Assembly: GCA_014730275.1 (NCBI GenBank)
Contig: WJIL01000084.1
Span: forward strand, 1 to 64,000
Source: Candidatus Lokiarchaeota archaeon
GTDB lineage: Archaea; Asgardarchaeota; Thorarchaeia; Thorarchaeales; Thorarchaeaceae
Reading direction: 5' to 3'
Length of the DNA stretch: 64,000 nt
The notes below the pieces were generated by a model. The model did no database searches. It worked only from the letters and a program-made list of their open reading frames with translations, and was not told the origin of the DNA. Of the stretch, positions 1 through 64,000 are shown in pieces; within the stretch, counting starts at the first letter, position 1, and each line of letters opens with the position of its first letter. Made by a program: the position numbers and the translations under genes.

Positions 1-1220
1 AAGAGAATGTCTGCTGAATATGTTGTACCTCCGGATTCAGGAACATGGATTGAAATAGGAACCAATCGGGTTTGATTGATTGTTATTTGGGATTCAATCT
101 GAAATACCTCGGGCGTGGCTGTCGATTCAGTAACTTGGTATGTGGTCATCTCACCATTGAAGAGCTGTATATTGAACGTGTAGTTGTCACCAAAGAATAG
201 TTTCTCGAAATTGAGAGGAAGCGTTCCTGGATGAGTAAAGGAAAGTTGAGGAATTCCACCGTTGGTACTCTGGGCAGATATGATGTTCTTGGATTCTTCT
301 AGATTCAGCGCTCCTGCTCCAGCAACATAACTGGGATAGTTTATTGTATCAGCTCCTGCAAGAAGGGCTGTAGTAATTGAACCCGGGGTGTATTGGATTC
401 CCTCATCACTACAATACTGTACTAGCTCTGCAGCTGCAGCAGCAACTCTAGGGGAGGCGAAGCTTGTTCCATAATATGTTGCTCCCCCTGATTGAACATA
501 TCCTGCTGCAGATATGTCTGGCTTCATATAACGTCTGTATGTTGGCCCGAGGCTGGTGTAATCATCGGGAACCCCGTTCTCATCTAGTGCTCCAACTGCA
601 ATGCAATATGGGAACACACTTGGCGAAGATATGCTTGTTCCAGCTACACCCCCTTGTCCCTCATTTCCTGCAGCGCCAACTACTATGGCTCCCTGTTCAA
701 ACGCTCTCTTGACGGCTTTTTCCAGCGGATCTCCATATGATGGAGTAGAACCGAGGCTCAGATTAATCACAGTACAATTCTGTTCAAGCGACCATTCGAT
801 TGCAGCGATTATTCCCAATACTGTAGCAGAACCACCGCTACCGATAACCTTGGCGTTTACAATTACTGCGTTATTACTTTCTTCTGCAATCATTTCCGCA
901 ACCATTGTTCCGTGAGCGATATCGCTTGGCTTCGAATCTCCAACAGTACTGTCTGTTGAGTCATAACCGTACTGGGCTGAAACAAAGCTCCTCTGAGGAC
1001 CAATTCTACCCTGAAGATCCAGGGTCTGGTCAACCCCTGTGTCTAGAACAGCTACCCTAACATTTTGCCCCTCGATTGGAGTCTCAGGCAAGAGTCCGGA
1101 GAGTAAGGCTATTGCTGTGGTAAGAAGAAGTAGAATGATGATTACCGCTGCTACTAGCTTCTTGGTATCAGTTTTTGTTTCCTTCCTGCTAGGTTGGTCT
1201 GGCTCCCAGTATCTATGCAT
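1..1220 (-). CDS. Membrane-anchored subtilisin-like serine protease (C-terminus cut by window edge)
   Basis: The reading frame starts at an ATG at 1220 and stays open to the left edge, so the C-terminus is missing. Residues ~20–43 are one hydrophobic segment after a basic N-terminus: a signal peptide or signal anchor, placing the protease outside the cell. The S8 catalytic triad is visible in order: Asp in VAVLDTGVD, His in AHGTMVAEM and Ser in YGTSFASPRVAAA. A GAAGNEGQGG motif carries the oxyanion-hole Asn. There is little room for a propeptide between the anchor and the Asp motif. After the catalytic domain the chain continues into a beta-rich, possibly Ig-like extension. It is divergent from the P-type ATPase gene across ~145 bp. 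Family call is sure; substrate is unknown. Confidence 0.9.
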   Translation of the reverse strand, partial: MHRYWEPDQPSRKETKTDTKKLVAAVIIILLLLTTAIALLSGLLPETPIEGQNVRVAVLDTGVDQTLDLQGRIGPQRSFVSAQYGYDSTDSTVGDSKPSDIAHGTMVAEMIAEESNNAVIVNAKVIGSGGSATVLGIIAAIEWSLEQNCTVINLSLGSTPSYGDPLEKAVKRAFEQGAIVVGAAGNEGQGGVAGTSISSPSVFPYCIAVGALDENGVPDDYTSLGPTYRRYMKPDISAAGYVQSGGATYYGTSFASPRVAAAAAELVQYCSDEGIQYTPGSITTALLAGADTINYPSYVAGAGALNLEESKNIISAQSTNGGIPQLSFTHPGTLPLNFEKLFFGDNYTFNIQLFNGEMTTYQVTESTATPEVFQIESQITINQTRLVPISIHVPESGGTTYSADIL

Positions 1221-1365
1221 TACTTGTTCCTCGGCTAAGCTGGCGTGTGATTCACTGATACAGAATCAACACTTGAAGATATTGATTGTAGATGTCGGGG
1301 ATAGAACAAATCAACTTAAGTAATATTCTTGAATCTTTGAGAACACGTTAGACGAGGGACTATAA

Positions 1366-4305
1366 TTGGCTCAACAGAAGATGACACAGGATGAAGGAAA
1401 CAACCTAGAGAACGTCCCCTCGATGGATTTGACTGCTGTTCTCGGTGCACTTTCTGTTGATTGGAAAGAGGGACTTTCTAGCGAGCAAGTGAAAGAACGT
1501 CACAAGAACTACGGCCCAAACGCAATTCCCAAAGCCAAGGGGTCTTTTTGGAAAGTATACATAGCTCCCCTTCTGAATTGGCTGATTAACATCTACATTG
1601 TTAGCTCGATAGCTCTCATTTTTCTTGCCTATGCATTTCCGTCAGACCAGAATCAACTAGCCCAAGCTGTTGTTTGGCTTTCTGTAGTGTTTGTCAACTG
1701 TTTAGTGGCTGTTTTTCAGCAGTTTCGCGCACAGAAGAAATTGGAAGCGCTTGAGAAGCTGTCTGTTGGTGATGCCCGTGTCAGACGAAATGGACACGAA
1801 TTGACGATACCACCAGATGAGATTGTGCCTGGTGATATTCTGATTATAGAACAGGGAGATAAGATACCCGCAGATGGCAGGATAATTCAATCATCGAACT
1901 TTTCTACGAATGAAGCATCTCTGACAGGAGAAAGCGTACCAGTTGAAAAGGACGAGCATGCTCAAGTGGATCTCTTTGCGTCCATTCCAGAAATGAAGAA
2001 TATGGTATTCTTTGGCACATATGCTGCCACAGGTACTGCTGAGGCGATTACGACCACTACTGGTGCAAACACGCAAATCGGCAAAATACAGGGCACATTA
2101 GAAGAACTCAATACTGGTGATATTCCGCTACGAAGGAAGGTAAACAAGCTCGCCAAGTATCTGGGAATGGCTGCCATAGCCCTCCTTAGTGTCTCCTTCT
2201 TTTGGCAGGTATTGATTAAACCGTTGCTTGGTGGGCGAGAATTGTTGCTAACGCTTACTGCTATAGCTGATGAGCTCACCGAAGGCATAACAAAAGCTAT
2301 GACTATTATGCCCATCAATATCCCCCTCTTGACAACCATTGTACTTCTTACTGGCGTCTTGGCTATGGCAAAGAAAGGTGTGATTATCAGAGATCTTTCT
2401 GCAGTTGAAAGCCTTGGTAGAGTGAGTGTTATCTGCTCGGACAAAACCGGTACCATGACTAAGAATCAAATGACTGTCAAGCTCTGCTGGGATACAGAGA
2501 GCTTCTATTCCATCAGTGGAACCGGCTATGAACCCGAGGGAACGATAGATTCTGTTGTAGGGAAACCCGAGTTGGGTGACTCTGATTCGATTATCTCTAC
2601 GGAGATAGAAGACGTAAGAAATCATCCAAACCTACAGAAACTGCTCCTCTGTGCTGGTTTGAATAATGATGCCGAACTTGTGAAAAAGGAAATAGTCGAA
2701 GGCGAATCTGTTTGGACACCAATTGGAGATCCAACCGATGCCGCCTTGCTGGCATTCTTCAGAAAAACCGATCTTGATGAAGCAAAAGTATCTGACGAAT
2801 ATGAAACGATCGAGGAGTACCCCTTCGATTCAGAGCTGAAACGAATGTCCAAGGTGTTCAGGATTAATGGTCAGCTCGTATCATTTGTGAAGGGGGCCTC
2901 CGAGGTAATTCTGCCACGATGTAAAAAGCTTGGCGGTGAAACTTCGCAGAAGATGACAAAGAAGGATATCGCTGAAATCAATGAACTTACTCACGATTAC
3001 GCATCAAGGGGATACAGAGTCATATCCTTGGCCTACCGTGAGATGGATTCTGTTCCGGGTGATGAAGAAAAGGGCAGAATCAAAGCAGAAAACGACCTCA
3101 CTTACTTGGGATTTGCATGTATTGTGGATCCACCTCGTGAAGGAGTAAGAGACGCCGTTGCTCAATGCCACAGCGCTGGTATCAATGTTGTCATGATTAC
3201 CGGTGATAGTATTGACACAGCCAAGACTATCGCATCTGAACTTGGAATTCATAGCGAAAACTCCCTTGCTGTTGAAGGCAAGGATATTCCCGAGCTAAGT
3301 AATGAGGACTTCTCGAAAACTAATGTCTTTGCTAGAGTCGATCCCGAGCATAAACAGATCATAGTTGAACGATATCAGGATCAAGAGAAGGTTGTCGCGA
3401 TGACAGGTGATGGCGTCAATGATTCCTTGGCTCTGGCGATGAGTGATGCAGGGATTGCTATGGGCATCACCGGCACGGATGTTGCTAAAGAGGCTGCGGA
3501 CCTTGTGATAACTGACGATAGCTTCCCTTCGATTGTAACAGGTGTTCACGAAGGTAGAGGTTTGTTCAACAAGATACGATTCATGATCTATTTCTATATC
3601 GCAATAAACCTCTTTGAGAGTGTACTGTTCTTTGGAGCTCTTTTTGTACTCCCTGAAGGCATTATCATTCTAGCTGTCTGGCAGAGTCTCTACCTTGTGG
3701 TAACAACGCATTCCTTCCCTGGATTAGCGCTTGTGTTTGATAAGACATCGCCCAAAGCGATGACCGAAGAACCACGAGATAGCCAGGACATCATTACCAA
3801 GCCACTAGCGAAATACATGGCACTGAATGTTGTACTCATGGTGATCGGTGCTGCAATAGTATACGCCCTTACATTTACTGGCTGGGGTGGCATCGTAGGA
3901 ATTTATTCAGAGAACCTTACTGGGGCTTATCCCATTCTAATGCCATTCCATGAGGAATTAACGATAGAGGCCGCAAAGGCTACAGTAATGATGATGACGG
4001 TCATCCTCATTGTTGAGAGCACACTTGCACTCATAATACGCCGAATAAACATGCCCCTGGCAGATAGTATCCGCGAGCCTGGTATTGAACGGTTTGTCGT
4101 GCTGCTAGGTCTCATCTATCTGGGCCATCTGATTTTGATGTATGTGCCGCTAGCGCAAGTCATCCTTGGCTCCATCGGGCTGCACTTCTATTTTGTACCG
4201 CTTACACTATACGATTGGCTGATTTGCATACTCTTGTCGCTTCCTGCAATACTTGGTATGGAGATTTACAAGTGGTACCTTGATAGAGAGGGTGTGACAC
4301 TCTAA
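1366..4305 (+). CDS. P-type cation-transporting ATPase
   Basis: A 979-residue ATP-driven cation pump of the P2/P3 type by layout. It shows an N-terminal cation-ATPase segment, the actuator motif LTGESVPVEK, the phosphorylation motif CSDKTGTMT with Asp359, a nucleotide-binding domain, the hinge MTGDGVND, and about six C-terminal membrane helices. The start is a TTG with GAGGGA just upstream; an ATG five codons on is the alternative. The M4 segment reads IMPINIPLL where Ca2+ and H+ pumps usually have PEGLP, and M6 reads TTHSFPGLAL, so the ion cannot be assigned from the classical binding motifs. It could be a Ca2+-, H+- or Na+-type pump. It stands alone between the divergent protease and panB. 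Confidence 0.9.
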   Translation: MAQQKMTQDEGNNLENVPSMDLTAVLGALSVDWKEGLSSEQVKERHKNYGPNAIPKAKGSFWKVYIAPLLNWLINIYIVSSIALIFLAYAFPSDQNQLAQAVVWLSVVFVNCLVAVFQQFRAQKKLEALEKLSVGDARVRRNGHELTIPPDEIVPGDILIIEQGDKIPADGRIIQSSNFSTNEASLTGESVPVEKDEHAQVDLFASIPEMKNMVFFGTYAATGTAEAITTTTGANTQIGKIQGTLEELNTGDIPLRRKVNKLAKYLGMAAIALLSVSFFWQVLIKPLLGGRELLLTLTAIADELTEGITKAMTIMPINIPLLTTIVLLTGVLAMAKKGVIIRDLSAVESLGRVSVICSDKTGTMTKNQMTVKLCWDTESFYSISGTGYEPEGTIDSVVGKPELGDSDSIISTEIEDVRNHPNLQKLLLCAGLNNDAELVKKEIVEGESVWTPIGDPTDAALLAFFRKTDLDEAKVSDEYETIEEYPFDSELKRMSKVFRINGQLVSFVKGASEVILPRCKKLGGETSQKMTKKDIAEINELTHDYASRGYRVISLAYREMDSVPGDEEKGRIKAENDLTYLGFACIVDPPREGVRDAVAQCHSAGINVVMITGDSIDTAKTIASELGIHSENSLAVEGKDIPELSNEDFSKTNVFARVDPEHKQIIVERYQDQEKVVAMTGDGVNDSLALAMSDAGIAMGITGTDVAKEAADLVITDDSFPSIVTGVHEGRGLFNKIRFMIYFYIAINLFESVLFFGALFVLPEGIIILAVWQSLYLVVTTHSFPGLALVFDKTSPKAMTEEPRDSQDIITKPLAKYMALNVVLMVIGAAIVYALTFTGWGGIVGIYSENLTGAYPILMPFHEELTIEAAKATVMMMTVILIVESTLALIIRRINMPLADSIREPGIERFVVLLGLIYLGHLILMYVPLAQVILGSIGLHFYFVPLTLYDWLICILLSLPAILGMEIYKWYLDREGVTL

Positions 4306-4360
4306 CAACACCCGGATTGTCGGACTATATGAAAAAGGCGTAAAATGCAACCAAAAGAAC

Positions 4361-4370
4361 TACATAAATA
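4361..4370 (+). promoter_or_regulatory. Putative TATA box for panB
   Basis: The A/T-rich element TACATAAATA lies 25–34 nt upstream of the panB GTG start. An archaeal TATA box at this spacing would give a leaderless or nearly leaderless mRNA, consistent with the lack of a clear ribosome binding site before the GTG. Confidence 0.4.
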
Positions 4371-4394
4371 ACTGAGTGATTCAAAGATAGACTG

Positions 4395-5255
4395 GTGTCT
4401 ATCTTGGCTCGAATGACCACCCATCGCTTCAAACGCATGAAAGAGAAAGGCAAGAAGATTGTCATGCTTACTGCCTATGATGCACCCACCGCTAAGATTC
4501 TCAGTGATTCTGGAGTTGACGCGATTTTGGTAGGTGATTCAGTAGGGAACTCCTTGCTGGGATATGAAAGCACTGTACCTGTGACTCTGGATGATGTCAT
4601 TCATCATACCGCTGCAGTATCTCGAGCCAAACCCCAAAGCCTCGTCATTGGTGATATGCCTTTTATGTCGTACAAGGTGAGCATTGAGCAAGCCTTGGAA
4701 AACTGTGGAAGGATGCTTCAAGAAGGGGGAGCTGAAGCTGTGAAACTGGAAGGTGGGAAGAGTATTGCACCAACCGTTAAGGCTGTGGTTGAAGCCGGCA
4801 TTCCTGTTATGGCTCATATCGGCTTGACTCCGCAGTCGATATACGAGCTGGGTGGCTACCGGGTTCAGGGTAGGACCGCAGAAGCAGCTGAAGAGCTTGT
4901 TGCCCATGCAAAGAAGCTAGAAGAAGCAGGGGCATTCTCACTTGTAATTGAATTGGTTCCTTCAGAAACCGCCAAAGTCATCACGGATGCCATTGACATT
5001 CCTACTATTGGGATTGGAGCCGGCCCTCATTGCGATGGACAGGTTCTGGTTATATACGATATGCTGGGATTGTTTGAGGAATTCAAGCCGAAATTCGTCA
5101 AAAAATACGCTAACATTCGTAAACTGATTGTGGATGCAGTGGATGAATACTCTGAAGAGGTCAGAGAAGGAAAATTCCCTGACCCGGAGCATTCTTTTGA
5201 AATGTCAGAAGAGGAAAGCGGCCGACTCTATGGAAGAACGGACTACTCGTCCTAA
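4395..5255 (+). CDS. panB: 3-methyl-2-oxobutanoate hydroxymethyltransferase (ketopantoate synthase)
   Basis: A 286-residue PanB-family TIM barrel. It transfers a hydroxymethyl group from methylene-tetrahydropterin to 2-oxoisovalerate, giving ketopantoate for CoA synthesis. Family motifs are clear: KIVMLTAYDAPTAKI near the N-terminus, VGDSVGNSLLGYEST (metal-binding Asp), VKLEGG, HIGLTPQS, and IGIGAGPHCDGQVLV near the C-terminus. Length is normal. The start is a GTG; an in-frame ATG six codons on is possible. The stop overlaps the convergent DUF1858 gene by 4 nt. The CoA link fits the thiolases and acyl-CoA dehydrogenase nearby, but no other pan gene is in the window. Confidence 0.95.
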   Translation: MSILARMTTHRFKRMKEKGKKIVMLTAYDAPTAKILSDSGVDAILVGDSVGNSLLGYESTVPVTLDDVIHHTAAVSRAKPQSLVIGDMPFMSYKVSIEQALENCGRMLQEGGAEAVKLEGGKSIAPTVKAVVEAGIPVMAHIGLTPQSIYELGGYRVQGRTAEAAEELVAHAKKLEEAGAFSLVIELVPSETAKVITDAIDIPTIGIGAGPHCDGQVLVIYDMLGLFEEFKPKFVKKYANIRKLIVDAVDEYSEEVREGKFPDPEHSFEMSEEESGRLYGRTDYSS

Positions 5256-5476
5256 TTCCTCTTTGCTTTATCCTTTCCCTTTATGACGTTGTTGAGATCC
5301 TTCACCAATTCATCAGCTGGAATACCGTGGGTGTTGGCACCCTGTTCAATTGATTCGAACCTGGCAACTCCACAGCCTACACAGTGAAGACCCCATTCGA
5401 GGAATTTCTCCGCCGTTTCAGGCCACCGCTGTACTACTTCTGCTATTCGCATGTCTTTGGTAATAGTCTGACTCAT
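5252..5476 (-). CDS. DUF1858-type small CxxC protein
   Basis: A 74-residue protein of the DUF1858 (hybrid-cluster-like disulfide) family. The chain begins with the typical ITKDMRIAEVVQRWPETAEK helix–turn segment and carries one CVGC motif, here GLHCVGCGVARFESIEQGA, which in relatives is a redox or metal site. These proteins often accompany iron–sulfur or nitrogen-redox enzymes; no partner is obvious here. Its stop overlaps that of panB by 4 nt in convergent orientation. It may share a promoter region with nothing upstream, since the next gene on this strand ends before it. Confidence 0.8.
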   Translation of the reverse strand: MSQTITKDMRIAEVVQRWPETAEKFLEWGLHCVGCGVARFESIEQGANTHGIPADELVKDLNNVIKGKDKAKRN

Positions 5477-5532
5477 TATCTCTACCTCTTATTCAGTGTT
5501 TGTTAACAATAGTTAAAAGCTTTTACATCTAG

Positions 5533-6489
5533 TCAAAGCTCGATAAGATGACCCACGCTTGAATCGGTGTAAGCTTCTGGCATTTCTTGGAACATACGTC
5601 GTTGTCCTTTAGACCCTGTACAGTGAGCTGGCACCAGAAGTGATGGATTCATGGATGAGAGGTCTTCAATGGTTCGTTCTATGATTTCGCCTGTTTCATC
5701 TTCGACTAGATGGAATCCGCCGATTATTCCAAAAATCTCCTTGGATTCTGCCAAACGTTTAGCTTCTAGTGTTGTGTTAACAATACCGGCGTGACCACAT
5801 CCAGTCATGACTATCAAACCCGTACGATCTGATTTGGCTATGAGACACCGGTCGTCAAGGATTTCTTCGTCTTTCTCCCATTCTCCCTCAACTTGTGACA
5901 TGTGACCTGGAAAACCTTTTTCGTAGTCGGTTTGGCGTGGGATTTCACCGCTGACAACAAGGAGGCCATTCGCCAAAGCAACCTGGTCCCTTGTAACAAC
6001 TGGCTTACCCCCCGCTTCGATTATATCTTCTAGTGTTGGAATTGGATTTAGCTTTCTTAGCTCACCTGTTTCTTCGTTTCTCACCGCTCGTTCATGAAAC
6101 ATATCCGGGTGAAGGTAAACTGGAAGATTGGATTTTTCGATGCTCTTGAGAGCCCAAATGAGGCCCCCGGCATGATCCCAGTGCCCATGAGATAGCACAA
6201 TAGCATCAACGGATTGAAGATCTACACCCAACAAATTGACATTGTGTGCAAGTAGTTCTTCGGAAAGCCCGGTGTCATATAACACGCAGTATTCTTTCTC
6301 CTGTCCGTAGGCTCTAACAAGCATAGATATCCCATGCCCGCCCCAAAGGTACTCCGGGTCATGTTTATCCCTATTGACCCAACGTGTAGCAGGTTTGACA
6401 TGATCATCTCTAGGCTTTGAAGCCCAATTCACTGCGTTGTCAACAAGCATTACGACCTCTAGCTTCTTCAGACTGGTGATTTCTTTCAT
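5533..6489 (-). CDS. Metallo-beta-lactamase-fold hydrolase, dihydropterin/RFA-P synthase-like
   Basis: An MBL-fold metalloenzyme of about 318 residues. The metal motif is LSHGHWDHAGG (HxHxDH), followed by MTGCGHAGIVNT and GGFHL, the pattern of the family annotated as 7,8-dihydropterin-6-yl-methyl-4-(beta-D-ribofuranosyl)aminobenzene 5'-phosphate synthase. That reaction belongs to methanopterin-type cofactor synthesis, but many family members have other or unknown substrates. The ATG at 6489 is chosen because GAGAGG lies just upstream; a longer version from 6513 is possible. It follows glnA on the same strand after ~44 bp, so the two may be co-transcribed. Confidence 0.75.
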   Translation of the reverse strand: MKEITSLKKLEVVMLVDNAVNWASKPRDDHVKPATRWVNRDKHDPEYLWGGHGISMLVRAYGQEKEYCVLYDTGLSEELLAHNVNLLGVDLQSVDAIVLSHGHWDHAGGLIWALKSIEKSNLPVYLHPDMFHERAVRNEETGELRKLNPIPTLEDIIEAGGKPVVTRDQVALANGLLVVSGEIPRQTDYEKGFPGHMSQVEGEWEKDEEILDDRCLIAKSDRTGLIVMTGCGHAGIVNTTLEAKRLAESKEIFGIIGGFHLVEDETGEIIERTIEDLSSMNPSLLVPAHCTGSKGQRRMFQEMPEAYTDSSVGHLIEL

Positions 6490-6557
6490 GGTCCTCTCGA
6501 CCAATAATACCAATAGTCGACTATAGTGAAGATAGTTTCGATTGAGGGTGAACTAGC

Positions 6558-7868
6558 TTAAGCTGCTCGAAGATACTCTTCAATTTCCCAAGCCGTGATT
6601 CCCTCTTCGTTTGCATATTGAGTTCTATTCTGATACCGATTCCATTCATCAGACCGGAGCTCGATTACAGTATCAACTAGCTCATGACCTAGAACCTCAT
6701 TCAAGAGACGATCCTTCTGTAACTCGTCTAGTGCAGTAGGCAAGCTGGTTGGTAACAAATCGGTTGCACAATGCCCCTCGAACAGGTTATCGCAGGTTGG
6801 AGCTGGCGGCTCGATTTCTTCTTTGATTCCGTGCATTCCCGCAGCTAACATGGCAGCAAAGGCCAGATGTGGACTACAAGACGGATCGGGACACCGGCAT
6901 TCAATTCTTGCTCCTTCCGGAGCTCCACTGGTGGCAGGTACTCTTATCATGCCTGTTCTGTTTCGGGGGCCCCATGCTATTCTCGTTGGAGCTTCGTAGC
7001 CTGGCCTTAGGCGCTTGAAGGAGTTCACTGTCGGAGCCAAGATGGCTGTCAATGCAGGGGCGTGCCTAAGAATCCCTCCCACATAATATCGTGCTGTGTT
7101 TGATAGCTCCTTATCACCTTCCGAGGCAAAAACGTTGGAGGATGTTCTACGCTCCCAAAGGCTCTGATGAATGTGGAGTCCACTACCATTCTCTTGTTGG
7201 AATGGCTTTGGCATGAATGTTGCAACAACCCCTTGTTCGTATGCGATTTCCGATATGGCCATCTTCGTTAGCATGATATCATTTGCAGTACTTACTGCGT
7301 CGTTGTACCTGAGTCCAATTTCATGCTGCCCTTTGGCAACTTCGTGATGGTGGGCTGTAGTTCGAATGTCCATGGAAGCGAGCGCTCGAATCACCTTTCT
7401 CCGGAAATAGAGTCCATCATCTTCGGGTATTGCTGAGAAATATCCTCCTCTATCGGCCGGAGAGATTCTTGCTTTTTCGTCTTCACTCACAAGGAAAAAC
7501 TCTACTTCGCACCCAACGAACAAGTTCAACCCTTTTTCCTTGGTGGCATCAACTACTTTCTCAAGGACCCCTTGTGGATCGCAGGGATGCTGTTGATTTG
7601 GTCCTACGTAGACTGAACATGGGATTATGACGACCTCTTTATCCCACGGTGGTCGAAATACCCGACTTGACGAGGGTTTCAATAGTAAATCGCTGGAGTT
7701 AACCTCAGCGTAACCGGGAACAGAAGAACCGTCGAAAAAAACGCCGTTGTCATTGAGTTCATCAAGTCGGTCATAAGTGATTTCAATCATTTTTGCAGTT
7801 CCGACTGGGGTTGTGAATAATAGGCGAATGAACTCTGGTGCGTCATCGGCTCTTGATTTCATGTTCAA
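6558..7868 (-). CDS. glnA: Glutamine synthetase, type I
   Basis: A 436-residue GSI that makes glutamine from glutamate, ammonia and ATP. The chain shows the N-terminal beta-grasp segment with GVFFDGSSVPGY, the metal-ligand stretch CEVEFFL, AHHHEVAKGQHEIG, ENGSGLHIHQS and the C-terminal ATP and substrate motif RNRTGMIRVPATS. I do not see the NLYDLPPEE-like adenylylation loop of GSI-beta, so covalent control by adenylylation is unlikely. The Lrp/AsnC gene diverges from it across 244 bp containing a long inverted repeat and a two-way TATA element, which suggests nitrogen-responsive control (inference). Confidence 0.97.
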   Translation of the reverse strand: MNMKSRADDAPEFIRLLFTTPVGTAKMIEITYDRLDELNDNGVFFDGSSVPGYAEVNSSDLLLKPSSSRVFRPPWDKEVVIIPCSVYVGPNQQHPCDPQGVLEKVVDATKEKGLNLFVGCEVEFFLVSEDEKARISPADRGGYFSAIPEDDGLYFRRKVIRALASMDIRTTAHHHEVAKGQHEIGLRYNDAVSTANDIMLTKMAISEIAYEQGVVATFMPKPFQQENGSGLHIHQSLWERRTSSNVFASEGDKELSNTARYYVGGILRHAPALTAILAPTVNSFKRLRPGYEAPTRIAWGPRNRTGMIRVPATSGAPEGARIECRCPDPSCSPHLAFAAMLAAGMHGIKEEIEPPAPTCDNLFEGHCATDLLPTSLPTALDELQKDRLLNEVLGHELVDTVIELRSDEWNRYQNRTQYANEEGITAWEIEEYLRAA

Positions 7869-7944
7869 CTAGCTCCGTTATTCTCACTATCTTCTCAATG
7901 ATGTTTGGTAGAAAACCTCTACGTGAGAGGTCTCGATTTTCTAG

Positions 7945-8024
7945 GCGGTGCAGGCCCCAGAATAGGGTAACGTTGGGAGGCAGGACAGGAATTTTTTCCT
8001 TGGATTGCTTTTGGCCTGCACCGC
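7945..8024 (-). ncRNA. 12-bp perfect stem-loop in the glnA upstream region (leader RNA or sRNA candidate)
   Basis: Positions 7945–7956 (GCGGTGCAGGCC) and 8013–8024 (GGCCTGCACCGC) are perfect inverted copies separated by 56 nt. The loop holds a smaller AGGAA/TTCCT hairpin. If glnA is transcribed from the TATA-like element at 8055–8063, its mRNA would begin close to the right arm, and the stem-loop would sit at the very 5' end of a ~160-nt leader. It could instead be a separate small RNA. It matches no riboswitch class I know. Strand is inferred from the glnA model. Confidence 0.55.
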
Positions 8025-8054
8025 TTCTGTTGCGAATATGTTTGCTGTGTTGGT

Positions 8055-8063
8055 ATAAATATT
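8055..8063. promoter_or_regulatory. Putative two-way TATA element between glnA and the Lrp gene
   Basis: TATAAATAT is a good archaeal TATA box 50 nt upstream of the Lrp-type gene. Read on the other strand it gives ATATTTATA, also an acceptable TATA core, so it could serve both divergent genes. Confidence 0.5.
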
Positions 8064-8112
8064 TCGTCGTAAAACCCAAAGTATTTTCAATAAATTCGGC
8101 CAATATAGGCAT

Positions 8113-8637
8113 ATGACCGAAAAAAATTCAGTCGAATTCGATGATAAAGACCTCACGATATTGGAATCATTGCAGAAAGATAGCAGTCGTACGATTGCAA
8201 GCATTGCAGATGAAGTGGGACTAGGCATTTCTACGACCCACAATAGAATCAAATCACTGGAAGACGATGGGGTGATTAAGGGATATCATGCAGTGCTTGA
8301 TGGTGACAAGCTGAATCGATCTACGGTAGCATTCATTCTCACAACCGTACGTTACCGTGTTCCGGGACAACCTGAAGTCCTATCACAGCGGCAGTTCTGC
8401 AATGACATCAAGCAGCACCACCTCGTTCAGGAGGTACACGTCATTAGTGGAGAGTATGATGTCCTACTCAAATTGAGGGCGCGTGATGTTGAAGAAATCA
8501 ACGATTTCGTAGTGGAATTCTTGCGCCAAATCCCTGCTGTCGATAGAACATTGACCATGTTTGTCATGGAGGAATTTCTATCAACGCAGGCAATTCGTGG
8601 TCTTAAGGAAACCGAGACTAGAGTAGATGCAAACTGA
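8113..8637 (+). CDS. Lrp/AsnC-family transcriptional regulator
   Basis: A 174-residue feast/famine regulator. The N-terminal winged helix–turn–helix spans roughly residues 10–65 (DLTILESLQKDSSRTIASIA, then VGLGISTTHNRIKSLEDDGV). The C-terminal RAM effector domain follows, with the VHVISGEYDVLLKLRARDVE strand–helix typical of amino-acid binding and oligomerisation. It is divergent from glnA, so glutamine or another amino acid is a plausible effector and glnA a plausible target; this is context only. It is ~15–20 residues longer than compact Lrp proteins, mainly at the ends. Confidence 0.92.
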   Translation: MTEKNSVEFDDKDLTILESLQKDSSRTIASIADEVGLGISTTHNRIKSLEDDGVIKGYHAVLDGDKLNRSTVAFILTTVRYRVPGQPEVLSQRQFCNDIKQHHLVQEVHVISGEYDVLLKLRARDVEEINDFVVEFLRQIPAVDRTLTMFVMEEFLSTQAIRGLKETETRVDAN

Positions 8638-8699
8638 CTTCACGTTCTGTTTTTGTAGACCAATAATCGATGTTAAAGAGACAACCTCTTGCTAACCTA

Positions 8700-10571
8700 C
8701 TAATCTGCGGCTGGGAAGTATACTTTGAATTCTGCTCCTTGGGAATAATCGTTCGGGACTCTGTCTTTCACATGAATATATCCGCCGTATTTCTCTGCAA
8801 TCTGCTTCACTTGATGTAGGCCTATGCCTCCATATCGCCTACTTGAGTTGAACAACTCCTTTTTCCTGTTGTCTGATAATCCCGTGCCGTTGTCTTTTAC
8901 TGACAGCTCAAAACCGTTGACTGCTTCGGATAAATTGATCCAGACCTTTTTCGTTTCGCGTGGATTTTCTTGTACCGCATTTTCTACAAGATTCATAATC
9001 AAATATTCGAGATGCTCATCGGCGGGGGTTTTTGCCTCTTGTACTTCGATTTCTACAATGAGATTCGTATCCGAAAAGCGGGACCTACAGTCTTCGGCTA
9101 CGTGTGCGACTGCATGATCCAACCGTCTGGTTCTAAGTTTGCTGCTAGGTAGATTCTCGGTACTCTTCACCTTGTCTATCAGTCGTGATGTTTTGCTTAT
9201 ACCCTCCCTCAATGTATTCATGGCTGCCCGCACTGTTTCTGAGTCATTTGCAGATTCTAGTATATCGACTCCGATGGTTATTCCTTGAAGATGATTTCTA
9301 ACATCATGTCCGAGTAAATCTAGATACAGATATGCTGATTCTTCAGCTCGTTTAAGTTGAGTGATATCACTGAATGTCCAAACCCGGGCGACCAGCTCCA
9401 CTTGCTCGATAATTGGGGCTGTATACCATTCAAATGCCCTCCCATCGCGAAATTCAAGGATTCCAGTGGCTTCCCTCTTTGATTCATCGATGCTCTCAAG
9501 AATCTCAATGAATTCTTGAGACCCCTCCAATAGGAAATCGAATTCTTGGAATATCTCAAGTGCGGTCATGGTGCCCATGTCTTCTATGTTAATGGTCCAT
9601 ATGTCTACGAATTTGTCATTCCAATGCATTGGATATCCCATGTTATCTACCACAAGAATACAATCGTCAACGGCTTCGATGGTAGATATATAGAGTTCTA
9701 CTGCGGTTTCGAGCTGCTTCTTTGCATTCACCTGTTCGGTGATTTCTTTAACTGAAGCAATCATATCAGACCCATTTTCGTGAAGAGAGATTTCTGTCTC
9801 AAACCATCTTTGCTTCCCATCAAAATTAAGATGATATTCAATAGTCTCAGGTTGTTCCGTTTCACGCACTCTCTGAATCGCAGTAGTGAATTTTCCTGAA
9901 ACTTCAGGTGGGAGCACTTCTGAGATATGCTTGTTTAGGAACTCGGAAGGTGGCAAATATAGCAGATGACTATCAGAACAGAAGTAGTCCGCATACCTAT
10001 TTTCATCATCAATAATGAATACTATATCATGCAACGAACTGACAAGGCTTCGGAATCGCTGCTCACTGCTTCGTAAAGCCTCTTCGGCTTCTCTTTTCTC
10101 CTGAATCAATCTCCTCTTCTCGAAAATCCCCTCTACCGTGTTCAAGACATTGTCCATATCGAGTGGCTTAATCATATAATCTGTTGCAATGGATGTAAGA
10201 GATTCAACTGCATCATCTACAGTTGCATGTCCAGTGATTACTATTACATCCATTTCTGGATTTTTCTGCGACAATTCCTTGAGGAGTTCTGTACCTTTGA
10301 TATCTGGTAGCCGCATGTCCAGAAGGCCGATATCAAACTTTTCTTGCCTTATCTTTTCCAAGGCTTCAGCCCCGGTGTAAGCTGATTTCGTTGAATATCC
10401 TTTTTTATCAAACACCAGCTCTAAGCTTCTACATAGATTCTCATTGTCGTCGATAACTAAGATTCTGCCATCTACATTCTTTTGTTTCTTTCCTATCAAT
10501 TGCCCTCTTTGCTCCCTCTCGTCGGCGATGTTTTTGATTGACATGGGATCATTCCCCGCCATTATCCTCAT
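8700..10571 (-). CDS. Receiver–PAS–PAS–histidine kinase hybrid
   Basis: A 623-residue soluble signalling protein. A receiver comes first (residues ~30–150), with VIDDNENL, the phospho-acceptor Asp in IGLLDMRLPDIKG, ITGHA and the conserved Lys in YMIKPLD. A coiled linker leads to two PAS-like segments, then a short histidine box, LLGHDVRNHLQGI, and a HATPase domain (NLVENAVQ, VKDNGTGLS, GGIGLHQVKQIAEKYGG). No membrane segment is seen, so it senses a cytoplasmic signal or another kinase. Several in-frame ATGs occur within the first ten codons; the exact start is open. No response-regulator gene is adjacent, as is common for archaeal kinases. Confidence 0.9.
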   Translation of the reverse strand: MRIMAGNDPMSIKNIADEREQRGQLIGKKQKNVDGRILVIDDNENLCRSLELVFDKKGYSTKSAYTGAEALEKIRQEKFDIGLLDMRLPDIKGTELLKELSQKNPEMDVIVITGHATVDDAVESLTSIATDYMIKPLDMDNVLNTVEGIFEKRRLIQEKREAEEALRSSEQRFRSLVSSLHDIVFIIDDENRYADYFCSDSHLLYLPPSEFLNKHISEVLPPEVSGKFTTAIQRVRETEQPETIEYHLNFDGKQRWFETEISLHENGSDMIASVKEITEQVNAKKQLETAVELYISTIEAVDDCILVVDNMGYPMHWNDKFVDIWTINIEDMGTMTALEIFQEFDFLLEGSQEFIEILESIDESKREATGILEFRDGRAFEWYTAPIIEQVELVARVWTFSDITQLKRAEESAYLYLDLLGHDVRNHLQGITIGVDILESANDSETVRAAMNTLREGISKTSRLIDKVKSTENLPSSKLRTRRLDHAVAHVAEDCRSRFSDTNLIVEIEVQEAKTPADEHLEYLIMNLVENAVQENPRETKKVWINLSEAVNGFELSVKDNGTGLSDNRKKELFNSSRRYGGIGLHQVKQIAEKYGGYIHVKDRVPNDYSQGAEFKVYFPAAD

Positions 10572-10734
10572 TCCTTACATACGACATGCTAACGCTGGTA
10601 TTGTAGATGCTGGCTATTCTCTCCTTTCAACGAAGTGTTTCGCTATACTAAGATGAACTGCAGAAGCTGCACTTTGGCCCCTTTGCGGCAATATCAGCTC
10701 ATAATTAATTGAATCTAGATATCTTATTAGTGTA

Positions 10735-10790
10735 ATTCTAATGTATTCGAATAATACTTGAAATTATTTCAATAATATATTAAAAATTAG
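10735..10790. promoter_or_regulatory. AT-rich palindromic region upstream of the hybrid kinase
   Basis: The gap before the kinase gene is very AT-rich. It holds the 15-nt palindrome TTGAAATTATTTCAA at 10758–10772 and the self-complementary ATTCGAAT just before it, with TATA-like runs alongside. It probably contains a promoter and an operator, but no regulator can be named. Confidence 0.35.
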
Positions 10791-10841
10791 GTTCATTACT
10801 TGTAAATTTTGGTAGTTTCCTGGCTTGTGGAGGATGCTTGG

Positions 10842-12257
10842 TTATTCGAGCATATCTGGGCTTAGTTTTCCATTTTCTGCTTCAGCTTCAAGTTCCTCTA
10901 TCGATGCTTTTGGTTCCATGCTCCTTTTGGCTAGTACTGCAAGTATGGCTATATTGATGAATAATGCAGCCAACAGGAGCGGAACACCCTTGAATAGATC
11001 ATAGATGATGCCTGCGATGGATGGGCCTATCGCGAGAAGGAGCATTGTGAATGTTGTTGACAGACTAATCATCTTTCCCAAGTCTTGGCGGGGGAGCGAC
11101 TTCTGAATATACGTATTGATTAGACTTCTCCAAAGTACATCGTTGATTGATTTGGTAGCTGTCGCTATGAACGCAAGTGAGAAAATCACTCTTAAACCGG
11201 GGTAGATTGCGTCTACAGCATTTTGCCAGGAAACAGGAGCTACGTACGGAATAAACTGAGCTATGATTAACAAACCAATTGCGAGCGGCATCACAGAGTA
11301 AACGGCAACTGTCAGCTTATGCCCGCCCTGCTTATCAAAGACCCGACCAAGGAGCAACGTCAATGGGACCGATATAAGTAACGTCAGAAGGAGGATGAGA
11401 TTGATATCCCCAATACCGAATTGCAGTGTCTCATTTATATAGTAAAGCTCTGCGAATCTGTACAGGCTATCACTGAGAGCATCAAACATCAAAACAGCCA
11501 AGAATACAGGAAAGACTCGCGCAAGCAGCTTCAACCCACGCCAGTTTTCGGATAGAAAGTCTTTCAGAAGATTCTCCGATTTCTGCGCCCTCTCCGGTGT
11601 AGCTGTTGACTCTAGTGCAGTTGCTCTAATGAATGCACAGACCGCGTAAAGAAGACCAGCAATGAATAGCAATATCTTCATAACCGGAATGAACTCCCAA
11701 CCCTGATTGAAGAGCAAACTCACTACATATAGCGGCACTAATCCCAATGCAGTGCCTAGGGTGAATAGACTCTGTGCAACGCCTCCAAATCTCCTGTCGA
11801 TGTGCTCCATATAGTATGCTCTGCCTGCAGTTCCTGTGAATGAAGAAGCCCCAATAATTGTCATTGATCCAAGAATGGTTATGTAATCCCCCGCAAACGA
11901 CAGTAAGAGGTATCCCAAAGAGGACAATGCCATAGTGACAACCGCTAGTCTTCTTCTGTCATAATTGTCCGCGAAATAACCCGAGACAAAATTCCCCAAC
12001 AACCTTATCCCAAGAAGAACCGAGAACAGAAACCCAATCATAACGTACGGGATCCCAAGATCTCGGAAATAGAGGTTGAAATAGCGGTATAGCACCGACA
12101 TGCTGCTATAGATCCATACTGTGATGAGATAGATTGTGAAATTCCTATTTGAGGTCACGATTTTGAGTGATTGCCACCAGCTCATGTCGGAAGCTTTCGT
12201 TTCTTCAGACACTTCTCTGTATTCTTTGCCGTTTTCTGATGGCTGTGATAATGTCAC
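10842..12257 (-). CDS. Major facilitator superfamily transporter
   Basis: A 471-residue integral membrane protein with about twelve hydrophobic helices in two halves joined by a basic central loop (around residue 220). The segment SGYFADNYDRRRLAVV after helix 2 is the MFS loop motif (GxxxDrxgRR type). Both termini are hydrophilic and acidic, and the C-terminal tail is Glu-rich. The start is a GTG with AAAGGAGG about ten bases upstream; an out-of-frame ATG lies between. The substrate cannot be told; efflux of small organics is the commonest role of this kind of carrier. It stands alone, followed by the kinase gene on the same strand. Confidence 0.88.
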   Translation of the reverse strand: MTLSQPSENGKEYREVSEETKASDMSWWQSLKIVTSNRNFTIYLITVWIYSSMSVLYRYFNLYFRDLGIPYVMIGFLFSVLLGIRLLGNFVSGYFADNYDRRRLAVVTMALSSLGYLLLSFAGDYITILGSMTIIGASSFTGTAGRAYYMEHIDRRFGGVAQSLFTLGTALGLVPLYVVSLLFNQGWEFIPVMKILLFIAGLLYAVCAFIRATALESTATPERAQKSENLLKDFLSENWRGLKLLARVFPVFLAVLMFDALSDSLYRFAELYYINETLQFGIGDINLILLLTLLISVPLTLLLGRVFDKQGGHKLTVAVYSVMPLAIGLLIIAQFIPYVAPVSWQNAVDAIYPGLRVIFSLAFIATATKSINDVLWRSLINTYIQKSLPRQDLGKMISLSTTFTMLLLAIGPSIAGIIYDLFKGVPLLLAALFINIAILAVLAKRSMEPKASIEELEAEAENGKLSPDMLE

Positions 12258-12496
12258 GTAACATGTTCCTCCTTTTATCTATCTTTATTGCTTATAGATG
12301 GACATAAGGGGAGTCTGGAATGAATATAATCAAGCCAGACGAAGCTCTTTTGGCTTTCAGACTGGTCACCTTATAGTTCTGAGTGAAGTCGCATATACTT
12401 CACAACATGATTGAAGCTTATTGAACTCGTTTGTATTTGGAACACCAGTAGAGCTATTATAGAGTCCCAACCTGTTTATCTGTAAGGAGATGCCCC

Positions 12497-13181
12497 TTGA
12501 AAGCACGTCAACTATCTGCCTTTATGGTCATTGTAATTACTTTCCAACTCTTCTGTAGCAGTAAGGTAACATTGAGGGCTAATCTGTCACCAAAACTACA
12601 GAGATTTGAGGCGGAAAATCACCCCCTCTGGTTGGACCGCCGTGGAGATGGATGAAATCAAGGAAGGTAACTACTCAGCCAACCTAGGCCCGGGTATCCA
12701 TGATTCCACTATCACCTACAGAATCTACCTTGAAGATGTGTTTGGGCAAAACTCTACGACCAGCAGCTATCAAGTAACTTGGATTGACTCTATTACTCCT
12801 AATTTCCACGATTATAGCTGGACTCCACAAGAACCCACCACCGGCGAGGAAGTGGAAGTCACCTGTGTTGTGACTGATTACGGCTCGGAGGTGGACGAGG
12901 TGTATATTGAATGGTCGTACGAGGGTGGTCTATCCGGTGGCGGAATGGAGCCTTTCGGAGAAGATTCCTACCAGTATACTATTGGTCCGTTTTCAGAAGC
13001 TGGTCAGATCTCGGTCAAAATCGTAGTAACGGATGTAGCTGGCAACTCTGTGACAAATGAATTCTCAATCGAAATCATCGAGTCTGAAGGGGTGTTAGAT
13101 CTTCCCGTTCCCCTTCTTCTTGTGGCGGGAGCGGGAATCATTATCGTCCTTGTTGTAGGATTTGCCATAAAGCGACGTTAA
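12497..13181 (+). pseudogene. Broken secreted, membrane-anchored Ig-like protein
   Basis: A good ribosome site (AAGGAG at 12484–12489) precedes a TTG at 12497 that opens a signal-peptide-like stretch (KARQLSAFMVIVITFQLFCS). This frame stops near 12652. The downstream frame, open from 12606, encodes an Ig-like or invasin-type beta domain (VDEVYIEWSYEGG, then VVTDVAGNSVTNEF) and ends with a C-terminal membrane anchor (LPVPLLLVAGAGIIIVLVV) followed by KRR. The two frames overlap and differ by one base, so one indel within 12606–12652 would join signal peptide, beta domain and anchor. The gene looks frameshifted or heavily deleted. If the downstream part is made alone, it lacks a signal peptide. 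Confidence 0.6.
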
Positions 13182-13328
13182 CAAGGTGATAACAAGTATC
13201 CGTTATCTACGCCGTCTGACAGGCTACGCCCCCTCGGAAGACAAAGAGGTATCCCCGATGTACGGTGGGTCAGTCTTTGGAATTCGCCGAAGAAGATAAG
13301 TAGGATGCTTTTTTCTGTGTGTTTCATA

Positions 13329-13350
13329 TTAGGCTTCGAGCCTAAAGGAG
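13329..13350 (+). promoter_or_regulatory. Leader hairpin next to the ribosome binding site of the first thiolase gene
   Basis: TTAGGCT TCG AGCCTAA forms a perfect 7-bp hairpin at 13329–13345, directly followed by AGGAG at 13346–13350, 13 nt before the ATG. It could present or occlude the ribosome site. Confidence 0.45.
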
Positions 13351-13362
13351 AAAGTAGGACAA

Positions 13363-14613
13363 ATGTCAAGAACTGTATGTATTAGTGGGGGCGCAACCAC
13401 GCCCTTTGATTATCCCATGCACATTACACCTGAATCGATGATCGCGAACTGCATCGTTGAGACACAGGAAGATATACCCAACTTCACGTTGCGAGATCTC
13501 GAATTCATGGTGTACAGCCACTTCAGTGTTCATTTCGGGAAACAGTTATGCCCGGAGTGGGTTGTGCATGATCATCTTGGGTTGGTGGGACTGCCCCACT
13601 TCCGAGTTGAGAATGGTGGAAATACTGGAGGCTCAGCGCTATATGCGGCTTTTCTGGCAGTTAAGTCGGGCCTCTTTGACGTTGTAGGTGTAGCGGGCTG
13701 GGAAGCAATGGACAATGTGACACAGTCGCAGGGTTCGGAATTCATCGCTTTGGCCTCCGATACAAGGTACGAGGCACTGGCTGGAGGGATTTATCCCATA
13801 TACTATGCGGCCATGGCTTACAAGTTCATGAAAGAACATGACTTGACCGAGGAGGACTTTGCATTGGCAGGCATGAAGAATCGGAACTACGCCTGTGACA
13901 ATCCAAAGGCCCAGTGGGCTAGAAACGAGAACAAGAAAATCACCGTTGATGACGTGATGAATAGCAGGCTGATCAGCTATCCATTGAAGAAATATGATTG
14001 CTGTCTGATGAGTCGCGGTGGTTCATTTGCTCTTGTCACAACGGAAGAATGGGCCAAGGAAAACGCTGATGGGAAATATGTGACCATCGATGGAGCTGGT
14101 TTGAGCAGCTGTACCATTCGAGCTGGTGACAGATTAGCATTCCCCGGCTGGACCGAAATGTACGGTGAAGGTTATCCTGACATGACCGAATTTGGAGCCT
14201 GTCGAAAATCTGGCGAGGATGCCTATGATATGGCCGGCATTGAGTATGACCGTGCAGCGAAAGAGATTGATGTAGCAGAGATTCACGATGCGTTTTCATC
14301 CTCTGAAACACAGATTTACAAAGCACTTCACTGGTGTGACAAGGATAATATCAAGGAGTTCCTTCACGACAAACGAACGTTCATGGAAGGTGATCTCCCA
14401 GTCAATCCTGGAGGTGGGCTTATGGGCTTCGGTCATCCAGTTGGTGCTACAGGCATCATGTCTGCTATCGAGTGTTATTACCAGCTGACTGACATGATCC
14501 CAGATAAACACCTCAGCTCTGACACGTATGTTAAAGATGCGGAGACAGGCCTCGTGAATAGCCACGCAGGAACAGGAACGAGTATCTCTAACTTCATTCT
14601 GAGGAGGCCATAG
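13363..14613 (+). CDS. Thiolase-family protein lacking the nucleophilic Cys
   Basis: A 416-residue SCP2-type thiolase homologue. The C-terminal active-site motif FGHPVGATG is intact and HDAFSSSE sits where SCP2 thiolases have HDAF/HDCF. The N-terminal nucleophile motif, EAACASG in the other thiolase of this window, reads ENGGNTGG here, putting Gly86 at the Cys position. The terminal GGxG-type motif reads HAGTGTS. It is therefore unlikely to do the usual Claisen or thiolytic chemistry through a Cys-acyl intermediate; it may bind acyl-CoA in another role. It is followed after 2 nt by a DUF35 gene, the normal partner arrangement in archaea. Confidence 0.88.
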   Translation: MSRTVCISGGATTPFDYPMHITPESMIANCIVETQEDIPNFTLRDLEFMVYSHFSVHFGKQLCPEWVVHDHLGLVGLPHFRVENGGNTGGSALYAAFLAVKSGLFDVVGVAGWEAMDNVTQSQGSEFIALASDTRYEALAGGIYPIYYAAMAYKFMKEHDLTEEDFALAGMKNRNYACDNPKAQWARNENKKITVDDVMNSRLISYPLKKYDCCLMSRGGSFALVTTEEWAKENADGKYVTIDGAGLSSCTIRAGDRLAFPGWTEMYGEGYPDMTEFGACRKSGEDAYDMAGIEYDRAAKEIDVAEIHDAFSSSETQIYKALHWCDKDNIKEFLHDKRTFMEGDLPVNPGGGLMGFGHPVGATGIMSAIECYYQLTDMIPDKHLSSDTYVKDAETGLVNSHAGTGTSISNFILRRP

Positions 14614-14615
14614 AA

Positions 14616-15275
14616 ATGACTAAGGACGACAGAAAACATTACATCCCGGACAAAGTCGAATACAATGAGAAGCATCCCGACAAGTTCAGGGGCGAGGTTG
14701 AGGAGCATGGATTCCATTTCTGTGGGTATGATTACGACGATGACGAAGAGCAGTTCAAGGTCTACCTGCACTACGATCAGCTCTACTACTGGAAGTATGC
14801 CGAGCTCTCAAAGATGGGCAAAGGTCTACTTGATGGTGAGCTTTGGGGCACCAAGTGTCCTCAGTGTGGTGACAAGTTCTTCCCGCCTCGAATCAACTGC
14901 TGGAATCTCGATTGTAATCTCCAAAAGACTGACTGGGTTAAACTCAAACCAGAAGGATATGTCCATACCTATACGATTGCAGGATGGAGCGGACGTTCTT
15001 CTCTCAAGCGACTGCCATTTGTATTGGCGTATGTAGTAGTTGATGGCTGCAAAACCGCAGTTGCCAATGAGCTTCGCGGTATAGACCCGTGGAATACGGA
15101 GTTTGAGATGCCTGTGAAGGTGGTTTGGGCTGATAAGGAGGATAGAAGAGGTACAATCACAGACTTCCACTTTGAGCCTACAGACGACTGGGAACCATCC
15201 GGCATGAATCCTGAGAAGGAACGCATGAAGGAGCTTTGTGAGCCTGTATATGAATGGGTTAAATCAATGAAGTAG
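14616..15275 (+). CDS. DUF35 OB-fold/rubredoxin-like zinc protein, thiolase partner
   Basis: A 219-residue protein with the DUF35 layout: N-terminal helices, a zinc ribbon with CPQCGDKFFPP and a second Cys in NCWNLDC, then an OB-fold acyl-CoA-binding domain (YVHTYTIAGWSG onward). In archaea such proteins bridge acetoacetyl-CoA thiolase and HMG-CoA synthase, or serve other SCP2-type thiolases. It is longer than the second DUF35 protein of the window (129 aa), mostly through an acidic N-terminal segment of ~70 residues. It starts 2 nt after the thiolase stop, so translation is probably coupled. A strong terminator follows. Confidence 0.88.
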   Translation: MTKDDRKHYIPDKVEYNEKHPDKFRGEVEEHGFHFCGYDYDDDEEQFKVYLHYDQLYYWKYAELSKMGKGLLDGELWGTKCPQCGDKFFPPRINCWNLDCNLQKTDWVKLKPEGYVHTYTIAGWSGRSSLKRLPFVLAYVVVDGCKTAVANELRGIDPWNTEFEMPVKVVWADKEDRRGTITDFHFEPTDDWEPSGMNPEKERMKELCEPVYEWVKSMK

Positions 15276-15284
15276 TTTTCCTCT

Positions 15285-15326
15285 GAGTTGACATCCTTGT
15301 GATGTCAACTCCTTTCTTTTATTTTC
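15285..15326 (+). terminator. Strong stem-loop terminator after the thiolase–DUF35 pair
   Basis: GAGTTGACATC (15285–15295) and GATGTCAACTC (15301–15311) make a perfect 11-bp stem with a 5-nt loop, followed by a T-rich run to 15326. This is a textbook intrinsic-style terminator. Confidence 0.8.
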
Positions 15327-15545
15327 GTATGTACTAGAGTCACATTAGCAGTGCCCTTCTTCTCTGAGATTGTATGTGGATGAAAGTTAGAATGGACGAA
15401 TTCGATTCTCCGACCCAGTGTTGCATTGCAACCGAATACTTCTATTGCACTAGTTGTTCCTATTCTTTGGAATCTTCTATCTTCATGCACATATCTTATA
15501 TGATGAGTTTCGTGTATGAGAGCTCACAGGCATGGTTGGGGAAAA

Positions 15546-16547
15546 ATGGAAGAAATCCATGTTATACATGGCGAAAAAATCAACAAGGTCGTTAGCAAGA
15601 AGTATAATTTCATTTTTGACAAAGAAACCGGCTTTTCAATGCGATGGGGGGAAACCAGAGACCAAGATCCTTTTTGGGGTCCTTTGCCTGAGCTAGCTGA
15701 TATTTCCATTTCGAATAGATGCAATAACAACTGTCCTTTTTGTTATAGGAATTCTACCCCTGATGGACCCTTGATTTCAATCGAAGAGTATGAGATGATT
15801 CTTGAACAGTTGCCAACCACGTTTCAGGTGGCTCTTGGAGGAGGCGAGCCAACTCTGCATCCTGATTTCATAGATATATTGGAACTCACTCGAGAGTACG
15901 ATATTGTGCCTAATTATACCACGAACGGCAACAACTTGACACCGGAGATTCTTGAAGCATCAAAGAAGCACTGTGGTGCAGTTGCTGTTTCTTGGTATCC
16001 TGGAGCATTAACCGCACTAAGAAAAATGGTGGAATACGGAATCAAGACCAACATTCATTTCATTGTGACTCCTGATTCAATTTCGGAGGCTATAGGCTTC
16101 ATTCAAAATCCCGATTTCTTCAGAGATGAGGGAATCAATGCTATCATTTTCCTTTTACACAAAGCAGTAGGTCGCGGTAAGCCCGAGGACACTCCTTCCT
16201 ACGAGGATGTGAAACCGATGATTGAAGCGGTTTTTGAGACTACTACACCAGTTGGTTTTGATGCCTGTTTCATGAAGCATGTAGCTACTGCGGATTCAGA
16301 AGGCACAATTGAGGCGTCTTGGACCTTCTTGGATTTTTGCGACGCTTCCCGTTTCTCAATCTACATTGATGAGAATCTGATTGTACAACCGTGTTCATTC
16401 TGTCTTGGTGAAGTGTATGGTGAGAGTCTTGAAGATAAGACGGTGAAGGAAATATGGACCGGGAACAAATTCCAGCGCTTCAGAAAGCTTCTTCGTGAGG
16501 ATCCGAATGTTTGTCCTGCGATAAAATTGAACTCAGACCTTCGTTAA
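15546..16547 (+). CDS. Radical SAM protein with C-terminal Cys-rich (SPASM-like) region
   Basis: The radical SAM cluster motif is CNNNCPFCYRN (CxxxCxxC). GGGEPTLHPDF, the SAM-binding GGE motif, follows about 45 residues later. The C-terminal part has FLDFCDAS, VQPCSFCLGEVYG and a last Cys in PNVCPA, resembling a SPASM or Twitch auxiliary-cluster domain, and KTVKEIWTGNKFQRFR is typical of that tail. Such enzymes often modify peptides or install cofactors. No precursor peptide is seen beside it. The ATG at 15546 is preferred; an upstream in-frame start at 15516 would add ten residues. Flanked by a terminator upstream and a 9-bp stem-loop downstream, it is likely monocistronic. Confidence 0.88.
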   Translation: MEEIHVIHGEKINKVVSKKYNFIFDKETGFSMRWGETRDQDPFWGPLPELADISISNRCNNNCPFCYRNSTPDGPLISIEEYEMILEQLPTTFQVALGGGEPTLHPDFIDILELTREYDIVPNYTTNGNNLTPEILEASKKHCGAVAVSWYPGALTALRKMVEYGIKTNIHFIVTPDSISEAIGFIQNPDFFRDEGINAIIFLLHKAVGRGKPEDTPSYEDVKPMIEAVFETTTPVGFDACFMKHVATADSEGTIEASWTFLDFCDASRFSIYIDENLIVQPCSFCLGEVYGESLEDKTVKEIWTGNKFQRFRKLLREDPNVCPAIKLNSDLR

Positions 16548-16562
16548 CGCCTGTTGAGACAT

Positions 16563-16590
16563 TTTGGATTTGTAATTATGTAAATCCAAA
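16563..16590 (+). terminator. 9-bp stem-loop after the radical SAM gene
   Basis: TTTGGATTT (16563–16571) pairs perfectly with AAATCCAAA (16582–16590). There is no long T run, so it may be a weak terminator or an operator for the next gene, whose likely TATA box (TTTTAAA) lies at 16602–16608. Confidence 0.45.
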
Positions 16591-16631
16591 TCTGCCGCTA
16601 ATTTTAAACTGAGTTGTATTCATGTCATCGT

Positions 16632-17303
16632 ATGAATATTCTACTCTATAGCAGCATCTTCTGGGCTTTCTCTGTAACATATATCCTATTGGAAACTAAA
16701 TCAATGACGGGCAGTATTCAGACATCAATCCTGAAGGCTATACCGGCCTTCTCCGCCGTGTTTTTCGTATTACTTTCCTTTTCTCCTCCTGTGCTATTTC
16801 ATGTCTTACTGATGGCGGCACTGGTGTTTTGTGGGCTAGGGGATATCGCAATGGAATATGACATTGTACCCGGATTGGGACTATTCTTCATCAGTCATAT
16901 CTTGTTTACAGCGGATTTCATTGTCCATAGTCTAGCAAGCGCAACATCAATTCATCTGATTTTGTTTTCTGTAGTTATGATTCTCCTTCTAGTCTATGTT
17001 TATGTGTATCAACGATATTTACAGAGAGCTGAAAAACCAACGGAGCTTCTGCCTGCTGTTTGTGTCTATGCAATTATTATTTCTTTAACGGTAGGTTCGT
17101 CTATTCTCTTGTGGCTTTCAACCGGTGTTCTTCTAGGCTTCTTGCCATTCTTGGGTGCTTGCTTCTTTGTCTTCTCGGATTCGCTGATTGGCATTCGAGA
17201 ATTTCATCATCGATTCAAATTTGATGAGCCTCTGACGATGGTAACCTACTATCTAGCTATCTTCCTTTTGTCACTTGGCGGTATGGTCTATATTTTCCAG
17301 TAG
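16632..17303 (+). CDS. YhhN/TMEM86-family membrane protein (lysoplasmalogenase-like)
   Basis: A ~223-residue protein with about eight hydrophobic helices. The family signature is seen in LVFCGLGDIAMEYDIVPGLG followed by FFISHILFTADFI: conserved GD, then F-H-I spacing. A second conserved Asp lies in VFSDSLIGIREF. Relatives hydrolyse the vinyl-ether bond of lysoplasmalogens; in an archaeon with ether lipids the true substrate is unclear. The ATG at 16632 fits a leaderless transcript from a TATA box at 16602; a TTG at 16614 is the alternative. Confidence 0.78.
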   Translation: MNILLYSSIFWAFSVTYILLETKSMTGSIQTSILKAIPAFSAVFFVLLSFSPPVLFHVLLMAALVFCGLGDIAMEYDIVPGLGLFFISHILFTADFIVHSLASATSIHLILFSVVMILLLVYVYVYQRYLQRAEKPTELLPAVCVYAIIISLTVGSSILLWLSTGVLLGFLPFLGACFFVFSDSLIGIREFHHRFKFDEPLTMVTYYLAIFLLSLGGMVYIFQ

Positions 17304-17342
17304 ATCGAAAATTAGATTATTGGATACGGTGAGTAATTTCTT

Positions 17343-18458
17343 CTAGACACTGTCGATTACAGCTGGAATCTTAACAACAAATCTAGCCCCGTCTGAATGT
17401 TTCCCCTCTATTCGATCTTCGACTGCTATTTCTCCACCATATCTATCAATGATTTGTTTTACAAGCGTTAAACCGAGTCCTCTAATGGAATTTTTGTGAT
17501 TCGCACTGGTAGAAAAAAGGAACCTCTTGCTTCTATCATCGAGGCCTGGACCCCTGTCAATAATCTCAAATTTCACAAATTTATCCTTCTCAGATCGAGA
17601 AATTACCACATCTATCTTGATTTCTTCGTTTCTATCGAGCCGAGCAGCATTGTGTAGAAGATTGAAGAACATATATACAAGAAACTGATCTGCGTAGACG
17701 AAATCACCCTTTCTATCGTCTATGATTTCAATTCGGATATGCCGACGAGGGAGTGAGTGATGTACCATTTCGATAGCTGTTTCCATGGCCAGTCGTGGAT
17801 TTATCTCAGTCAAATTCTCTACCAAGGCAAGCTCTGCAAGCCTCTTAACATCTGTTGTCAACCTTACTCCACGTCTTGTGAGTGCATGAGCAGCCTTCAG
17901 AAGATCTCTTGCATCTTCTGGCATTTTGAAATCAAGAATCAGTTCGAGGCTCGCCAAAATTCCTTGGTGAATATTACTGAGGTCGTGAGCCAATATGCTA
18001 TTGTAGAATTCTGCTTGTACCTTCTCTTCCACATACTGCTTTTCAGCAAGCTTTCTTCGTGATATATCTCTTGCAATTCCCACTATGCCTATCGGTTTGC
18101 CATTGTCGTCTCTAATGAACTTGCGGGAGACTTCAATACAGATTTTTTTCTTGTCTTTTCGTATGACTTCCAATTCAAGCGGTGGAGCTTTGTATCCTTC
18201 GGGTCCAACTTCAGCTTCCAGATTCATCGCTTCTTGAAGAGCTTTCTTGACAAGTTTTCTTGAACGATCCGCCAGTAACATATCAATCGGCATATCCTGG
18301 ATTTCGTGTGGCTCATATCCGGCAACATGGAGTGATGATTTGCTGACATATATGAAAGCAAGCTTCATGTCAACAACCCAGAATACGTCCTTGATTTGAT
18401 TCGTCAGGATGTGGGCTATTTCCTCAGCATCTACATTCTCTTCTGTAATCTTTATCAT
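17343..18458 (-). CDS. PAS-domain sensor histidine kinase
   Basis: A 371-residue soluble kinase. Residues ~10–135 form a PAS domain with a PAC tail (GIVGIARDISRRKLAEKQYVEEK). The phospho-acceptor box follows, LAHDLSNIHQGILASLELIL, and is close in design to the box of the hybrid kinase at 8.7–10.6 kb. The HATPase domain shows NLLHNAARL, IIDRGPGLD and GLGLTLVKQIIDRYGG. No membrane segment is seen. The ATG at 18458 follows GAGAAGG. No regulator gene is adjacent; the receiver of the hybrid kinase is one conceivable partner (inference). Confidence 0.9.
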   Translation of the reverse strand: MIKITEENVDAEEIAHILTNQIKDVFWVVDMKLAFIYVSKSSLHVAGYEPHEIQDMPIDMLLADRSRKLVKKALQEAMNLEAEVGPEGYKAPPLELEVIRKDKKKICIEVSRKFIRDDNGKPIGIVGIARDISRRKLAEKQYVEEKVQAEFYNSILAHDLSNIHQGILASLELILDFKMPEDARDLLKAAHALTRRGVRLTTDVKRLAELALVENLTEINPRLAMETAIEMVHHSLPRRHIRIEIIDDRKGDFVYADQFLVYMFFNLLHNAARLDRNEEIKIDVVISRSEKDKFVKFEIIDRGPGLDDRSKRFLFSTSANHKNSIRGLGLTLVKQIIDRYGGEIAVEDRIEGKHSDGARFVVKIPAVIDSV

Positions 18459-18678
18459 CAGGATACCTTCTCAGAACACTGAGCTATCGTGTGTTCGGAT
18501 TTCAAGAAGCCTGAGCCAGAGTACCATAAAAGAATGCTGCTAATGATTACTTTGCAGCTTCATGACACATATGCTAACCTATGTATGGAACAAGCAGAGC
18601 CTTCTGAATACAGTCGTTCTCTCAATGATTCGATATCTGTCCCTACCAGCTATTCTTGAGCGAATCCACTAACAACAA

Positions 18679-18791
18679 GGTGGTGGCCAGCCGCCAGACA
18701 GGGCTACTGGTAGGAGGGGGGGAGTTCCCGCGATATGCGGGATATGAGGGCATGTTACAGAAAATAGGGCCCTGTTTGCCACCTGACCACC
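18679..18791. ncRNA. Structured RNA candidate in a 446-bp gap
   Basis: The gap 18459–18904 carries no convincing gene. Nested complementary segments lie at 18679–18791: GGTGGC (18682–18687) with GCCACC (18778–18783), GGTGGT (18679–18684) with ACCACC (18786–18791) as an alternative outer pairing, ACAGGGC (18698–18704) with GCCCTGT (18769–18775), and an inner hairpin CCCGC GATAT GCGGG (18727–18741). The segment is clearly more GC-rich than the sequence around it, as stable RNAs often are in such genomes. No known RNA family motif is recognised. Strand is undetermined. Confidence 0.45.
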
Positions 18792-18904
18792 AAGAGTGAA
18801 TATGGTTCAGACCCTAATAAGGTATACTATTGGAGAGATAGTCATTGAATTTATGCAAGCTTTGTTTCAACTCAGATTATGTTGGTATCATCACGCTGAA
18901 ACGC

Positions 18905-19279
18905 CTAGAGCTGTGGAAGTCGGATTTCTGCTTCATATTCGTTTCCACAAGCACATCGCATACTGACTTTCCATCGCTGAGGTAAAGAAACTTGAAACTC
19001 ATCTACAATTTCTTCTATATCATTCTTCACAGCATCAAGAATGTTGACATAGGTTTTTGCAAGACCAAATAACTCTGACTTGAAATCCAGATCTGTTACA
19101 AAGTAGTGAAGGCCTTGTTCACATTTAGGACAAATCGTAACGAGTATGTGCGTCATATCTCCGCATCTTTCGCAGACTAAATCATGCTGGCTCATATTAG
19201 GAGCGATGGCGGCGTCCAAAGCAACTTTGTTAGAATACCCGCACAAGTGACAGTGAATATGAATTTCTCTTTGAGGCAT
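18905..19279 (-). CDS. Small zinc-ribbon protein of unknown function
   Basis: About 124 residues with three Cys-pair groups: CHLCG near the N-terminus, CERCG followed by CPKCEQGL in the middle, and CACGNEYEAEI near the C-terminus. This pattern suggests two or three treble-clef or zinc-ribbon folds binding zinc. The segment between, with a helix NILDAVKNDIEEIVDEFQV, could mediate dimerisation. The ATG at 19279, preceded by GGGGTAGGGA, is preferred over an upstream start at 19309. I do not recognise the family; a nucleic-acid-binding or scaffold role is only a guess from the fold. Confidence 0.6.
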   Translation of the reverse strand: MPQREIHIHCHLCGYSNKVALDAAIAPNMSQHDLVCERCGDMTHILVTICPKCEQGLHYFVTDLDFKSELFGLAKTYVNILDAVKNDIEEIVDEFQVSLPQRWKVSMRCACGNEYEAEIRLPQL

Positions 19280-19456
19280 ACTAATCCCTACCCCATGTTG
19301 TAGAATCAATACGGTTTCCTAAAAGTATAGTGCGTACGTTCTGTTAGTAGGTCATTCAGTTATCGTGGTTAAACGGACGATTTGATACCCTGGGTGAAAG
19401 AAAAGTGTACTCAGTACTGAGATACTGGATTTGCAGGATTTCACAGTATCGCGCTG

Positions 19457-19705
19457 CTAACGTGTGTTTACCTTCCGAGCGTGCAGAACATCAGTATTTC
19501 CTAGTTTATCAACTTCAGCGACTACTTGGAGACCGATACTCAGTTTCTCTGCCTCCACACTCCCAAACTCGGTATATGAATCAATCTTGACTTGGATGTG
19601 CTCTTTGTCTTGATTTTCTATGCTTATGAAACCATACTTCATGCGTTTCTCGCCAAACTCTCCCAACTGCGCTGATACTATTGGACCTTCAATCTTCTTA
19701 GACAT
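19457..19705 (-). CDS. Small beta-barrel (OB-fold-like) protein
   Basis: An 82-residue protein, alternating hydrophobic and charged strands: IEGPIVSAQLGEFG, KYGFISIENQ, EHIQVKIDSYTEFG, GLQVVAEVDKLGN and VLHARKVN. The KYGFISIEN strand is reminiscent of the RNP-1-like strand of cold-shock and OB-fold proteins (KGFGFI), so nucleic-acid binding is plausible. The start is an ATG at 19705 preceded by AGGTGA; a GTG three codons upstream is possible. It stands alone between the zinc-ribbon gene and a divergent membrane-protein gene. Confidence 0.6.
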   Translation of the reverse strand: MSKKIEGPIVSAQLGEFGEKRMKYGFISIENQDKEHIQVKIDSYTEFGSVEAEKLSIGLQVVAEVDKLGNTDVLHARKVNTR

Positions 19706-19949
19706 CGGCTTCACCTGTATTAACTCTGGCTATCTTACTTATGATTTCTTGTTTAGGTATCTTTCCTGTTCAACTCGACCGCAAAGTCGACTGTTGGCCT
19801 AGTGAATGGTGCCTTATATGAAGCTATCCATCGTCGTGATGCATATTCAGCCCCATACTGGTCGTGTGTTTTCATTTCTTTTCTTCCGATGAAGACTGAA
19901 AACTGTTAAATGGCCGAGTAACCTATCTTCACTATCATCGAGGCGGGTT

Positions 19950-20663
19950 ATGCTATTGCCGGATAAGAAAACCGGAGAAATCGCGTCCTCAGCTGACCCA
20001 CTTTCTATCCAGGTTTATGGCGGAACAGAGACTGAAATACTGAAATCTCTCAAGAGTTTGATGAGCCAAGACGAAGAAATTCAATCCAATCAAACCTGGG
20101 TCAATGTTGGAGCTCTGAGACGTTTGGCGTTCTTGTTTGAAGGCGGAGTAGAAAGCGCTGGCGGACTGATTGGGCTAGCTGTAATGTTCATTCTGCTTGG
20201 AGTAGTATTGATTGCATTTGCGATTTGGCAGATCTTCATATTCTTCATTGTCATAGCAGCTCTGACTTCATTCAGTGGTGGGGCTGCATTGAAGTATCTG
20301 AAGTGCACCTATCTGACTGTACCCGCACATTCTTTGACAGCTGACAACCTGGCTGTTTTCTTTGAGGAACAGCTCTCCTTTGGAAGATTCGCAACACTTA
20401 GCGAGGGTTTGGATTTTTCTGAGCAGCCTGAGTTGGTACGCAAATCGGGCAGAGCTACAAGGATCTTCCGTCTAGGAATTCATATGGCTCTTGCAGTTGC
20501 AACGCTCCTCCTGTTATTCGAGCTCGTAGGATATTTTGTCTTTGGTGATTGGATTACTGAAACATCTTTCTTGATTCTACATGGCATAGCCTTTCTTTTA
20601 GGAATAGCCATAATGGACGCTGGAGTTATTCTTCGACATAGTCTAGTGACGCAAGGAGAATAG
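19950..20663 (+). CDS. Membrane protein of unknown function
   Basis: A 237-residue protein. A soluble N-terminal region of ~65 residues (VYGGTETEILKSLKSLMSQ) is followed by a strongly hydrophobic hairpin at ~70–110, a soluble stretch of ~55 residues, and two more membrane helices at ~168–232. No catalytic motif is seen and I do not recognise the family. It converges on the LeuA-family gene, with 19 nt between the stop codons. Confidence 0.6.
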   Translation: MLLPDKKTGEIASSADPLSIQVYGGTETEILKSLKSLMSQDEEIQSNQTWVNVGALRRLAFLFEGGVESAGGLIGLAVMFILLGVVLIAFAIWQIFIFFIVIAALTSFSGGAALKYLKCTYLTVPAHSLTADNLAVFFEEQLSFGRFATLSEGLDFSEQPELVRKSGRATRIFRLGIHMALAVATLLLLFELVGYFVFGDWITETSFLILHGIAFLLGIAIMDAGVILRHSLVTQGE

Positions 20664-20682
20664 CCATCTAGAAAGTGGGGTT

Positions 20683-21954
20683 CTACTCCTCTAAGATATC
20701 AAATGCTATCTCCCAAAAATCCTGCTCAGATACTCCAGTCCGCAAGTCTTTGAGATCTTCCTTGATTCTATCAAAAGACTCGAGTGACTGTTTCTTCTTC
20801 AAATCCTCATGGGTCTTCTTGACCCGCTCGGTAATTTTTTGGGCTTGATCCTTGCTTGCTTTTACTCCTCCCATTTTGAGGAGATATTCAACAAAATGTC
20901 TACCAACGAATTTGCCTAGGTGGAATTCTCGTTTCCTGCCGACTGTTTCTGGGCTGATTGGCTCGTATGTCATCGAGTGGGTGAGTTGGCCGTGTGAGTG
21001 GATTCCACTTGAATGTGTGAACGCATTATCTCCGGTTATCGGTTTGTGAAGTGGCAGTGGAACAACAAAATGCCGTTCCACTAGTTCTGAGAGTTCGTGA
21101 ATCTTCTCAGTATCGATACCAGTATTGATGCCGTACAAGCTTGCAAGTGCCATAACGATTTCTTCGAAAGCTGCATTTCCCGCCCGTTCTCCATATCCAT
21201 TGACACAAACCTGCGGATAAATAGCTCCTTCTTCTATAGCGGCCAAGGTGTTTGCGGCTGCAAGCCCAAAATCGTCATGACAATGTACAGAAATTGGAAC
21301 CTTGTATTTACTTTTCGTCCAAAGCTGATCTTTGATTTCCCGCATTATGTACCTCATGACTCTAGGACGGACAAAACCAACGGTATCTGCTACGCATATC
21401 TTGTCTGCTCCCGCATCGATGGCAGTCTTATACGCTTCGCACAGGAAGTCCATATTGCTTCTGGTCGTATCTTCTGCAATGTAATCGATTGTTAGTCCAT
21501 GATCTTTGCCGTATTCTATGCATTTGGTGAGTCGATCGAGCATTTCTTCTCTAGTCATACGAAGCTGATACTTCAGTCTGAAATCAGAGGTGGCTATGAA
21601 AATAGGTACTTCTTCTACTCCGGCCTCGATGCAATGATCGATATCATCTATGACTGCCCTTGCTGGGGCACCGACAGTAGCATTAGTGAATCCTTCCTTG
21701 GCTACCGCTGCAACAGCTTCTTTTTCGCCTTCTGATACTGCAGGAAAACCGACCACAACAATGGACGTTCCTACCTCATCCAGCATTTTCGCAATATCAA
21801 CCTTCTCGCCATTGGTAAGTGCGACTCCAGGTGTCTGCTCGCCATCCCTGAGGGTCTCGTCCCAGATGAATATCTTATCTGGGAGACTCTTTGGTCTGGT
21901 CTCTTCGAGCTTGTTATAATCAACAGCCAATCCAGCTTCTTCTAGAGACTCCAT
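20683..21954 (-). CDS. LeuA/homocitrate synthase-family acyltransferase
   Basis: A ~423-residue member of the DRE-TIM metallolyase family that condenses acetyl-CoA with a 2-oxoacid. The N-terminal signature is IWDETLRDGEQTPGVALT, with metal ligands later in SVHCHDDFGLAAANT and NGYGERAGNA. The C-terminal helical subdomain is present, but the chain ends without the ~130-residue leucine-type regulatory domain. That favours a homocitrate, citramalate or Re-citrate synthase over classic LeuA, though it does not decide between them. The ATG at 21954 is preceded by GGAGAAAGG. It lies 43 nt downstream of the previous gene in a likely three-gene operon. Confidence 0.88.
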   Translation of the reverse strand: MESLEEAGLAVDYNKLEETRPKSLPDKIFIWDETLRDGEQTPGVALTNGEKVDIAKMLDEVGTSIVVVGFPAVSEGEKEAVAAVAKEGFTNATVGAPARAVIDDIDHCIEAGVEEVPIFIATSDFRLKYQLRMTREEMLDRLTKCIEYGKDHGLTIDYIAEDTTRSNMDFLCEAYKTAIDAGADKICVADTVGFVRPRVMRYIMREIKDQLWTKSKYKVPISVHCHDDFGLAAANTLAAIEEGAIYPQVCVNGYGERAGNAAFEEIVMALASLYGINTGIDTEKIHELSELVERHFVVPLPLHKPITGDNAFTHSSGIHSHGQLTHSMTYEPISPETVGRKREFHLGKFVGRHFVEYLLKMGGVKASKDQAQKITERVKKTHEDLKKKQSLESFDRIKEDLKDLRTGVSEQDFWEIAFDILEE

Positions 21955-21996
21955 ATGCCTTTCTCCTTGGCTATGTGCTTTGGGTGCCAAGTATAT

Positions 21997-22548
21997 CTAT
22001 GCGAATCGGTAGCGGCCTTTTTCGGGAATTGAGTCAAGCTGCTTGTCTAGCTGAGCAAGGGCTTCATCATGTTCCTTCTGAGCGATACTACCTTCTTCGA
22101 GCTTTCTCTGGAGTTTGCTCCTTTTGTATTCTATTTTACCGCGTTTTACATGGATTTGCCTGAGAGACGAATCCACGAACGCCTTGACACCAGCCTCTTC
22201 TGCAATGGCCTCGAGCAATGGTTTCCAACATATCTCTTCGATATGGAAGCTGTATTCAAGCCCTTGTTCCTTTATTCTATCCCATATTGGACAAGAGTCA
22301 ACACGAATCTCAGAACCTTCTACTTCGAGATTCAATCCGATGGCTTTCATGATGTTCGCAGCTAGGGCTGTAGCCTCTTCCACTCCTTTTACTCCCTGAT
22401 CCTGTGCTGCCTGTACTCCAATAAGACGGAATCCATTGGAATATCCTTCGTACATTGAAAGCGCACCTACATTGTCTCGTAAGCCCCACCATAGACCATC
22501 GAGGAAAACAGTAAAGACTTCTTGAAGCCTATCCAAATCACTCATCAT
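21997..22548 (-). CDS. Conserved protein of unknown function, coupled to the nitroreductase
   Basis: About 184 residues, mostly helical. A conserved-looking centre reads EIRVDSCPIWDRIKEQGLEY and has a single Cys, followed by a short beta segment and a charged C-terminal coiled coil (GKIEYKRSKLQRKLEEGS). Proteins with such a helical domain and CP motif occur as L-2-amino-thiazoline-4-carboxylate hydrolase-like or V4R-like families, but I cannot place it. The start ATG ATG at 22548 follows AAGGAGG and overlaps the last 11 nt of the nitroreductase gene, so translation is coupled. Confidence 0.65.
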   Translation of the reverse strand: MMSDLDRLQEVFTVFLDGLWWGLRDNVGALSMYEGYSNGFRLIGVQAAQDQGVKGVEEATALAANIMKAIGLNLEVEGSEIRVDSCPIWDRIKEQGLEYSFHIEEICWKPLLEAIAEEAGVKAFVDSSLRQIHVKRGKIEYKRSKLQRKLEEGSIAQKEHDEALAQLDKQLDSIPEKGRYRFA

Positions 22549-23299
22549 CAGTAACCTCCTTTGGTTTGTCCCAGTTGTTTTCCCATTCGTCAACAAAAGT
22601 TACTTCTTCTGGGGGTTGTCTTGGCGGTCCGAGTGTTCGCTCGAATTTGGGATAGCCCAACGTTAGGCAAAGAATAGGTACCCAGTGTGGATGTGGAATA
22701 TCGAGGCGTTCACTAATTGCTCGTACATCCTTGAAGTGATCCAATTGAACAGATGAGACACAGCTACCAACTCCCAATGAAGTTGCAGCCAGAGCCATAT
22801 TTTGAAGCATCATTGCCCCAGCTATTACTGCGTGCCGTGGTGCAGACCAACCGTACACGCCACCTGTACCCCGTAATGTGGCTTGAGAGTTGCCTACGTG
22901 AGTTCTTTGAACAGCTAGAACAAGCAGAACCGGTGCTCCATTGGTTTCTGGCTCTCCTTTGATATACTCAAACCTCTTGCCTGTGATTAGAATATCTATG
23001 ACGCGTTCTAGACTCGGCTTCGCCCGTATATAGCTGAGCCTTCTCTCAAGCTCCTGTCGAGGAGTTGCTCTCCCGAAGAGCTCGATTGTTCGGTCCACAG
23101 CAATCTGTCCGATGAATTTCTGAGTCTTCTGATCGCGAACGATAATCAGACGCCATGGTTGCTGGTTTTCAGCGCTTGGTGCATAGGTCCCAGCTTCTAT
23201 GATTCGATAAAGAATCTCATCCGGGAGACCTTTTTCGGTATCATAGTCCCGAATAGCACGTCTGCCTTTGATGATTTTGATGGTTTCATTTTCCTCCAA
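22538..23299 (-). CDS. Nitroreductase-family flavoprotein
   Basis: A 253-residue FMN-dependent oxidoreductase. The N-terminal FMN-binding motif is KGRRAIRDYDTEKGLPDEIL, then EAGTYAPSAENQQPWRLII. The second half has AGAMMLQNMALAATSLGVGS, the conserved helix that packs on the flavin, and ILCLTLGYPKFE. An insertion of ~40 residues between the halves (TPRQELERRLSYIRAKPS) enlarges the usual lid. The substrate is unknown: quinones, nitro compounds or an iodotyrosine-like dehalogenation are typical of the superfamily. First gene of a likely operon with the two downstream genes. Confidence 0.9.
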   Translation of the reverse strand: MEENETIKIIKGRRAIRDYDTEKGLPDEILYRIIEAGTYAPSAENQQPWRLIIVRDQKTQKFIGQIAVDRTIELFGRATPRQELERRLSYIRAKPSLERVIDILITGKRFEYIKGEPETNGAPVLLVLAVQRTHVGNSQATLRGTGGVYGWSAPRHAVIAGAMMLQNMALAATSLGVGSCVSSVQLDHFKDVRAISERLDIPHPHWVPILCLTLGYPKFERTLGPPRQPPEEVTFVDEWENNWDKPKEVTDDE

Positions 23300-23360
23300 C
23301 GTTCTATTTCTCCTTGAGCAGTAGAGTAGTCGTTCGTGGCAATTCTCTCTTAAGAAAGTA

Positions 23361-23376
23361 GCCCCTGATACGGGGC
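23361..23376 (-). terminator. Hairpin terminator after the acyl-CoA dehydrogenase gene
   Basis: GCCCC (23361–23365), loop TGATAC and GGGGC (23372–23376). On the minus strand it follows the dehydrogenase stop and is trailed by a T-rich stretch. Flanking GAAAG/CTTTC can lengthen the stem. Confidence 0.6.
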
Positions 23377-23395
23377 TTTCTTTCTAGAAGAGGTA

Positions 23396-24610
23396 TCAAT
23401 CTTCGTCAGAAATCATCGGAGCGCCCCGACCGTCGTATTCAACTTGGAAACCCGTGTCAATCTTGGCTGCTTCCTTGAGGATTGTATTTCCTGCAACCAA
23501 GCGCTGGATTTCATTCGTTCCTTCGTATATCTGACAAAGCTTTGCGTCCCGCATGAGTTTCTCAACCGGGTATTCTGTAAGATATCCATAACCACCGAGA
23601 ATTTGAACGGCCTGTACTGCGTTTTCCATTGCAGCATCGGAAGCAAAGAACTTAGCATAGGACGAGTTCTTTGTTACGGGCATCCCTTGGTCACCCATCC
23701 ATGCGGCGTATCTGGTTAGTTGTCTTGCAGCCTCAGCACGAGCACCCATGTCAGCTAATTTGAATCCAATGCCCTGAAACTTCCCAATAGGTCGACCGAA
23801 CTGCTTTCTTGCATTCGCAAATTTGGCTGCTTCGTCTAAAGCCCTCTGAGCAACGCCTGTTGCAATGGCTGCGATGCCCGCCCTGGTCTTATCTAGTGTC
23901 ATCATTGCAATTTTGAATCCTTCTCCCTCTTCTCCAACAAGGCAATCCTCGGGCACCCGTACATCATTGAATATTACTTCACTCTGAACCGAGTTCTTCT
24001 GCCCGACTTTGTTCTCGATATGCCCAATCTCGACTCCTTTTCCTTTGGGGACCATGAATACTGATAGCCCTCTGTGACCTGCTTCAGGATCAGTCACAGC
24101 GAAAACTGTGAAAAGAGATGCAACTGGAGCGTTTGTCGCGAAGCATTTCACGCCGTTAATTATGTACTCGTCACCATCGCGTTCAGCAGTTGTTTTAGTG
24201 GCAGCAGCATCAGAACCAGCATCTCGCTCAGTCAAGCAGAATGCTCCGTATTCTGGTTTACTGCCAGTAATCATCGGTTCCACATACTTCTTCAGCTGTT
24301 CCGTGGTAGCTCCAATAACGAGAGGGGCAAATGCCAAGTTGTTGCACATGATTGATGTAGCACAGCCTGCGCATCCGTATCCAGTTGCTTCTGACACCAA
24401 GGTCTCTGCCAGTAGCGAGAGACCCGGCCCTCCAGCTTCTTCTGGAATATGGAGATTCATTAGTCCTTTTTCATAGGCTTTTTCGACAATCTCTGCAGGA
24501 AATTCCTCTTTCTCCTCGAGCTCGTTTGCATAGGGAGTGATGTGTTCCTTGGTGAATTTCACACTGCGTTCCCACAGTCGTTCTTCTTTATCTGACAATG
24601 CGAAGTCCAT
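23396..24610 (-). CDS. Acyl-CoA dehydrogenase
   Basis: A 404-residue FAD enzyme that oxidises an acyl-CoA to the 2-enoyl-CoA. Landmarks: the N-terminal helical domain ending in GGPGLSLLAETLVSEATG, the FAD-binding middle (CLTERDAGSDAAATKTTAER), GVKCFATNAP, and the C-terminal helices with KFQGIGFKLADMGARAEAAR and QILGGYGYLTEYPVEKLMRD. The catalytic Glu is in CQIYEGTNEIQRLV, where short-chain enzymes keep it. No ETF genes are in the window. It is divergent from the second thiolase–DUF35 pair, which suggests joint use in acyl-CoA degradation or synthesis. Confidence 0.95.
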   Translation of the reverse strand: MDFALSDKEERLWERSVKFTKEHITPYANELEEKEEFPAEIVEKAYEKGLMNLHIPEEAGGPGLSLLAETLVSEATGYGCAGCATSIMCNNLAFAPLVIGATTEQLKKYVEPMITGSKPEYGAFCLTERDAGSDAAATKTTAERDGDEYIINGVKCFATNAPVASLFTVFAVTDPEAGHRGLSVFMVPKGKGVEIGHIENKVGQKNSVQSEVIFNDVRVPEDCLVGEEGEGFKIAMMTLDKTRAGIAAIATGVAQRALDEAAKFANARKQFGRPIGKFQGIGFKLADMGARAEAARQLTRYAAWMGDQGMPVTKNSSYAKFFASDAAMENAVQAVQILGGYGYLTEYPVEKLMRDAKLCQIYEGTNEIQRLVAGNTILKEAAKIDTGFQVEYDGRGAPMISDED

Positions 24611-24766
24611 TCCGATGTAACCTCAATAGTCAAATCGCTTGTATCCCCCCTTATATCTCTGACCAGTCAAGCGACCAACTTCTCGTACATTTACGTAGGT
24701 TTGCCATAGTTTTTTTAGGTAGAATAGATTCGAATTCGCACTACAAGCTGAGGTGTCAAATAGAAA

Positions 24767-25939
24767 TTGCCTTTGCAAAATACTAACATTGTAAGTGCCG
24801 CTCAAACGAAGTTCGGGAGATTAAAAGGCCTGACCCTTCGTGAGATTTTCGGTGAAGCTGTTGATGAGGCCACTATCGAGGCAGGCATCCCGAAAGAGGA
24901 TATCCAAGCTGCATTTGTGGGAACGTTCATTCCGGAGATGCTTGTTCATCAAGGCCACACGGCACCCCTTCTCATTGATTTTGCTGGGATGCGTGGTATT
25001 CCAGCGACTCGTCATGAGGCTGCATGTGCTTCTGGGGCTACTGCATTGCGATCTGCCATCATGGCGATTGAATCCGGTCTCTACGATACTGTTCTTGTTG
25101 CTGCTGCTGAGAAGATGACTTCTGTATCAACGAATCGGGCAACAGAAGCTTTAGCTGCTGCAGCAGACGATAAGTTCGAGTCAAGCATGGGTTTGACGTT
25201 TCCCGGAGTCTTTGGTATTGCCGCTGTAAGTCATATGGAGGAATACGGCACCACTGAGGAGGACATGGCGCGGATTGCTGTCAAGGCACACAAGAATGCT
25301 TCAACTAATCCCCTTGCTCAGTTCCAGAAACCGATTTCACTAGAGAAAGCGATGGATTCACGATACATTGCTTGGCCGCTGAAGCTATTTGATTGCTCTC
25401 CCATCTCTGATGGCGGCGCTGCTCTTGTGCTTACTTCGAATGAAAAGGCTAAGGAGTATACTGATACCCCAGTGAAAATAACTGGGACCGGCCAAGCGTC
25501 AGCCAGTATGAATCTCTGTGATCGAGCTCACCTCACCTCATTCGATGCTTCTATTGCAGCTGGGAAAACAGCCTACAAAATGGCAGATTTAGGCCCAGAA
25601 GATATTGATGTAGCTGTTGTACACGATTGCTTTACTATTGCCGAAATCATCGCATCTGAAGATCTTGGTTTCTTCGAGCCAGGACATGCTGTAGATGCTA
25701 TTCGCAATGGTGAAACCGAGATTGACGGCTCAAAACCAATCAATCCGATGGGTGGCCTGAAAGCAGTTGGTCATCCTGTCGGAGCGACTGGCGTGAAGCA
25801 GATTGTAGTCATCTACAAGGAACTTCTTGGTGAAGCAGGAAAGAATCAAGTTCCGAACCATGATATTGGGATTGCACATAACTTCGGCGGAACCGGGGCA
25901 TCCAGTGTTGTAACAATAATGAGGAGGTATGATGCATGA
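24767..25939 (+). CDS. Thiolase, acetyl-CoA acetyltransferase type
   Basis: A 390-residue SCP2-type thiolase. The nucleophile is intact: Cys87 in HEAACASGATAL. HDCFTIAE, the GHPVGATG motif and a terminal AHNFGGTGAS complete the active site. It joins two acetyl-CoA or cleaves 3-oxoacyl-CoA, feeding the mevalonate pathway or fatty acid breakdown. The start is a TTG with GAGGTG upstream. Its stop overlaps the DUF35 start by 4 nt. Compare the first thiolase (13363–14613), which has lost the Cys. The neighbouring divergent acyl-CoA dehydrogenase supports a role in acyl-CoA turnover. Confidence 0.95.
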   Translation: MPLQNTNIVSAAQTKFGRLKGLTLREIFGEAVDEATIEAGIPKEDIQAAFVGTFIPEMLVHQGHTAPLLIDFAGMRGIPATRHEAACASGATALRSAIMAIESGLYDTVLVAAAEKMTSVSTNRATEALAAAADDKFESSMGLTFPGVFGIAAVSHMEEYGTTEEDMARIAVKAHKNASTNPLAQFQKPISLEKAMDSRYIAWPLKLFDCSPISDGGAALVLTSNEKAKEYTDTPVKITGTGQASASMNLCDRAHLTSFDASIAAGKTAYKMADLGPEDIDVAVVHDCFTIAEIIASEDLGFFEPGHAVDAIRNGETEIDGSKPINPMGGLKAVGHPVGATGVKQIVVIYKELLGEAGKNQVPNHDIGIAHNFGGTGASSVVTIMRRYDA

Positions 25940-26325
25940 GTGACAGACCTACTGTTGAACAATACCTGAAGAATATCGAGAATGGCGATTTTAAGGCGTA
26001 CAAATGTCAAGAATGTGGTGCGGTTGTAGCGCCACCGTCCGATGCATGTTACAGCTGTGGTGGTACGAACATGGAATGGACAGCTGTCAGCGGAAAAGGA
26101 ACACTGGTTTCCTACACTGTCGTTCACGTCTCTTCTGACGAGTTTGTTGCTGAAGTGCCATACTATGTTGCCATTGTCAAGTTAGAGGAAGGAACCAGTA
26201 TTACGGGTCGACTCGTGGGATTTGACCCTCTGAAACCGGAAGACCTTGAAATTGGTATGGATCTTGTATTGGACTATCAGAAGGGAGAGTCAGGTAAGAC
26301 CTATCTGGCTTTTCGCGAGCCCTGA
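25936..26325 (+). CDS. DUF35 OB-fold zinc protein, partner of the intact thiolase
   Basis: A 129-residue compact DUF35 protein: a short N-terminal helix, a zinc ribbon (KCQECGAVVAPPSDACYSCGG, two CxxC pairs) and the OB-fold domain (GKGTLVSYTVVHVSSDEF through ITGRLVGFDP). It overlaps the thiolase stop by 4 nt and very likely forms a complex that channels acetoacetyl-CoA or another acyl-CoA. No HMG-CoA synthase gene is adjacent. Confidence 0.92.
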   Translation: MSDRPTVEQYLKNIENGDFKAYKCQECGAVVAPPSDACYSCGGTNMEWTAVSGKGTLVSYTVVHVSSDEFVAEVPYYVAIVKLEEGTSITGRLVGFDPLKPEDLEIGMDLVLDYQKGESGKTYLAFREP

Positions 26326-26368
26326 AAAGATTTCAATGCTTGTCTTGGTTGGTGTGAGGCCTATGCCA

Positions 26369-27112
26369 TCATTTGGTCTCCGCCATACCAAGGAATTTCC
26401 TCTCTAGAATACTTGACCAGTCAAATTTTGCTATACTATATAGGACAGCAAGAACAAGAAGCACACCTACCAGCTCAACTAGTTGAGATACCAAACTAGG
26501 TGAAGAATTCTGAAACACAAGCGTGCTTACCCATTCCAGTCCAAGGCGGCCAGCCCAAGCGATACCTGCTAAGAACATCGATTTTCCAACGAATCCTGGG
26601 ACAACCACTTTCCACCATGGATATTTCGCCGTTCCCAGAGGTACTACGAGCACATCATCAGGCAATGGTGTGACTGCAAGAAACCATATCAGAACGGGTG
26701 TTAACCGCGGATGAGATGTGATGAGATTCGAGAATGATTCTTGTTTTTCTTGATCTATGAGCCTTCCGCTGAAGTAACCTATCGTATATCCGGTCATCTC
26801 CCCCAATTGGGCTCCTAGTCCTGCTGCTAAGCCAAGCACCCATGGATTGAATACAAATGTACCAGCAATGGTGTCTTTCAGACCTCCTTGTATGAACGGA
26901 ACAACTAGGTAGGGAATTGGAAAGAGAATTGTGGCATTTCCAATGAAGGAAACCAGTAAAGATCCCACATATCCCATCACTGAGGCGACATCCAGTAACC
27001 ATTCATAGACCAATACAAAGGCTGTTGCAAAAGAATGGGACAGCATTGCAAGTAGATAGTACACGACCACCAAGCCCGAAAGAGATAGGAAAACAACATC
27101 GATGCGCTTCAT
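26369..27112 (-). CDS. DedA/VTT-family membrane protein
   Basis: A 247-residue integral membrane protein with ~5–6 hydrophobic segments. VTT-type features are the re-entrant-like stretch LGAQLGEMTGYTIGYFSGR after the second helix pair and LAVTPLPDDVLVVPLGTAKY with the Arg/Pro/Asp cluster, then VVPGFVGKSMFLAGIAWAGR. Relatives move lipids or act in membrane homeostasis. It converges on the second DUF35 gene. No partner gene is evident. Confidence 0.82.
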   Translation of the reverse strand: MKRIDVVFLSLSGLVVVYYLLAMLSHSFATAFVLVYEWLLDVASVMGYVGSLLVSFIGNATILFPIPYLVVPFIQGGLKDTIAGTFVFNPWVLGLAAGLGAQLGEMTGYTIGYFSGRLIDQEKQESFSNLITSHPRLTPVLIWFLAVTPLPDDVLVVPLGTAKYPWWKVVVPGFVGKSMFLAGIAWAGRLGLEWVSTLVFQNSSPSLVSQLVELVGVLLVLAVLYSIAKFDWSSILERKFLGMAETK

Positions 27113-27255
27113 CCTTCACTGTCCCAGCTATTTCGCGCCACAGAGGCTTTTATCAAGTTTATCTTCAACTGAAAAGTTGAGCGGAGGAGGACCGTACTTC
27201 CCTCTTGTAACATGCTTAAGTGGTTCAATCGGTAATAGAAGAACAGTGGCAGCTC

Positions 27256-28500
27256 ATGGTAGTAGAGTTTCCGTATGGCGATGGTTCTCTTGGTCTGGCC
27301 GATTATCAAGATCTCAAGTGTGAGGTTGTTTATCCAACAGGAGTTGCCGCCATTGATACTAGTACTGAATTTCAGAACATATTATCCAAACAAAATCCTG
27401 TCAGGAGCATCGGCCATTTCATTCGTGATGCTGAATCAGCAGCAATATCAATCGAAACGCGATATTTGAGTTCCATAATCCAACCGATGCTAACCGAGTT
27501 GCTGAATCATATTGTTGCCGGAGGTATCTCTAGTGAAAACATTACTATTCTTTTCAATGAACAGGACAAAAACTGCTCACAGTTAGACGTCTCATCACTT
27601 CAAACGGATTCACCTTTTGATAGCTGTAACCTTTGCATTCATAATCCATTTGATGATTCTCGAGTGGTATGGGTTGGAGAAACAACCGCCTCAAACGGAG
27701 TACTGTTGTGCGAAAGTTATGTTAGAGCTGATTTTCGGGTGGGTATGGGTGCTATTGCCCCCGATGGTTTTATTGGTGCGACGGGAGGCGGCACGGCCGT
27801 TCTTCCTAATATTGCAAGCCGGGAGACCATAATACGAAATCATAAGCTTCGTTTGCAGAATGATCCAAGATTCTTCGACATTACACAGCCTGCTGCTGAA
27901 GATATAGCAGAAGCCGCTCGTCTAGGTGGATTGGATTATGTATTCAATTGCGTCATCGGTGGTAGCGGCACTCCAGCATCGATTGTGGCAGGTTCGTTTC
28001 CTGAGGCATGGATGGAAGGAGTACACACTAGTGAACGTTTGACCATAAAAGATACACCTCATAGTGCATCCATTGTTGTGATTGGCGGCGGCGGTCACCC
28101 CTTTGACAGTACAATATATGACACAGTCGACTGCCTAATAGCCGCGGAAAAGGTAACACAGCATGGAGGAACAATCGTTCTTGTTGCTCAATGTAGTGAC
28201 GGACTGGGGCCAGCTGGACTTGGAATCGGTATGACTGAAGAATCGGGGTCTTTGGTTGCCGGGTCGTTGACGAATGCAGACTTTCTAATTGGCATGGAGA
28301 AAGCCCGTATTCTTCGACGTATTCTTGAAACCAGGAATCTGATTGTCGTAGGAGAGTTACAGAAAAACTTGGTTGAAGAAGTACTGAAAGGAAGGAAAGC
28401 TGCTGATTTGCCTGATGCTATTGATATGGCCTTAGCCAATCATCCGTCATATCCGAGAGTTGTAATCATTCCTGATGGACGTTTCATCTCGTTCAGTTAG
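27256..28500 (+). CDS. LarA-like (DUF2088) protein
   Basis: About 414 residues resembling the nickel-dependent lactate racemase family. The N-terminal PYGDGSLGL motif, the IRDAESAAI helix and the central GFIGATGGGTAVLPNIASRE followed by NHKL match the LarA pattern (YGD, then GaSGGxKxxxPGxxs and NH). The C-terminal domain has HSASIVVIGGGGHPFDSTIYD. LarA needs a pincer nickel cofactor made by LarB/C/E, none of which is here, and many relatives racemise or epimerise other 2-hydroxyacids. ATG at 27256 is preferred; a GTG at 27220 would add 12 residues. Confidence 0.7.
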   Translation: MVVEFPYGDGSLGLADYQDLKCEVVYPTGVAAIDTSTEFQNILSKQNPVRSIGHFIRDAESAAISIETRYLSSIIQPMLTELLNHIVAGGISSENITILFNEQDKNCSQLDVSSLQTDSPFDSCNLCIHNPFDDSRVVWVGETTASNGVLLCESYVRADFRVGMGAIAPDGFIGATGGGTAVLPNIASRETIIRNHKLRLQNDPRFFDITQPAAEDIAEAARLGGLDYVFNCVIGGSGTPASIVAGSFPEAWMEGVHTSERLTIKDTPHSASIVVIGGGGHPFDSTIYDTVDCLIAAEKVTQHGGTIVLVAQCSDGLGPAGLGIGMTEESGSLVAGSLTNADFLIGMEKARILRRILETRNLIVVGELQKNLVEEVLKGRKAADLPDAIDMALANHPSYPRVVIIPDGRFISFS

Positions 28501-28540
28501 AGAATATTCGAATGTAAACGAATTACAGGATCTAGTTGCT

Positions 28541-28864
28541 TCAATTCCCATCATGATCGAACATTGCATCTACTGCAGATATAGCATCACGGGCTTCTTG
28601 TTGAGTGAATTCCTTTAGCTCGCCCGACTTGGCTATTCTGATTGTCACTACCGCCTTGTCATCTCGTGGTTTCATCTCCCAAGTGAGCTCAAAATTCGGT
28701 TGCTCTTCCGCAAATCTCTGCAGCATTTCAAGCCATGCTTTCTTAACGTCCGAGAGGTCAGCGTACATGAATTTGATGAGGGGAGTAGTGATCTCAACCC
28801 TCAGAATCTTGCCGGCTTCAAAGTAATAATTCTCGATATCCCATGCGCTAGTTGACAATTTCAT
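28541..28864 (-). CDS. Small conserved-looking protein of unknown function
   Basis: A 107-residue acidic protein with a beta-rich first half (SAWDIENYYFEAGKILRVEI) and helices, ending in AVDAMFDHDGN. No metal or catalytic motif is visible. It starts with an ATG and lies between convergent neighbours. It has the size and pattern of small archaeal alpha/beta proteins, but I cannot name the family. Confidence 0.5.
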   Translation of the reverse strand: MKLSTSAWDIENYYFEAGKILRVEITTPLIKFMYADLSDVKKAWLEMLQRFAEEQPNFELTWEMKPRDDKAVVTIRIAKSGELKEFTQQEARDAISAVDAMFDHDGN

Positions 28865-28982
28865 AGCACCCTCGAATCGGTTCAGTGCCTACTATCGTGT
28901 TCAAGTAAGGGCTTGTTGCCTGATTGATAAGTCTTCTTGGCTCTAAGTAAGTCCCTCAGCAATGTAGACGGTGGTAGTGAGT

Positions 28983-31900
28983 TTACTCCTGCTGTCTCTC
29001 TTCTGAACCCTCTTTCTCCTTCCTCTTCTTTTCCTCTAGGAGGTGTCGTTCCACTTCCTTCAAGAAGGCATAGGTTTTGTCCTCGGGTTCTTCCTCTTTT
29101 TCAGTTTCAACGGTGTCTTCAGATTCCTCTGCTTCTTGAATAACAACATCTTCCGTCTCGGCCTGCTTTTGAGTATCGGTCACTCTCTCTTGACGCGCTT
29201 CTTCTTCAGGTTGTTCGGCTTCTTGTGTGGATTCAACATTGTCTTCTTCACGGACAGGTTCTATACCTTGTCCTTCAACGCCGGATAATCCCAGCCCACG
29301 ACGTGTCATGAGGGTCTGTACGCTTATTGGTTCAATAGCGCCTTCTTCCTGTAATGTTAACAACCTCTCCAGTGTTTCTGCTTCTGTTTCGCCCAACTGT
29401 TGAGCTAGAGGAGCCAGAACTTCATCTATGCGGAATTCTTCTTTTTCGTCAAGGCTATCCTGGAGGAATCTCAGAACCGTTTTATCCTCCTTTCGGATGC
29501 GCTTTTCGTCAGCAATCTTCTGAGGAAGGAGCCAGTAGTAATCCAGAGTTGAGAGGAGATTAGATAGCACCCATTCAGGGTCAAAGCACTCTACACGACC
29601 CATCCAGTCTTCCAAATCACCTTCGTATTGACTTTCGAACATCTCTACAAAGAACTCGAGGCGGCGCTTAAGATTCGAGCTCATCTCTGATTCAAGTATG
29701 AGCATACCAATCAAATAGCGACCACTGTAGCTATTGAGCCTGAGTCCATGATAATGTATTTCCTCAAGTGTTCCCTTTACGCTACCCTCACCTGTAATTT
29801 CACCATACACACTAGTGATAGCGGAAATAAACCCGCTGATCAAATCTGGCTCGATATGTTTCTCTGTGAATGGAAAGTAGATAACACATGTGCCATGTTC
29901 TATATAAATTGCCATGAAGTGCTGCAGGGTTGAAAGCTCTCTGAATTGTTCAAGCTGTCTCTGTAAAGACTTGCGCCCTGCTTCCCTTCGCGGTTTGATT
30001 ACCTTGGTATAGGCTATGGCGCCTACGAGAGCCACTAGTGCCACAAGTATGGCCAGCTGAGCCTGTGGTGTTCGAACTGTGCTGATGAGGACTTCGATAA
30101 GACTTGGAGCCGGCCTTACTTCTATTGTAAGAACTTCTGTTTCAGCCGGCCATTCTGACTCAGATCCCTCATACCGTGCCCAGACTTCTAGAGCATTCGT
30201 CTCAGAAGGTATATCAAAACCGGCATTTGCAATTCCTTCATCGTTAGTCACAGCGGTAGTGGTTTCAACAGATGCACCATTTGTCCCTGCCATTCTTACA
30301 TGGAATACTATTGTTTTTCCTGGTAATGGTTCACCATTGCTGTCTTGCAGTACAGCTCGAATTGCAAGTGCTGAGCCCTCTGTTACGACTGTTGTTTGAG
30401 AAACGAGTTCCGCAGCTAGTGCGTATTCCGCCTTTGGCAGCACCTGTAGCGATATCTCGTCTTCTACCACTTGGCAGTCAGTTGCAGTTCCTCTAAGGGC
30501 CACAGTATAATCAGCAGGACTTATTGTAGAATTTAGCCAGATACTGGCTCTGTATGATTCGCTGGTTCTATCGTAGTCCAGTGCATATGTCGTTCCCGCA
30601 ATTGTTAGATTCACCTGCGCGAAGTCGATCAATTCGACATGATAGGTCTCATTAACACGTACTGAAACCTGCATAGTCTCGTTCTCGTAGATTTCCATAT
30701 CCTGATCGAAAATGAGTGAGAGTGGGAGTGGCCTGACCTCGATGGTGGGGGTCTCCAACACGGAATCATAACCTGGTGTTGAGAATGTAATTGTCAGAGA
30801 ATAATCATCTACATGAAGACTGGTGGAGTTAATCGTTAGCGAGTAGGTAAGGTTCGCATTTTCTACAATTTCATATGGTCCTGCCCATCCAACTGATGGA
30901 CTAGAATCTTCAATGCGTGTCGATGTTCTGCTATCCAAGTACTCTACCTTCAGTACGATTGAATCATTGACATACAACCATGTGCTACCTTCGATTTCAA
31001 TTGTCGTAGGAATAGATGAAACCTGAACTTGGAATGCTTCTTCTTTCGAAACAAAGCCATATGCTGAGACACTTACTTCACAGTTGTGAATACCTACTTC
31101 GAGCAACGTAGCATTGAGTGTTGTTTCCCAATACGTCCCTGTCCACGATGCAGAATGCTCCTCACCATTTACCAAGAAGGTGAGATTCGCAGGGCTGATA
31201 GCGGAAGAGTTACTCATCAAATACTCGATGGTAACATCAACGGTTTCATCATAATAGACTTCGAGACCTGTATCATTCACTCGCAAGGTCGTACTTGCTT
31301 CAATCACATTCAAGAAAAGATCGATTTCCTGTAATGCATAGCCATACCTGTTTACATACAGAGTCATGGTGTTGTTTTCGACTTCCAGCTTCGGACCTAT
31401 CGTAACGCTGTAATTTCCTTGTGACACATGCTGACCTAGGTAGGTTTCTGAGTCTACAGTAATCTCTATACTGCCATCTGTTATTGGTGTTCCATTTGAA
31501 GCATAGAATTCAACATAGAGATTTATGGGTGTTATGTAGTCGGTTGTATTTGAGGTCCAAGAAGGCAAAACACTTGGAGTGTCTTCATATACCGTAAGGT
31601 AGGATTGATCTTGTTTTGTTTCATATCCTGTTTTGTTTGCAACGATGGTTGCATTCCAAGTTCCTAGCGTTATTTCAGGAGCTGGAATCGTCGCACTATA
31701 CTTCTGAATGGATTCATTGAAAGGAATGTCACAGAATAACGTATCATTGAGAATTAGGCAAACTGTAGCATTCTCTATTGGTGTATTGTTGTAGTTATAT
31801 GTCACATTGACAGATATTGATTCTATGTAACTGATATTCTGACTTGTAGGATTCCAGAATACTTGGAAAGCATTCGGTGCAAGGGTAATGTTGACACCTG

Positions 31901-34900
31901 ATGTTATGTGCGAGCTCGATTCATAGCCATATCGCCATGCACTAATTGTCGCATTGTATATATCCGCAGGAAAGTCACCGCCTGGAATATCTGTAACCCA
32001 GTGGGAGCTATTCCAAAGCAAATCATACGTTGTACTCTCCATTGTGACATTTACCGTTGCATCATCTGGAACATCGAGCCCTCCGTAGGTGTATTTCACA
32101 GACAGGTTGAAAAACTGAGTCGTATCGATTGTAACATTGCTGGGATTCCAGCTCACATGGATCTCGGTGGGTTCTGGATTGATTACCAGATTCGAGGGTG
32201 TTCCCGATTCGGATTCGTAGTTCGATTTGGATGCTTCAACGGTTAGACTGAATGTTCCTAGGCCAATTTCTTCGTCAGTACCGTTGAAAATCAACTCATA
32301 GAATCCGCTTGTGCTATTCCACGTTAGATTCCATGTATTTGAAGCAATTGTTACGTTAATCCAGGCATTGTGAATGGCTGAACCATTTGCAATGGTGTAA
32401 TTCGCTCTAAGAGTGGTGCTCTGTGTGTACGTTATCGTGTTCGTATTGAACCATTCTAGCTCAAGGAAGGTTGGTTCCTCTCTCAGAACGAGGTCATAGG
32501 TAGTATTCGTTTTGCCATCATAGCCATATTTCCAAGCTGAGATTGTAACAGCATGCGTTCCAAGCCCCGGTGGATCATCAGTCCCATTCAGGACCACATC
32601 ATACATTGAGCTTGAGCTATTCCATGTGAGGGCAATTTCGAGGCCCCCAGCAGTGATGTTTACTTCTGCATCTAGTACTGCCGATCCATTACTCATTGTA
32701 TACTTTGCAGACAATCTTGTTGTTTGAAGATAGGTGATATTGTACCCATTAGACCAGAATATCTCTAGCGTAGTGCTTTCTATGGTAATTGTCAGACTTT
32801 CGGTTGAGTTGGTCTGCTGCTCATATCCGGTTCTACCTGCTTTGATATCCAGGGAATGGGTACCAAATCCCGGCGGATCGTTGGTACCGTTGAATCTGAG
32901 CTCGTAGAATTCGCTTACTTCGTTGTACGAAAGGTTCCACGTGTTTGAGTCTATCGTGACATTCACTATCGCATCTGTCACCGCTGTTCCGTTGGAGAGT
33001 GAGTAGTTTACCAACAGTGTGGTCTGTTCTACATAGGTGATACTATTTCCATCAGACCAACCGACCGTGAGCGGCTCAGTATCATGGATGAGTTCAACCG
33101 AAATGATGAGACTTTGGTTTTCTATGGCAAATCCTTCGCCAAATACCTCTATTGTATGACTGCCTGGACTTCTCCCTACTGTATCCACGTTGGCAGTCCA
33201 TGTTCCATTGTTTTGGTCTGTCATGGTCTGGTTGGCTTCGCCATCAAAGGAATAGACAACGTTGGCAAATGAATTATTCAATCCGACATCGTTGAATGTA
33301 TCATTGAAATGGACTCTTATCGGGAAGCTGCTTTCGGTGTATGCGTCTATAGAGTATTGGTCTGCATCCAGAGAGGTGGGATAGAAGACAACTATTTCCT
33401 TTGTGAGATAACCCGCCTCTGTCCCGTTTGTCCAATATACTTCTAGGGTATATGTTCCATTGTCTTGTGTTTCTGCATTGATATCCCACAAGTAGTACGT
33501 TTTGCCATCAACGACGTTTTGATTGCTTGGTGGCCAGGTTGTCTCACCTTCGTGTAAGACCGTCAGGTTGGTCGAACCAGTATTTGCAGGATTCCCAGAT
33601 TCGTCTGAGATGCTGGTGTTGATCTCCATATCCACCAAGATACTTGCTTCTCGCTGCAACTCTGAATTGTCCGATGAATCGTAGGTATTTATCGAATCAA
33701 TATAATTTGGTGCCGTCAAGGTCAGAGTCCATGTTCCATTCGTCATGTTAGCGCAGGTTACAACTTCACTATATGCTGTGAAATTATCATGATTAGTTTG
33801 AGAAGAACCATTGTAGAGAGCACTTGGTGACCAGTCATTCATTATTGATATGTTCACAAACTTGCCTGTTGTATCGCTATATTCAGGATAACTTAGCGAT
33901 GTAGTCACATTCCAATCTGTTGCTGAGCCTGATGAATCGACTTCCCAGATACTCGCCAATTTGGATTCTCTTTTGTACCATAAGGTAAGATTGTGCTCTA
34001 TATATGCCGATTGATTCGAATTGAATTCTATTCTGGTGATGTTCTTATCATTCTCGAATATCCATTTGGTGCCAGACAACGAAGTTTTGTTTCCTTTCAG
34101 CAGAATTTCTTCAGCTTGGAATTGAAGAACAGAGTTTGTTGAGGTATTCCATGGCAAGTAAGTATAGTTGAGCAAAGCCTCATATTCAAGATTGGAGCCC
34201 CAGTCCGAAAAATCTGTTCTGTACCAATAGCTAGAGTAATCCCCATAATTCTCCTCGGTATACCAGTAAATTTTTGGGTAATTAGAAGAATATTCTGATA
34301 ATGATCTCCCATCCATTACAACATGATACTCGTGCCCCTTATCTAGAACCGCTGTAGTGGTGACATTGTACCAAGTTTTTACGCCTGTGATGCCAGGCAT
34401 ATCATCAGACGAAGTAACAGTACTAGATGAATTATCATAATCCTTTCTCACTTCTAGATACAAGTTCCCATAATTCGAAAGCGGTTCACCCCAGAGATTC
34501 ATCCAGGTATAAATGGAATAATTGAGAAGTCGCCCCTCTTGTGTGAGATTGAAACCCTGTGCAAGCTGGTTAGTTTTTGCCCCGCCGGATTCCTCTATAT
34601 TGAATCCTGTTGCGGGGCTTGAGCTTGAACCAGCGACGGCTCTCTCAGGACCTGCATATATATTCTCCACGTTCAGGTCAGCATGATGAAGAGTCCATCC
34701 GGGGACATGATACTGCGAAATATCAATCGAACCATTGTGTGCGTCAGGATTTGCATAGGTATTCAGAATGCTCGTGTTCAAACCGGTGATGGTCCTTGAC
34801 ATGAACATTGTTCCGTTTCTGTCATTCCCACTATCGCTAACTGAGGATTGAATATGCTGTAAGGATGCATCTTGATTTAGTGCATGAGTCTTGTCGTTAT

Positions 34901-34982
34901 CTCCATGTATTGGCTTTTGGGTTGGCGTGACCAATAATAGCATGACGAGCAGGACAAAAATGGTTGTTCCAAGCTTTTTCAT
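28983..34982 (-). CDS. Giant Ig-like repeat surface protein with cytoplasmic longin/roadblock-like domain
   Basis: 1999 residues. A signal peptide (LGTTIFVLLVMLLLVTP) leads to an extracellular region of ~1600 residues, rich in N-glycosylation sequons and Ser/Thr. It begins with a jelly-roll-like region (~50–400) and continues with tandem Ig-like or invasin-like beta domains. One membrane helix follows near residue 1645 (LAILVALVALVGAIAYT), with basic residues after it, so the C-terminal ~330 residues are cytoplasmic. There, HFMAIYIEHGTCVIYFPF and EPDLISGFISAITSVYGE resemble the N-terminal module of the soluble protein at 49002–50201 (DPDLISSFLSAMTSF) and the longin/roadblock-like folds common in Asgard archaea. 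A helical segment and a long Glu-rich tail end the chain. It looks like an adhesin or receptor linking the surface to cytoplasmic signalling (inference). Confidence 0.85.
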   Translation of the reverse strand: MKKLGTTIFVLLVMLLLVTPTQKPIHGDNDKTHALNQDASLQHIQSSVSDSGNDRNGTMFMSRTITGLNTSILNTYANPDAHNGSIDISQYHVPGWTLHHADLNVENIYAGPERAVAGSSSSPATGFNIEESGGAKTNQLAQGFNLTQEGRLLNYSIYTWMNLWGEPLSNYGNLYLEVRKDYDNSSSTVTSSDDMPGITGVKTWYNVTTTAVLDKGHEYHVVMDGRSLSEYSSNYPKIYWYTEENYGDYSSYWYRTDFSDWGSNLEYEALLNYTYLPWNTSTNSVLQFQAEEILLKGNKTSLSGTKWIFENDKNITRIEFNSNQSAYIEHNLTLWYKRESKLASIWEVDSSGSATDWNVTTSLSYPEYSDTTGKFVNISIMNDWSPSALYNGSSQTNHDNFTAYSEVVTCANMTNGTWTLTLTAPNYIDSINTYDSSDNSELQREASILVDMEINTSISDESGNPANTGSTNLTVLHEGETTWPPSNQNVVDGKTYYLWDINAETQDNGTYTLEVYWTNGTEAGYLTKEIVVFYPTSLDADQYSIDAYTESSFPIRVHFNDTFNDVGLNNSFANVVYSFDGEANQTMTDQNNGTWTANVDTVGRSPGSHTIEVFGEGFAIENQSLIISVELIHDTEPLTVGWSDGNSITYVEQTTLLVNYSLSNGTAVTDAIVNVTIDSNTWNLSYNEVSEFYELRFNGTNDPPGFGTHSLDIKAGRTGYEQQTNSTESLTITIESTTLEIFWSNGYNITYLQTTRLSAKYTMSNGSAVLDAEVNITAGGLEIALTWNSSSSMYDVVLNGTDDPPGLGTHAVTISAWKYGYDGKTNTTYDLVLREEPTFLELEWFNTNTITYTQSTTLRANYTIANGSAIHNAWINVTIASNTWNLTWNSTSGFYELIFNGTDEEIGLGTFSLTVEASKSNYESESGTPSNLVINPEPTEIHVSWNPSNVTIDTTQFFNLSVKYTYGGLDVPDDATVNVTMESTTYDLLWNSSHWVTDIPGGDFPADIYNATISAWRYGYESSSHITSGVNITLAPNAFQVFWNPTSQNISYIESISVNVTYNYNNTPIENATVCLILNDTLFCDIPFNESIQKYSATIPAPEITLGTWNATIVANKTGYETKQDQSYLTVYEDTPSVLPSWTSNTTDYITPINLYVEFYASNGTPITDGSIEITVDSETYLGQHVSQGNYSVTIGPKLEVENNTMTLYVNRYGYALQEIDLFLNVIEASTTLRVNDTGLEVYYDETVDVTIEYLMSNSSAISPANLTFLVNGEEHSASWTGTYWETTLNATLLEVGIHNCEVSVSAYGFVSKEEAFQVQVSSIPTTIEIEGSTWLYVNDSIVLKVEYLDSRTSTRIEDSSPSVGWAGPYEIVENANLTYSLTINSTSLHVDDYSLTITFSTPGYDSVLETPTIEVRPLPLSLIFDQDMEIYENETMQVSVRVNETYHVELIDFAQVNLTIAGTTYALDYDRTSESYRASIWLNSTISPADYTVALRGTATDCQVVEDEISLQVLPKAEYALAAELVSQTTVVTEGSALAIRAVLQDSNGEPLPGKTIVFHVRMAGTNGASVETTTAVTNDEGIANAGFDIPSETNALEVWARYEGSESEWPAETEVLTIEVRPAPSLIEVLISTVRTPQAQLAILVALVALVGAIAYTKVIKPRREAGRKSLQRQLEQFRELSTLQHFMAIYIEHGTCVIYFPFTEKHIEPDLISGFISAITSVYGEITGEGSVKGTLEEIHYHGLRLNSYSGRYLIGMLILESEMSSNLKRRLEFFVEMFESQYEGDLEDWMGRVECFDPEWVLSNLLSTLDYYWLLPQKIADEKRIRKEDKTVLRFLQDSLDEKEEFRIDEVLAPLAQQLGETEAETLERLLTLQEEGAIEPISVQTLMTRRGLGLSGVEGQGIEPVREEDNVESTQEAEQPEEEARQERVTDTQKQAETEDVVIQEAEESEDTVETEKEEEPEDKTYAFLKEVERHLLEEKKRKEKEGSEERQQE
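30300..33090 (-). repeat. Tandem ~90–100-residue Ig-like repeats coded within the surface protein
   Basis: The coded repeats share the pattern: a Trp in a strand such as LEIFWSNGYNITYLQTTRL, a strand with YTMSNGSAV, a middle TWNLTWNSTSGFYELIFNGT, then GLGTFSLTVEASK and a linker. At least four units are closely alike (about residues 630–1010) and several more distant ones follow toward residue ~1560. DNA identity between units is not high enough to look like recent duplication. Confidence 0.75.
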
Positions 34983-35344
34983 TGCCTATCCCTTTTCTGA
35001 CGAGTATCATTCCGAAGTTTCTGCTAAGCTGGTCTACTTATGAAACGGATGGAGTGCCTGCATGGATTCTTTTGATTGTTCGGTTATTAGAGCTCCTTGT
35101 ATGTCTTACACAAGCTGTAATCATCACAATCCTTGTTTCTATGCACAGTGACACCCGTTGCATATGGGCGACGAATCAACACCGGCTCGATGTAAAGATT
35201 CTGCTCTTATGTCCCTATGGGGACATTTTTGAATTCCCGAGACTTAAAGCTATCCTAATCTGTACCTTTCGAAAAAAAGACAAGTCGCATTTTTAGCTCG
35301 GAGTAGTCTTTTTTCGGGAGGTGACCGCGACAAAGATGTCTCGT
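34983..35344. other. 362-bp gap with a small hairpin, no gene seen
   Basis: This gap should hold the promoter of the giant surface protein (reading left). On the plus strand GTCCC TATG GGGAC at 35211–35224 is a 5-bp hairpin followed by ATTTTTG, like a weak terminator. A T-run at 35308–35315 precedes the next gene. I see no credible coding region. Confidence 0.4.
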
Positions 35345-35899
35345 TTACGTATAGTACGACGGTCGTGAGTCTTCAGGCTGCTGCGGTTTCACACCTGGGT
35401 GGCCTGTAATCTCATTAAGAATCGCGATAACCATCTCGACAGAACCATGGAGAGCACTCATGGTTTCCCACAGGCGATCATCACTGAACGAATCATCGTA
35501 TATGCGATCGGAGACGACAAAACCCGGTCCTGGCGGCTGTTTCCCTTTCTGATTTGGCTGTGGTTTCACGAAACCGAGGCGGACGCGGCTTCCGAAGCTG
35601 AACTTCATGGCTTTCATCTGGAACTTCTGCATCTTCTCAGAATTCAGTTTCTTGAGATGCTGTGGAGATATCATAACCTGTGATTCAACCTGCAGGTAGT
35701 TGGAATCATTGGGCCTGACAACGGTGAAATAGAACCGCTGGAATTTCACCTTGAATAAAAACTCCGCACGCGGGTTCTTGATGCTTTCTACCTTGACGCC
35801 TTCTTTTGAGAACCAGTCGCGCACAGCCTTCTTGATTTCATCAGTTGGTTTCTTCATTGTCATATCTCCGATGTATTTGAAGATGGTTCGAGTGCTCAC
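35345..35899 (-). CDS. DUF2299-like archaeal protein
   Basis: A 184-residue protein resembling the DUF2299 family, small archaeal proteins with a secretion-chaperone-like fold. The core, from KKPTDEIKKAVRDWFSKEGV through FLFKVKFQRFYFTVVRP and ESQVMISPQHLKKLNSE, fits an alpha-beta-alpha arrangement; a Pro/Gln-rich loop (KPQPNQKGKQPPGPG) interrupts it. The true start may be the later ATG (MTMKKPTDE, residue 13). It begins right at the stop of the upstream nitrilase gene, so the two are an operon. Function unknown. Confidence 0.65.
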   Translation of the reverse strand: MSTRTIFKYIGDMTMKKPTDEIKKAVRDWFSKEGVKVESIKNPRAEFLFKVKFQRFYFTVVRPNDSNYLQVESQVMISPQHLKKLNSEKMQKFQMKAMKFSFGSRVRLGFVKPQPNQKGKQPPGPGFVVSDRIYDDSFSDDRLWETMSALHGSVEMVIAILNEITGHPGVKPQQPEDSRPSYYT

Positions 35900-36727
35900 T
35901 TAACGCTTGTGTTGTCCGTTTTCATAGTACCATTGCACAGAATCGTAGGCTTCCTCGACTCTGTCTGCATAGCACGTAATTTGCTTTCGAACAGCGCTGA
36001 TTGCTGAGGTTTCACAGACCTTAGTAACTATCCCGGGTTCCGAGTTGGGATGATTGAGTCTGACGCCCCATGGATCAATGATTTGACTGTGACCGAAATA
36101 CGTCTTGTCATCAAAAGCTGGTCCAACTCGGTTCACTGCAGCTACATAGACTTGATTCTCTATTGCTCGGGCACGAACCAGATTATCCCAGTGTTCGCTT
36201 CGTGGATCGGGAAAAGATGCCGGAATGATAAGCAGCTGTGCACCTTCTAGAGCGAGCGTGCGGCTGATTTCTGGGAATCTAACGTCGTAGCATATTTGTG
36301 CTCCAACTTTCAGCCCCTGTATGTCTAACATAACCATCTGTTTTCCACCCTCGAAAACATCTTTTTCGGCTTGGAATGGATGTATTTTGCGATAGGTTCC
36401 AACGATTTCGCCCTCGGGAGAACTCATGACAAGCGTGTTGAAGTATTTCCCCTCCACTTCTGCATTTTCAATACCTGTTCCAATGACATAGGCGGAGTGT
36501 TTCCGGGCGGTTCTGACGATAAACTCTGAGGTCTCTCCCGGCACCCCAGCTCCTTGCCTGAAATACTGGTCATAATCGAAACCTATTGCGAAGAGCTCAG
36601 GAAGCATGATGATATCGAGCACCTCACTGGGTTCATACGTAGCCAGCATCTCCTTGACGTACCCCAAGTTGTGTTTTCTATTACCATCCATGCATGGCAT
36701 TTGAAAAAGCGAAATCCTGAATTCCAT
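35900..36727 (-). CDS. Carbon–nitrogen hydrolase (nitrilase/omega-amidase family)
   Basis: A 275-residue amidase. The Glu–Lys–Cys triad is visible: Glu44 in MLPELFAIGFD, Lys in YRKIHPFQAEKDVFEGG and Cys in GAQICYDVRFPEISR. The motif after Cys and the short substrate loop fit omega-amidase or deaminated-glutathione-amidase-like enzymes of branch 3/10; the substrate is not certain. First gene of a pair with the DUF2299-like gene, which follows without a gap. Confidence 0.92.
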   Translation of the reverse strand: MEFRISLFQMPCMDGNRKHNLGYVKEMLATYEPSEVLDIIMLPELFAIGFDYDQYFRQGAGVPGETSEFIVRTARKHSAYVIGTGIENAEVEGKYFNTLVMSSPEGEIVGTYRKIHPFQAEKDVFEGGKQMVMLDIQGLKVGAQICYDVRFPEISRTLALEGAQLLIIPASFPDPRSEHWDNLVRARAIENQVYVAAVNRVGPAFDDKTYFGHSQIIDPWGVRLNHPNSEPGIVTKVCETSAISAVRKQITCYADRVEEAYDSVQWYYENGQHKR

Positions 36728-36871
36728 CTATGATTACCTACCTTCTTGAGGTTTGTGCGAACTGAAAATCACACAAGATTGGGGTGATAAGAACAGAGAG
36801 CTATCATAAGAATTATTATCCTGCAAAGGAGGGTGTCAAGTAAACGGGCTCCTAATGGGACGTGTTTCTAA

Positions 36872-37186
36872 TTGGCTAATGAAGTTGATACAAACCCAGA
36901 AACAAGGGCCGATATGCCGAAAACCCCGTACTCCGCACCTTGCGAGGGTTCTATGGGGAAAACAGGCAGTTGGAGAACTTTCGACCCTGTTGTTGACTAT
37001 AACGAATGCATCAAATGTCGGACGTGTTGGCTCTACTGTCCAGAAGCTTGCATCACTCTAGATGAGGATGGCACACCTCACATAGACCTAGAGTACTGCA
37101 AGGGCTGTGGAATTTGTGCTCAAGTGTGTCCGAAGGAATGCATAGAGATGGAACGCAAGATGGAACTAGAGGAGGCTGACATGTAG
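36872..37186 (+). CDS. porD: 2-oxoacid:ferredoxin oxidoreductase, delta (ferredoxin) subunit
   Basis: A 104-residue ferredoxin subunit with two [4Fe-4S] motifs: CIKCRTCWLYCPEAC and CKGCGICAQVCPKEC. The N-terminal ~45 residues (GKTGSWRTFDPVVDYNE) are typical of the delta subunit. It passes electrons from the catalytic subunits to free ferredoxin. It starts with TTG and overlaps the alpha-subunit start by one base. The gamma subunit usually precedes delta, but none is found upstream here. Confidence 0.93.
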   Translation: MANEVDTNPETRADMPKTPYSAPCEGSMGKTGSWRTFDPVVDYNECIKCRTCWLYCPEACITLDEDGTPHIDLEYCKGCGICAQVCPKECIEMERKMELEEADM

Positions 37187-38361
37187 TGGAAACCAAGATT
37201 ATGAGTGCGAACTACGCTGCTGCACGAGCAGTTATGTCCGCACGAGTTGAAGTTGTAGCTGCGTATCCGATAACTCCTGCGACCACCGTTCCTGAACAAA
37301 TAGCACTCCTCAATGAACGAGGAGATTGGCCTGGCGAATTCATCCGTGTGGAATCAGAGCATTCCGCAATGTTTGCCTGTATTGGTGCTAGTGCGACGGG
37401 GGCTCGCGCCTTCACTGCAACAGCCTCAAATGGCCTACTTCTGATGGACGAGGCTCTTCACTGGGCAGCTGGTGCTAGGTTACCAATTGTTTTGGCGAAC
37501 CTCAACCGCTCTGTTTCGCCTTCATGGAACATTCATGCCACACATGACGATGCCTTTAGCAAGCGCGATACTGGCTGGATTCAGTTCCACGTTGCATCAG
37601 TTGATGAATACTATCACACAATCATTCAGGCATTCAAACTTGCAGAAGATGAACGCGTTTTGATGCCTGTGATGGTGAACGGTGATGCTTTTGTTCTAAG
37701 CCATACTCTGGCACCGTACGATTATCTCGATCCAGAAGAGGTGGACGAGTTCCTTCCCCCGTATAGCCCACCTCACTGGAAGATGGATCCTGACCATCCG
37801 GTATCCCATGGGAATATTGTATTTCCTGAGTATTTCCAAGAATTCCGCTATGGGATGCATGAAGGGACAAAGAATGCCGCTGAAGTCTACAAAGAAGTTG
37901 AAGAAGAGTATGAGGAACTCTTCGGGAAGAATTTCGGCGGACCCATAGATACGCACAAGTGTGATGATGCCGAGGTGGTATTCACATCACAAGGCACAAT
38001 CGGTGCCGAGGCTATTGATGCTATCGATGAACTACGGGAAGAGGGCTACAAGGTAGGTAATGCTCGTATGAGAATGGTACGGCCATTCCCCGTGGAAGAG
38101 ATCCGCGAACTGGCAAGCAAGGTCAAGGGCTTCGCATCCTTTGATAGAGCCGTTTCATATGGATTTGGCGGCCCTGTTGCTAATGACATTCGCGCATCGC
38201 TTTACAATACCAAACACCGACCCATGGTGAAGAGCTATATTGGCGGCCTTGGCGGAAGAGATGTCACTGTTGACGATATCAAGGAGATTGTTATTGACAC
38301 TGTGGAAGCTGTTGAATCAGGGGAACTCGGTGCGGAAGAAACCTGGCACGATTTGAGGTGA
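37186..38361 (+). CDS. porA: 2-oxoacid:ferredoxin oxidoreductase, alpha subunit
   Basis: 391 residues. The N-terminal substrate domain shows AAYPITPATTVPEQIA, ESEHSAMFACIGASATGAR and TATASNGLLLMDEALHW. The C-terminal transketolase-like domain has VVFTSQGTIGAEAIDAIDEL and RPFPVEEIRELA, ending in SYIGGLGGRDV. With the beta subunit it oxidises pyruvate or a branched 2-oxoacid with CoA, giving acyl-CoA, CO2 and reduced ferredoxin. Pyruvate versus 2-oxoisovalerate specificity is not settled by eye. The GTG start shares its first base with the porD stop (TAG), with GGAGG upstream. Confidence 0.93.
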   Translation: METKIMSANYAAARAVMSARVEVVAAYPITPATTVPEQIALLNERGDWPGEFIRVESEHSAMFACIGASATGARAFTATASNGLLLMDEALHWAAGARLPIVLANLNRSVSPSWNIHATHDDAFSKRDTGWIQFHVASVDEYYHTIIQAFKLAEDERVLMPVMVNGDAFVLSHTLAPYDYLDPEEVDEFLPPYSPPHWKMDPDHPVSHGNIVFPEYFQEFRYGMHEGTKNAAEVYKEVEEEYEELFGKNFGGPIDTHKCDDAEVVFTSQGTIGAEAIDAIDELREEGYKVGNARMRMVRPFPVEEIRELASKVKGFASFDRAVSYGFGGPVANDIRASLYNTKHRPMVKSYIGGLGGRDVTVDDIKEIVIDTVEAVESGELGAEETWHDLR

Positions 38362-39272
38362 AGACAATGGTAGCGATTAAAGATATGCCACTTAAGGAAT
38401 ACATTGAGAAGGGAAATGCTGCGTGTGCTGGCTGCCAGGATATGGTAGCATTACGACATGCTCACAAGGCATTGGAGGGTAAAGTCATACAGGTTGTTCC
38501 CGCGTGCTGTACAAGCGTAGTACAGGGCTTATGGCCGAATAGCGGTTTTGATTTTCCAACCCTCAACATAGCATTTCCGGCAGCAGCGGCTGGAGCTTCT
38601 GGTGTCAAAGCGGCGTTGCGAGCAAAAGGTGATGAAGATACAACCGTCATGGTATGGGCTGGAGACGGAGGTACTTTTGACATTGGTATCCAAGCGTTGA
38701 GCGGTGCCTTTGAACGTCGAACAGACTTCTTGTATGTCTGTTACAACAACCAGGTCTACAGCAACACCGGAACACAACGCTCTGGAGCTACACCGTTACA
38801 TGCTCAAACAACAACCACTTGGTTTGGGAAAACCGAACCTGAAAAGATGTTGGATCTTGTAGTTGCGGCTCACGAACCGGCCTATCAGGCAACCGCCAAT
38901 ACCGCCTATCCACGAGACCTGTACGAGAAGTTCAAGAAAGCAAAAGACATCGAAGGTCCGAAGTTCATCCACGTATTCGTTCCTTGTCCGCAGGCATGGA
39001 ACTATCCTGTCGCTCAAGGCGTGGAAATAGGTAAGCTCGGTGTAGAGACAGGTTACTGGATTCAATGGGAGCGATTTGGTGAGGATTTCGAAATCAATAG
39101 GATGAGCAAGAGATTTCAGAATCCTGAGAACAGGAAACCAATTGAGGAATTCCTGAAGATTCAGGGTCGATTCTCGAGACTCTTTAAACCTGAGCGTAAT
39201 GAAAGGAAAATCCAAGAATTCCAGGACTACGTTCAGCATCGTTGGGATGTCTTACTGCGAACTATGACATAG
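38358..39272 (+). CDS. porB: 2-oxoacid:ferredoxin oxidoreductase, beta subunit
   Basis: 304 residues carrying thiamine diphosphate. The N-terminal CAGCQDM is followed by VPACCTS, the cluster ligands of the beta subunit; the TPP site is GDGGTFDIGIQALSGA then YNNQVYSNTGTQRSGATP. It overlaps porA by 4 nt, and a strong terminator follows, so porDAB is a closed operon. Products feed the acyl-CoA enzymes coded elsewhere in the window. Confidence 0.94.
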   Translation: MKTMVAIKDMPLKEYIEKGNAACAGCQDMVALRHAHKALEGKVIQVVPACCTSVVQGLWPNSGFDFPTLNIAFPAAAAGASGVKAALRAKGDEDTTVMVWAGDGGTFDIGIQALSGAFERRTDFLYVCYNNQVYSNTGTQRSGATPLHAQTTTTWFGKTEPEKMLDLVVAAHEPAYQATANTAYPRDLYEKFKKAKDIEGPKFIHVFVPCPQAWNYPVAQGVEIGKLGVETGYWIQWERFGEDFEINRMSKRFQNPENRKPIEEFLKIQGRFSRLFKPERNERKIQEFQDYVQHRWDVLLRTMT

Positions 39273-39306
39273 AGGGGCTTTCCCCCTCCTGTCTTTCTTT
39301 TTCCTT
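39272..39306 (+). terminator. Stem-loop terminator of porDAB
   Basis: GAGGGG (39272–39277), loop CTTTC, CCCCTC (39283–39288), then a T-rich run to 39306. It begins on the last base of the porB stop codon. Confidence 0.75.
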
Positions 39307-39386
39307 CTATTGATACCATATTGGACTGATAAACAGTTATTTGAGTGATGATTACCCTACATTAAACTACTCAAGGTGAGCTAAGA

Positions 39387-40652
39387 TTGCCTTTGAACAA
39401 CTTTCCCAAGGTGTTGGAAATAAAAGATCCAATACATGGCTACATCGGTCTTTCTGAGGTTGAGGAAGCAATCCTAGATTTGAGGATGACCCAGCGACTC
39501 AGGAATATCAGGCGACCTGCGAGTACTAATCTTGTTTACCCTGGTGCAGCCACATCTTCAATGGGCGGTACGCTGGGGACGCTCCATGTAACTGGACTCT
39601 TCTTCGATTACCTTGGGGCGAGCCAAGAAGACATACAGAAGGCCCGGATAGCTTCCTTACTTCATAGTTTGTCGTGTGGCCCTTGGTCAAATGTGATGGA
39701 TGAGTATCTCTCCAGACGCGGTACTAATCGCGTCAGACTGGCAGAGCTGATTGTCAAAGAGACCAAGCTTGGTGATATCTTAGAAGACCATGGCTACACA
39801 GCCAAAGAGGCAGTAGAGTGGCTTAGTAAAGGAGTTCCGATTAAAGGTCTTCAGCTTGATCTTGAAAGATGTCCGATTAATCCTGAGCTAATAGACCGAT
39901 TGGAGCGAGATTCGTATTTCGCTGGGGTCGAATATGCTCAGATCGAACTCCAGCGTTTGTTTTCGGCAACTCGAATAGCCAAGGATACGCTCGCCATTGA
40001 ACGAGGCGCGCTGTATACTCTGGAATCTTATCTGTCTGCAGGAGCGAATATGTTTGATGCTGTCTACTATCACAAAACGGTTCGAGCAGCTGAACTCATG
40101 CTCCTGCGAATCTTGAACATAGCAGGGAACGAACTTTTTGAATCTCCCCGTGATGACTTGGCCAGCTTTCTGAGATTAGATGATTTGTCTATTCGCCATA
40201 TTCTCTTGCATCCACCAGATGATCCTTCAGAGGCCTATACGAGGGCTAGCGATTTGTTTCATGACTATGCCAGACGATATCTTATCAAACTCGCAAGCGA
40301 GCATGCAGTTGCTGATACTGATTTTCTCAAAAAAATCGATACTCCAGATGGTCGCCTTGCAATAGAGACCGAGATAGCGGAAGATGCAGATATTACTCCC
40401 CGAAATGTGTATTTGGATTATCCTCATCGCATTTCGGTTTGCCATCACCCGTCACGGATAGATCTTGATAACTTGGCGTTATATGAGAGAGGTTCACGAG
40501 GCTACGAATTCTGGGCTGTGACCGATATGAGCATGATAGCCCGGAGCTTCCGCAGGCTATCAAAATCAATACGTGTATACACAACTAGAGGTTATCGTTC
40601 TCGTGTCAGAAAAGCGGCTGACGAATTACTTGAGAATATTGCAAAGAGGTAG
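39387..40652 (+). CDS. HD-superfamily protein with degenerate metal site
   Basis: A 421-residue homologue of archaeal dGTPase/SAMHD1-like HD phosphohydrolases. The family opening IKDPIHGYIGLSEVEEAILD, MTQRLRNIR and NLVYPGA is clear. Where active members have HxRFxHSLG this protein has TSSMGGTLG, and the LLHDIGHGPFSH box reads LLHSLSCGPWSN. Four of the expected metal or catalytic residues (H, H, D, H) are gone; His93 remains. It is probably a non-hydrolytic relative that binds a nucleotide or a partner, though that is inference. TTG start at 39387 with AGGTGA upstream. Confidence 0.82.
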   Translation: MPLNNFPKVLEIKDPIHGYIGLSEVEEAILDLRMTQRLRNIRRPASTNLVYPGAATSSMGGTLGTLHVTGLFFDYLGASQEDIQKARIASLLHSLSCGPWSNVMDEYLSRRGTNRVRLAELIVKETKLGDILEDHGYTAKEAVEWLSKGVPIKGLQLDLERCPINPELIDRLERDSYFAGVEYAQIELQRLFSATRIAKDTLAIERGALYTLESYLSAGANMFDAVYYHKTVRAAELMLLRILNIAGNELFESPRDDLASFLRLDDLSIRHILLHPPDDPSEAYTRASDLFHDYARRYLIKLASEHAVADTDFLKKIDTPDGRLAIETEIAEDADITPRNVYLDYPHRISVCHHPSRIDLDNLALYERGSRGYEFWAVTDMSMIARSFRRLSKSIRVYTTRGYRSRVRKAADELLENIAKR

Positions 40653-40723
40653 ATTGGCCAATCCAATTACAACCGGGCAATTAATAAAAGAGAAGCCAAA
40701 AAATCAAGCTTGGTGTAAATTGA

Positions 40724-41173
40724 ATGGCAAATAATGAAAACGCAGATTTCATGGACAGTCTGCAATCAGATCCAAATTTCATCTATATCCTCATAAGCGC
40801 AGCAATTTGGGTTATTGGGGCATATATGTTCATTCCTGTACTGGATACCGTCTTGACTACAATCGGCTTTGCAGCCACTTGTTTCACTACCGCTATTACT
40901 GCTCTCAAGAGGCCAACTGCTACTGCGTGGCCTGGAGTAATTGCAGGCGTAGTCATCAAGATAGTAGCTAGTCTCATCGGCTGGATTCCAATCCTCGGGT
41001 TGCTGGCACCTTTGATTTCTATTGCTGGAAGCGTTCTAATCTTGTTCTTCGTCGTTCCCTTAGCTATTCAGCAAGGAGAAGAAATACTTGGTGAGACTCT
41101 GAAGAAGTTCCAAGATACCAAGGAAGAGGCAGCTGGAGAAGAAGAAACAACAACTGAGAGCGGTACGGAGTAA
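40724..41173 (+). CDS. Small membrane protein of unknown function
   Basis: 149 residues: a short polar N-terminus, four hydrophobic helices between ~18 and ~125, and an acidic, Glu/Thr-rich tail (KEEAAGEEETTTESGTE). Glycine and proline occur in the loops (GWIPILGLLAPL). No recognised motif. It stands alone with its own terminator downstream. Confidence 0.65.
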   Translation: MANNENADFMDSLQSDPNFIYILISAAIWVIGAYMFIPVLDTVLTTIGFAATCFTTAITALKRPTATAWPGVIAGVVIKIVASLIGWIPILGLLAPLISIAGSVLILFFVVPLAIQQGEEILGETLKKFQDTKEEAAGEEETTTESGTE

Positions 41174-41219
41174 ATATACCGAAAACAGAAGTTGTTCATT
41201 ATTCCATAACTGAGGTTTG

Positions 41220-41260
41220 GGAAGATTTCCTTTCTTCCTACAACCTTCTTTCTTTTTTTT
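41220..41260 (+). terminator. Hairpin and T-run after the small membrane-protein gene
   Basis: GGAAGA (41220–41225) pairs with TCTTCC (41233–41238), followed by T-rich sequence with an 8-T run at 41253–41260. It lies just before the convergent ubiX stop. Confidence 0.65.
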
Positions 41261-41265
41261 GCTTT

Positions 41266-41832
41266 CTAGTTTGGCATACCGTCCCATTCGATGTCCGAAT
41301 CTACTTCAATTCCAATATGGACTAAAACCCGGTCCACTATTGAATCGACAAGGCTTTCAATACTCTCTGGTTTGTGCCAAAAGGCAGGACTTGCCGGGAG
41401 CACAGACGATCCGGCTCGTAGAACCTTCCTCATGTTCTCAACATGTACAAGATTGTATGGTGCTTCACGAGGAACAAGAACTAGTGGTCTTTCCTCTTTC
41501 AAGCTACAATCAGCCGCTCGCAAGATAAGATTCTCTGCATATCCATTGGCGATTCCTGCAAGTGTTTTCATTGAGCATGGAACAACCGCCATTGCATCTA
41601 GCGGAAAACTTCCACTTGCTGGCCCTGCAGCCATATCTGTTTCATCATATGACTTGTCAGCTTCCTTCTCAAGTTCACTTCGCTTCATTCCCATTTCATG
41701 TTCGAGTGTTTCAGTCCCCCATGAACTGAGAATAAGATGAACTTCATGCCCCATTTTCTTCAATTTTCGAAGCAACCTAACGCCATAGATTGCTCCACTT
41801 GCACCGGTTATGCAGAGGAGTATTCTCTTCAT
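41266..41832 (-). CDS. ubiX: UbiX-like flavin prenyltransferase
   Basis: About 188 residues. The Rossmann-like start CITGASGAIYGVRLLRKLKK binds FMN; FPLDAMAVVPCSMKTLAGIANG is the family signature, and PLVLVPREAPYNLVHVENM provides the prenyl-phosphate and aromatic contacts. UbiX attaches a dimethylallyl group to FMN to make the cofactor of UbiD decarboxylases. No ubiD gene is in the window. The ATG at 41832 (MKRILL) is chosen over an upstream start at 41847. Confidence 0.92.
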   Translation of the reverse strand: MKRILLCITGASGAIYGVRLLRKLKKMGHEVHLILSSWGTETLEHEMGMKRSELEKEADKSYDETDMAAGPASGSFPLDAMAVVPCSMKTLAGIANGYAENLILRAADCSLKEERPLVLVPREAPYNLVHVENMRKVLRAGSSVLPASPAFWHKPESIESLVDSIVDRVLVHIGIEVDSDIEWDGMPN

Positions 41833-41884
41833 TTCTGAACAAGCCACCTGTTAGTATATTCCGATTTTACTGATATGTTCTTGG

Positions 41885-43726
41885 TCAAAGCAGAAACGTC
41901 AGGAGGAGAGTAACGAGGAATGAACCTGCAGCGGCTGCGATACCTGTTCTTTTCGCAATTTCTGTGGCTTCCACTATATCTTGTGTTAGCGTATCAAAAC
42001 CTTTCTCGCCAAATGTTCTCAGGTTATCGATCCTCCCAGATTCTAGAGATGCTTTGCTTGGACGTATTCTTTTGCGTGCCTCCTTGACCGCTTTGGTGGT
42101 TTCTTCTATAATTCTCTGACGCTTATACTGCCCTATTGGGGGATATCCACCACTAGAAAGTGAAATCGCATTTACAACATGTGTGTCTGTAGTTATTGGC
42201 TCAGCCTTGTCAATGTCGATATCTTTCAGAGCATCTATCATATCTTGACGCATTCTTGGAATCATATTATTGCCGTCAAGGGATATGAAGGCTGTTTCTT
42301 CTTCCTCGGTTTTCAGAAGTATCACAGAAATACCTCCTGGTCCCAAACCGTCTTTCTTTGTTATTCCGTCTGGACTTGTTTGATAGAAACCAACTTCAAA
42401 GGCTTTAGAATCTCGATTTGATTCCTCAGAAACTGCTTCCTTCACGGCCTTAACAAATTTCTCCGCTTCCGGATCTTCGGACATTACAGATACTGCATTG
42501 TCATTTATGCAATTGTGCGCATCTACAACAGCAACGCGCTCTACGCCTTCATTTGCTTCTATGGCTGCTTGATTAGCTTTCATCCCCACTTTTAGGCTGA
42601 TATCATCTGTGAATTGTGGTGCGCTTGTCACAATAGCAAGTGCCTTTGGCCCGGCCATGAGTGTCCACGTTTTGAATTTCCCCCATTCTTTCCAAGATGG
42701 ACCCCTAAGATCATACGACTGATGTTTGGTATCAATGAGCCTATCGAGCTCTTGAATTACCTTTTCAAAGTCTTCTTTTGTTGTCAAATTTTGATGATGA
42801 GTACAGCTCCCGTGCATGACAAAACAGGGTATGCCATATCGTTCCCTAACGTGATTGCTGATGTAAGATGGAAGTGCACTGCTTCCAAGATTGCGAAATG
42901 GGCCTGGGTGAACATAAAGAACCACACCGATACCTATCAACTCATCATCTTCTTGGAAGATTAGGACATCAAGTGGTATGTTCTGCAGTTCTGATATTTT
43001 TGTGAGCATACTTTCAAGCGGTCCCGAATCATCGGCTAGGTAATCGTATCCGAATCCCCTGAGAAGAGCCGGTCCATCGATTCCTAGGTCGCGTTCAAAT
43101 GGTTTGCTGATGGAATCGTAGATGTATGCGACTGCTATTGCGATAATTGCTCCTCCGCCGAACAACATGATTGGCCAATTTGCTGGAAAAACCATCAAGT
43201 CTGCCAAAAATACACTGCCCGTTAGAAGTGTGATTATCCACAAGAGGACCGGCATGAAGGCTGCGACTGAGTTTCTTATAGTTCCATATTCGCTAAGGCC
43301 ATCAACTAGGAAAATGAACATCAAATAACCCATGTTGGCACCTAGGAGCCAGAAACGGCTGACAGCTTCAATTCCAAAAAATAGACCTATAATCCTGCCA
43401 ATAATCCCGAAGGAGAACCAGATTAGAACTCCAAACTGAATAACTCCTGTTGTTCGCCTTAAATCCAAAGGCGATGCTTCTTTTCGTATAAGTGCATAGA
43501 GCAAGAGCGTGCCGAGATATGCGGGGATTCCAAACACCGCTAAGTACCCTATGAGTAGCTCAAGAGGCTGACTTGTCATTCCTGAAATGAGGTCTCCTCC
43601 AACCATCGTTACCGCAGCAACAATAACCAACATTCCAATTCTTGCGAGTATACCTCTGTGAGTTGGTAATTGCCAGATTCGCGAGTACAGTCTAGTTGTT
43701 TCCTTTACTTTTGCTTTCTCGCTCAA
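41885..43726 (-). CDS. DUF2070-family membrane protein
   Basis: A 613-residue archaeal protein. The first ~210 residues contain about six or seven membrane helices; a large soluble domain follows, with PLDVLIFQEDDELIGIGVV, VHPGPFRNLGSS and VAVVDAHNCINDNAV, the last a family hallmark rich in potential metal ligands (HPG, HGSCTHHQN, DAHNC). A final hydrophobic helix (FLVTLLLTFLL) ends the chain. The many His/Asp motifs suggest a membrane-tethered hydrolase or metal enzyme, but the family has no known function. TTG start with AAAGGTGA upstream; divergent from the PadR gene. Confidence 0.85.
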   Translation of the reverse strand: MSEKAKVKETTRLYSRIWQLPTHRGILARIGMLVIVAAVTMVGGDLISGMTSQPLELLIGYLAVFGIPAYLGTLLLYALIRKEASPLDLRRTTGVIQFGVLIWFSFGIIGRIIGLFFGIEAVSRFWLLGANMGYLMFIFLVDGLSEYGTIRNSVAAFMPVLLWIITLLTGSVFLADLMVFPANWPIMLFGGGAIIAIAVAYIYDSISKPFERDLGIDGPALLRGFGYDYLADDSGPLESMLTKISELQNIPLDVLIFQEDDELIGIGVVLYVHPGPFRNLGSSALPSYISNHVRERYGIPCFVMHGSCTHHQNLTTKEDFEKVIQELDRLIDTKHQSYDLRGPSWKEWGKFKTWTLMAGPKALAIVTSAPQFTDDISLKVGMKANQAAIEANEGVERVAVVDAHNCINDNAVSVMSEDPEAEKFVKAVKEAVSEESNRDSKAFEVGFYQTSPDGITKKDGLGPGGISVILLKTEEEETAFISLDGNNMIPRMRQDMIDALKDIDIDKAEPITTDTHVVNAISLSSGGYPPIGQYKRQRIIEETTKAVKEARKRIRPSKASLESGRIDNLRTFGEKGFDTLTQDIVEATEIAKRTGIAAAAGSFLVTLLLTFLL

Positions 43727-43801
43727 TCTGGTTCACCTTTTGATTCCTTTTCCCTAGCGGTCATGGTGTTTCTTATGAAAGTTCCTCAACAACCTTCAGT
43801 T

Positions 43802-43817
43802 ATATCGGATGCGATAT
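43802..43817. promoter_or_regulatory. PadR promoter operator, copy 1
   Basis: ATATCGGATGCGATAT is a 6-bp palindrome (ATATCG/CGATAT) around a GATG core. An identical copy lies 34 nt downstream. Together they bracket the TATA box of the padR–ABC operon, as expected for an autoregulating repressor. Confidence 0.75.
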
Positions 43818-43824
43818 ACTATTC

Positions 43825-43833
43825 TTTATAAAG
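43825..43833 (+). promoter_or_regulatory. TATA box of the padR–ABC operon
   Basis: TTTATAAAG lies centred between the two operator palindromes and 37 nt before the PadR start codon. It predicts transcription starting near 43855, just after the second operator. Confidence 0.7.
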
Positions 43834-43835
43834 TA

Positions 43836-43851
43836 ATATCGGATGCGATAT
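43836..43851. promoter_or_regulatory. PadR promoter operator, copy 2
   Basis: A second, identical ATATCGGATGCGATAT, placed between the TATA box and the expected transcription start. Binding here would block initiation. Confidence 0.75.
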
Positions 43852-43870
43852 TTCAAGGACTTGAGCTGTT

Positions 43871-44401
43871 ATGAAAGAGATGTCATGTCATGAAATTCCG
43901 GATCCTCAATCTATACCACGAGGACTCCTGAAGCATCTCATTCTGCATTTGCTCAAATCAGAGAATCTAACCGGGGCCGCAATTGGCCGCATACTCGAAG
44001 AAAAGAGTGATCATGAGTGGAAGCCAAGCCCGGGTTCGATATATCCTGCACTTTCCAGCCTTGAAGAACATGGTCTCATAGAGAAAATGGATAAGCGAGG
44101 CAGAAGAAAGCCATACGCTATCACTGAAAAAGGACAGGAGTTTGTCGAGAAACTTGTTGAACGACACAAGATTATGTCGGAGAATATTCGGACTGGTTTC
44201 AAATTGTCTCTTTCTTTGATGAAACCTGAGAATCGACTGACTTTTCTGCTTCGTAGAATGGACCATATCATTGATGGTTTGTTACAGAACATCGACTCGC
44301 TATCAGAAGGCGATTTTGAGGACTATGCTACCAGGATAGAATCAATTCAGGAGAAATTCGACCGACTCACCAAAGAAATCAACCAAGAGGGTTATGAGTG
44401 A
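43871..44401 (+). CDS. PadR-family transcriptional regulator
   Basis: 176 residues. The winged helix (residues ~15–90) has LLKHLILHLLKSENLTGAAI, the recognition part SPGSIYPALSSLEEHGLIEK and the wing RGRRKPYAITEKGQEFVEKL, all typical of PadR. The C-terminal helices should form the dimer and ligand pocket. It overlaps the first ABC gene by 4 nt and is preceded by paired palindromes around its own TATA box. The likely picture, by analogy with LmrR-type PadR proteins, is a drug- or lipid-responsive repressor of the exporter that follows. Confidence 0.92.
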   Translation: MKEMSCHEIPDPQSIPRGLLKHLILHLLKSENLTGAAIGRILEEKSDHEWKPSPGSIYPALSSLEEHGLIEKMDKRGRRKPYAITEKGQEFVEKLVERHKIMSENIRTGFKLSLSLMKPENRLTFLLRRMDHIIDGLLQNIDSLSEGDFEDYATRIESIQEKFDRLTKEINQEGYE

Positions 44402-46245
44402 CTACGCAAATTGAACCCCAACAACGACAATTCGACGATGCGACCGACTATATGTTCTCTGGACTCCGAAAACACCCTGGAGTAATTGCTGGCGCAACAA
44501 TTCTGACGGTAATTTCTTCGGTTTTAGTCACCTTACCGATGACGATTGTCGGTCAAGCGATTGATGAGCTTACAGTAAATGGTTTCACAGCTACATTTGT
44601 GAACTACTGCTGGATTATCGTTGGTTTGGGTCTAGCCTACATGGTACTCTACTTTGTTGTCGGCTACTCATGGGCTAGAGTTACATTGGCGTGGGAACGA
44701 GATGCAAGACAAGATTTCTTTGATATGCTTCAGGAGAACAGCATGACGTTTCATGATGAAATCGATAGCAAAAGACTTCTTTCTGTTGCGATGCAGGACA
44801 TCAACTGGGTCCGCATGTCGCTTAATCCCGCCCTTAGAAACATCGTGTTTGGGATTTCTTCATTCTTGGTCACCACCTTCTTGGTGTTCCGCGTTGATCG
44901 AAGCTTCACACTCTTCTCCCTGTTTGGATTCCCCGCACATGGTCTTACGCTTATTATGATTGTGGGTTTTCCACTTTACTTGGCATTTGCCTACCGGTAC
45001 GCTAATAATGTTGAGCCGGTGCGCCGCAAGCGCGCAGAGAAGATGGAAGACCTTACGTCTTCGTCACAGGAGGTATTCAGGGGCATAGAAGTAGTTCGTT
45101 CATTCGGGAAGGAGGACTGGGAAGCAGAGAAATTCGAGGAAGAAACAACTGAATACGAGCACTTGGTAGCTCGCGAAGGTCGTCTTGCAGCGTTCTACAT
45201 TCCGTCTCTTATCCTAACCGGCATGACCACTCTTGCATTCATCTATGGTGGATTTGCGGTACTTTCCGGTATCCTTTCGATTGGCAATCTTACTCAAGTT
45301 ATCGGACTACTTGTCAGCTTACAAGGATTCAACTTCATGTTACCTCGAATGTTACTTGCTCTTCGAGGGGGTTATGTCAACGCAGGTCGGATTGTAAATT
45401 TGATTAATTGGGAAGATCCTATGATTGAGTCCGAGGAGTCTTCTGAGGATATCGACTGGAATGGGGATATCGTTTTCGATGATGTCTCATTTTCCTATAA
45501 TGCTAACAACTCCAACGGGAGTGCGATGGCGCTGAAGAAGTTGAGTATCCAAATTCCCCGAGAGTCGAGAGTGGCAATCATTGGCGGACCGGGCGGTGGA
45601 AAGAGCACGATCCTCAAACTCATTCTTCGGCTCTACGATCCAACTCAAGGAACTGTGCGGATCGGCGGAGTTGACTTGAGCAATATTCGGACTGCTGATG
45701 TTAGAGACCACGTAGGACTAGTTGAACAAGATATCTTCCTCTTCAGAATGACCGTGAAAGAGAATATTGCTTTTGGACGACCAGAAGCTACCGACGAGGA
45801 AATCATTCAAGCAGCCAAACGAGCTCAGGCACACGAATTCATTGAGAAACTACCAAAAGGTTATGATTCAATGGTTGGAGAAAAAGGGATGACGCTCAGT
45901 GGAGGGCAGCGCCAAAGACTTGCTATTGCAAGGGCCATCATTCAAGACCCACAGATTTTGCTTCTAGATGATTCTGCTAGTGCTATCGATGCACAGACGG
46001 AATTCCAACTCCGACAGGCTCTGGATGAGGTTATGAAAGGGCGCACCAGTATTACTGTGACTCAGCGTCTACGGACTCTTCTGGAATCTGATATGGTTAT
46101 TATTGTAGACAAAGGTGAGCTAGTAGCAGCCGGCTGCCACGATGAATTGCTGAGAACATCCGAGCATTACCGAAAGATATTCGAACGACTTCCAGGTGCT
46201 GAGCAATTTCTGACTGCGGCAGCTAAGCAAGGAGGTGTTGCCTGA
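44398..46245 (+). CDS. ABC exporter half-transporter with degenerate nucleotide site
   Basis: 615 residues: six membrane helices (type IV exporter fold) then the ATPase domain. The P-loop is IGGPGGGKSTI and the signature MTLSGGQRQRLAIARA. The Walker B segment reads LLLDDSASAIDAQ, so the catalytic Glu is Asp. The H-loop His is also absent (SITVTQRLRT in place of IAHRLST). In a dimer with the next gene product, this gives one consensus and one degenerate site, as in TM287/288-type heterodimers. Overlaps padR by 4 nt and the next gene by 1 nt. Confidence 0.92.
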   Translation: MTTQIEPQQRQFDDATDYMFSGLRKHPGVIAGATILTVISSVLVTLPMTIVGQAIDELTVNGFTATFVNYCWIIVGLGLAYMVLYFVVGYSWARVTLAWERDARQDFFDMLQENSMTFHDEIDSKRLLSVAMQDINWVRMSLNPALRNIVFGISSFLVTTFLVFRVDRSFTLFSLFGFPAHGLTLIMIVGFPLYLAFAYRYANNVEPVRRKRAEKMEDLTSSSQEVFRGIEVVRSFGKEDWEAEKFEEETTEYEHLVAREGRLAAFYIPSLILTGMTTLAFIYGGFAVLSGILSIGNLTQVIGLLVSLQGFNFMLPRMLLALRGGYVNAGRIVNLINWEDPMIESEESSEDIDWNGDIVFDDVSFSYNANNSNGSAMALKKLSIQIPRESRVAIIGGPGGGKSTILKLILRLYDPTQGTVRIGGVDLSNIRTADVRDHVGLVEQDIFLFRMTVKENIAFGRPEATDEEIIQAAKRAQAHEFIEKLPKGYDSMVGEKGMTLSGGQRQRLAIARAIIQDPQILLLDDSASAIDAQTEFQLRQALDEVMKGRTSITVTQRLRTLLESDMVIIVDKGELVAAGCHDELLRTSEHYRKIFERLPGAEQFLTAAAKQGGVA

Positions 46246-48161
46246 TGGGTATGAGACGGCGGGGACACAGCTTGGAAAAACAAGAGCGGAGTCGTCCTGC
46301 TCGTTTGCTTCTTAGACGCCTATTTGGCTACCTTGGAAACTTCAAGCGTGAACTAGCTTTAGGGGCAACATTCTCACTCCTCGGAACTATTGTGGGTGTT
46401 TTCGACATCCCAGTACTGTCTCAGGGGTTGGATGCTGTTTTCTCTGCAGCAGGTGGCTGGGAACCACTAATCATACTGATTGGTTTGTATGTAGTTCTCA
46501 AAGTAATTGCATGGGTACTCAACGGCGGGAAGCTTTGGTTTCTTGCGGGTGCTCAAGCTGGCTTGACACAGAATGTACAATCCGATGTCTATGACCGTTT
46601 AGTTAATGCTGATTTGTCTTATCACACCTCTCAGCAAAGCGGTGACGTTACTTCGCGTGTAACTTCGGATGTTGATCAGTTGTCCACAGGTGTGCAGGTT
46701 ATCATCGATTTTGCGAGTAACATTCTCATGATGATTGCATCCTTCTTGATTGTATGGTCAATTTCTCAGACCTTGGCGCTTACAACTCTTGTAGTTGTTC
46801 CTGGCGTTCTGTTTATTGCTGCCCTTTTTGGAACCGTGGGCAAGCGAATCATGCTTGATGCACGCAGAGCATATGGTCGAGTATCGGGCCAGATTGCTGA
46901 GAATCTAGCGGGAGTACATGTTGCAAAGGCCTTCAACAGAGAGGATGAGCTATCAGAGAAAATGTCAGAGTTGAATCAAGAAGCCTACAACTACGGTTTC
47001 AAATTTATGATGCTTATGAGTGCCATGCAACCCCTTATGCGTTCCATTGGACAATTCGCCATAGCAGCCGTTCTTTTTGTCGGTGGCAGTTTCGCTACAG
47101 GAACAGCTTCTGCTCTTACTGTTGGCGAGTTATTTGTTGGAATCACCATGACAAACCGTTTCATGTGGCCACTGCTTGCCTTGGCAATGTACGCAACACA
47201 AGTTCAATCGTCTTTGGCTGCTATGGATCGAATTTCGGACGTGACGGAAAGGGAACCTTCTATCACTGATTCACCTGAATCCGAGCCACTATACGAGCAG
47301 AATGACGGAATAGAATTCCGAAATGTGGATTTCTCTTATGTTGATGACGAACTTGTACTGAAGGATGTAAGCTTTCAGGTTAAACCAGGTGAGACTGTAG
47401 CGGTTGTAGGACATACGGGTGCAGGTAAGACTACCGTTGCTGCGTTGATTAACCGCTTCTACGATCCTGATTCTGGCAAGATTCTCATTGGCGACCAGGA
47501 TCTCCAAGACATAAGCCTAGATTCCCTCCATGATGAGATATCGCTCATTCCTCAGGAGCCTTACCTCTTTGATGGCTCAGTAATAGAGAACATAAGATAT
47601 GGAAAGCCTTCAGCAACTGAAGAAGAAATTTTCGAGTTGTGCAAGCTTATTGGAGCGGACGAATTCATTGTTTCACTACCGGATGGCTACCATACAGAAA
47701 TGATTCAGGGTGGCAAGAACGTTAGTTCGGGTCAGAAGCAGATGATAACTATTGCAAGAACCATGCTGGCTGATCCAAAGATTCTCATTCTTGACGAAGC
47801 CACTAGCCGTTTGGACGCGTATAGCGAGTCTCTAGTGCAGGATGCACAGGCTAAGCTGTTCTCTGGCAGAACCACGGTGGTTATCGCACATCGTCTAACA
47901 ACTATTGCGAATGCTTCCAGGATTCTTGTCTTCGAAGATGGTGAAATCGTCGAGCGGGGGACGCACGAGGAGTTACTCGAACTTGGAGGTGTCTTCAAGA
48001 GATTGTATGATACATATTATGCTCATCAGGGCATCGAAGAATTATCGGAGAGTATCGCAAGCACAGCTGCTGAAGAGGTCTCGAGTTGCTCAGAGAAGGT
48101 AAGAGCTGCGGTTGCAGAATCAGGGGGAGCTAATCCTGGCGCCGGTAGAGATGGGAAGTAG
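46245..48161 (+). CDS. ABC exporter half-transporter, partner subunit
   Basis: 638 residues with the same exporter layout: six membrane helices, then P-loop VGHTGAGKTTV, Walker B LILDEATSRLD with the catalytic Glu and an intact H-loop (VVIAHRLTTI). Its signature motif reads NVSSGQKQ instead of LSGGQ, and in the heterodimer this signature faces the degenerate site of the first subunit. The two changes are on the same composite site, which supports a genuine asymmetric pair. A Ser/Glu/Ala-rich tail of ~40 residues follows. Substrate unknown; drug or lipid efflux is likely from the PadR link. Confidence 0.92.
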   Translation: MGMRRRGHSLEKQERSRPARLLLRRLFGYLGNFKRELALGATFSLLGTIVGVFDIPVLSQGLDAVFSAAGGWEPLIILIGLYVVLKVIAWVLNGGKLWFLAGAQAGLTQNVQSDVYDRLVNADLSYHTSQQSGDVTSRVTSDVDQLSTGVQVIIDFASNILMMIASFLIVWSISQTLALTTLVVVPGVLFIAALFGTVGKRIMLDARRAYGRVSGQIAENLAGVHVAKAFNREDELSEKMSELNQEAYNYGFKFMMLMSAMQPLMRSIGQFAIAAVLFVGGSFATGTASALTVGELFVGITMTNRFMWPLLALAMYATQVQSSLAAMDRISDVTEREPSITDSPESEPLYEQNDGIEFRNVDFSYVDDELVLKDVSFQVKPGETVAVVGHTGAGKTTVAALINRFYDPDSGKILIGDQDLQDISLDSLHDEISLIPQEPYLFDGSVIENIRYGKPSATEEEIFELCKLIGADEFIVSLPDGYHTEMIQGGKNVSSGQKQMITIARTMLADPKILILDEATSRLDAYSESLVQDAQAKLFSGRTTVVIAHRLTTIANASRILVFEDGEIVERGTHEELLELGGVFKRLYDTYYAHQGIEELSESIASTAAEEVSSCSEKVRAAVAESGGANPGAGRDGK

Positions 48162-48166
48162 AAACC

Positions 48167-48964
48167 CTAGAGATTGTCTATCATTGCAAAAGCTAGCAGA
48201 AGTGCGGATCCAAGGAGAGAATATCCCAGTATTCCTGTAACTGGATTTACCAGCAAGACCGTGAGTGTACTAGAACCCGACTGCATTCCGAAATGGACGG
48301 CAGCGAAACATGTACCTACGAATATGAGAAGCAAGGGCCTAATGAATTGTCCTCTTCGGAAAATCCAGGAAATATATCCGAGTGTAAGAATAAGAAGAGC
48401 GCTCATAGCAAACAGCGGATAAGCTGCGACTATGGATGTAAGACCCGTGTTTACCCCCATCCCAAATAAGAGCAAAATACCCGGTATGGGACATAGAATG
48501 GAACATAATATCAGTATGTACTTGAGAGTAGGGTTTGAAAGGAATCCTAATACTTCGTTCGACTGCCGAAGATAGCTAATTACGCTTCCTACCCAAGGCA
48601 AAATACCGACAGCTGCTACTGTATAGTATACAGCTTTCCCAATTTCGGTGGGTGCGCTATCTTGTACTACCAGAAACACTGCTTCGGATATCCCAAGTAT
48701 GCAGAGGGCAAAAGCGCATGAGGTGTTCATGATGCTGTATCGATCTCCGAAAGCTATGCCTCCTCTCACGAACTCTGTGATACTTATCGCTCCTATGACA
48801 AGCGGTGTTGCAACGAGTAGAATCCTTCCAATGGTTGAAAGAATCTGGATGGAATTCGTCCAGAACAGGAAGATTGATGCACCTGAGGCCGCGATTCCAT
48901 ACAAAAGTGGGACTAAGGCAAAATACATTTGTTCTGATGGTTTGTTGATTTCACCATTTTCCAA
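48167..48964 (-). CDS. Polytopic membrane protein of unknown function
   Basis: 265 residues with about eight hydrophobic helices and short loops, little else. No transporter motif is evident. It converges on the second ABC gene (5 nt between stops) and precedes, on the same strand, nothing obviously linked. I do not recognise the family. Confidence 0.6.
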   Translation of the reverse strand: MENGEINKPSEQMYFALVPLLYGIAASGASIFLFWTNSIQILSTIGRILLVATPLVIGAISITEFVRGGIAFGDRYSIMNTSCAFALCILGISEAVFLVVQDSAPTEIGKAVYYTVAAVGILPWVGSVISYLRQSNEVLGFLSNPTLKYILILCSILCPIPGILLLFGMGVNTGLTSIVAAYPLFAMSALLILTLGYISWIFRRGQFIRPLLLIFVGTCFAAVHFGMQSGSSTLTVLLVNPVTGILGYSLLGSALLLAFAMIDNL

Positions 48965-49001
48965 ACTACCTCCTCTCCTTGTGCTATTTGAATTTCTTTT
49001 G

Positions 49002-50201
49002 CTAGCTTGTTACAACAAGCTGATTCCATGATATGTTATTTACTAATCGCGGAAACCGTTTCTGTGTTTCGGTTTTTGTTTTCTCAACTATTCGGTTTGC
49101 AATTGACTCGCCAGTATAGACACTCGTACGCTTTGCTATGCAATGCAGCAAATTCCCAAAGCCTTCACTGATTGTATCTGCTGATACTTCTCGTTTCACA
49201 ACAGCTGCATTCAGTTGATTTTTGATTTCGACATCAGCTTGGTTTTCAAGATAGACGAGTCGCAACCAAGGATAGGTTTGGATGAGGTGTCTTTGCGATT
49301 TTCTGAAAAGAGCTGCAGCTGCCTTGTGACCGATGAGTTTTGCGCAGCTCAAAAGAACCGTCTCGAGCACATTCTTATAGAGAACAAGAATACTCTGAAC
49401 TTCTGGTACTGGTTCCACTGCGTGCTTTTCGGCAAGCATGGCAATCTCTTCAAGAAAACGTTTCATATCTTTGGTTTTTACTCTCTCAGCTGCTATAGCT
49501 AATGAGGTCTCACCATCTAGTTCACCTAGTGCTTTCATAGTTTCCTCTGATACACCCTCGATTTGGTGGGATTGTTGGTGAAGGAATGTTGTCTGGTAGA
49601 TATCATCAGGCGTCACGGGATGTGTGACTTCTATTGCCTTGTCCCAGTAGGCTTTCGAAGCGAGATCGATGGCTAAGCTCATGGGGACTTCAAGAAAATC
49701 TGCTGCGTCTCGGACTGAGCATCGTTTAGGAATGAGATTGAGGAAAGACCTGACTTCCGCTTTTCCTGTATAAAGCTCCCAGTTGCGTTTAACCTGTAGT
49801 ATGCTATCTTCTTGAATCCTGTCGCGTATGAATTCCTCCAGAACTACTTTCTCGAATCTGCTGTATACGGCTAGGTCCATGTCTACCCAACGCAGGATGT
49901 TGAATTGCTCTTCGAACTTCTGCACTACTCTTCTGAGTTTTTCTCTCAACTGAGCACTTTCCCTGTCGACTGAAAGAGCCCCCAACACCCAATCTCCAAA
50001 CTCGATTACTATTCGATGGTCTGTTCCTTCGAAGGCTCTAGCTCTTGATCTGACATTTCCTGTGGCCTCGTCCAAAAAGGAGGTCATTGCAGAGAGAAAT
50101 GATGAAATGAGGTCAGGATCGAAAATTGGCTCCTTGAAGTCCTTGTGGTACATGCATATGCCTGTTTCTCGTTTTATGATGTATAACGAGTTGACGTTCA
50201 T
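49002..50201 (-). CDS. Soluble protein with N-terminal longin/roadblock-like module
   Basis: 399 residues, no membrane segment. The first ~110 residues (SLYIIKRETGICMYHKDF, DPDLISSFLSAMTSFLDE, then a beta hairpin VIEFGDWVLGALSVD and helix REKLRRVVQKFEEQFN) match the cytoplasmic module of the giant surface protein in strand and helix order and in the PDLISxFxSAxTS motif. This is the pattern of longin or roadblock-type proteins expanded in Asgard archaea, often partners of small GTPases. The remaining ~280 residues are helical with no known motif. A small palindrome lies upstream. The fold call is by pattern only. Confidence 0.65.
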   Translation of the reverse strand: MNVNSLYIIKRETGICMYHKDFKEPIFDPDLISSFLSAMTSFLDEATGNVRSRARAFEGTDHRIVIEFGDWVLGALSVDRESAQLREKLRRVVQKFEEQFNILRWVDMDLAVYSRFEKVVLEEFIRDRIQEDSILQVKRNWELYTGKAEVRSFLNLIPKRCSVRDAADFLEVPMSLAIDLASKAYWDKAIEVTHPVTPDDIYQTTFLHQQSHQIEGVSEETMKALGELDGETSLAIAAERVKTKDMKRFLEEIAMLAEKHAVEPVPEVQSILVLYKNVLETVLLSCAKLIGHKAAAALFRKSQRHLIQTYPWLRLVYLENQADVEIKNQLNAAVVKREVSADTISEGFGNLLHCIAKRTSVYTGESIANRIVEKTKTETQKRFPRLVNNISWNQLVVTS

Positions 50202-50340
50202 GTTCCAACTCCCTTATCTGTAGTGTTCAGCATTCTCTGGATTCTGGAGAGCGAAGGGTCAAGAAACCAAACCAATTCTTTAGTGCGTTTATGTGGCGGT
50301 GGTTGAATCTAACTCTCTTTCCTCATAGGATTCTCGTTTT

Positions 50341-50358
50341 TATCGTTTTTAAACGATA
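50341..50358. promoter_or_regulatory. 18-nt palindrome between the longin-like and ZPR1 genes
   Basis: TATCGTTT TT AAACGATA is a perfect 8-bp inverted repeat with a 2-nt centre, in the 224-bp divergent gap. It could be an operator serving either gene; its TTTTTAAA core could also act as a TATA element. Confidence 0.5.
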
Positions 50359-50425
50359 TTTGTTCTTATTCTGAGCGTGTGTTCATTCAAATAGTGCTAT
50401 AAGTGGAAATCTAGGCTTTGGGCTT

Positions 50426-51052
50426 ATGTCCTCTGATGAAATTGTAACTGAGTGTCCTGCGTGCAAGAAAGAAAGCATGACAGTTAAGTCAATGGTGTAT
50501 CCTATCCCATATTTTAACGAATTGATCATTTTTGTGATGAAATGCTCTGAATGTAAATTCACCCAAAAGGACATTTTCTCTGTGGAACAACGCCCTCCGG
50601 TGCGCTGGGAACTGTTGGTTGACGATGTTGATTTGCTGAAAACACGTGTCATTCGGTCCGGTTCGGGAACCATGAGATTGCCTGATTTTGGTATAGATGT
50701 TGAACCAGGACCAGCCGCAGAAGCCTTCATCTCAAACGTAGAGGGGGTAGTTCAGAGGATGCATGACGTTACAGGTATCGCAATGCGAAGTGCTGATACC
50801 GAAGAGCAACAAGAGCGCGGGAAAGAAATTATGGAAAAATTGAAAGAAGCTATGGAAGGAAATCTCGCCTTCACGTTGGTTATTGAGGACCCAGCAGGTG
50901 TAAGCGCCATTCTTCCTGATGACATGAGCAAAGTCAATCGCACTGAGCTTTCTGAGGAAGAAGCTTCTGAGCTTCGGGGTGCGCCCTTCTGGCTGGACAA
51001 CATCAGGGACGAATACGCAAAGGTTGTTGAAACGCACGGTTCAGCGACATGA
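50426..51052 (+). CDS. ZPR1-type zinc-finger protein
   Basis: 208 residues with one ZPR1 module: a zinc finger (CPACKKESMTVKSMVYPIPYF then MKCSECKFTQKDIF, a Cx2C–Cx2C finger with the conserved YxIPYF) followed by the alpha/beta domain (TRVIRSGSGTMRLPDFGIDV, EPGPAAEAFISNVEGVV). Eukaryotic ZPR1 has two such modules and acts as a chaperone for elongation factor 1A; archaeal proteins have one and probably act likewise. The last 50 nt overlap the end of the next gene on the other strand. Confidence 0.93.
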   Translation: MSSDEIVTECPACKKESMTVKSMVYPIPYFNELIIFVMKCSECKFTQKDIFSVEQRPPVRWELLVDDVDLLKTRVIRSGSGTMRLPDFGIDVEPGPAAEAFISNVEGVVQRMHDVTGIAMRSADTEEQQERGKEIMEKLKEAMEGNLAFTLVIEDPAGVSAILPDDMSKVNRTELSEEEASELRGAPFWLDNIRDEYAKVVETHGSAT

Positions 51053-51662
51053 GCTCATCTTGGACTTCCCAGAGGTCAGACCGGTCTTCTGAAAACCACG
51101 CCGTGATGACTCTCGGAACGGCACGCCCACCGGCCTGCTCGTAGTTCCAGAGATTGCGAAGAATACGTTCCCGGTGCTGAGGTGGATCTAAAGCGCTAAC
51201 AGACCCGTGCATGATGGCACCGATTCGGGCAAAACGGCAATGGACAGGATTGTCGGCTTCCACCAGGAACCGTGTCAGGATGACGGTCTCCTTGTCGAAC
51301 GTGTCGCAGAACTCTGCAACCCTCACAGCAAGCAGCCAGTCAAGAGAAGGGTCGCCCATGACCCCGTTCCTGACGTAGTCCCACTCCAAGCGCTCTAAGT
51401 CCTTTGTTAGCAGCTGTTCGTTGAAGCGGTTAGGAATCGGCACCCAGTGCCTGATGTGATACCGTGTCATCGATTCGGCCAGGTAACAGTGGCTGTAGCG
51501 CCACCGGCCCCCATAGACCGCTGTGAACAGATAACCACGTACGCTAGTAGGAAGTGCCCCAATCTTAGTAATATTCCCGCGGCCATGCACTTTCTTTTTT
51601 GAAATCAAGTGTGATTTTTGTTCCTGAATAGACAGATTTCCCTGCGAATGAATATACTCCAA
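51003..51662 (-). CDS. Protein of unknown function at the edge of the accessory island
   Basis: Up to 219 residues; the start is uncertain, with a TTG at 51662 the longest choice. The chain has many Trp, Arg and His residues (YGGRWRYSHCYLAESMTRYH, DLERLEWDYVRNG) and an alpha/beta pattern, but I find no metal or nuclease signature. Codon use is more GC-rich than in flanking housekeeping genes. Its 3' end overlaps ZPR1 by 50 nt in antisense, unusual for this compact but orderly region, which hints at a recently arrived gene. It could also be a remnant. Confidence 0.5.
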   Translation of the reverse strand: MEYIHSQGNLSIQEQKSHLISKKKVHGRGNITKIGALPTSVRGYLFTAVYGGRWRYSHCYLAESMTRYHIRHWVPIPNRFNEQLLTKDLERLEWDYVRNGVMGDPSLDWLLAVRVAEFCDTFDKETVILTRFLVEADNPVHCRFARIGAIMHGSVSALDPPQHRERILRNLWNYEQAGGRAVPRVITAWFSEDRSDLWEVQDELMSLNRAFQQPLRIRP

Positions 51663-51814
51663 AGCTTATCGTGTTTGGGCTTCGCTTTTGTATCAGGGTT
51701 CAGGAGGGTGTGTTTTTCGTACTCACATGGGCGACAGAAGAGAATCAGTTTAGAATTGCCGAATAGCTATAGGATTGAAATTGAGCGAAACAAGTGTCGC
51801 ACAGCCAACAACAT

Positions 51815-51889
51815 TGGTGGACCGGACGAGAATCGAACTCGTGTCCTTCTGGATGCAAACCAGACGATCTACCGCTGATCTACCGGCCC
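51815..51889 (-). tRNA. tRNA-Ala (anticodon TGC), CCA encoded
   Basis: Read on the minus strand from 51889: acceptor GGGCCGG pairing CCGGTCC with the G3:U70 alanine identity pair, TA, D-arm GATC/GATC, anticodon stem TCTGG/CCAGA around TTTGCAT (anticodon TGC), variable AGGAC, T-arm ACGAG TTCGATT CTCGT, discriminator A and an encoded CCA. No intron. It borders the accessory island and is a possible integration site. Confidence 0.97.
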
Positions 51890-52182
51890 ACTATTGGGTT
51901 GAGCGACGCCTTAAGATACGTCTTCTGTCGTACAGAGTCTTTTCCATCAGCATTGGCTTAAAAGTATTAGTCTAGCGGGTTTGTACCAAGAATAGCATAT
52001 AAAGCATAATCCTGGGCAATTCGACAATTTCGAGCGTAGAAGAAATTTGGAATCTTCAGCTAATCAACCAATAAATTGCTCAGATGGACTTTCAAAGTCT
52101 TTGTGCATCCCGGCCATGAAAACCGAAATGCTGATGACAGACAGTTCCTAGTAGCTAGACCACAGGAGGGTACGTCCTACCT
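51890..52182. other. Gap upstream of tRNA-Ala, no clear gene
   Basis: 293 bp before the small-gene pair. The part nearest the tRNA should hold its promoter (a TATCTTAA-like element reads toward it at 51911–51920). A 94-residue frame from 52076 exists but has no ribosome site or recognisable content. I see no repeat or hairpin of note. Confidence 0.4.
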
Positions 52183-52404
52183 ATGCCGAAAGAACCAACC
52201 AAGGGAACTGTTCAAACGATTACGAAACGATATGGGAACCAAAACCCCACCAGTTCCAGGGAAGAGGGAACCTGGCATCAAATCCACCAGCTTCCCGGCC
52301 TCAATATGGACTCAACAACTTTGGAATTCATTATCATACCAACGCAATCTCAGCTCATGACCCTGTGCGAGTATCTTCTATGGGAGAGAATATATGATGA
52401 GTGA
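52183..52404 (+). CDS. Small 73-residue protein, coupled to the next gene
   Basis: Starts with an ATG; AGGAGGG lies ~17 nt upstream. The sequence has a basic, polar N-terminal half (KEPTKGTVQTITKRYGNQNP) and a hydrophobic C-terminal half (TLEFIIIPTQSQLMTLCEYL). It overlaps the next gene by 11 nt through ATATGATGAGTGA, which supports it as real and translationally coupled. The layout could suit a small DNA-binding or antitoxin-like partner, but nothing proves this. Confidence 0.5.
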   Translation: MPKEPTKGTVQTITKRYGNQNPTSSREEGTWHQIHQLPGLNMDSTTLEFIIIPTQSQLMTLCEYLLWERIYDE

Positions 52405-53023
52405 AGATGCAGGCTCAGATGACCTCAGCGAGTTCATGGCCCCAAGGAAATCTGAGGAGGAAAATCCGTACGTACTCAGAGTCATGACTGGAAAGGCGAT
52501 TATTGTCGATCTTGACTGGTATCCCGAAATGCACGAAGACTATGAAGAACTGGAAGAGCTAGAGGAAGAACAGGCGCTCTGGCAGATGTTCGTCTTCAAG
52601 TGCATGGACGAGATTAAGTTTCTTGATGCTGATGCACAGTACGAGGAGCTGACCTGGAGTGAGAATTTGATTGACTGCTCCTTGCTTCTCGTACCCACTG
52701 CCATCCACAGGATTCAGGGACCAATCGGGCTGTACCCACGATTCTGGGGCTACATATGCAAACAAACCCCGGGAGACCCCTCAGTTACTGCCTTGAAGGC
52801 AACGATATCATTACCTGCAGATCTCTCAGGGATCGTAGAGAAAAGCCCAGATATCACGTTCGGATATACTGCAAATCCTCTGAATGATAAGAAGGTGCTC
52901 ATGCTCTCTACGACGTACTGGGGGCTTAAGGAATTCGAGAAAGCTGGTGAGGAACGGCACGCACATAAGTTCGGGGCGACTGAGGTCCTCATGGGGCACC
53001 GCTCGGAGGAGTGCCCTCATTAA
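52394..53023 (+). CDS. 209-residue protein, possible partner of the giant nuclease
   Basis: Acidic protein of unknown family. The N-terminus is disordered-looking (MMSEDAGSDDLSEFMAPR), followed by an acidic helix (YEELEELEEEQALWQMFVF) and a mixed beta-rich body (SLLLVPTAIHRIQGPIGLY, FWGYICKQTPG). The C-terminus ends in HRSEECPH. No catalytic motif. It overlaps the 73-residue gene by 11 nt, and its stop overlaps the stop of the 1409-residue gene by 4 nt in convergent orientation. The tight packing suggests that the three arrived together. Confidence 0.6.
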   Translation: MMSEDAGSDDLSEFMAPRKSEEENPYVLRVMTGKAIIVDLDWYPEMHEDYEELEELEEEQALWQMFVFKCMDEIKFLDADAQYEELTWSENLIDCSLLLVPTAIHRIQGPIGLYPRFWGYICKQTPGDPSVTALKATISLPADLSGIVEKSPDITFGYTANPLNDKKVLMLSTTYWGLKEFEKAGEERHAHKFGATEVLMGHRSEECPH

Positions 53024-56000
53024 TCTCCCCATTTCCCATACCGCTCTCGAATAATCCTGATACGGGCTGTATGACCGGGATGATGCTTCTTCATAGATAT
53101 CCCCCTGTGCTTTGCTGACAATTCTCGCATGATTTCGCTTTCGCTGAAAACGAGTCTGTCAAAATCTGTTTGACCCGGGTCAAATTTCAGTACGATTCGC
53201 CGTCCTTTCAGTACTACTTCTAGGGTATCGATGAGCTCTCCCACTTGCTTATCTGTCAGTCCTTCTCTAATGCCAATGTTCTTGCCACCCAAGAGCCGCC
53301 AGCTACTTGGAGACAGCTCCACGGCCCAACAGGCATCATGATCTAGATTCGGGTCTTTGGCAAGGGGACATAGCGCCTTATTGTGATAGATGGTGATTTG
53401 CTCTGGTTGCAGGTCTTCCACAGCATCATCGATGAGGGGGGAGAGCGACGGTCTCAGGGCCCTTGAGGTGCTCACCATGTAGCTTTCTAGGAATCCATAC
53501 TCTTCTCCGAAGTCAATGTCTGGTTCTATCCGAGAATAATCATGGAGCGTGTTCCATGTCAGGTGGAGTTTCCCTATCCGCAATGGCCTTCCCGCTGTCC
53601 ATGGCCACCTGAGCAACCTCAGAACATCAACGGTATTTTTGAGTAGGAGTGTCTGAAGGGATGTTTCGCCTTCACTGTCTAAGAACTTGACCGCACAACG
53701 TTCACCATACTTACGCAGCTGCACCTTCACCGATTGTACCTGCACGAGCTTCTCGGACAAGTCGCGAATAGTGCTCCGGAAACTAGTCTCGAAACCTGAA
53801 GGAAACGGAATGTCTGGGACCGAAACACCTTCTGGGGGCTTCCTTGGGTTGATGCCAAAACCTTGCAGAGTGATGTCAGCTGAGCTCCGACGCAGGACAT
53901 AGTCACACGTACCCACGAATGTCCCACCCGAAGGACCGCCAGTCTGCCTCCAGATCCACCACTCGGGGCTCTTCTCTGCATTCGAATTCGGGTTCCTCTT
54001 CCTTCTGAGAATATATGTCTCCACGTCCTTGAAGCGATGGAATCGTTTTGCAGCTTGACGTACCAAGTCTAGTCGCTGGACATCCCAGTCAAACCCTTCC
54101 TTGGTCTCACGAGTCGGGAATAACCCGAATGCGATTCCCGCTGCCGTACTCGGATCCAGTACAGCACGCCACTCATACTCTTCTCCATATGATGATAGGA
54201 TCATTACGAAGCGGATATGGGCAATCTCTACCTGGTCTTGTGTTGGGCATGGTTTCTGCTGGAGCCGCCAAGGTTTGGTTTTCAATTTCTGTGGTTCATG
54301 GTATATCCGTGGATAATTGATGACACCGACATACAACGGCTGAAAGGCCTTGCCTCCTCCAGCGCCGTCAGGTCGGATTCGCACGCGTTCAAGCAGGGAA
54401 GGCGCACTGTCTGGAGGAGTCCCCAGTACGGACCGTTCAAAGGTGGTTACGTCCCGGGGAATCGAGTATTCTGAAAGCATTTGTTCGTACTCTTGAAGAA
54501 TACACTGGAATCCGTGCTTGGCGTCCATCTTCTGGGTCGGGTGCAGGTCAACGAGCCAGGGGATTAAAGAGAGCCCAAGGGTTTCCATCCGGGCCCTGAC
54601 CGAGGCATCAGGCACCACCTCGGCAAAGCTATTTCTATGGGAGACTTCTCCCATGTCCCTGTTATCGAATCTTTTCGACCACTCCATAAGCAGGGGAACG
54701 AGGGTTGATTCTATTGAGAAGCCTGTCTTCCGCTGCCTGACTATGACTCTAATATCGTCATACATCGGTGTTTTTGTGGGATAAGGCAAGAACCACTCCC
54801 CGGGAAGGACTTCATCCCGCGGGGCCACAGGCAGGTTCCAGATAATCTCGTTGACAATACCTCGCAGGGGAGACGAGTCATAGAACGGGAGCAGTGAGCG
54901 TTTGGAATAAGGGGTTGACATTTCTGCTGCTGGTACAGGTGAGTCAAACCAGAAGATGGTGGCTGAGTCCGAAGTTGGGAGCTGTGAAAGTATGATTCTG
55001 AGGAGTGGATTCAGTCGCCATCGGTAGGGCCCCGGTGTTGCGTATCGGATTGTATCCATCCCGGAGACTACGATCAAGCAGTTTTCTTGCGGGAGCGATT
55101 CCAATCGTTTTCCTACCGCTTCAGCGGTACCATTGCGGAAGATGAACGAATCAATCTCGTCAAAAAGCCCCCTGAACGAAATCATATCAACAAGTTCCTG
55201 GACATCCTGCCGGTGGGTCCGCCGAGTGTCTTCTTCATCGGTTGAGTAGGGTCGGAGCAACAACCGGGCTTCACGAAGCTCCGGTTCTATGAAATCGCTG
55301 GCTAGGTCTATCCAAACAATCTTATCGTACTGGTGTTCTTCAGCTATTTGCTTGATTTCCTGTAGCCCATGATAGTGCTTCGCATGCCAGGCCGCTGATA
55401 TACCAGAAGAGGTTGGTGATGCTGCTGATGTATAGAGCAGGAATCTCCTTCCGTCAGATTGTGCCAGCGCTAATGGATCGTATGAGGGTCGCCATGATGG
55501 TCTTATTGGCGGTTCGGTAGGGTCCACCGGCTGTTCTCTTTTATTCATGATGAGAGCAATCCGGGGCTTGTGTCCACGGACCTTTGGCTCAAGCACGAGC
55601 CTGCCGCCACTAGGAGGGTTCTTTACCACTTCTTCGTAGGCATTGATGATCAATCCACGGAGCATGTCTCGAAGCAGCCTGATATCCTCGGTCACGTCAA
55701 CAAGTATTGTTCCCGTGAAGATGGCGGGCTCCTCCGCACATCCAGTCAATTCCTTGTATGTATCCCAAACTGCAGCTGTATAGGTGTCAATCTGTTTTTG
55801 TGTCCCTTCGTCCGGCATGGCCTGAATGAATGCTTCCCATTCCTCGTCATCCAGCGGCCTTCGACCGAAGCGGTAGTCTATAACCCGTTTGTATCTCTTT
55901 TTCTCTTCCTCTTGCTTTCTGAACGCATACTCAGGCGGGAGGGTACGCTCCACAAATGTGCGTTTTATGTCCACTTCAGAGTGGATGTCTTTGATACCTA

Positions 56001-57249
56001 GTGTTATACTAGGTCCCAGTTTTGTTTTCAAATCCAGTACCATAACCGGTCGGTAATGGGCTTGATTTCCCTGCTCAGATACTACCCGCCGCAAGAGGAT
56101 CACATCCGCTTTTCCTTTACCTTTCTCTGTATCGAGAGGGGTCTCAAAACACACGAGATACCCGTCACTCCTTCCGTACGAATCACCCCGTGTAATCGCG
56201 TCACGGAGTGACCAGGGGCTGGTCAATTGACTGAACACAAACTCATGGACGCGTGACCCGGTCGTACTGGCCTTCTCCTCGAGGCGGGAATGGAGCCTAG
56301 CCATATCGTCCTCGCGGAACAGCGACTCATCTTCGACTAGTAACTCAAACTCTTCAATCGACTCATGAGTGATTCCCTTAGAGTATACCTCCTCAATCCA
56401 AGCGCGACAGATATCCGTGGACAGGGTCGGTTTCCTCTCCGTCTTGGACTCTGTGACCGTTTTTGGTGCTCCTTGACGGGTTTCATAGTGATACTCAACG
56501 TCTTCTTTCAGTTCCCTGAGTATGCTATCGGTTCCTCCTCTGAATCCGTTCTTTCCGATAAGGCATTCGGAGTATAAATAATCTAGATAGGGGCGGGCTC
56601 GTAGCTGGTAGAGGTTCCAGTAGCGGCCGGCGTCCCTTGGAGGTATATCGTAGATGAAGGCGTAGCCTGCGAAATAGTCGAGGTGGTGCCTGATTGAGTC
56701 GACTAGGTCAAGCGACGGAAGATCCGGATGGACGAGTGGAGTGCGAGGACCGTAGGAATCCGGAGGATATCCTGCTACACGGTATTTCTTCCTTTTTTCT
56801 CCGACTATCCGAGTTTTATAGCCAAACAGTTCAGGGTCGGGGAAGAGGTACCGGGTCATACCGAAATTGCGGAGCTGGGCACCGAGGACATTGAACCGCT
56901 GATTCAGCGGCCCAACTTTCGCGTGGGGGTTCCTGATACGTTTTACTTCTACATTTCCGTATGCTGCCGTGTTTTCCATGACCATCTTTAGGAGGTTCTT
57001 CCGGATGATCGACTCTGCTTTGAGGACGTACTTGTGGTCTCCTTCATCGTTTTCGACGGTCTGATAATAGACATCCTTTGCGGCTACCAAACTGTCACGC
57101 GAACTTCGATAGAGGTTCTCAGTATTTTTATTCTGGATGTTTCGCTGCAATTCAACAGCAGCAGAGAGACCTCTGCGTACCGCGAGTGAGACCACCTTGT
57201 TTGGGTGTTTAGGCATGACCTTTGGGGGTCGTCCACGACTTCTTGGCAA
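53020..57249 (-). CDS. Giant protein with RecB/Cas4-like nuclease motifs and a degenerate P-loop-like region
   Basis: 1409 residues; I recognise no full-length family. Residues ~370–490 carry the PD-(D/E)XK pattern of RecB/Cas4-type nucleases: Asp382 in GKADVILLRR, Asp406-x-Lys408 in VLDLKTK, and the downstream QIDTY (QxxxY, 486–490). Residues ~600–770 look like an alpha/beta ATPase: a strand LLYTSAAS followed by SPTSSGIS where a Walker A (GxxxxGKS) would be, a Walker-B-like LIVVSGMD and a sensor-like ATIFWFDS. The P-loop Lys is absent, so ATP hydrolysis is doubtful. The N-terminus is very basic (SRGRPPKVMPKHPNK, AT-hook-like GRPPK). The remaining ~600 residues are beta-rich and unassigned. 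A DNA-targeting defence or mobile-element nuclease is likely, by inference. Confidence 0.7.
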   Translation of the reverse strand: MPRSRGRPPKVMPKHPNKVVSLAVRRGLSAAVELQRNIQNKNTENLYRSSRDSLVAAKDVYYQTVENDEGDHKYVLKAESIIRKNLLKMVMENTAAYGNVEVKRIRNPHAKVGPLNQRFNVLGAQLRNFGMTRYLFPDPELFGYKTRIVGEKRKKYRVAGYPPDSYGPRTPLVHPDLPSLDLVDSIRHHLDYFAGYAFIYDIPPRDAGRYWNLYQLRARPYLDYLYSECLIGKNGFRGGTDSILRELKEDVEYHYETRQGAPKTVTESKTERKPTLSTDICRAWIEEVYSKGITHESIEEFELLVEDESLFREDDMARLHSRLEEKASTTGSRVHEFVFSQLTSPWSLRDAITRGDSYGRSDGYLVCFETPLDTEKGKGKADVILLRRVVSEQGNQAHYRPVMVLDLKTKLGPSITLGIKDIHSEVDIKRTFVERTLPPEYAFRKQEEEKKRYKRVIDYRFGRRPLDDEEWEAFIQAMPDEGTQKQIDTYTAAVWDTYKELTGCAEEPAIFTGTILVDVTEDIRLLRDMLRGLIINAYEEVVKNPPSGGRLVLEPKVRGHKPRIALIMNKREQPVDPTEPPIRPSWRPSYDPLALAQSDGRRFLLYTSAASPTSSGISAAWHAKHYHGLQEIKQIAEEHQYDKIVWIDLASDFIEPELREARLLLRPYSTDEEDTRRTHRQDVQELVDMISFRGLFDEIDSFIFRNGTAEAVGKRLESLPQENCLIVVSGMDTIRYATPGPYRWRLNPLLRIILSQLPTSDSATIFWFDSPVPAAEMSTPYSKRSLLPFYDSSPLRGIVNEIIWNLPVAPRDEVLPGEWFLPYPTKTPMYDDIRVIVRQRKTGFSIESTLVPLLMEWSKRFDNRDMGEVSHRNSFAEVVPDASVRARMETLGLSLIPWLVDLHPTQKMDAKHGFQCILQEYEQMLSEYSIPRDVTTFERSVLGTPPDSAPSLLERVRIRPDGAGGGKAFQPLYVGVINYPRIYHEPQKLKTKPWRLQQKPCPTQDQVEIAHIRFVMILSSYGEEYEWRAVLDPSTAAGIAFGLFPTRETKEGFDWDVQRLDLVRQAAKRFHRFKDVETYILRRKRNPNSNAEKSPEWWIWRQTGGPSGGTFVGTCDYVLRRSSADITLQGFGINPRKPPEGVSVPDIPFPSGFETSFRSTIRDLSEKLVQVQSVKVQLRKYGERCAVKFLDSEGETSLQTLLLKNTVDVLRLLRWPWTAGRPLRIGKLHLTWNTLHDYSRIEPDIDFGEEYGFLESYMVSTSRALRPSLSPLIDDAVEDLQPEQITIYHNKALCPLAKDPNLDHDACWAVELSPSSWRLLGGKNIGIREGLTDKQVGELIDTLEVVLKGRRIVLKFDPGQTDFDRLVFSESEIMRELSAKHRGISMKKHHPGHTARIRIIRERYGKWGD

Positions 57250-57389
57250 CGGTGGTCTTGTTGAGGCTTATTTTCTTTTGTTTTTTGCGGGTATATATTT
57301 ATTATAGTTAATTATTAAACTGGAACTAGGATGTCTTCAATGCGCCTAGATGATTATCAAATAATAAGATAATATTTCTCCTTAATAGG

Positions 57390-57483
57390 TTTAAATATGA
57401 CTATACTGTATCAAAGTATGAGTTCATTACCTCGGGTGAAAACAATACGAGGAGTGAACTCAACTAACCCCGGAACAGGTTAG
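57390..57483 (+). promoter_or_regulatory. TATA element and two hairpins upstream of the tnpB gene
   Basis: An AT-rich gap (57250–57504) separates the divergent giant-nuclease and tnpB genes. TTTAAATATG at 57390–57399 is a good TATA box. About 20 nt on, GAGTTCA/TGAACTC with CCTCG/CGAGG forms an imperfect hairpin at 57420–57461, and CTAACC/GGTTAG a second at 57464–57483. A second TATA-like TTTAAATAG follows at 57487. RNA from the first promoter would start almost exactly at the first hairpin. The hairpins could instead be the left end of an IS605/IS1341-type element. Confidence 0.5.
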
Positions 57484-57504
57484 AGGTTTAAATAGGCGAT
57501 ACCC

Positions 57505-59187
57505 ATGACACGCTCCCACGCCCCAGTGATTACGGTTAAAATCCCTATAGCATGGGATGAGATGACCAGCTCCAGTCGTCAGCGATTGGAGCAAATCACT
57601 GGAAGGGATTCGCGGATCATCCATGCGTTCTTTGGTATCATCGAAGAGAATGAAGGAGAGCTCCTTAGGGGTAAGGGCAAGAAGCGTATTGACGAAAACA
57701 AGCTTCATGCCATGACCATGACTGCCTTGCGGGTTGCTCATGGTGAGGAACAGAGACTGGAAGTTGAACATGACTTCAAGGAGCGGTTTCCCCGTATTTC
57801 TGCTAATGAGTTGTCCGAATGTCGGCGAATCGCTATTGCCAATTACGAGAGCTATTTGGCCCTGCGCGCCAAGAAGTGGAGGAAAGCCTCCCGACCTGCA
57901 GAGACCAACAGCGAAAAGCGGATACCTCGTATGATGTACATCCCTCGGAGAGCGAAACTCGTTGAGCATGACACAACGATTGCACGGCTGTGGCTGGATA
58001 TCCGTGATTCCTTGGACTCAGTGCAAGAGGGCCGGAGGATTCATGATAGGCTCCGCATCCCCTTGAAGATCGCTCCCTTTCATCTTGAAGAACTGGCGAG
58101 AGGGAAGCCAAAGGCTGTACAGGTATTCGCCGACCGACATGGTAAGTGGTGGACTGGTATAATTGTTCGCCTTACTACTGTCGAAAAAAGAAAGGACGCT
58201 GAGCTACCGCCTGCTATCCTTGGGATTGACCTGGGTATCAATTGCGCGGCATGCACGACGCTGCTTACTCAGCACAAGGTATCCAAAACCCGTTATTTCA
58301 AGCAGAAAGAGAAACATCAGGTGTTTCTTCGATATGAGGAGCGAATAGCAGACCTTCAACATGACCTTGATACGAGAAGAAGCAATGGGAAGAACTGTGA
58401 TGGGTTGATCCGTAAACTTAAGGAACTCAAGACAAAACGAGCCGATGCGGCTAAGACCTATGATCGGGCCCTGGTCAGCAATCTCCTGTCGTATATCGAA
58501 AAGCTAAGCCAACGGTATCAGCTCTATGTTGGTATCGGGAGGCTCAAGGGTATCCGGAATGCCGCCAGACGTGGAAATTACAAAGGCCCTACGTTCAGAG
58601 GCATGGTACACAGATGGAGCTTCTCGCGGATCACTGAGGGGCTCAAACACGGGCTCGAACAGCTCGGGTGGGAAGTGGAAGGCAAGGATAGCCGCTTCCA
58701 TGCGGTACCCGAGAACTGGACCTCGATCATGTGCTGGAAGTGTGGCAACAAGGGAGTGCGCCCCAAGCAATCGTTGTTTGTATGCCACACGTGCGGCTTC
58801 CGCACCAATGCCGACCGCAATGGCTCCCTCAACATCGCACGTCGTTTACTTACACTCATTCCTTCACTTAAGGATGAGACCGGACTAGGGCGGTGGGCCA
58901 CCCCCGAACGGGGGAACGGTTCAGCCCCGAAGGCTGCAAGGCGGACACGTTCCGCTAAGCAGAAGTCCTCACTCTCCAAACAAGGGACATCATCAGCCCC
59001 TGGAGAGTCCGCGGTTGTTCGCTTTGTCCAACTGGACCTGTCTGGTTTCGGCGACGAGACTGGGCGGAGCGATAATAACCCCGCCGTGGCAAAAGCTGTG
59101 GAAAACCTCGCTGCCCCCGGGCGTGATGTGCCTGGAACCGGGCAGGAGACAGAAGCCGAGACCGCAAGAGGGACTGTGTCCTGCTGA
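57505..59187 (+). CDS. tnpB: TnpB-family (IS605 OrfB/Cas12 ancestor) protein with altered RuvC-II
   Basis: 560 residues, longer than the usual ~400. RuvC-I is ILGIDLGIN (Asp242); the zinc finger has Cys410/413 (CWKCG) and Cys427/430 (CHTCG); RuvC-III is TNADRNGSLNIA (Asp437). The RuvC-II segment reads YVGIGRLKGIR, with Gly345 where active TnpB has the catalytic Glu (VxE-x-L). The enzyme is either nuclease-dead, like TnpB-derived RNA-guided repressors, or uses a relocated Glu, as in some TnpB clades. No tnpA is nearby. The last ~110 residues are low-complexity and lie over DNA with strong hairpins, so they may exist because a guide-RNA scaffold overlaps the gene end. GC-rich relative to neighbours. 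Confidence 0.88.
   Translation: MTRSHAPVITVKIPIAWDEMTSSSRQRLEQITGRDSRIIHAFFGIIEENEGELLRGKGKKRIDENKLHAMTMTALRVAHGEEQRLEVEHDFKERFPRISANELSECRRIAIANYESYLALRAKKWRKASRPAETNSEKRIPRMMYIPRRAKLVEHDTTIARLWLDIRDSLDSVQEGRRIHDRLRIPLKIAPFHLEELARGKPKAVQVFADRHGKWWTGIIVRLTTVEKRKDAELPPAILGIDLGINCAACTTLLTQHKVSKTRYFKQKEKHQVFLRYEERIADLQHDLDTRRSNGKNCDGLIRKLKELKTKRADAAKTYDRALVSNLLSYIEKLSQRYQLYVGIGRLKGIRNAARRGNYKGPTFRGMVHRWSFSRITEGLKHGLEQLGWEVEGKDSRFHAVPENWTSIMCWKCGNKGVRPKQSLFVCHTCGFRTNADRNGSLNIARRLLTLIPSLKDETGLGRWATPERGNGSAPKAARRTRSAKQKSSLSKQGTSSAPGESAVVRFVQLDLSGFGDETGRSDNNPAVAKAVENLAAPGRDVPGTGQETEAETARGTVSC
58901..58955 (+). ncRNA. Three consecutive hairpins in the tnpB 3' end (omegaRNA scaffold candidate)
   Basis: CCCCC GAAC GGGGG (58901–58914), CAGCC CCGAA GGCTG (58922–58936) and GCGGA CACGT TCCGC (58941–58955) are perfect 5-bp stems in a row, just after the RuvC-III codons. 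TnpB guide RNAs are made from the 3' end of tnpB and the adjoining element end, so this is where the scaffold is expected. The 3' limit and guide are not determined. Confidence 0.55.
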
Positions 59188-59223
59188 TGGTGGTCAAAGT
59201 CCTTGCTTAGCCGGGGGTAGCGC

Positions 59224-59366
59224 CCTGGTGTAGTGGTGACACTGGGCAAGGAAAGGGTGGAACATAGGAGTTTCATCAGTTGGGTTCACTCACCCAACCG
59301 CGAAAACAGGTTATCCAGGAAGTCGCGTGTTCAAATCACGCTCGGTCCACCACTTTCCTTTTTTCG
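59224..59366 (+). tRNA. tRNA-like 3' half with long insertion; 5' half not identified
   Basis: A perfect T-arm (GCGTG TTCAAAT CACGC, 59325–59341), acceptor strand TCGGTCC, discriminator A and CCA end at 59352, followed by a T-run terminator (59353–59366). CCTGG at 59224 could pair with CCAGG at 59315 as an anticodon stem around ~86 nt containing a TTGGGT/ACCCAA hairpin, as an intron would. TGGTGTAGTGG at 59226 resembles a D-arm instead. I find no 5' acceptor strand (GGACCGA-like) nearby, so this could be an intron-rich tRNA, half of a split tRNA, or a remnant left at an integration site. The left boundary is a guess. Confidence 0.4.
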
Positions 59367-59455
59367 TCCATGTTTCAGTTCTCAAGGATTGCGTAGTTAT
59401 GAGCTGTCAATAGGTCAGACTGTAACTTCTTTACAACTATTGAAAGGTGATTGAA

Positions 59456-59806
59456 ATGAGTGAAGACATGAAGCTGATTTTCCGGAGTAACGTTACAGGC
59501 TCTGGGGTACCAGTTGTGCATTATCAGTGCGATTTTCTGGATAAAGGAGGTCATACGGACCCGACAAAAGGAGCGAAATGGATGCCCCAGGATACCACAC
59601 CACTGTTGTTCTCCGCAGAGAAAGCCGCTGAGGAGCTTGGTTGCCAGCTAATGGTTGTCGATGTCAATGGGCTTGGATTCATGGAGAAACTGAAAGAGCG
59701 GCTGTCTGGAAACCCCATTCCACGGCTTGTGATTGGATCTCGTACAGTAACAGGATTTCCTACGAAGAAGGAAATCGTAAAGATATATCGAGAAGTCTGC
59801 AAGTAA
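59456..59806 (+). CDS. Thioredoxin-fold-like small protein without a CxxC motif
   Basis: About 116 residues. The C-terminal part IPRLVIGSRTVTGFPTKKEIVKI looks like the glutaredoxin/thioredoxin cis-Pro strand and last helix, and LMVVDVNG is a central strand. The usual CxxC is missing; two lone Cys residues occur (HYQCDF, LGCQLM). It may be a structural or binding relative, not a redox enzyme. The ATG at 59456 follows AAAGGTGA; a GTG three codons upstream is possible. Confidence 0.6.
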   Translation: MSEDMKLIFRSNVTGSGVPVVHYQCDFLDKGGHTDPTKGAKWMPQDTTPLLFSAEKAAEELGCQLMVVDVNGLGFMEKLKERLSGNPIPRLVIGSRTVTGFPTKKEIVKIYREVCK

Positions 59807-60041
59807 CGGTATCGCCCCCTCTCTTTGGAATGTCATCTCCGTTGGTAATCCAACATGTTGCTATTCGTTTCCTATGCCGAGTCACCTATAAGTGCGGGTT
59901 AGCCGGACAACCACGAGGGGGATATCAGTCCTCAGAGGTCACCACCAAAAAGGGCTCTTCTCCTCAGAGTCAGAAAGTATAATTGGAGTCTTTAGTTTGA
60001 TAGAACAGTCACATGATTCTTTAGCCACAGGTGACAATACC

Positions 60042-61379
60042 ATGAGTCCTGATACCAACAAGCCGAAAGCTGCCGTCTTCTGGGATGCTGAAAATGTTAC
60101 TTCCGTACGAGACGAGCGCATAGCAGAAGGTTTCAAGAATTGGCTTGATGAGGTATACGACGCCGAAGTCAAATACGCATTTGCTGATTGGAACGGTCCG
60201 TATCAGGATGTGGGAAAGCGCCTGTATCGCATTGATTTTGATCTTATTCACGTTCCAGATGATTTGAAGGATAGTGCCGATTGTCAGATGGCCACCTATG
60301 TTGTGGACTGGCTCGTGCGCTCGCCTGAAACGGAATCGTTCATCTTGGTTTCATCAGATGCTGTGTTTGAGCCTCTGATGATTGCACTTCAGAAGCAAGG
60401 AAAGGACGTTGTTGTTGTCAGCAGTCCAATGATCACACGCCCCGAAACAGTGATTCGGTCAGATGAATACTTGGACATTGATTCGTTCCGTCCAGTTGCC
60501 TATGATTTAGAAGTAATCGGCGAGGAACACACAAAACAGCGTTCTCCCGAAGAACTACGAGCTATCGGCTTTAGGAGATTGCAGGAAACCATTGTCAGAA
60601 TCAAAAAGCTGGGAAAGGCAACCTATCCCCGATATGTAGAAGCAGTAGTCAAGCATCTTAATCCAGAAATAGACATCACTCGATTGGGCTTCGACGACTG
60701 GGGACAGCTCATTTCACAGGCTCTCATTGAGGAGCTTGTTGTGAAAGAAGGAGAGAAACCATATGCAGAGCTGAAGCTTCGGAAGTCGGTTGCTAAGCTG
60801 ACCGAGGATCAGACTGATACGCTAGATGCAACCTTCGAGAGATTTAGAGAGCTTGTAGAATCAATGGCCAGCCAAAGTGATTACATGGGCATGGAACGAG
60901 TTGTCCAAAAAGTCCGAAACGCTGGTATCGATTTCACAAAGCATGGCTACGATAAATTCGGTGATTTCGTGAGAGCAGCTGAAAGCCGCAATCTTGTACG
61001 CATAGAGCCTCAGGAAGGAAAACCTCCTGCAGTTAAACCAGTATATAGTGTGGAGCAAATGAAGAACTGGTACGAAAACAATGTCAAAGATTACTTTGGG
61101 TCGGGTGCGAAAGTTCCCCGTGATCGATATATCCAGCGAACTATCCAAATGCTCTACAAATATGATGTGAGTATCCATGAGATGGAGAAGTACTTGAAGG
61201 ATAGCAACATTCAGCGTAAATATCAGCGCATCCTCAAAGCAAGTGGCCTGTCATTCATCCCACCGTATGAGCAGATAATAGTGAGCATACTATTTGGCAA
61301 GGGCTGGAGTTGTGAGGACGTTATTGATGTCGTCAACTCAGAATTGGAACCGCTAGGATACGCTGTTGAGTGTCCCTAG
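60042..61379 (+). CDS. NYN-domain endoribonuclease fused to OST-HTH/LOTUS-like repeats
   Basis: About 445 residues. The N-terminal NYN (PIN-like) domain shows the acidic residues expected of the nuclease: AVFWDAENV, DLKDSADCQMATYVVDWL and FILVSSDAVFEPL. Two OST-HTH-like winged helices follow: one near GKATYPRYVEAVVKHLNPE with LGFDDWGQLI, and one near DYMGMERVVQKVRNAGID with HGYDKFGDFVRAAE. The C-terminal ~110 residues are helical. The same domain pair occurs in eukaryotic MARF1-type proteins and bacterial LabA-like proteins; RNA binding and cleavage is the likely role. ATG at 60042 is chosen for the AGGTGA eight bases upstream. Confidence 0.88.
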   Translation: MSPDTNKPKAAVFWDAENVTSVRDERIAEGFKNWLDEVYDAEVKYAFADWNGPYQDVGKRLYRIDFDLIHVPDDLKDSADCQMATYVVDWLVRSPETESFILVSSDAVFEPLMIALQKQGKDVVVVSSPMITRPETVIRSDEYLDIDSFRPVAYDLEVIGEEHTKQRSPEELRAIGFRRLQETIVRIKKLGKATYPRYVEAVVKHLNPEIDITRLGFDDWGQLISQALIEELVVKEGEKPYAELKLRKSVAKLTEDQTDTLDATFERFRELVESMASQSDYMGMERVVQKVRNAGIDFTKHGYDKFGDFVRAAESRNLVRIEPQEGKPPAVKPVYSVEQMKNWYENNVKDYFGSGAKVPRDRYIQRTIQMLYKYDVSIHEMEKYLKDSNIQRKYQRILKASGLSFIPPYEQIIVSILFGKGWSCEDVIDVVNSELEPLGYAVECP

Positions 61380-61440
61380 GAAACATTCATAACTCTCGTT
61401 TAGTTTCATAATTGTATTAGTTCGTTTTAGAACAGAAGAT

Positions 61441-61562
61441 GTCAGGGCCCGCGGAGCGAATAAGAGAAAGTAGGTTCCAACGGAGGCATCAAGCTTCCGC
61501 GGAGGTATTCGCGTGGTTAGGAGGGGAGATATGATTCTGCTCCGCATTGGGCCCCGTATGAC
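61441..61562. ncRNA. Strongly folded intergenic RNA candidate (~122 nt)
   Basis: The ~300-bp gap 61380–61678 holds a nested set of helices: GTCA/TGAC and GGGCCC/GGGCCC closing (61441–61450 with 61549–61562), GCGGA/TCCGC (61451–61455 with 61541–61545), GCGAATA/TATTCGC (61456–61462 with 61506–61512) and CGGAGGC/GCTTCCG around ATCAA (61481–61499). The segment is GC-rich inside an AT-rich gap. It is not 5S rRNA, SRP or RNase P by any motif I can see. An ACA trinucleotide three bases after the stem on the plus strand would suit an H/ACA guide, but no K-turn is certain. Strand is unproven. Confidence 0.6.
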
Positions 61563-61678
61563 CTAACAGAGAAATTTGATATAAGACACACGTTGCCGGA
61601 AACGAAAGAATCTGATTTCCTAGTTCCACGTGACCAAGCAATAAGGCATATCATCTGAGAGAAGGGTTTTGACTCAAA

Positions 61679-62038
61679 TCAATAACCCCATTCCTGACCC
61701 AATCTTTGTCTGTACCAACGCCTGCCTTTCTTAGTCAATGTATATTGATTCCCAGAATTCCTAATGAGCCCCCTGTCTTCCATAGTTTGGAGAGCACCAA
61801 ACAGGCTATCTTCTGAAGCATTTGTGGCGTTCACTAGGCTGGAGAAGTCCATTGAGCCGTTGCGCTTGAGACGCTGAGCGATTTCGAACTTCCCTACCGA
61901 TCTGGTTTCCTTACGGACGATGATATGACCGCAGTTGGTACAAAGAAGTTCACCCTTTCTTGAATCGTGAGCGACTTCTTTGCATCCGCAGATTGGGCAG
62001 GTTGCCTTGCTAAATCTTAGGCCTCGTTTATCTGCCAT
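61679..62038 (-). CDS. Zinc-ribbon and winged-helix protein in the condensin operon
   Basis: About 119 residues. A TFIIB-like zinc ribbon comes first (CPICGCKEVAHDSRKGELLCTNCGHII), then a winged helix (GKFEIAQRLKRNGSMDFSSL, ALQTMEDRGLIRNSGNQYTL with the wing TKKGRRWYRQRLG). This is the layout of a small archaeal transcription regulator or DNA-binding adaptor. It lies directly after scpB on the same strand. A longer version beginning at GTG 62092, 1 nt past the scpB stop, would add 18 residues and make the genes adjacent; I cannot decide. Confidence 0.72.
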   Translation of the reverse strand: MADKRGLRFSKATCPICGCKEVAHDSRKGELLCTNCGHIIVRKETRSVGKFEIAQRLKRNGSMDFSSLVNATNASEDSLFGALQTMEDRGLIRNSGNQYTLTKKGRRWYRQRLGQEWGY

Positions 62039-62093
62039 CTTTGGAACCAATTGTTTCACGTTTGGTTCCCTTGATAAAATTAGTGGATGCACA

Positions 62094-62606
62094 CTATTTG
62101 CCGATATCTGTTTTTGTCAGCTTTCTGAAGAACGACTCATAGTCTATTTCGGAAGCCACTCTGTATCCTGGCCGAACCTTCTGATTTTCATCATCAAGCT
62201 GGGCGAAATCCAATTTTTCCAATTCACGCAAATCGGATTTTACACTGCGGAGCGACTTCTTCCTGAATTTCTTCACGCGTTGTATCGATACCCATCCCCC
62301 CTCTTGATAGGTAAGCGTCAGAACGACAAGAAGAGTGGCTGCCAGACGGTCGGGCAAATGTCCTTCAGTTATGGGAACTTCGATGTTCTCCTTTATGTCA
62401 ATGTAGAAGACGTGATGGATTGGGTCGTGCTTAATCTGCAAACCAAGTTTCGTTAGTTGTCGTTCCAGCTGACCAAGCTTCTTGAATAGAATGCTTCTGC
62501 CAGTCTCGTCGGGAAGTCCCATGCCATCCAGCATGTCTTGTACACCAGCTCCTTTGGGAACACCTGGTTGCGTGAGAAGTCTCATCAGGACCGCGAACTC
62601 ATTCAC
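62094..62606 (-). CDS. scpB: Segregation and condensation protein B (kite subunit)
   Basis: 170 residues of winged-helix type matching the ScpB/kite role: a dimeric WHD protein that binds the kleisin ScpA and helps the SMC complex fold chromosomes. The first winged helix is seen in GLPDETGRSILFKKLGQLER, with the strand pair KHDPIHHVFYIDIKE; the second is in GWVSIQRVKKFRKKSLRSVK. Archaeal ScpB sequences are divergent, so position after scpA and smc is the main support. It overlaps scpA by 4 nt. Confidence 0.8.
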   Translation of the reverse strand: MNEFAVLMRLLTQPGVPKGAGVQDMLDGMGLPDETGRSILFKKLGQLERQLTKLGLQIKHDPIHHVFYIDIKENIEVPITEGHLPDRLAATLLVVLTLTYQEGGWVSIQRVKKFRKKSLRSVKSDLRELEKLDFAQLDDENQKVRPGYRVASEIDYESFFRKLTKTDIGK

Positions 62607-63247
62607 CGTTCTTCTATCTCCGTTTTTCTTACTTTCTCGCCATCGTACCCTAGAAGACCCCTTGATATCAAAAGAACTACGTAGAGAAATCTCCTGAGGA
62701 ATTCATCCATGTTTGGGCTAGCAAGCAGCTCCTGTAAGCCAATTGGTTGATTTTCCGGGATTTTCTTCAGAAACTGGTTCAAATCTTCAATAGTTACTGA
62801 GTCTTCCATTTCCATTTTCTTGTCTTCTGGTTCTGTAATTGAAGGTACTTGCTCTTCCTGTAGCATGCTTTCCTTCCTTGCTGCCATCATGTCTTGGATT
62901 CGCGAGAATGATTCCTGCATACAATCCACATCAAGCTGCGAATAAGTCACTGGCTGTCTGTATGAAATCAGCTTCGCCAGTTTCATCGGTTTGAGTATTT
63001 TTATTCGGTTTACATAAACCTCAGGCGAAGCAAGAATCCTAGCAAGCTCCTGGATTCTGGTTGTTTTGTTTTCAAGTAATGTATTCAGGGTTTCATCAAC
63101 ATCGATTTTTCGGGCAACAGCTGCTTCTAACTCTCGGAGACTTCTATAGGGCTTCTCTAGATTGATGGCTAGCGGATCTTGTTCGCCTATCTCTACTTGA
63201 CTGGCTAATTTCTGAACTGTTTTTTCGAGTTCGTCTATACCGGCCAT
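62603..63247 (-). CDS. scpA: Segregation and condensation protein A (kleisin)
   Basis: 214 residues. The N-terminal helices, the central charged linker (PSITEPEDKKMEMEDSVTIE) and the C-terminal winged-helix-like segment (IGLQELLASPNMDEFLRRFL, VVLLISRGLLGYDGE) fit a short archaeal kleisin that bridges the SMC heads. It starts 2 nt after the smc stop and overlaps scpB by 4 nt, so the three are one operon. The family call rests on this context and on the shape of the C-terminal domain. Confidence 0.8.
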   Translation of the reverse strand: MAGIDELEKTVQKLASQVEIGEQDPLAINLEKPYRSLRELEAAVARKIDVDETLNTLLENKTTRIQELARILASPEVYVNRIKILKPMKLAKLISYRQPVTYSQLDVDCMQESFSRIQDMMAARKESMLQEEQVPSITEPEDKKMEMEDSVTIEDLNQFLKKIPENQPIGLQELLASPNMDEFLRRFLYVVLLISRGLLGYDGEKVRKTEIEER

Positions 63248-63249
63248 GT

Positions 63250-64000
63250 CTAAGCCACCTTCGGCTCATGGGATTTTAGAAATTCTGGCCCCTCAATGAT
63301 AACGGATGGTTCTGTCCCCTTTGGGGATACGACTCCAATTCTCTTGTCTGCATGTTTCAGAAGATAAGTAGTTTTGGCTGGTGTGAAGAGAATGAACTGG
63401 CTACGCCTAGATGAGTCATAAAGAAGTTCACTGATCATCTCAGTATTGGTGGCATCAAGAAAGGTATCCACCTCATCTAAGGCATACACTGGACCTGGAT
63501 TAAGGTCTTGAAGTGCCAGTATAAGGGCAAGAGCAATCAGAGAACGCTCACCACCAGATCCCGCACTCAGGCTTCTGAACTCTCCCTCCCTGATTCGAGT
63601 CTGAAAGGATACTCCGTAGTCCTCTCCGTCTTCGAGTGAGAACCTTACCTGACCAGCGAAAGAAACCGTTGAGAGAATGCTGTGGATTTTGCTTTCAATC
63701 TGCCGAAGCACATCTTTCATGCCTTCCTCATATTGAGCCCGAATAGCAGAAACTGTTTCTTCGGCTTCCTTCAAGTCAGATTTCGTTTCATGTACGCGAG
63801 CCTCCAGTGCATCAAGTCGTTTTCGTAGCTTCGATTCAGTATGAGCTACCGCCTCGGATACATCCTCATAATCATCAAGCCGATGTCGAGTCTTCACAAG
63901 CTCCTCGGTCACAGTTTCATAATCTCTTAGCACATCTGGCTTGACTGATTCGGTAAGCTGTTTCTTGGCTTCTTTGAGCTCATCTCTCATGTTTTGTAGA
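63250..64000 (-). CDS. smc: Chromosome segregation ATPase SMC (C-terminal part; runs off window)
   Basis: Only the last ~250 residues are present; the frame is open at the right edge. It shows the end of the coiled coil (LRKRLDALEARVHETKSDLK), the C-terminal head with ABC signature LSAGSGGERSLIALALILAL and Walker B VYALDEVDTFLDATN (catalytic Glu present). The usual SMC signature is LSGGEK; here it is SAGSGGERSL, a small departure. It heads the operon smc–scpA–scpB–zinc-ribbon/winged-helix gene. Confidence 0.93.
   Translation of the reverse strand, partial: LQNMRDELKEAKKQLTESVKPDVLRDYETVTEELVKTRHRLDDYEDVSEAVAHTESKLRKRLDALEARVHETKSDLKEAEETVSAIRAQYEEGMKDVLRQIESKIHSILSTVSFAGQVRFSLEDGEDYGVSFQTRIREGEFRSLSAGSGGERSLIALALILALQDLNPGPVYALDEVDTFLDATNTEMISELLYDSSRRSQFILFTPAKTTYLLKHADKRIGVVSPKGTEPSVIIEGPEFLKSHEPKVA

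What the first reader, a model, noticed from the sequence alone, without database searches (positions are those of the whole stretch)
52183..57249. Candidate new DNA-targeting module: a 1409-residue RecB/Cas4-like nuclease with two small convergent partners
Seen: the giant protein has D382, D406-x-K408 and QxxxY (486–490), the motif order of RecB/Cas4-type PD-(D/E)XK nucleases, plus a basic AT-hook-like start and an ATPase-like core whose P-loop Lys is absent. The 73- and 209-residue genes overlap each other by 11 nt, and the stops of the 209- and 1409-residue genes overlap by 4 nt. Known: giant nuclease genes with small partners next to tRNA genes are common in archaeal defence islands and integrated elements. 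Inference: these three genes form a unit I cannot match to a named system.
Basis: partly seen in the sequence, partly recalled or inferred. Interest (0 to 1): 0.78.

Follow-up and report, generated by a model that had tools for sequence, protein, structure and literature searches.

The report
Giant nuclease paired with RNA-guided TnpB
In Thorarchaeota, relatives of the cells that gave rise to eukaryotes, a new family of very large DNA-cutting proteins travels with an RNA-guided cutter (TnpB); the guides often point at the cell's own ribosomal or transfer RNA genes, while the copy of that RNA gene next to the element is usually changed so that it should escape, which looks like a natural cut-and-rescue selfish element.

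Summary
The ORFs and nuclease motifs are real, but the unit was drawn wrongly. The 1409-aa protein belongs to an undescribed family (about 1400-1960 aa, multicopy, Thorarchaeota, remote Heimdallarchaeota). Its RecB/Cas4-type PD-(D/E)XK motifs are invariant in 48 full-length homologues; a RAD51/RecA-like domain without a P-loop follows. The 209-aa gene recurs only in its closest clade; the 73-aa ORF never. The constant partner is the divergent gene outside the given coordinates, 57505-59187: a TnpB with a Fanzor-like relocated glutamate, followed by a structured omegaRNA. A divergent TnpB flanks 47 of 56 giants with 1 kb of upstream sequence; other copies carry IS607 TnpA or a Rad51-like gene. 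Some TnpBs occur without a giant. Guides match 16S rRNA or tRNA genes far above chance, and elements sit beside such genes. The neighbouring gene is usually altered at the guide site: 30-nt introns split 16S sites in four genomes, and tRNAs are recoded. In the window the omegaRNA abuts a broken tRNA-Ala half; the only intact tRNA-Ala(TGC) found has 5/17 mismatches to the guide. Best reading: an IS607-derived cleave-and-rescue/homing element, the giant processing breaks. Sequence evidence only; three guide-16S pairs are unprotected; the left end is unresolved.

The parts
53020..57249 (-). 1409-aa giant protein: AT-hook-like N-terminus, helical region, RecB/Cas4-type PD-(D/E)XK nuclease (about 313-502), RAD51/RecA-like domain without P-loop (about 600-870), C-terminal part with conserved Cys/His (H1289, C1294, H1304, C1307)
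57505..59187 (+). 560-aa TnpB, divergent from the giant gene; RuvC D242, canonical Glu replaced by G345, alternative Glu E403, D437; Cas12f1-like TNB zinc finger
57250..57504 (.). 255-nt intergenic region between the divergent giant and tnpB starts (spacing 73-362 nt in 43 of 47 pairs), presumably the promoters
   Evidence: promoter role inferred
59064..59314 (+). omegaRNA/reRNA-like conserved region overlapping the 3' end of tnpB, ending ...TTCACTCAC...AACAGG(59309-59310)TTAT; paired structure with covariation
59315..59331 (+). predicted 17-nt guide CCAGGAAGTCGCGTGTT, lying in the relict tRNA-Ala half
   Evidence: guide role inferred
59313..59352 (+). relict 3' half of the native tRNA-Ala(TGC), at the place where relatives hold an intact tRNA-Ala between ZPR1 and the NYN gene
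51815..51889 (-). intact tRNA-Ala(TGC), inverted, 10/40 mismatches to the relict half and 5/17 to the guide; proposed resistant rescue copy
   Evidence: rescue role inferred
52394..53023 (+). 209-aa protein, convergent with the giant gene, conserved only with the closest giants; function unknown
52183..52404 (+).

Best explanation
The locus is one copy of a family of IS607-derived selfish elements of Thorarchaeota that combine a TnpB RNA-guided nuclease and its omegaRNA with a new giant RecB-type nuclease. Proposed working: TnpB, guided by about 17 nt at the end of the omegaRNA, cuts the sensitive (wild-type) allele of an essential rRNA or tRNA gene. The element sits beside a copy of that gene that the guide no longer fits, because a roughly 30-nt intron splits the target or bases are recoded. 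Cells without the element lose the gene or repair it by copying the resistant allele with the linked element, so element and resistant allele spread together (natural cleave-and-rescue / collaborative homing). The giant, with a RecB/Cas4-like active site and an ATPase-dead RAD51-like domain (and in one subtype a neighbouring Rad51-like ATPase), would process the broken ends or steer the copying. Shown by sequence: giant-TnpB pairing, intact nuclease motifs, omegaRNA, guide matches, adjacency, altered neighbours. Inferred: cleavage, rescue, spread, and the giant's task. My estimates: giant is a RecB-type nuclease 0.9; TnpB is its functional partner 0.9; guides target rRNA/tRNA genes 0.85; cleave-and-rescue logic 0.5; giant acts in recombinational repair 0.35.
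For: Pairing: divergent TnpB beside 47 of 56 giants with at least 1 kb of upstream sequence (31 type 1, 16 type 2), spacing 73-362 nt in 43. IS607 TnpA above NCBI's cut-off and a Rad51-like gene in other copies. Giant: invariant nuclease motifs; AlphaFold pLDDT 85, pTM 0.85; best PDB fold match RAD51 paralogues, E 3e-4. TnpB: relocated glutamate as in IS607/Fanzor TnpBs. OmegaRNA: 28 pairs, 11 with double compensatory changes. Guides: 12 of 45 match 16S/23S/tRNA by at least 13 nt exactly, against 1.55% of random stretches; the target is preceded by T in the strong cases. Adjacency: tRNA within about 510 nt of 12 elements and 16S beside 4. Altered neighbour: 16S introns split the guide site in G004 (A), G000 and G001 (B), G006 (C); all four 16S guide sites A-D are intron sites somewhere in the family; tRNA-Arg beside L039 AGTCTAGCACGGAT vs guide AGTCTAGTCTGGAT; tRNA-Tyr beside L049 recoded with a compensated acceptor stem. 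Window: relict tRNA-Ala half at the syntenic place, intact copy 5/17 mismatched, relatives' alleles 2-3/17.
Against: No activity, RNA or splicing data exist. Three of seven guide-16S pairs in 16S-adjacent elements are not protected: G001 site A, G006 site D, and a scaffold-less second site in G004. The simple chance value for 4 of 7 (1e-6) ignores shared ancestry of G000 and G001. About half of the guides match no rRNA/tRNA and may be ordinary insertion flanks; L050 and L046 guides match their own neighbouring tRNA. In an independent set of 20 further TnpB loci only 2-3 guides hit RNA genes. TnpBs also occur without a giant, so the giant is not needed for TnpB. In the window the left end and the missing 5' half of tRNA-Ala are unexplained, and whether the inverted tRNA-Ala belongs to the element is not shown. 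The intron at position 37/38 of tRNA-Ala in G009 is at the usual archaeal place, so it is not special evidence.
Confidence: 0.5

Rival explanations
1. An ordinary IS607/IS605-type transposon with cargo: it inserts near tRNA and rRNA genes; the 'guide' is just the insertion flank and TnpB protects the element at its own site (peel-and-paste). The giant is an accessory nuclease that helps transposition.
For: IS607 TnpA in several copies and a GG at the right end; multicopy and patchy distribution; in the window and in L043 and L050 the right flank runs on into a tRNA; about half of the guides have no RNA target.
Against: In the 16S cases the element is not inside the 16S gene; L094 shares exactly 17 nt with 16S and then diverges, L062 18 nt, while the 16S genes next to the elements of G004, G000, G001 and G006 are complete and split by an intron at a guide site. 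Paired guides to different sites of one gene lie in one element (L058, L094, L074).
Confidence: 0.27
2. A host-serving or defence system: giant and TnpB were adopted to attack invading DNA or element-free competitors that carry standard rRNA/tRNA genes, in the manner of a toxin-immunity pair.
For: Intact nuclease motifs and long-term conservation across genera; guide-resistant host genes would give self-immunity.
Against: No PADLOC match for the giant or small genes, no matching viral contigs, transposase genes and broken copies, guides not aimed at viruses as far as tested.
Confidence: 0.1
3. The giant is mainly a DNA-repair or recombination factor whose link to TnpB is only through being carried by the same mobile element.
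For: One subtype lies in an operon with a Rad51-like protein and has no divergent TnpB (L063, L079, L083, L085, L090, L091); the inner domain has a RAD51-like fold.
Against: 47 of 56 giants have a divergent TnpB at a narrow spacing, and they pair with two different TnpB lineages, which suggests functional selection.
Confidence: 0.13

Closest known systems
IS607-family elements and their TnpB, including Fanzor-related TnpBs with relocated Glu (PMC10711439)
   Same: TnpB with TNB zinc finger, alternative Glu just before the zinc finger, omegaRNA at the right end, GG at the end, IS607 TnpA in some copies
   Different: A 1400-1960-aa nuclease is added, TnpA is missing in the window copy, a type-2 TnpB with canonical Glu can replace type 1, and guides point to rRNA/tRNA genes with altered neighbours
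RecB/Cas4/AddB-type PD-(D/E)XK nucleases
   Same: Motif order G..H, D, D/E-x-K, QxxxY, all invariant
   Different: No detectable sequence similarity (Pfam, PDB); joined to an ATPase-dead RAD51-like domain and long unknown regions
Aloposons of Heimdallarchaeia (PMC8813620)
   Same: Asgard mobile elements with giant genes beside tRNA genes
   Different: Aloposon proteins are 3000-6000 aa in tandem with a ParA-like ATPase; the paper's text has no mention of TnpB
Archaeal rRNA introns with homing endonucleases (16S introns, PMC4496867) and collaborative homing (own knowledge)
   Same: Nuclease targets the intron-less allele; the intron protects
   Different: RNA-guided TnpB instead of LAGLIDADG enzyme; enzyme gene outside the intron; very short introns of 30 nt
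Synthetic Cleave-and-Rescue / home-and-rescue drives (e.g. PMC7968924)
   Same: Nuclease against an essential gene linked to a recoded copy, more than one guide in some elements
   Different: Natural, archaeal, aimed at RNA genes; effect not yet shown by experiment

Membership tests
TnpB RNA-guided nuclease | RuvC acidic triad and TNB zinc finger | tested here: met
   D242 and D437 conserved, Glu relocated to E403 in the complete copies aligned; PF07282 above cut-off. NCBIfam guided_TnpB 81 bits, below its cut-off of 100
TnpB RNA-guided nuclease | OmegaRNA overlapping the 3' end of the gene and ending at the element border, followed by guide | tested here: met
   Conserved to the end motif, then divergence; covariation
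TnpB RNA-guided nuclease | RNA-guided DNA cleavage next to a TAM | not testable with these tools
   Only a T before the matched targets was seen
IS607 element | TnpA serine recombinase in the element | tested here: not met
   Absent from the window copy; present above cut-off in related copies L069 and L051. The window copy is filed as IS607-derived, not as a complete IS607 element
IS607 element | Insertion at GG without terminal inverted repeats | tested here: inconclusive
   GG at right end (59309-59310); left end not found
RecB/Cas4-type PD-(D/E)XK nuclease | Motifs H, D, D/E-x-K, QxxxY | tested here: met
   48 of 48 homologues
RecB/Cas4-type PD-(D/E)XK nuclease | Core fold recognised by structure comparison | tested here: inconclusive
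   Predicted helices and strands 313-502 are in the expected order, but the top Foldseek hits cover the RAD51-like domain
Cas4 | Four-cysteine Fe-S cluster and CRISPR association | not tested
   No Cas4 profile or PADLOC hit for the giant; cysteine pattern and CRISPR arrays not examined
Aloposon | Tandem 3000-6000-aa genes with ParA-like ATPase | tested here: not met
   Single 1400-1960-aa gene with TnpB
Cleave-and-rescue element | Nuclease aimed at an essential gene plus a linked resistant copy | tested here: inconclusive
   Sequence pattern fits in several copies, with exceptions; no function shown

The most novel reading that the evidence does not exclude
A natural RNA-guided cleave-and-rescue drive: TnpB elements of Asgard archaea cut wild-type 16S rRNA and tRNA genes and spread with linked copies made resistant by 30-nt introns or recoding, which would also explain why short introns accumulate in Thorarchaeota RNA genes; the giant RecB/RAD51-like protein is a dedicated repair enzyme for the copying step.
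Probability: 0.4. Interest if true: 0.95.

Novelty: new variant of a known kind. Interest (0 to 1): 0.85.

Why it matters
It would be a natural counterpart of engineered cleave-and-rescue drives, a new role for TnpB nucleases with a Fanzor-like active site in archaea close to the origin of eukaryotes, and a testable cause for the spread of rRNA and tRNA introns. It also adds a new family of giant nucleases with a RAD51-like domain.

Tried and rejected
Dead TnpB (regulator) was considered because the canonical RuvC-II Glu is an invariant Gly; rejected after finding the invariant alternative Glu described for IS607/Fanzor TnpBs. Giant as a known defence protein: no family match. Viral origin: no viral contigs and no good viral fold match. 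C-terminal model (870-1409, pLDDT 75) gave no usable fold match. Aloposon membership rejected. A clean left end and target-site duplication for the window copy were sought without success; a left-end motif (...GCAGCTGTTTGCAACCC) was seen only in other copies. Same-genus genome G001 gave no syntenic tRNA-Ala site. 23S as target of the TGCATGCAGCC guides stayed unproven (11 nt). The 23S intron table is unreliable for L210 and L214, which lie on the opposite strand, and was not used. My notebook gives E404; the correct residue number is E403.

Full report
OBSERVATION. The three ORFs lie exactly where stated, with the 11-nt and 4-nt overlaps. The giant protein has no match in Pfam, NCBIfam, PADLOC or the PDB. 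It is not a chance ORF: homologues were found in 23 of 59 genomes searched, all of them in the window's family, often in many copies, with none in the 22 genomes of other families. Named records are almost all Thorarchaeota, with remote relatives in one Heimdallarchaeota genome. In 48 full-length homologues the nuclease residues G331, H335, G379, D382, P401, K408, Q486 and Y490 are invariant and position 406 is D or E; the P-loop lysine is absent in all.

FOLD. AlphaFold on residues 1-900 with 25 sequences gave pLDDT 85 and pTM 0.85. The best PDB match is a RAD51-paralogue complex (E 3e-4), followed by Dmc1, RecA, KaiC and FlaH; with no P-loop this is an ATPase-dead RAD51/RecA-type domain. The nuclease region shows helix 313-339 (H335), strands 364-410 (D382, D/E406-x-K408) and helix 481-502 (QxxxY), as expected for PD-(D/E)XK enzymes, but the structure search did not single it out. 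The C-terminal 540 residues remain unassigned.

THE REAL UNIT. The gene upstream and divergent, 57505-59187, is a TnpB. Of 56 giants with at least 1 kb of upstream sequence, 47 have a divergent TnpB: 31 of the window's type and 16 of a second type (700-760 aa, canonical glutamate); in 43 pairs the spacing is 73-362 nt. Most of the remaining giants form a third subtype in an operon with a Rad51-like gene, some with IS607 TnpA and type-2 TnpB nearby. IS607 TnpA also occurs convergent with the giant gene, in the place that the 209-aa gene holds in the window's clade. The 209-aa gene is found with 6 giants including the window's; the 73-aa ORF has no homologue. TnpB also exists without a giant in several genomes, so the giant is an addition to TnpB elements. 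The window's TnpB has D242, G345 instead of the canonical Glu, E403 and D437; this relocated glutamate is the arrangement described for IS607/Fanzor-related TnpBs.

OMEGARNA AND GUIDES. A conserved region overlaps the 3' end of tnpB and ends ...TTCACTCAC...ACAGGTTAT, after which copies diverge. Twelve copies fold into a consensus with 28 pairs, 11 of them with compensatory changes. The own genome holds five further omegaRNA-like pieces without a tnpB gene. Of 45 predicted guides, 12 match 16S, 23S or tRNA sequences exactly over at least 13 nt from the guide start (random stretches: 1.55%), 14 over at least 12 nt (2.45%); the matched target is preceded by T in the strong cases. Guide starts were set by hand from the end motif, so their exact first base is uncertain by a few nucleotides. 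A separate set of 20 further TnpB loci was weaker: 2-3 RNA matches, with tRNA or 16S close to four.

POSITION AND ALTERED NEIGHBOURS. Twelve elements have a tRNA gene within about 510 nt, including the window; by tRNA density (28 found in 3.6 Mb) about one or fewer is expected. Four lie beside the 16S gene: G000:C130, G004:C9, G006:C131 and G001, where two contigs overlap by exactly 127 nt inside the giant gene. 16S genes of this family carry insertions of 30 (one 32) nt at several sites; I call them introns by analogy with known archaeal rRNA introns, splicing is not shown. The guides of the 16S-adjacent elements match the uninterrupted sequence at sites A, B, C and D. The host 16S is interrupted at the guide site in G004 (A), G000 (B), G001 (B) and G006 (C), but not in G001 (A), G006 (D) or G004 (second guide, B). 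If guide positions were random, 4 or more of 7 would have a chance of about 1e-6, an overstatement because G000 and G001 share ancestry. For tRNAs: the tRNA-Arg beside L039 has three changed bases in the guide target; the tRNA-Arg beside L043 has a 30-nt insertion in the D-loop and a recoded anticodon arm; the tRNA-Tyr beside L049 is changed in the acceptor stem with compensation. L050 and L046 do not fit, since their guides match the neighbour.

THE WINDOW COPY. In relative G002 (and, with an intron in the tRNA, G009 and G019) the order is ZPR1, tRNA-Ala(TGC), NYN gene. In the window the 3' half of that tRNA (59313-59352) follows the omegaRNA, and the 5' half is gone. The only intact tRNA-Ala(TGC) found in the genome (99.5% complete; tRNAs with introns may be missed) lies inverted at 51815-51889 with 5 of 17 mismatches to the guide, while relatives' alleles have 2-3. 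The left border of the element was not found, so whether this tRNA is carried by the element is open.

READING. The pattern fits a selfish RNA-guided element that cuts sensitive rRNA or tRNA alleles and is linked to a resistant one. The giant, with nuclease motifs and a RAD51-like domain, most plausibly handles broken ends or the copying step; this part is inference. No paper found in the library describes it, but the library is partial.

Noticed in passing
L202 (G009:C2 16S), about ref position 918: 849-nt insertion in the 16S gene at a site where G002 has a 30-nt one; may hold a homing-endonuclease gene
   Followed up: no
G000:C86:17736-18053, C9:12461-12757, C66:84-386, C103:6579-6872, C143:5337-5486: OmegaRNA-like pieces without a tnpB gene, each with its own guide-like end; targets unknown
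   Followed up: partly
window 59892-61379 (+): NYN-domain protein with weak LOTUS match, syntenic with tRNA-Ala and ZPR1 in relatives
   Followed up: partly
window 51003-51662 (-): 219-aa ORF overlapping the end of ZPR1, without homologues in the fetched loci; lies where the lost left border should be
   Followed up: partly
L085, L090, L091, L063, L079, L083: Third giant subtype (about 1425 aa) in an operon with a Rad51/RadA-like gene
   Followed up: partly
L151, L153 (Heimdallarchaeota CSMAG_823): Remote giant homologues (24-25% identity) outside Thorarchaeota; neighbours not examined
   Followed up: no
L077 6058-6165, L048 near 4480: tRNA genes with what look like introns in the T-arm, an unusual place, beside elements
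   Followed up: partly

What the first reader, a model, noticed from the sequence alone, without database searches (positions are those of the whole stretch)
57505..59187. Long TnpB protein missing the RuvC-II glutamate
Seen: Asp242 (RuvC-I), Asp437 (RuvC-III) and both zinc CxxC pairs are intact, but the RuvC-II segment has Gly345 at the Glu position. Known: nuclease-dead TnpB proteins act as RNA-guided repressors, and some TnpB clades have moved the Glu elsewhere. Which of these applies here is open; the absence of tnpA and the single copy would suit domestication.
Basis: partly seen in the sequence, partly recalled or inferred. Interest (0 to 1): 0.7.

Follow-up and report, generated by a model that had tools for sequence, protein, structure and literature searches.

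The report
TnpB nuclease with moved catalytic glutamate
This Asgard (Thorarchaeota) gene encodes an RNA-guided DNA-cutting enzyme that looks as if it had lost one catalytic residue but carries it at the alternative position already known from Fanzors; it is one of several relatives in its genome, which also holds many stand-alone copies of its guide RNA and no detectable transposase of the usual types.

Summary
In detail: the ORF at 57505-59187 is a TnpB with Gly345 at the canonical RuvC-II Glu position. It is not a dead TnpB by sequence. A glutamate sits six residues before the zinc ribbon (Glu403, ENWTSIMCWKC), exactly the published "Ealt" position of Fanzors and of the D-Phi-G Ealt TnpB clade (PMC10711439). 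The AlphaFold model puts Glu403 just after the fifth RuvC strand, before the zinc ribbon, as described for Fanzor. The core evolves under purifying selection. The protein's "extra length" (residues ~466-560) is the omega-RNA region read as codons. It is not single-copy: the genome has four paralogs and about nine stand-alone omega-RNA copies, and relatives occur in 37 of 47 genomes of the Thorarchaeota family. Most likely it is an active TnpB nuclease of a known kind. Cleavage was not shown here. The least expected part is the large, sequence-constrained set of stand-alone guide-RNA loci in transposase-free Asgard genomes.

The parts
57382..57504 (+). Left-end region: conserved TTAATA-n-TTTA(A/T)AT box followed by a subterminal palindrome 57419-57462 (GAGTTCATTACCTCG...CGAGGAGTGAACTC). 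The exact outer boundary is not resolved (no empty site found).
   Evidence: LE alignment with paralogs and relatives; hairpin -27.4 kcal/mol for 57410-57500
57505..58899 (+). TnpB protein proper, residues 1-465 (WED/REC, RuvC, zinc ribbon)
   Evidence: Pfam PF07282; NCBIfam NF040570 guided_TnpB 81 bits, below its cut-off of 100; codon-position variability 0.286/0.192/0.555, pN/pS 0.30; AF2 core well predicted
58228..58230 (+). Asp242, RuvC-I
   Evidence: invariant apart from one misaligned fragment
58537..58539 (+). Gly345 at the canonical RuvC-II Glu position
   Evidence: 44/44 and 30/30 Gly; aligned to E of AsCas12f
58711..58713 (+). Glu403, proposed relocated catalytic Glu (Ealt)
   Evidence: 45/45 and 31/31 Glu; matches the published Ealt regular expression from residue 242 to 437; lies just after strand 398-402
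58732..58797 (+). Zinc ribbon, C410/C413 and C427/C430 (ribbon starts at codon 410)
   Evidence: invariant
58813..58815 (+). Asp437, RuvC-III
   Evidence: 45/45 and 31/31
58900..59187 (+). ORF extension, residues 466-560: read-through of the omega-RNA region, predicted disordered
   Evidence: flat codon-position variability 0.270/0.261/0.284 and pS reduced to 0.36 from 0.79; pLDDT below 50 for 470-560; some relatives' ORFs stop near residue 465-480
58860..59315 (+). Right end / omega-RNA region, conserved as DNA in paralogs and in about nine stand-alone copies in this genome; ends ...GGTTATC
59152..59293 (+). Structured core of the omega-RNA (covariance model R1): helices with compensatory changes
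   Evidence: 17 pairs, 11 with both-side changes, 60 double-changed cells against 15 +/- 5.5 in shuffles
59279..59298 (+). Terminal hairpin GTTGGGTTCACTCACCCAAC near the right end
   Evidence: fold
59316..59335 (+). Inferred guide (first ~20 nt beyond the right end); lies in a tRNA-Ala 3' half that ends near 59352
   Evidence: flank unrelated between copies; tRNA-Ala match in relatives

Best explanation
This is a TnpB RNA-guided DNA nuclease of the kind whose RuvC-II glutamate has moved. Asp242, Glu403 (just after the fifth RuvC strand, before the zinc ribbon) and Asp437 form the metal-binding triad, and Gly345 marks the vacated canonical site. The protein is about 465 residues; the rest of the ORF is the omega-RNA gene read in frame. 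TnpB binds the structured RNA that ends at the element's right end (59315) and uses the DNA next to it as guide, then cleaves matching DNA that lacks the element. Repair by recombination would copy the element back, which would explain retention without a transposase. Stand-alone omega-RNA elements elsewhere in the genome can supply further guides in trans. Shown here: residue conservation, predicted fold, RNA covariation, copy numbers, absence of TnpA. Inferred: metal binding, cleavage, guide use, retention by homing, trans use.
For: Glu403 is invariant 45/45 and 31/31 in a set found by HMM search. P0001 matches the published Ealt pattern D{P}G-x(120-160)-ExxxxxxCxxC-x(12-18)-CxxC-x(4-8)-D from residue 242 to 437, as do 64 of 68 long family sequences (rows from two overlapping sets); the other four keep the ExxxxxxCxxC part. 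The two positions swap reciprocally in distant relatives from viral contigs: the nine hits that cover both and keep Glu at the canonical site have Pro at the Ealt column, and the two with Gly there (L188, L193) have Glu at Ealt. The AF2 model has strand 339-346 carrying Gly345, strand 398-402 ending just before Glu403, and helix 436-451 starting at Asp437; the Fanzor structure paper places the Glu in the loop between the fifth strand and the TNB domain. Structural neighbours are AsCas12f Z 16.2, mimivirus Fanzor2 Z 15.5 and ISDra2 TnpB Z 14.2. The protein core is under purifying selection, pN/pS 0.30. A covarying RNA sits at the expected place. Nothing here points to loss of the other catalytic residues.
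Against: No cleavage data. The tool gave no coordinates, so the Glu403-Asp242-Asp437 distances were not measured. Whole-model pTM is only 0.46, and rmsd to solved structures is 8 A or more over 350+ residues for the TnpB/Cas12f/Fanzor rows. Invariance in the first set is partly built in, because one of its two search patterns contained the Glu. TAM and left boundary were not determined. Conserved catalytic residues do not prove activity.
Confidence: 0.85

Rival explanations
1. Nuclease-dead TnpB acting as an RNA-guided repressor (TldR-like): the missing RuvC-II Glu abolishes cleavage and the protein only binds DNA.
For: Canonical Glu is Gly in every member. No TnpA in the genome.
Against: Glu403, Asp242 and Asp437 are all invariant across the family, which a dead nuclease would not need. 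The Ealt position is a described active arrangement in Fanzors. There are many paralogs and omega-RNA copies rather than one fixed locus.
Confidence: 0.07
2. The stand-alone omega-RNA loci are host-retained guide RNAs, and the TnpB is a domesticated multi-guide nuclease rather than a selfish element.
For: In one relative 18 stand-alone copies differ by 3% per site at columns conserved in tnpB-linked copies but 32% at variable columns. In this genome private changes are fewer at conserved columns (8/718 against 28/674, p = 0.0003). Copies are diverged, not recent bursts. No transposase in the genome.
Against: The same pattern arises if stand-alone elements are MITEs descending from active, constrained lineages. 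Their flanks differ, and apart from C130 none of this genome's elements compared shared a flank with the seven same-genus loci compared. No target analysis of the guides was possible.
Confidence: 0.12
3. A type V CRISPR effector (Cas12f/Cas12u-like).
For: PADLOC Cas12f and Cas12u3 models match and AsCas12f is the best structural match.
Against: No CRISPR-like repeat array in 56900-60000. The RNA lies at the 3' end as in TnpB elements, with element ends and copies elsewhere.
Confidence: 0.02

Closest known systems
TnpB proteins with D-Phi-G RuvC-I and alternative RuvC-II Glu (Ealt), one of two Ealt clades in Yoon et al. 2023, PMC10711439
   Same: DLG RuvC-I motif, no canonical Glu, Glu exactly six residues before the first CxxC, zinc ribbon, RuvC-III Asp
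   Different: Thorarchaeota-wide family with a large (~440-nt) conserved right-end RNA region, many stand-alone RNA copies and mostly no TnpA; placement inside that clade was not tested with a tree
Fanzor1/Fanzor2 and cyanobacterial pro-Fanzors
   Same: Glu in the loop between the fifth RuvC strand and the TNB domain; similar fold (mimivirus Fanzor2 9b0l Z 15.5)
   Different: RuvC-I is DLG, not DPG; archaeal; no IS607-type serine TnpA in this genome
ISDra2 TnpB (8h1j, 8exa)
   Same: Overall fold, 3' omega-RNA overlapping the ORF end, guide taken from the right flank (the last two inferred for this protein)
   Different: Canonical RuvC-II Glu in ISDra2 (general knowledge); longer protein and RNA here; no partner TnpA
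TldR (nuclease-dead TnpB repressors)
   Same: Lack of the canonical RuvC-II Glu
   Different: All three acidic residues are present and invariant when Glu403 is counted; multi-copy family
Stand-alone omega-RNAs / MITE-like derivatives of IS200/IS605 elements (from general knowledge)
   Same: Non-coding copies with the element's ends and RNA, dispersed with different flanks
   Different: Up to 47 RNA-model hits in one Asgard genome (tnpB-linked copies included) that has no Y1 TnpA

Membership tests
TnpB (IS200/IS605-IS607 RNA-guided nuclease) | RuvC domain with TNB zinc ribbon (PF07282) | tested here: met
   43.4 bits against a cut-off of 26.3; structure match to 8h1j Z 14.2
TnpB (IS200/IS605-IS607 RNA-guided nuclease) | NCBIfam guided_TnpB curated cut-off | tested here: not met
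   81.1 bits against 100; a naming threshold rather than a defining property, consistent with a divergent branch; the exact subfamily label is left open
TnpB (IS200/IS605-IS607 RNA-guided nuclease) | Structured RNA at the 3' end overlapping the ORF, ending at the element's right end | tested here: met
TnpB (IS200/IS605-IS607 RNA-guided nuclease) | RNA-guided DNA cleavage | not testable with these tools
   needs biochemistry
Ealt TnpB, D-Phi-G type | No canonical RuvC-II Glu; Glu six residues before the first CxxC; D-Phi-G at RuvC-I | tested here: met
   pattern match at residues 242-437; family-wide
Ealt TnpB, D-Phi-G type | Falls inside the Ealt clade in a TnpB tree | not tested
   reference sequences were not at hand
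Fanzor / pro-Fanzor | DPG at RuvC-I together with Ealt | tested here: not met
   DLG in all family members shown that cover this site, apart from one misaligned fragment
TldR-like dead TnpB | Loss of catalytic acidic residues | tested here: not met
   Asp242, Glu403 and Asp437 invariant
Type V CRISPR effector | Adjacent CRISPR array | tested here: not met
   no such repeats in 56900-60000
Autonomous IS605/IS607 element | Encodes or co-occurs with Y1 or serine TnpA | tested here: not met
   none in this genome; Y1 in 2 of 47 and serine recombinase in 14 of 47 family genomes; the six best serine loci carry no relative of this TnpB or its RNA

The most novel reading that the evidence does not exclude
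In Thorarchaeota, a transposase-free, Fanzor-like (Ealt) TnpB works with a dispersed set of separately encoded guide-RNA loci, maintained by selection, so that one nuclease is programmed in trans by ten or more guides; and whole TnpB-RNA units are swapped at the same chromosomal site between species by homing.
Probability: 0.12. Interest if true: 0.7.

Novelty: new member of a known kind. Interest (0 to 1): 0.38.

Why it matters
It resolves an apparent dead nuclease into an active-site rearrangement that is already known, now seen family-wide in Asgard archaea, and it corrects two traps: TnpB ORF length inflated by the overlapping RNA, and 'single copy' inferred from one window. Transposase-free Asgard genomes with up to 47 matching RNA loci would be a useful place to test whether TnpB elements persist by homing alone and whether stand-alone guide RNAs act in trans.

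Tried and rejected
Helix ITEGLKHGLEQLGWEVE as site of the new Glu: not conserved. A tRNA gene or intron within the element (the motif GGTGTAGTGGTGACAC near 59228): ARAGORN with introns and Rfam found nothing, and the alignment shows it is part of the RNA; only the right flank is tRNA-derived. The C-terminal 95 residues as a real protein domain: rejected by flat codon-position variability and disorder. Y1 TnpA of G018 as the mobiliser: it sits beside a different TnpB, 23% identical to this one, with no matching RNA. Serine recombinases as partner: none of the six best loci carries this TnpB or RNA. Viral contigs: only distant TnpBs, 24-44% identity. Empty site and TAM: no element-free orthologous site found; the one shared locus is occupied in both species. 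Altae-Tran et al. 2023 (PNAS) could not be read.

Full report
What was claimed and what is there. The ORF 57505-59187 (+) encodes a 560-residue TnpB. Asp242, Asp437 and both CxxC pairs are intact, and Gly345 lies at the canonical RuvC-II Glu position, as the HMM alignment to AsCas12f shows (IQMEDLTNIRD against YVAIGRLKNIRN).

Is the Glu really missing? I collected relatives from genome contigs: 39 loci from Thorarchaeota and two from Heimdallarchaeota. Gly345 is invariant (44/44), and so is Glu403 (45/45) in ENWTSIMCWKC. One of the two search patterns contained that Glu, so I repeated the test on sequences found by HMM search in 47 genomes of the same family: Glu403 31/31, Gly345 30/30, Asp437 31/31. 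The position of Glu403 is the published alternative Glu: Yoon et al. (PMC10711439) define Ealt as six residues upstream of the zinc finger and give a regular expression, which P0001 matches from residue 242 to 437, as do 64 of 68 long family sequences taken from two overlapping sets. The same paper describes two Ealt clades, DPG (Fanzors and pro-Fanzors) and D-Phi-G; this protein has DLG. Distant TnpBs from viral contigs give an independent check: the nine hits that cover both positions and keep the canonical Glu have Pro at the Ealt column, and the two with Gly at the canonical site have Glu at Ealt.

Structure. AlphaFold2 on 37 family sequences gives a good core (mean pLDDT 73.9 overall, most blocks above 80 within residues 10-450) and a disordered tail from residue 470. 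Asp242 is on strand 236-244, Gly345 on strand 339-346, Glu403 directly follows strand 398-402, and Asp437 starts helix 436-451. The Fanzor structure paper puts its catalytic Glu in the loop between the fifth strand and the TNB domain (PMC11423790). Matches are AsCas12f (Z 16.2), mimivirus Fanzor2 (15.5) and ISDra2 TnpB (14.2).

Why the protein looks long. In residues 8-450, variability by codon position is 0.286/0.192/0.555 with pN/pS 0.30; in residues 470-557 it is flat, 0.270/0.261/0.284, and synonymous differences drop from 0.79 to 0.36. The tail is therefore constrained as nucleic acid, not as protein. The region 58860-59315 is conserved as DNA in paralogs and relatives. Its 142-nt core (59152-59293) has helices with compensatory changes: 17 pairs, 11 with double changes, 60 double-changed cells against 15 +/- 5.5 in shuffles, and sliding the partners destroys the signal. 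This is the expected omega-RNA, ending in GGTTATC at 59315, after which all copies diverge.

Copies and mobility. The genome (3.64 Mb, 99.5% complete) has four full-length paralogs and about nine stand-alone copies of the RNA region with different flanks. Family-wide, 37 of 47 genomes have the TnpB, and 37 of 47 have the RNA, with up to 47 RNA hits in one genome; these RNA hits include tnpB-linked copies. No Y1 or serine TnpA was found in this genome; Y1 TnpA is in 2 of 47 family genomes, and the stronger of the two sits with a different TnpB; serine recombinases occur in 14 of 47, but the six best loci carry no relative of this TnpB or RNA. Copies are diverged: at best 94% in this genome and 85% among the stand-alone copies of one relative. 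Stand-alone copies change least where tnpB-linked copies are conserved (3% against 32% in one genome; private changes here 8/718 against 28/674, p = 0.0003). That fits either selection on stand-alone RNAs or descent from active constrained lineages; I cannot separate the two.

A shared site. Paralog C130 and a same-genus genome (G001:C5) share flanks at 90-93% identity with a TnpB element at the same site and the same right flank, yet the enzymes and RNAs inside belong to different subfamilies, with only short weak nucleotide matches between the flanks. Such a swap could be homing or ordinary recombination between element ends.

Mechanism and verdict. Best reading: an active RNA-guided nuclease with triad Asp242-Glu403-Asp437, guided by RNA ending at 59315 plus the flanking bases, which keeps its elements in place by cutting element-free sites. 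The triad location is well supported by conservation and topology; cleavage, guide use and retention are inferred from what is known of TnpB. The dead-repressor reading is disfavoured. Known kind, new Asgard-wide member; interest moderate because of the transposase-free genomes with many guide-RNA loci.

Noticed in passing
L218 4300-6157 (G000:C130) and L206 2994-6020 (G001:C5): Orthologous locus in two same-genus genomes (flanks 90-93% identical) holds a TnpB element at the same site in both, but with different TnpB and omega-RNA subfamilies; G001 also has a second partial right end ~0.9 kb downstream.
   Followed up: partly
window 59316-59352: The element's right flank (inferred guide) is the 3' half of a tRNA-Ala gene incl. 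CCA; no 5' half was seen left of the element, and an intact tRNA-Ala(TGC) lies at 51815-51889 (-).
   Followed up: partly
L160-L176, L179 (G006): 18 stand-alone omega-RNA elements share a left-end palindrome GTATGAGTTCATATAC and right end ...TAGGTTATA. An upstream TGTAAGA-rich stretch in several of them is also seen in stand-alone copies of the window's genome (C103, C132, C143, C66, C9), but was not seen upstream of tnpB copies; perhaps a promoter.
   Followed up: partly
L220 (G000:C150), 174-555 and 3524-3666: Two stand-alone copies on one 4.3-kb contig share an identical 40-nt left part but diverge inside; one is truncated.
   Followed up: no
L208 (G001:C2): A truncated tnpB plus RNA, 87% identical to window 58537-59315, directly abuts sequence homologous to window 52074-52491, i.e. 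a rearrangement relative to the window.
   Followed up: no
window 53020-57249 (-): 1409-aa ORF with no match in Pfam, NCBIfam or PADLOC, next to the element.
   Followed up: no
window 59892-61379 (+): 495-aa ORF with an N-terminal NYN nuclease domain (PF01936).
   Followed up: no
window 28983-34982 (-): 1999-aa ORF with only weak Ig-like (Big_1) matches.
   Followed up: no
L158 (G018:C338): The only strong Y1 TnpA in the family sits beside a different TnpB (23% identity to this one), i.e. a separate IS605-like element.
   Followed up: yes
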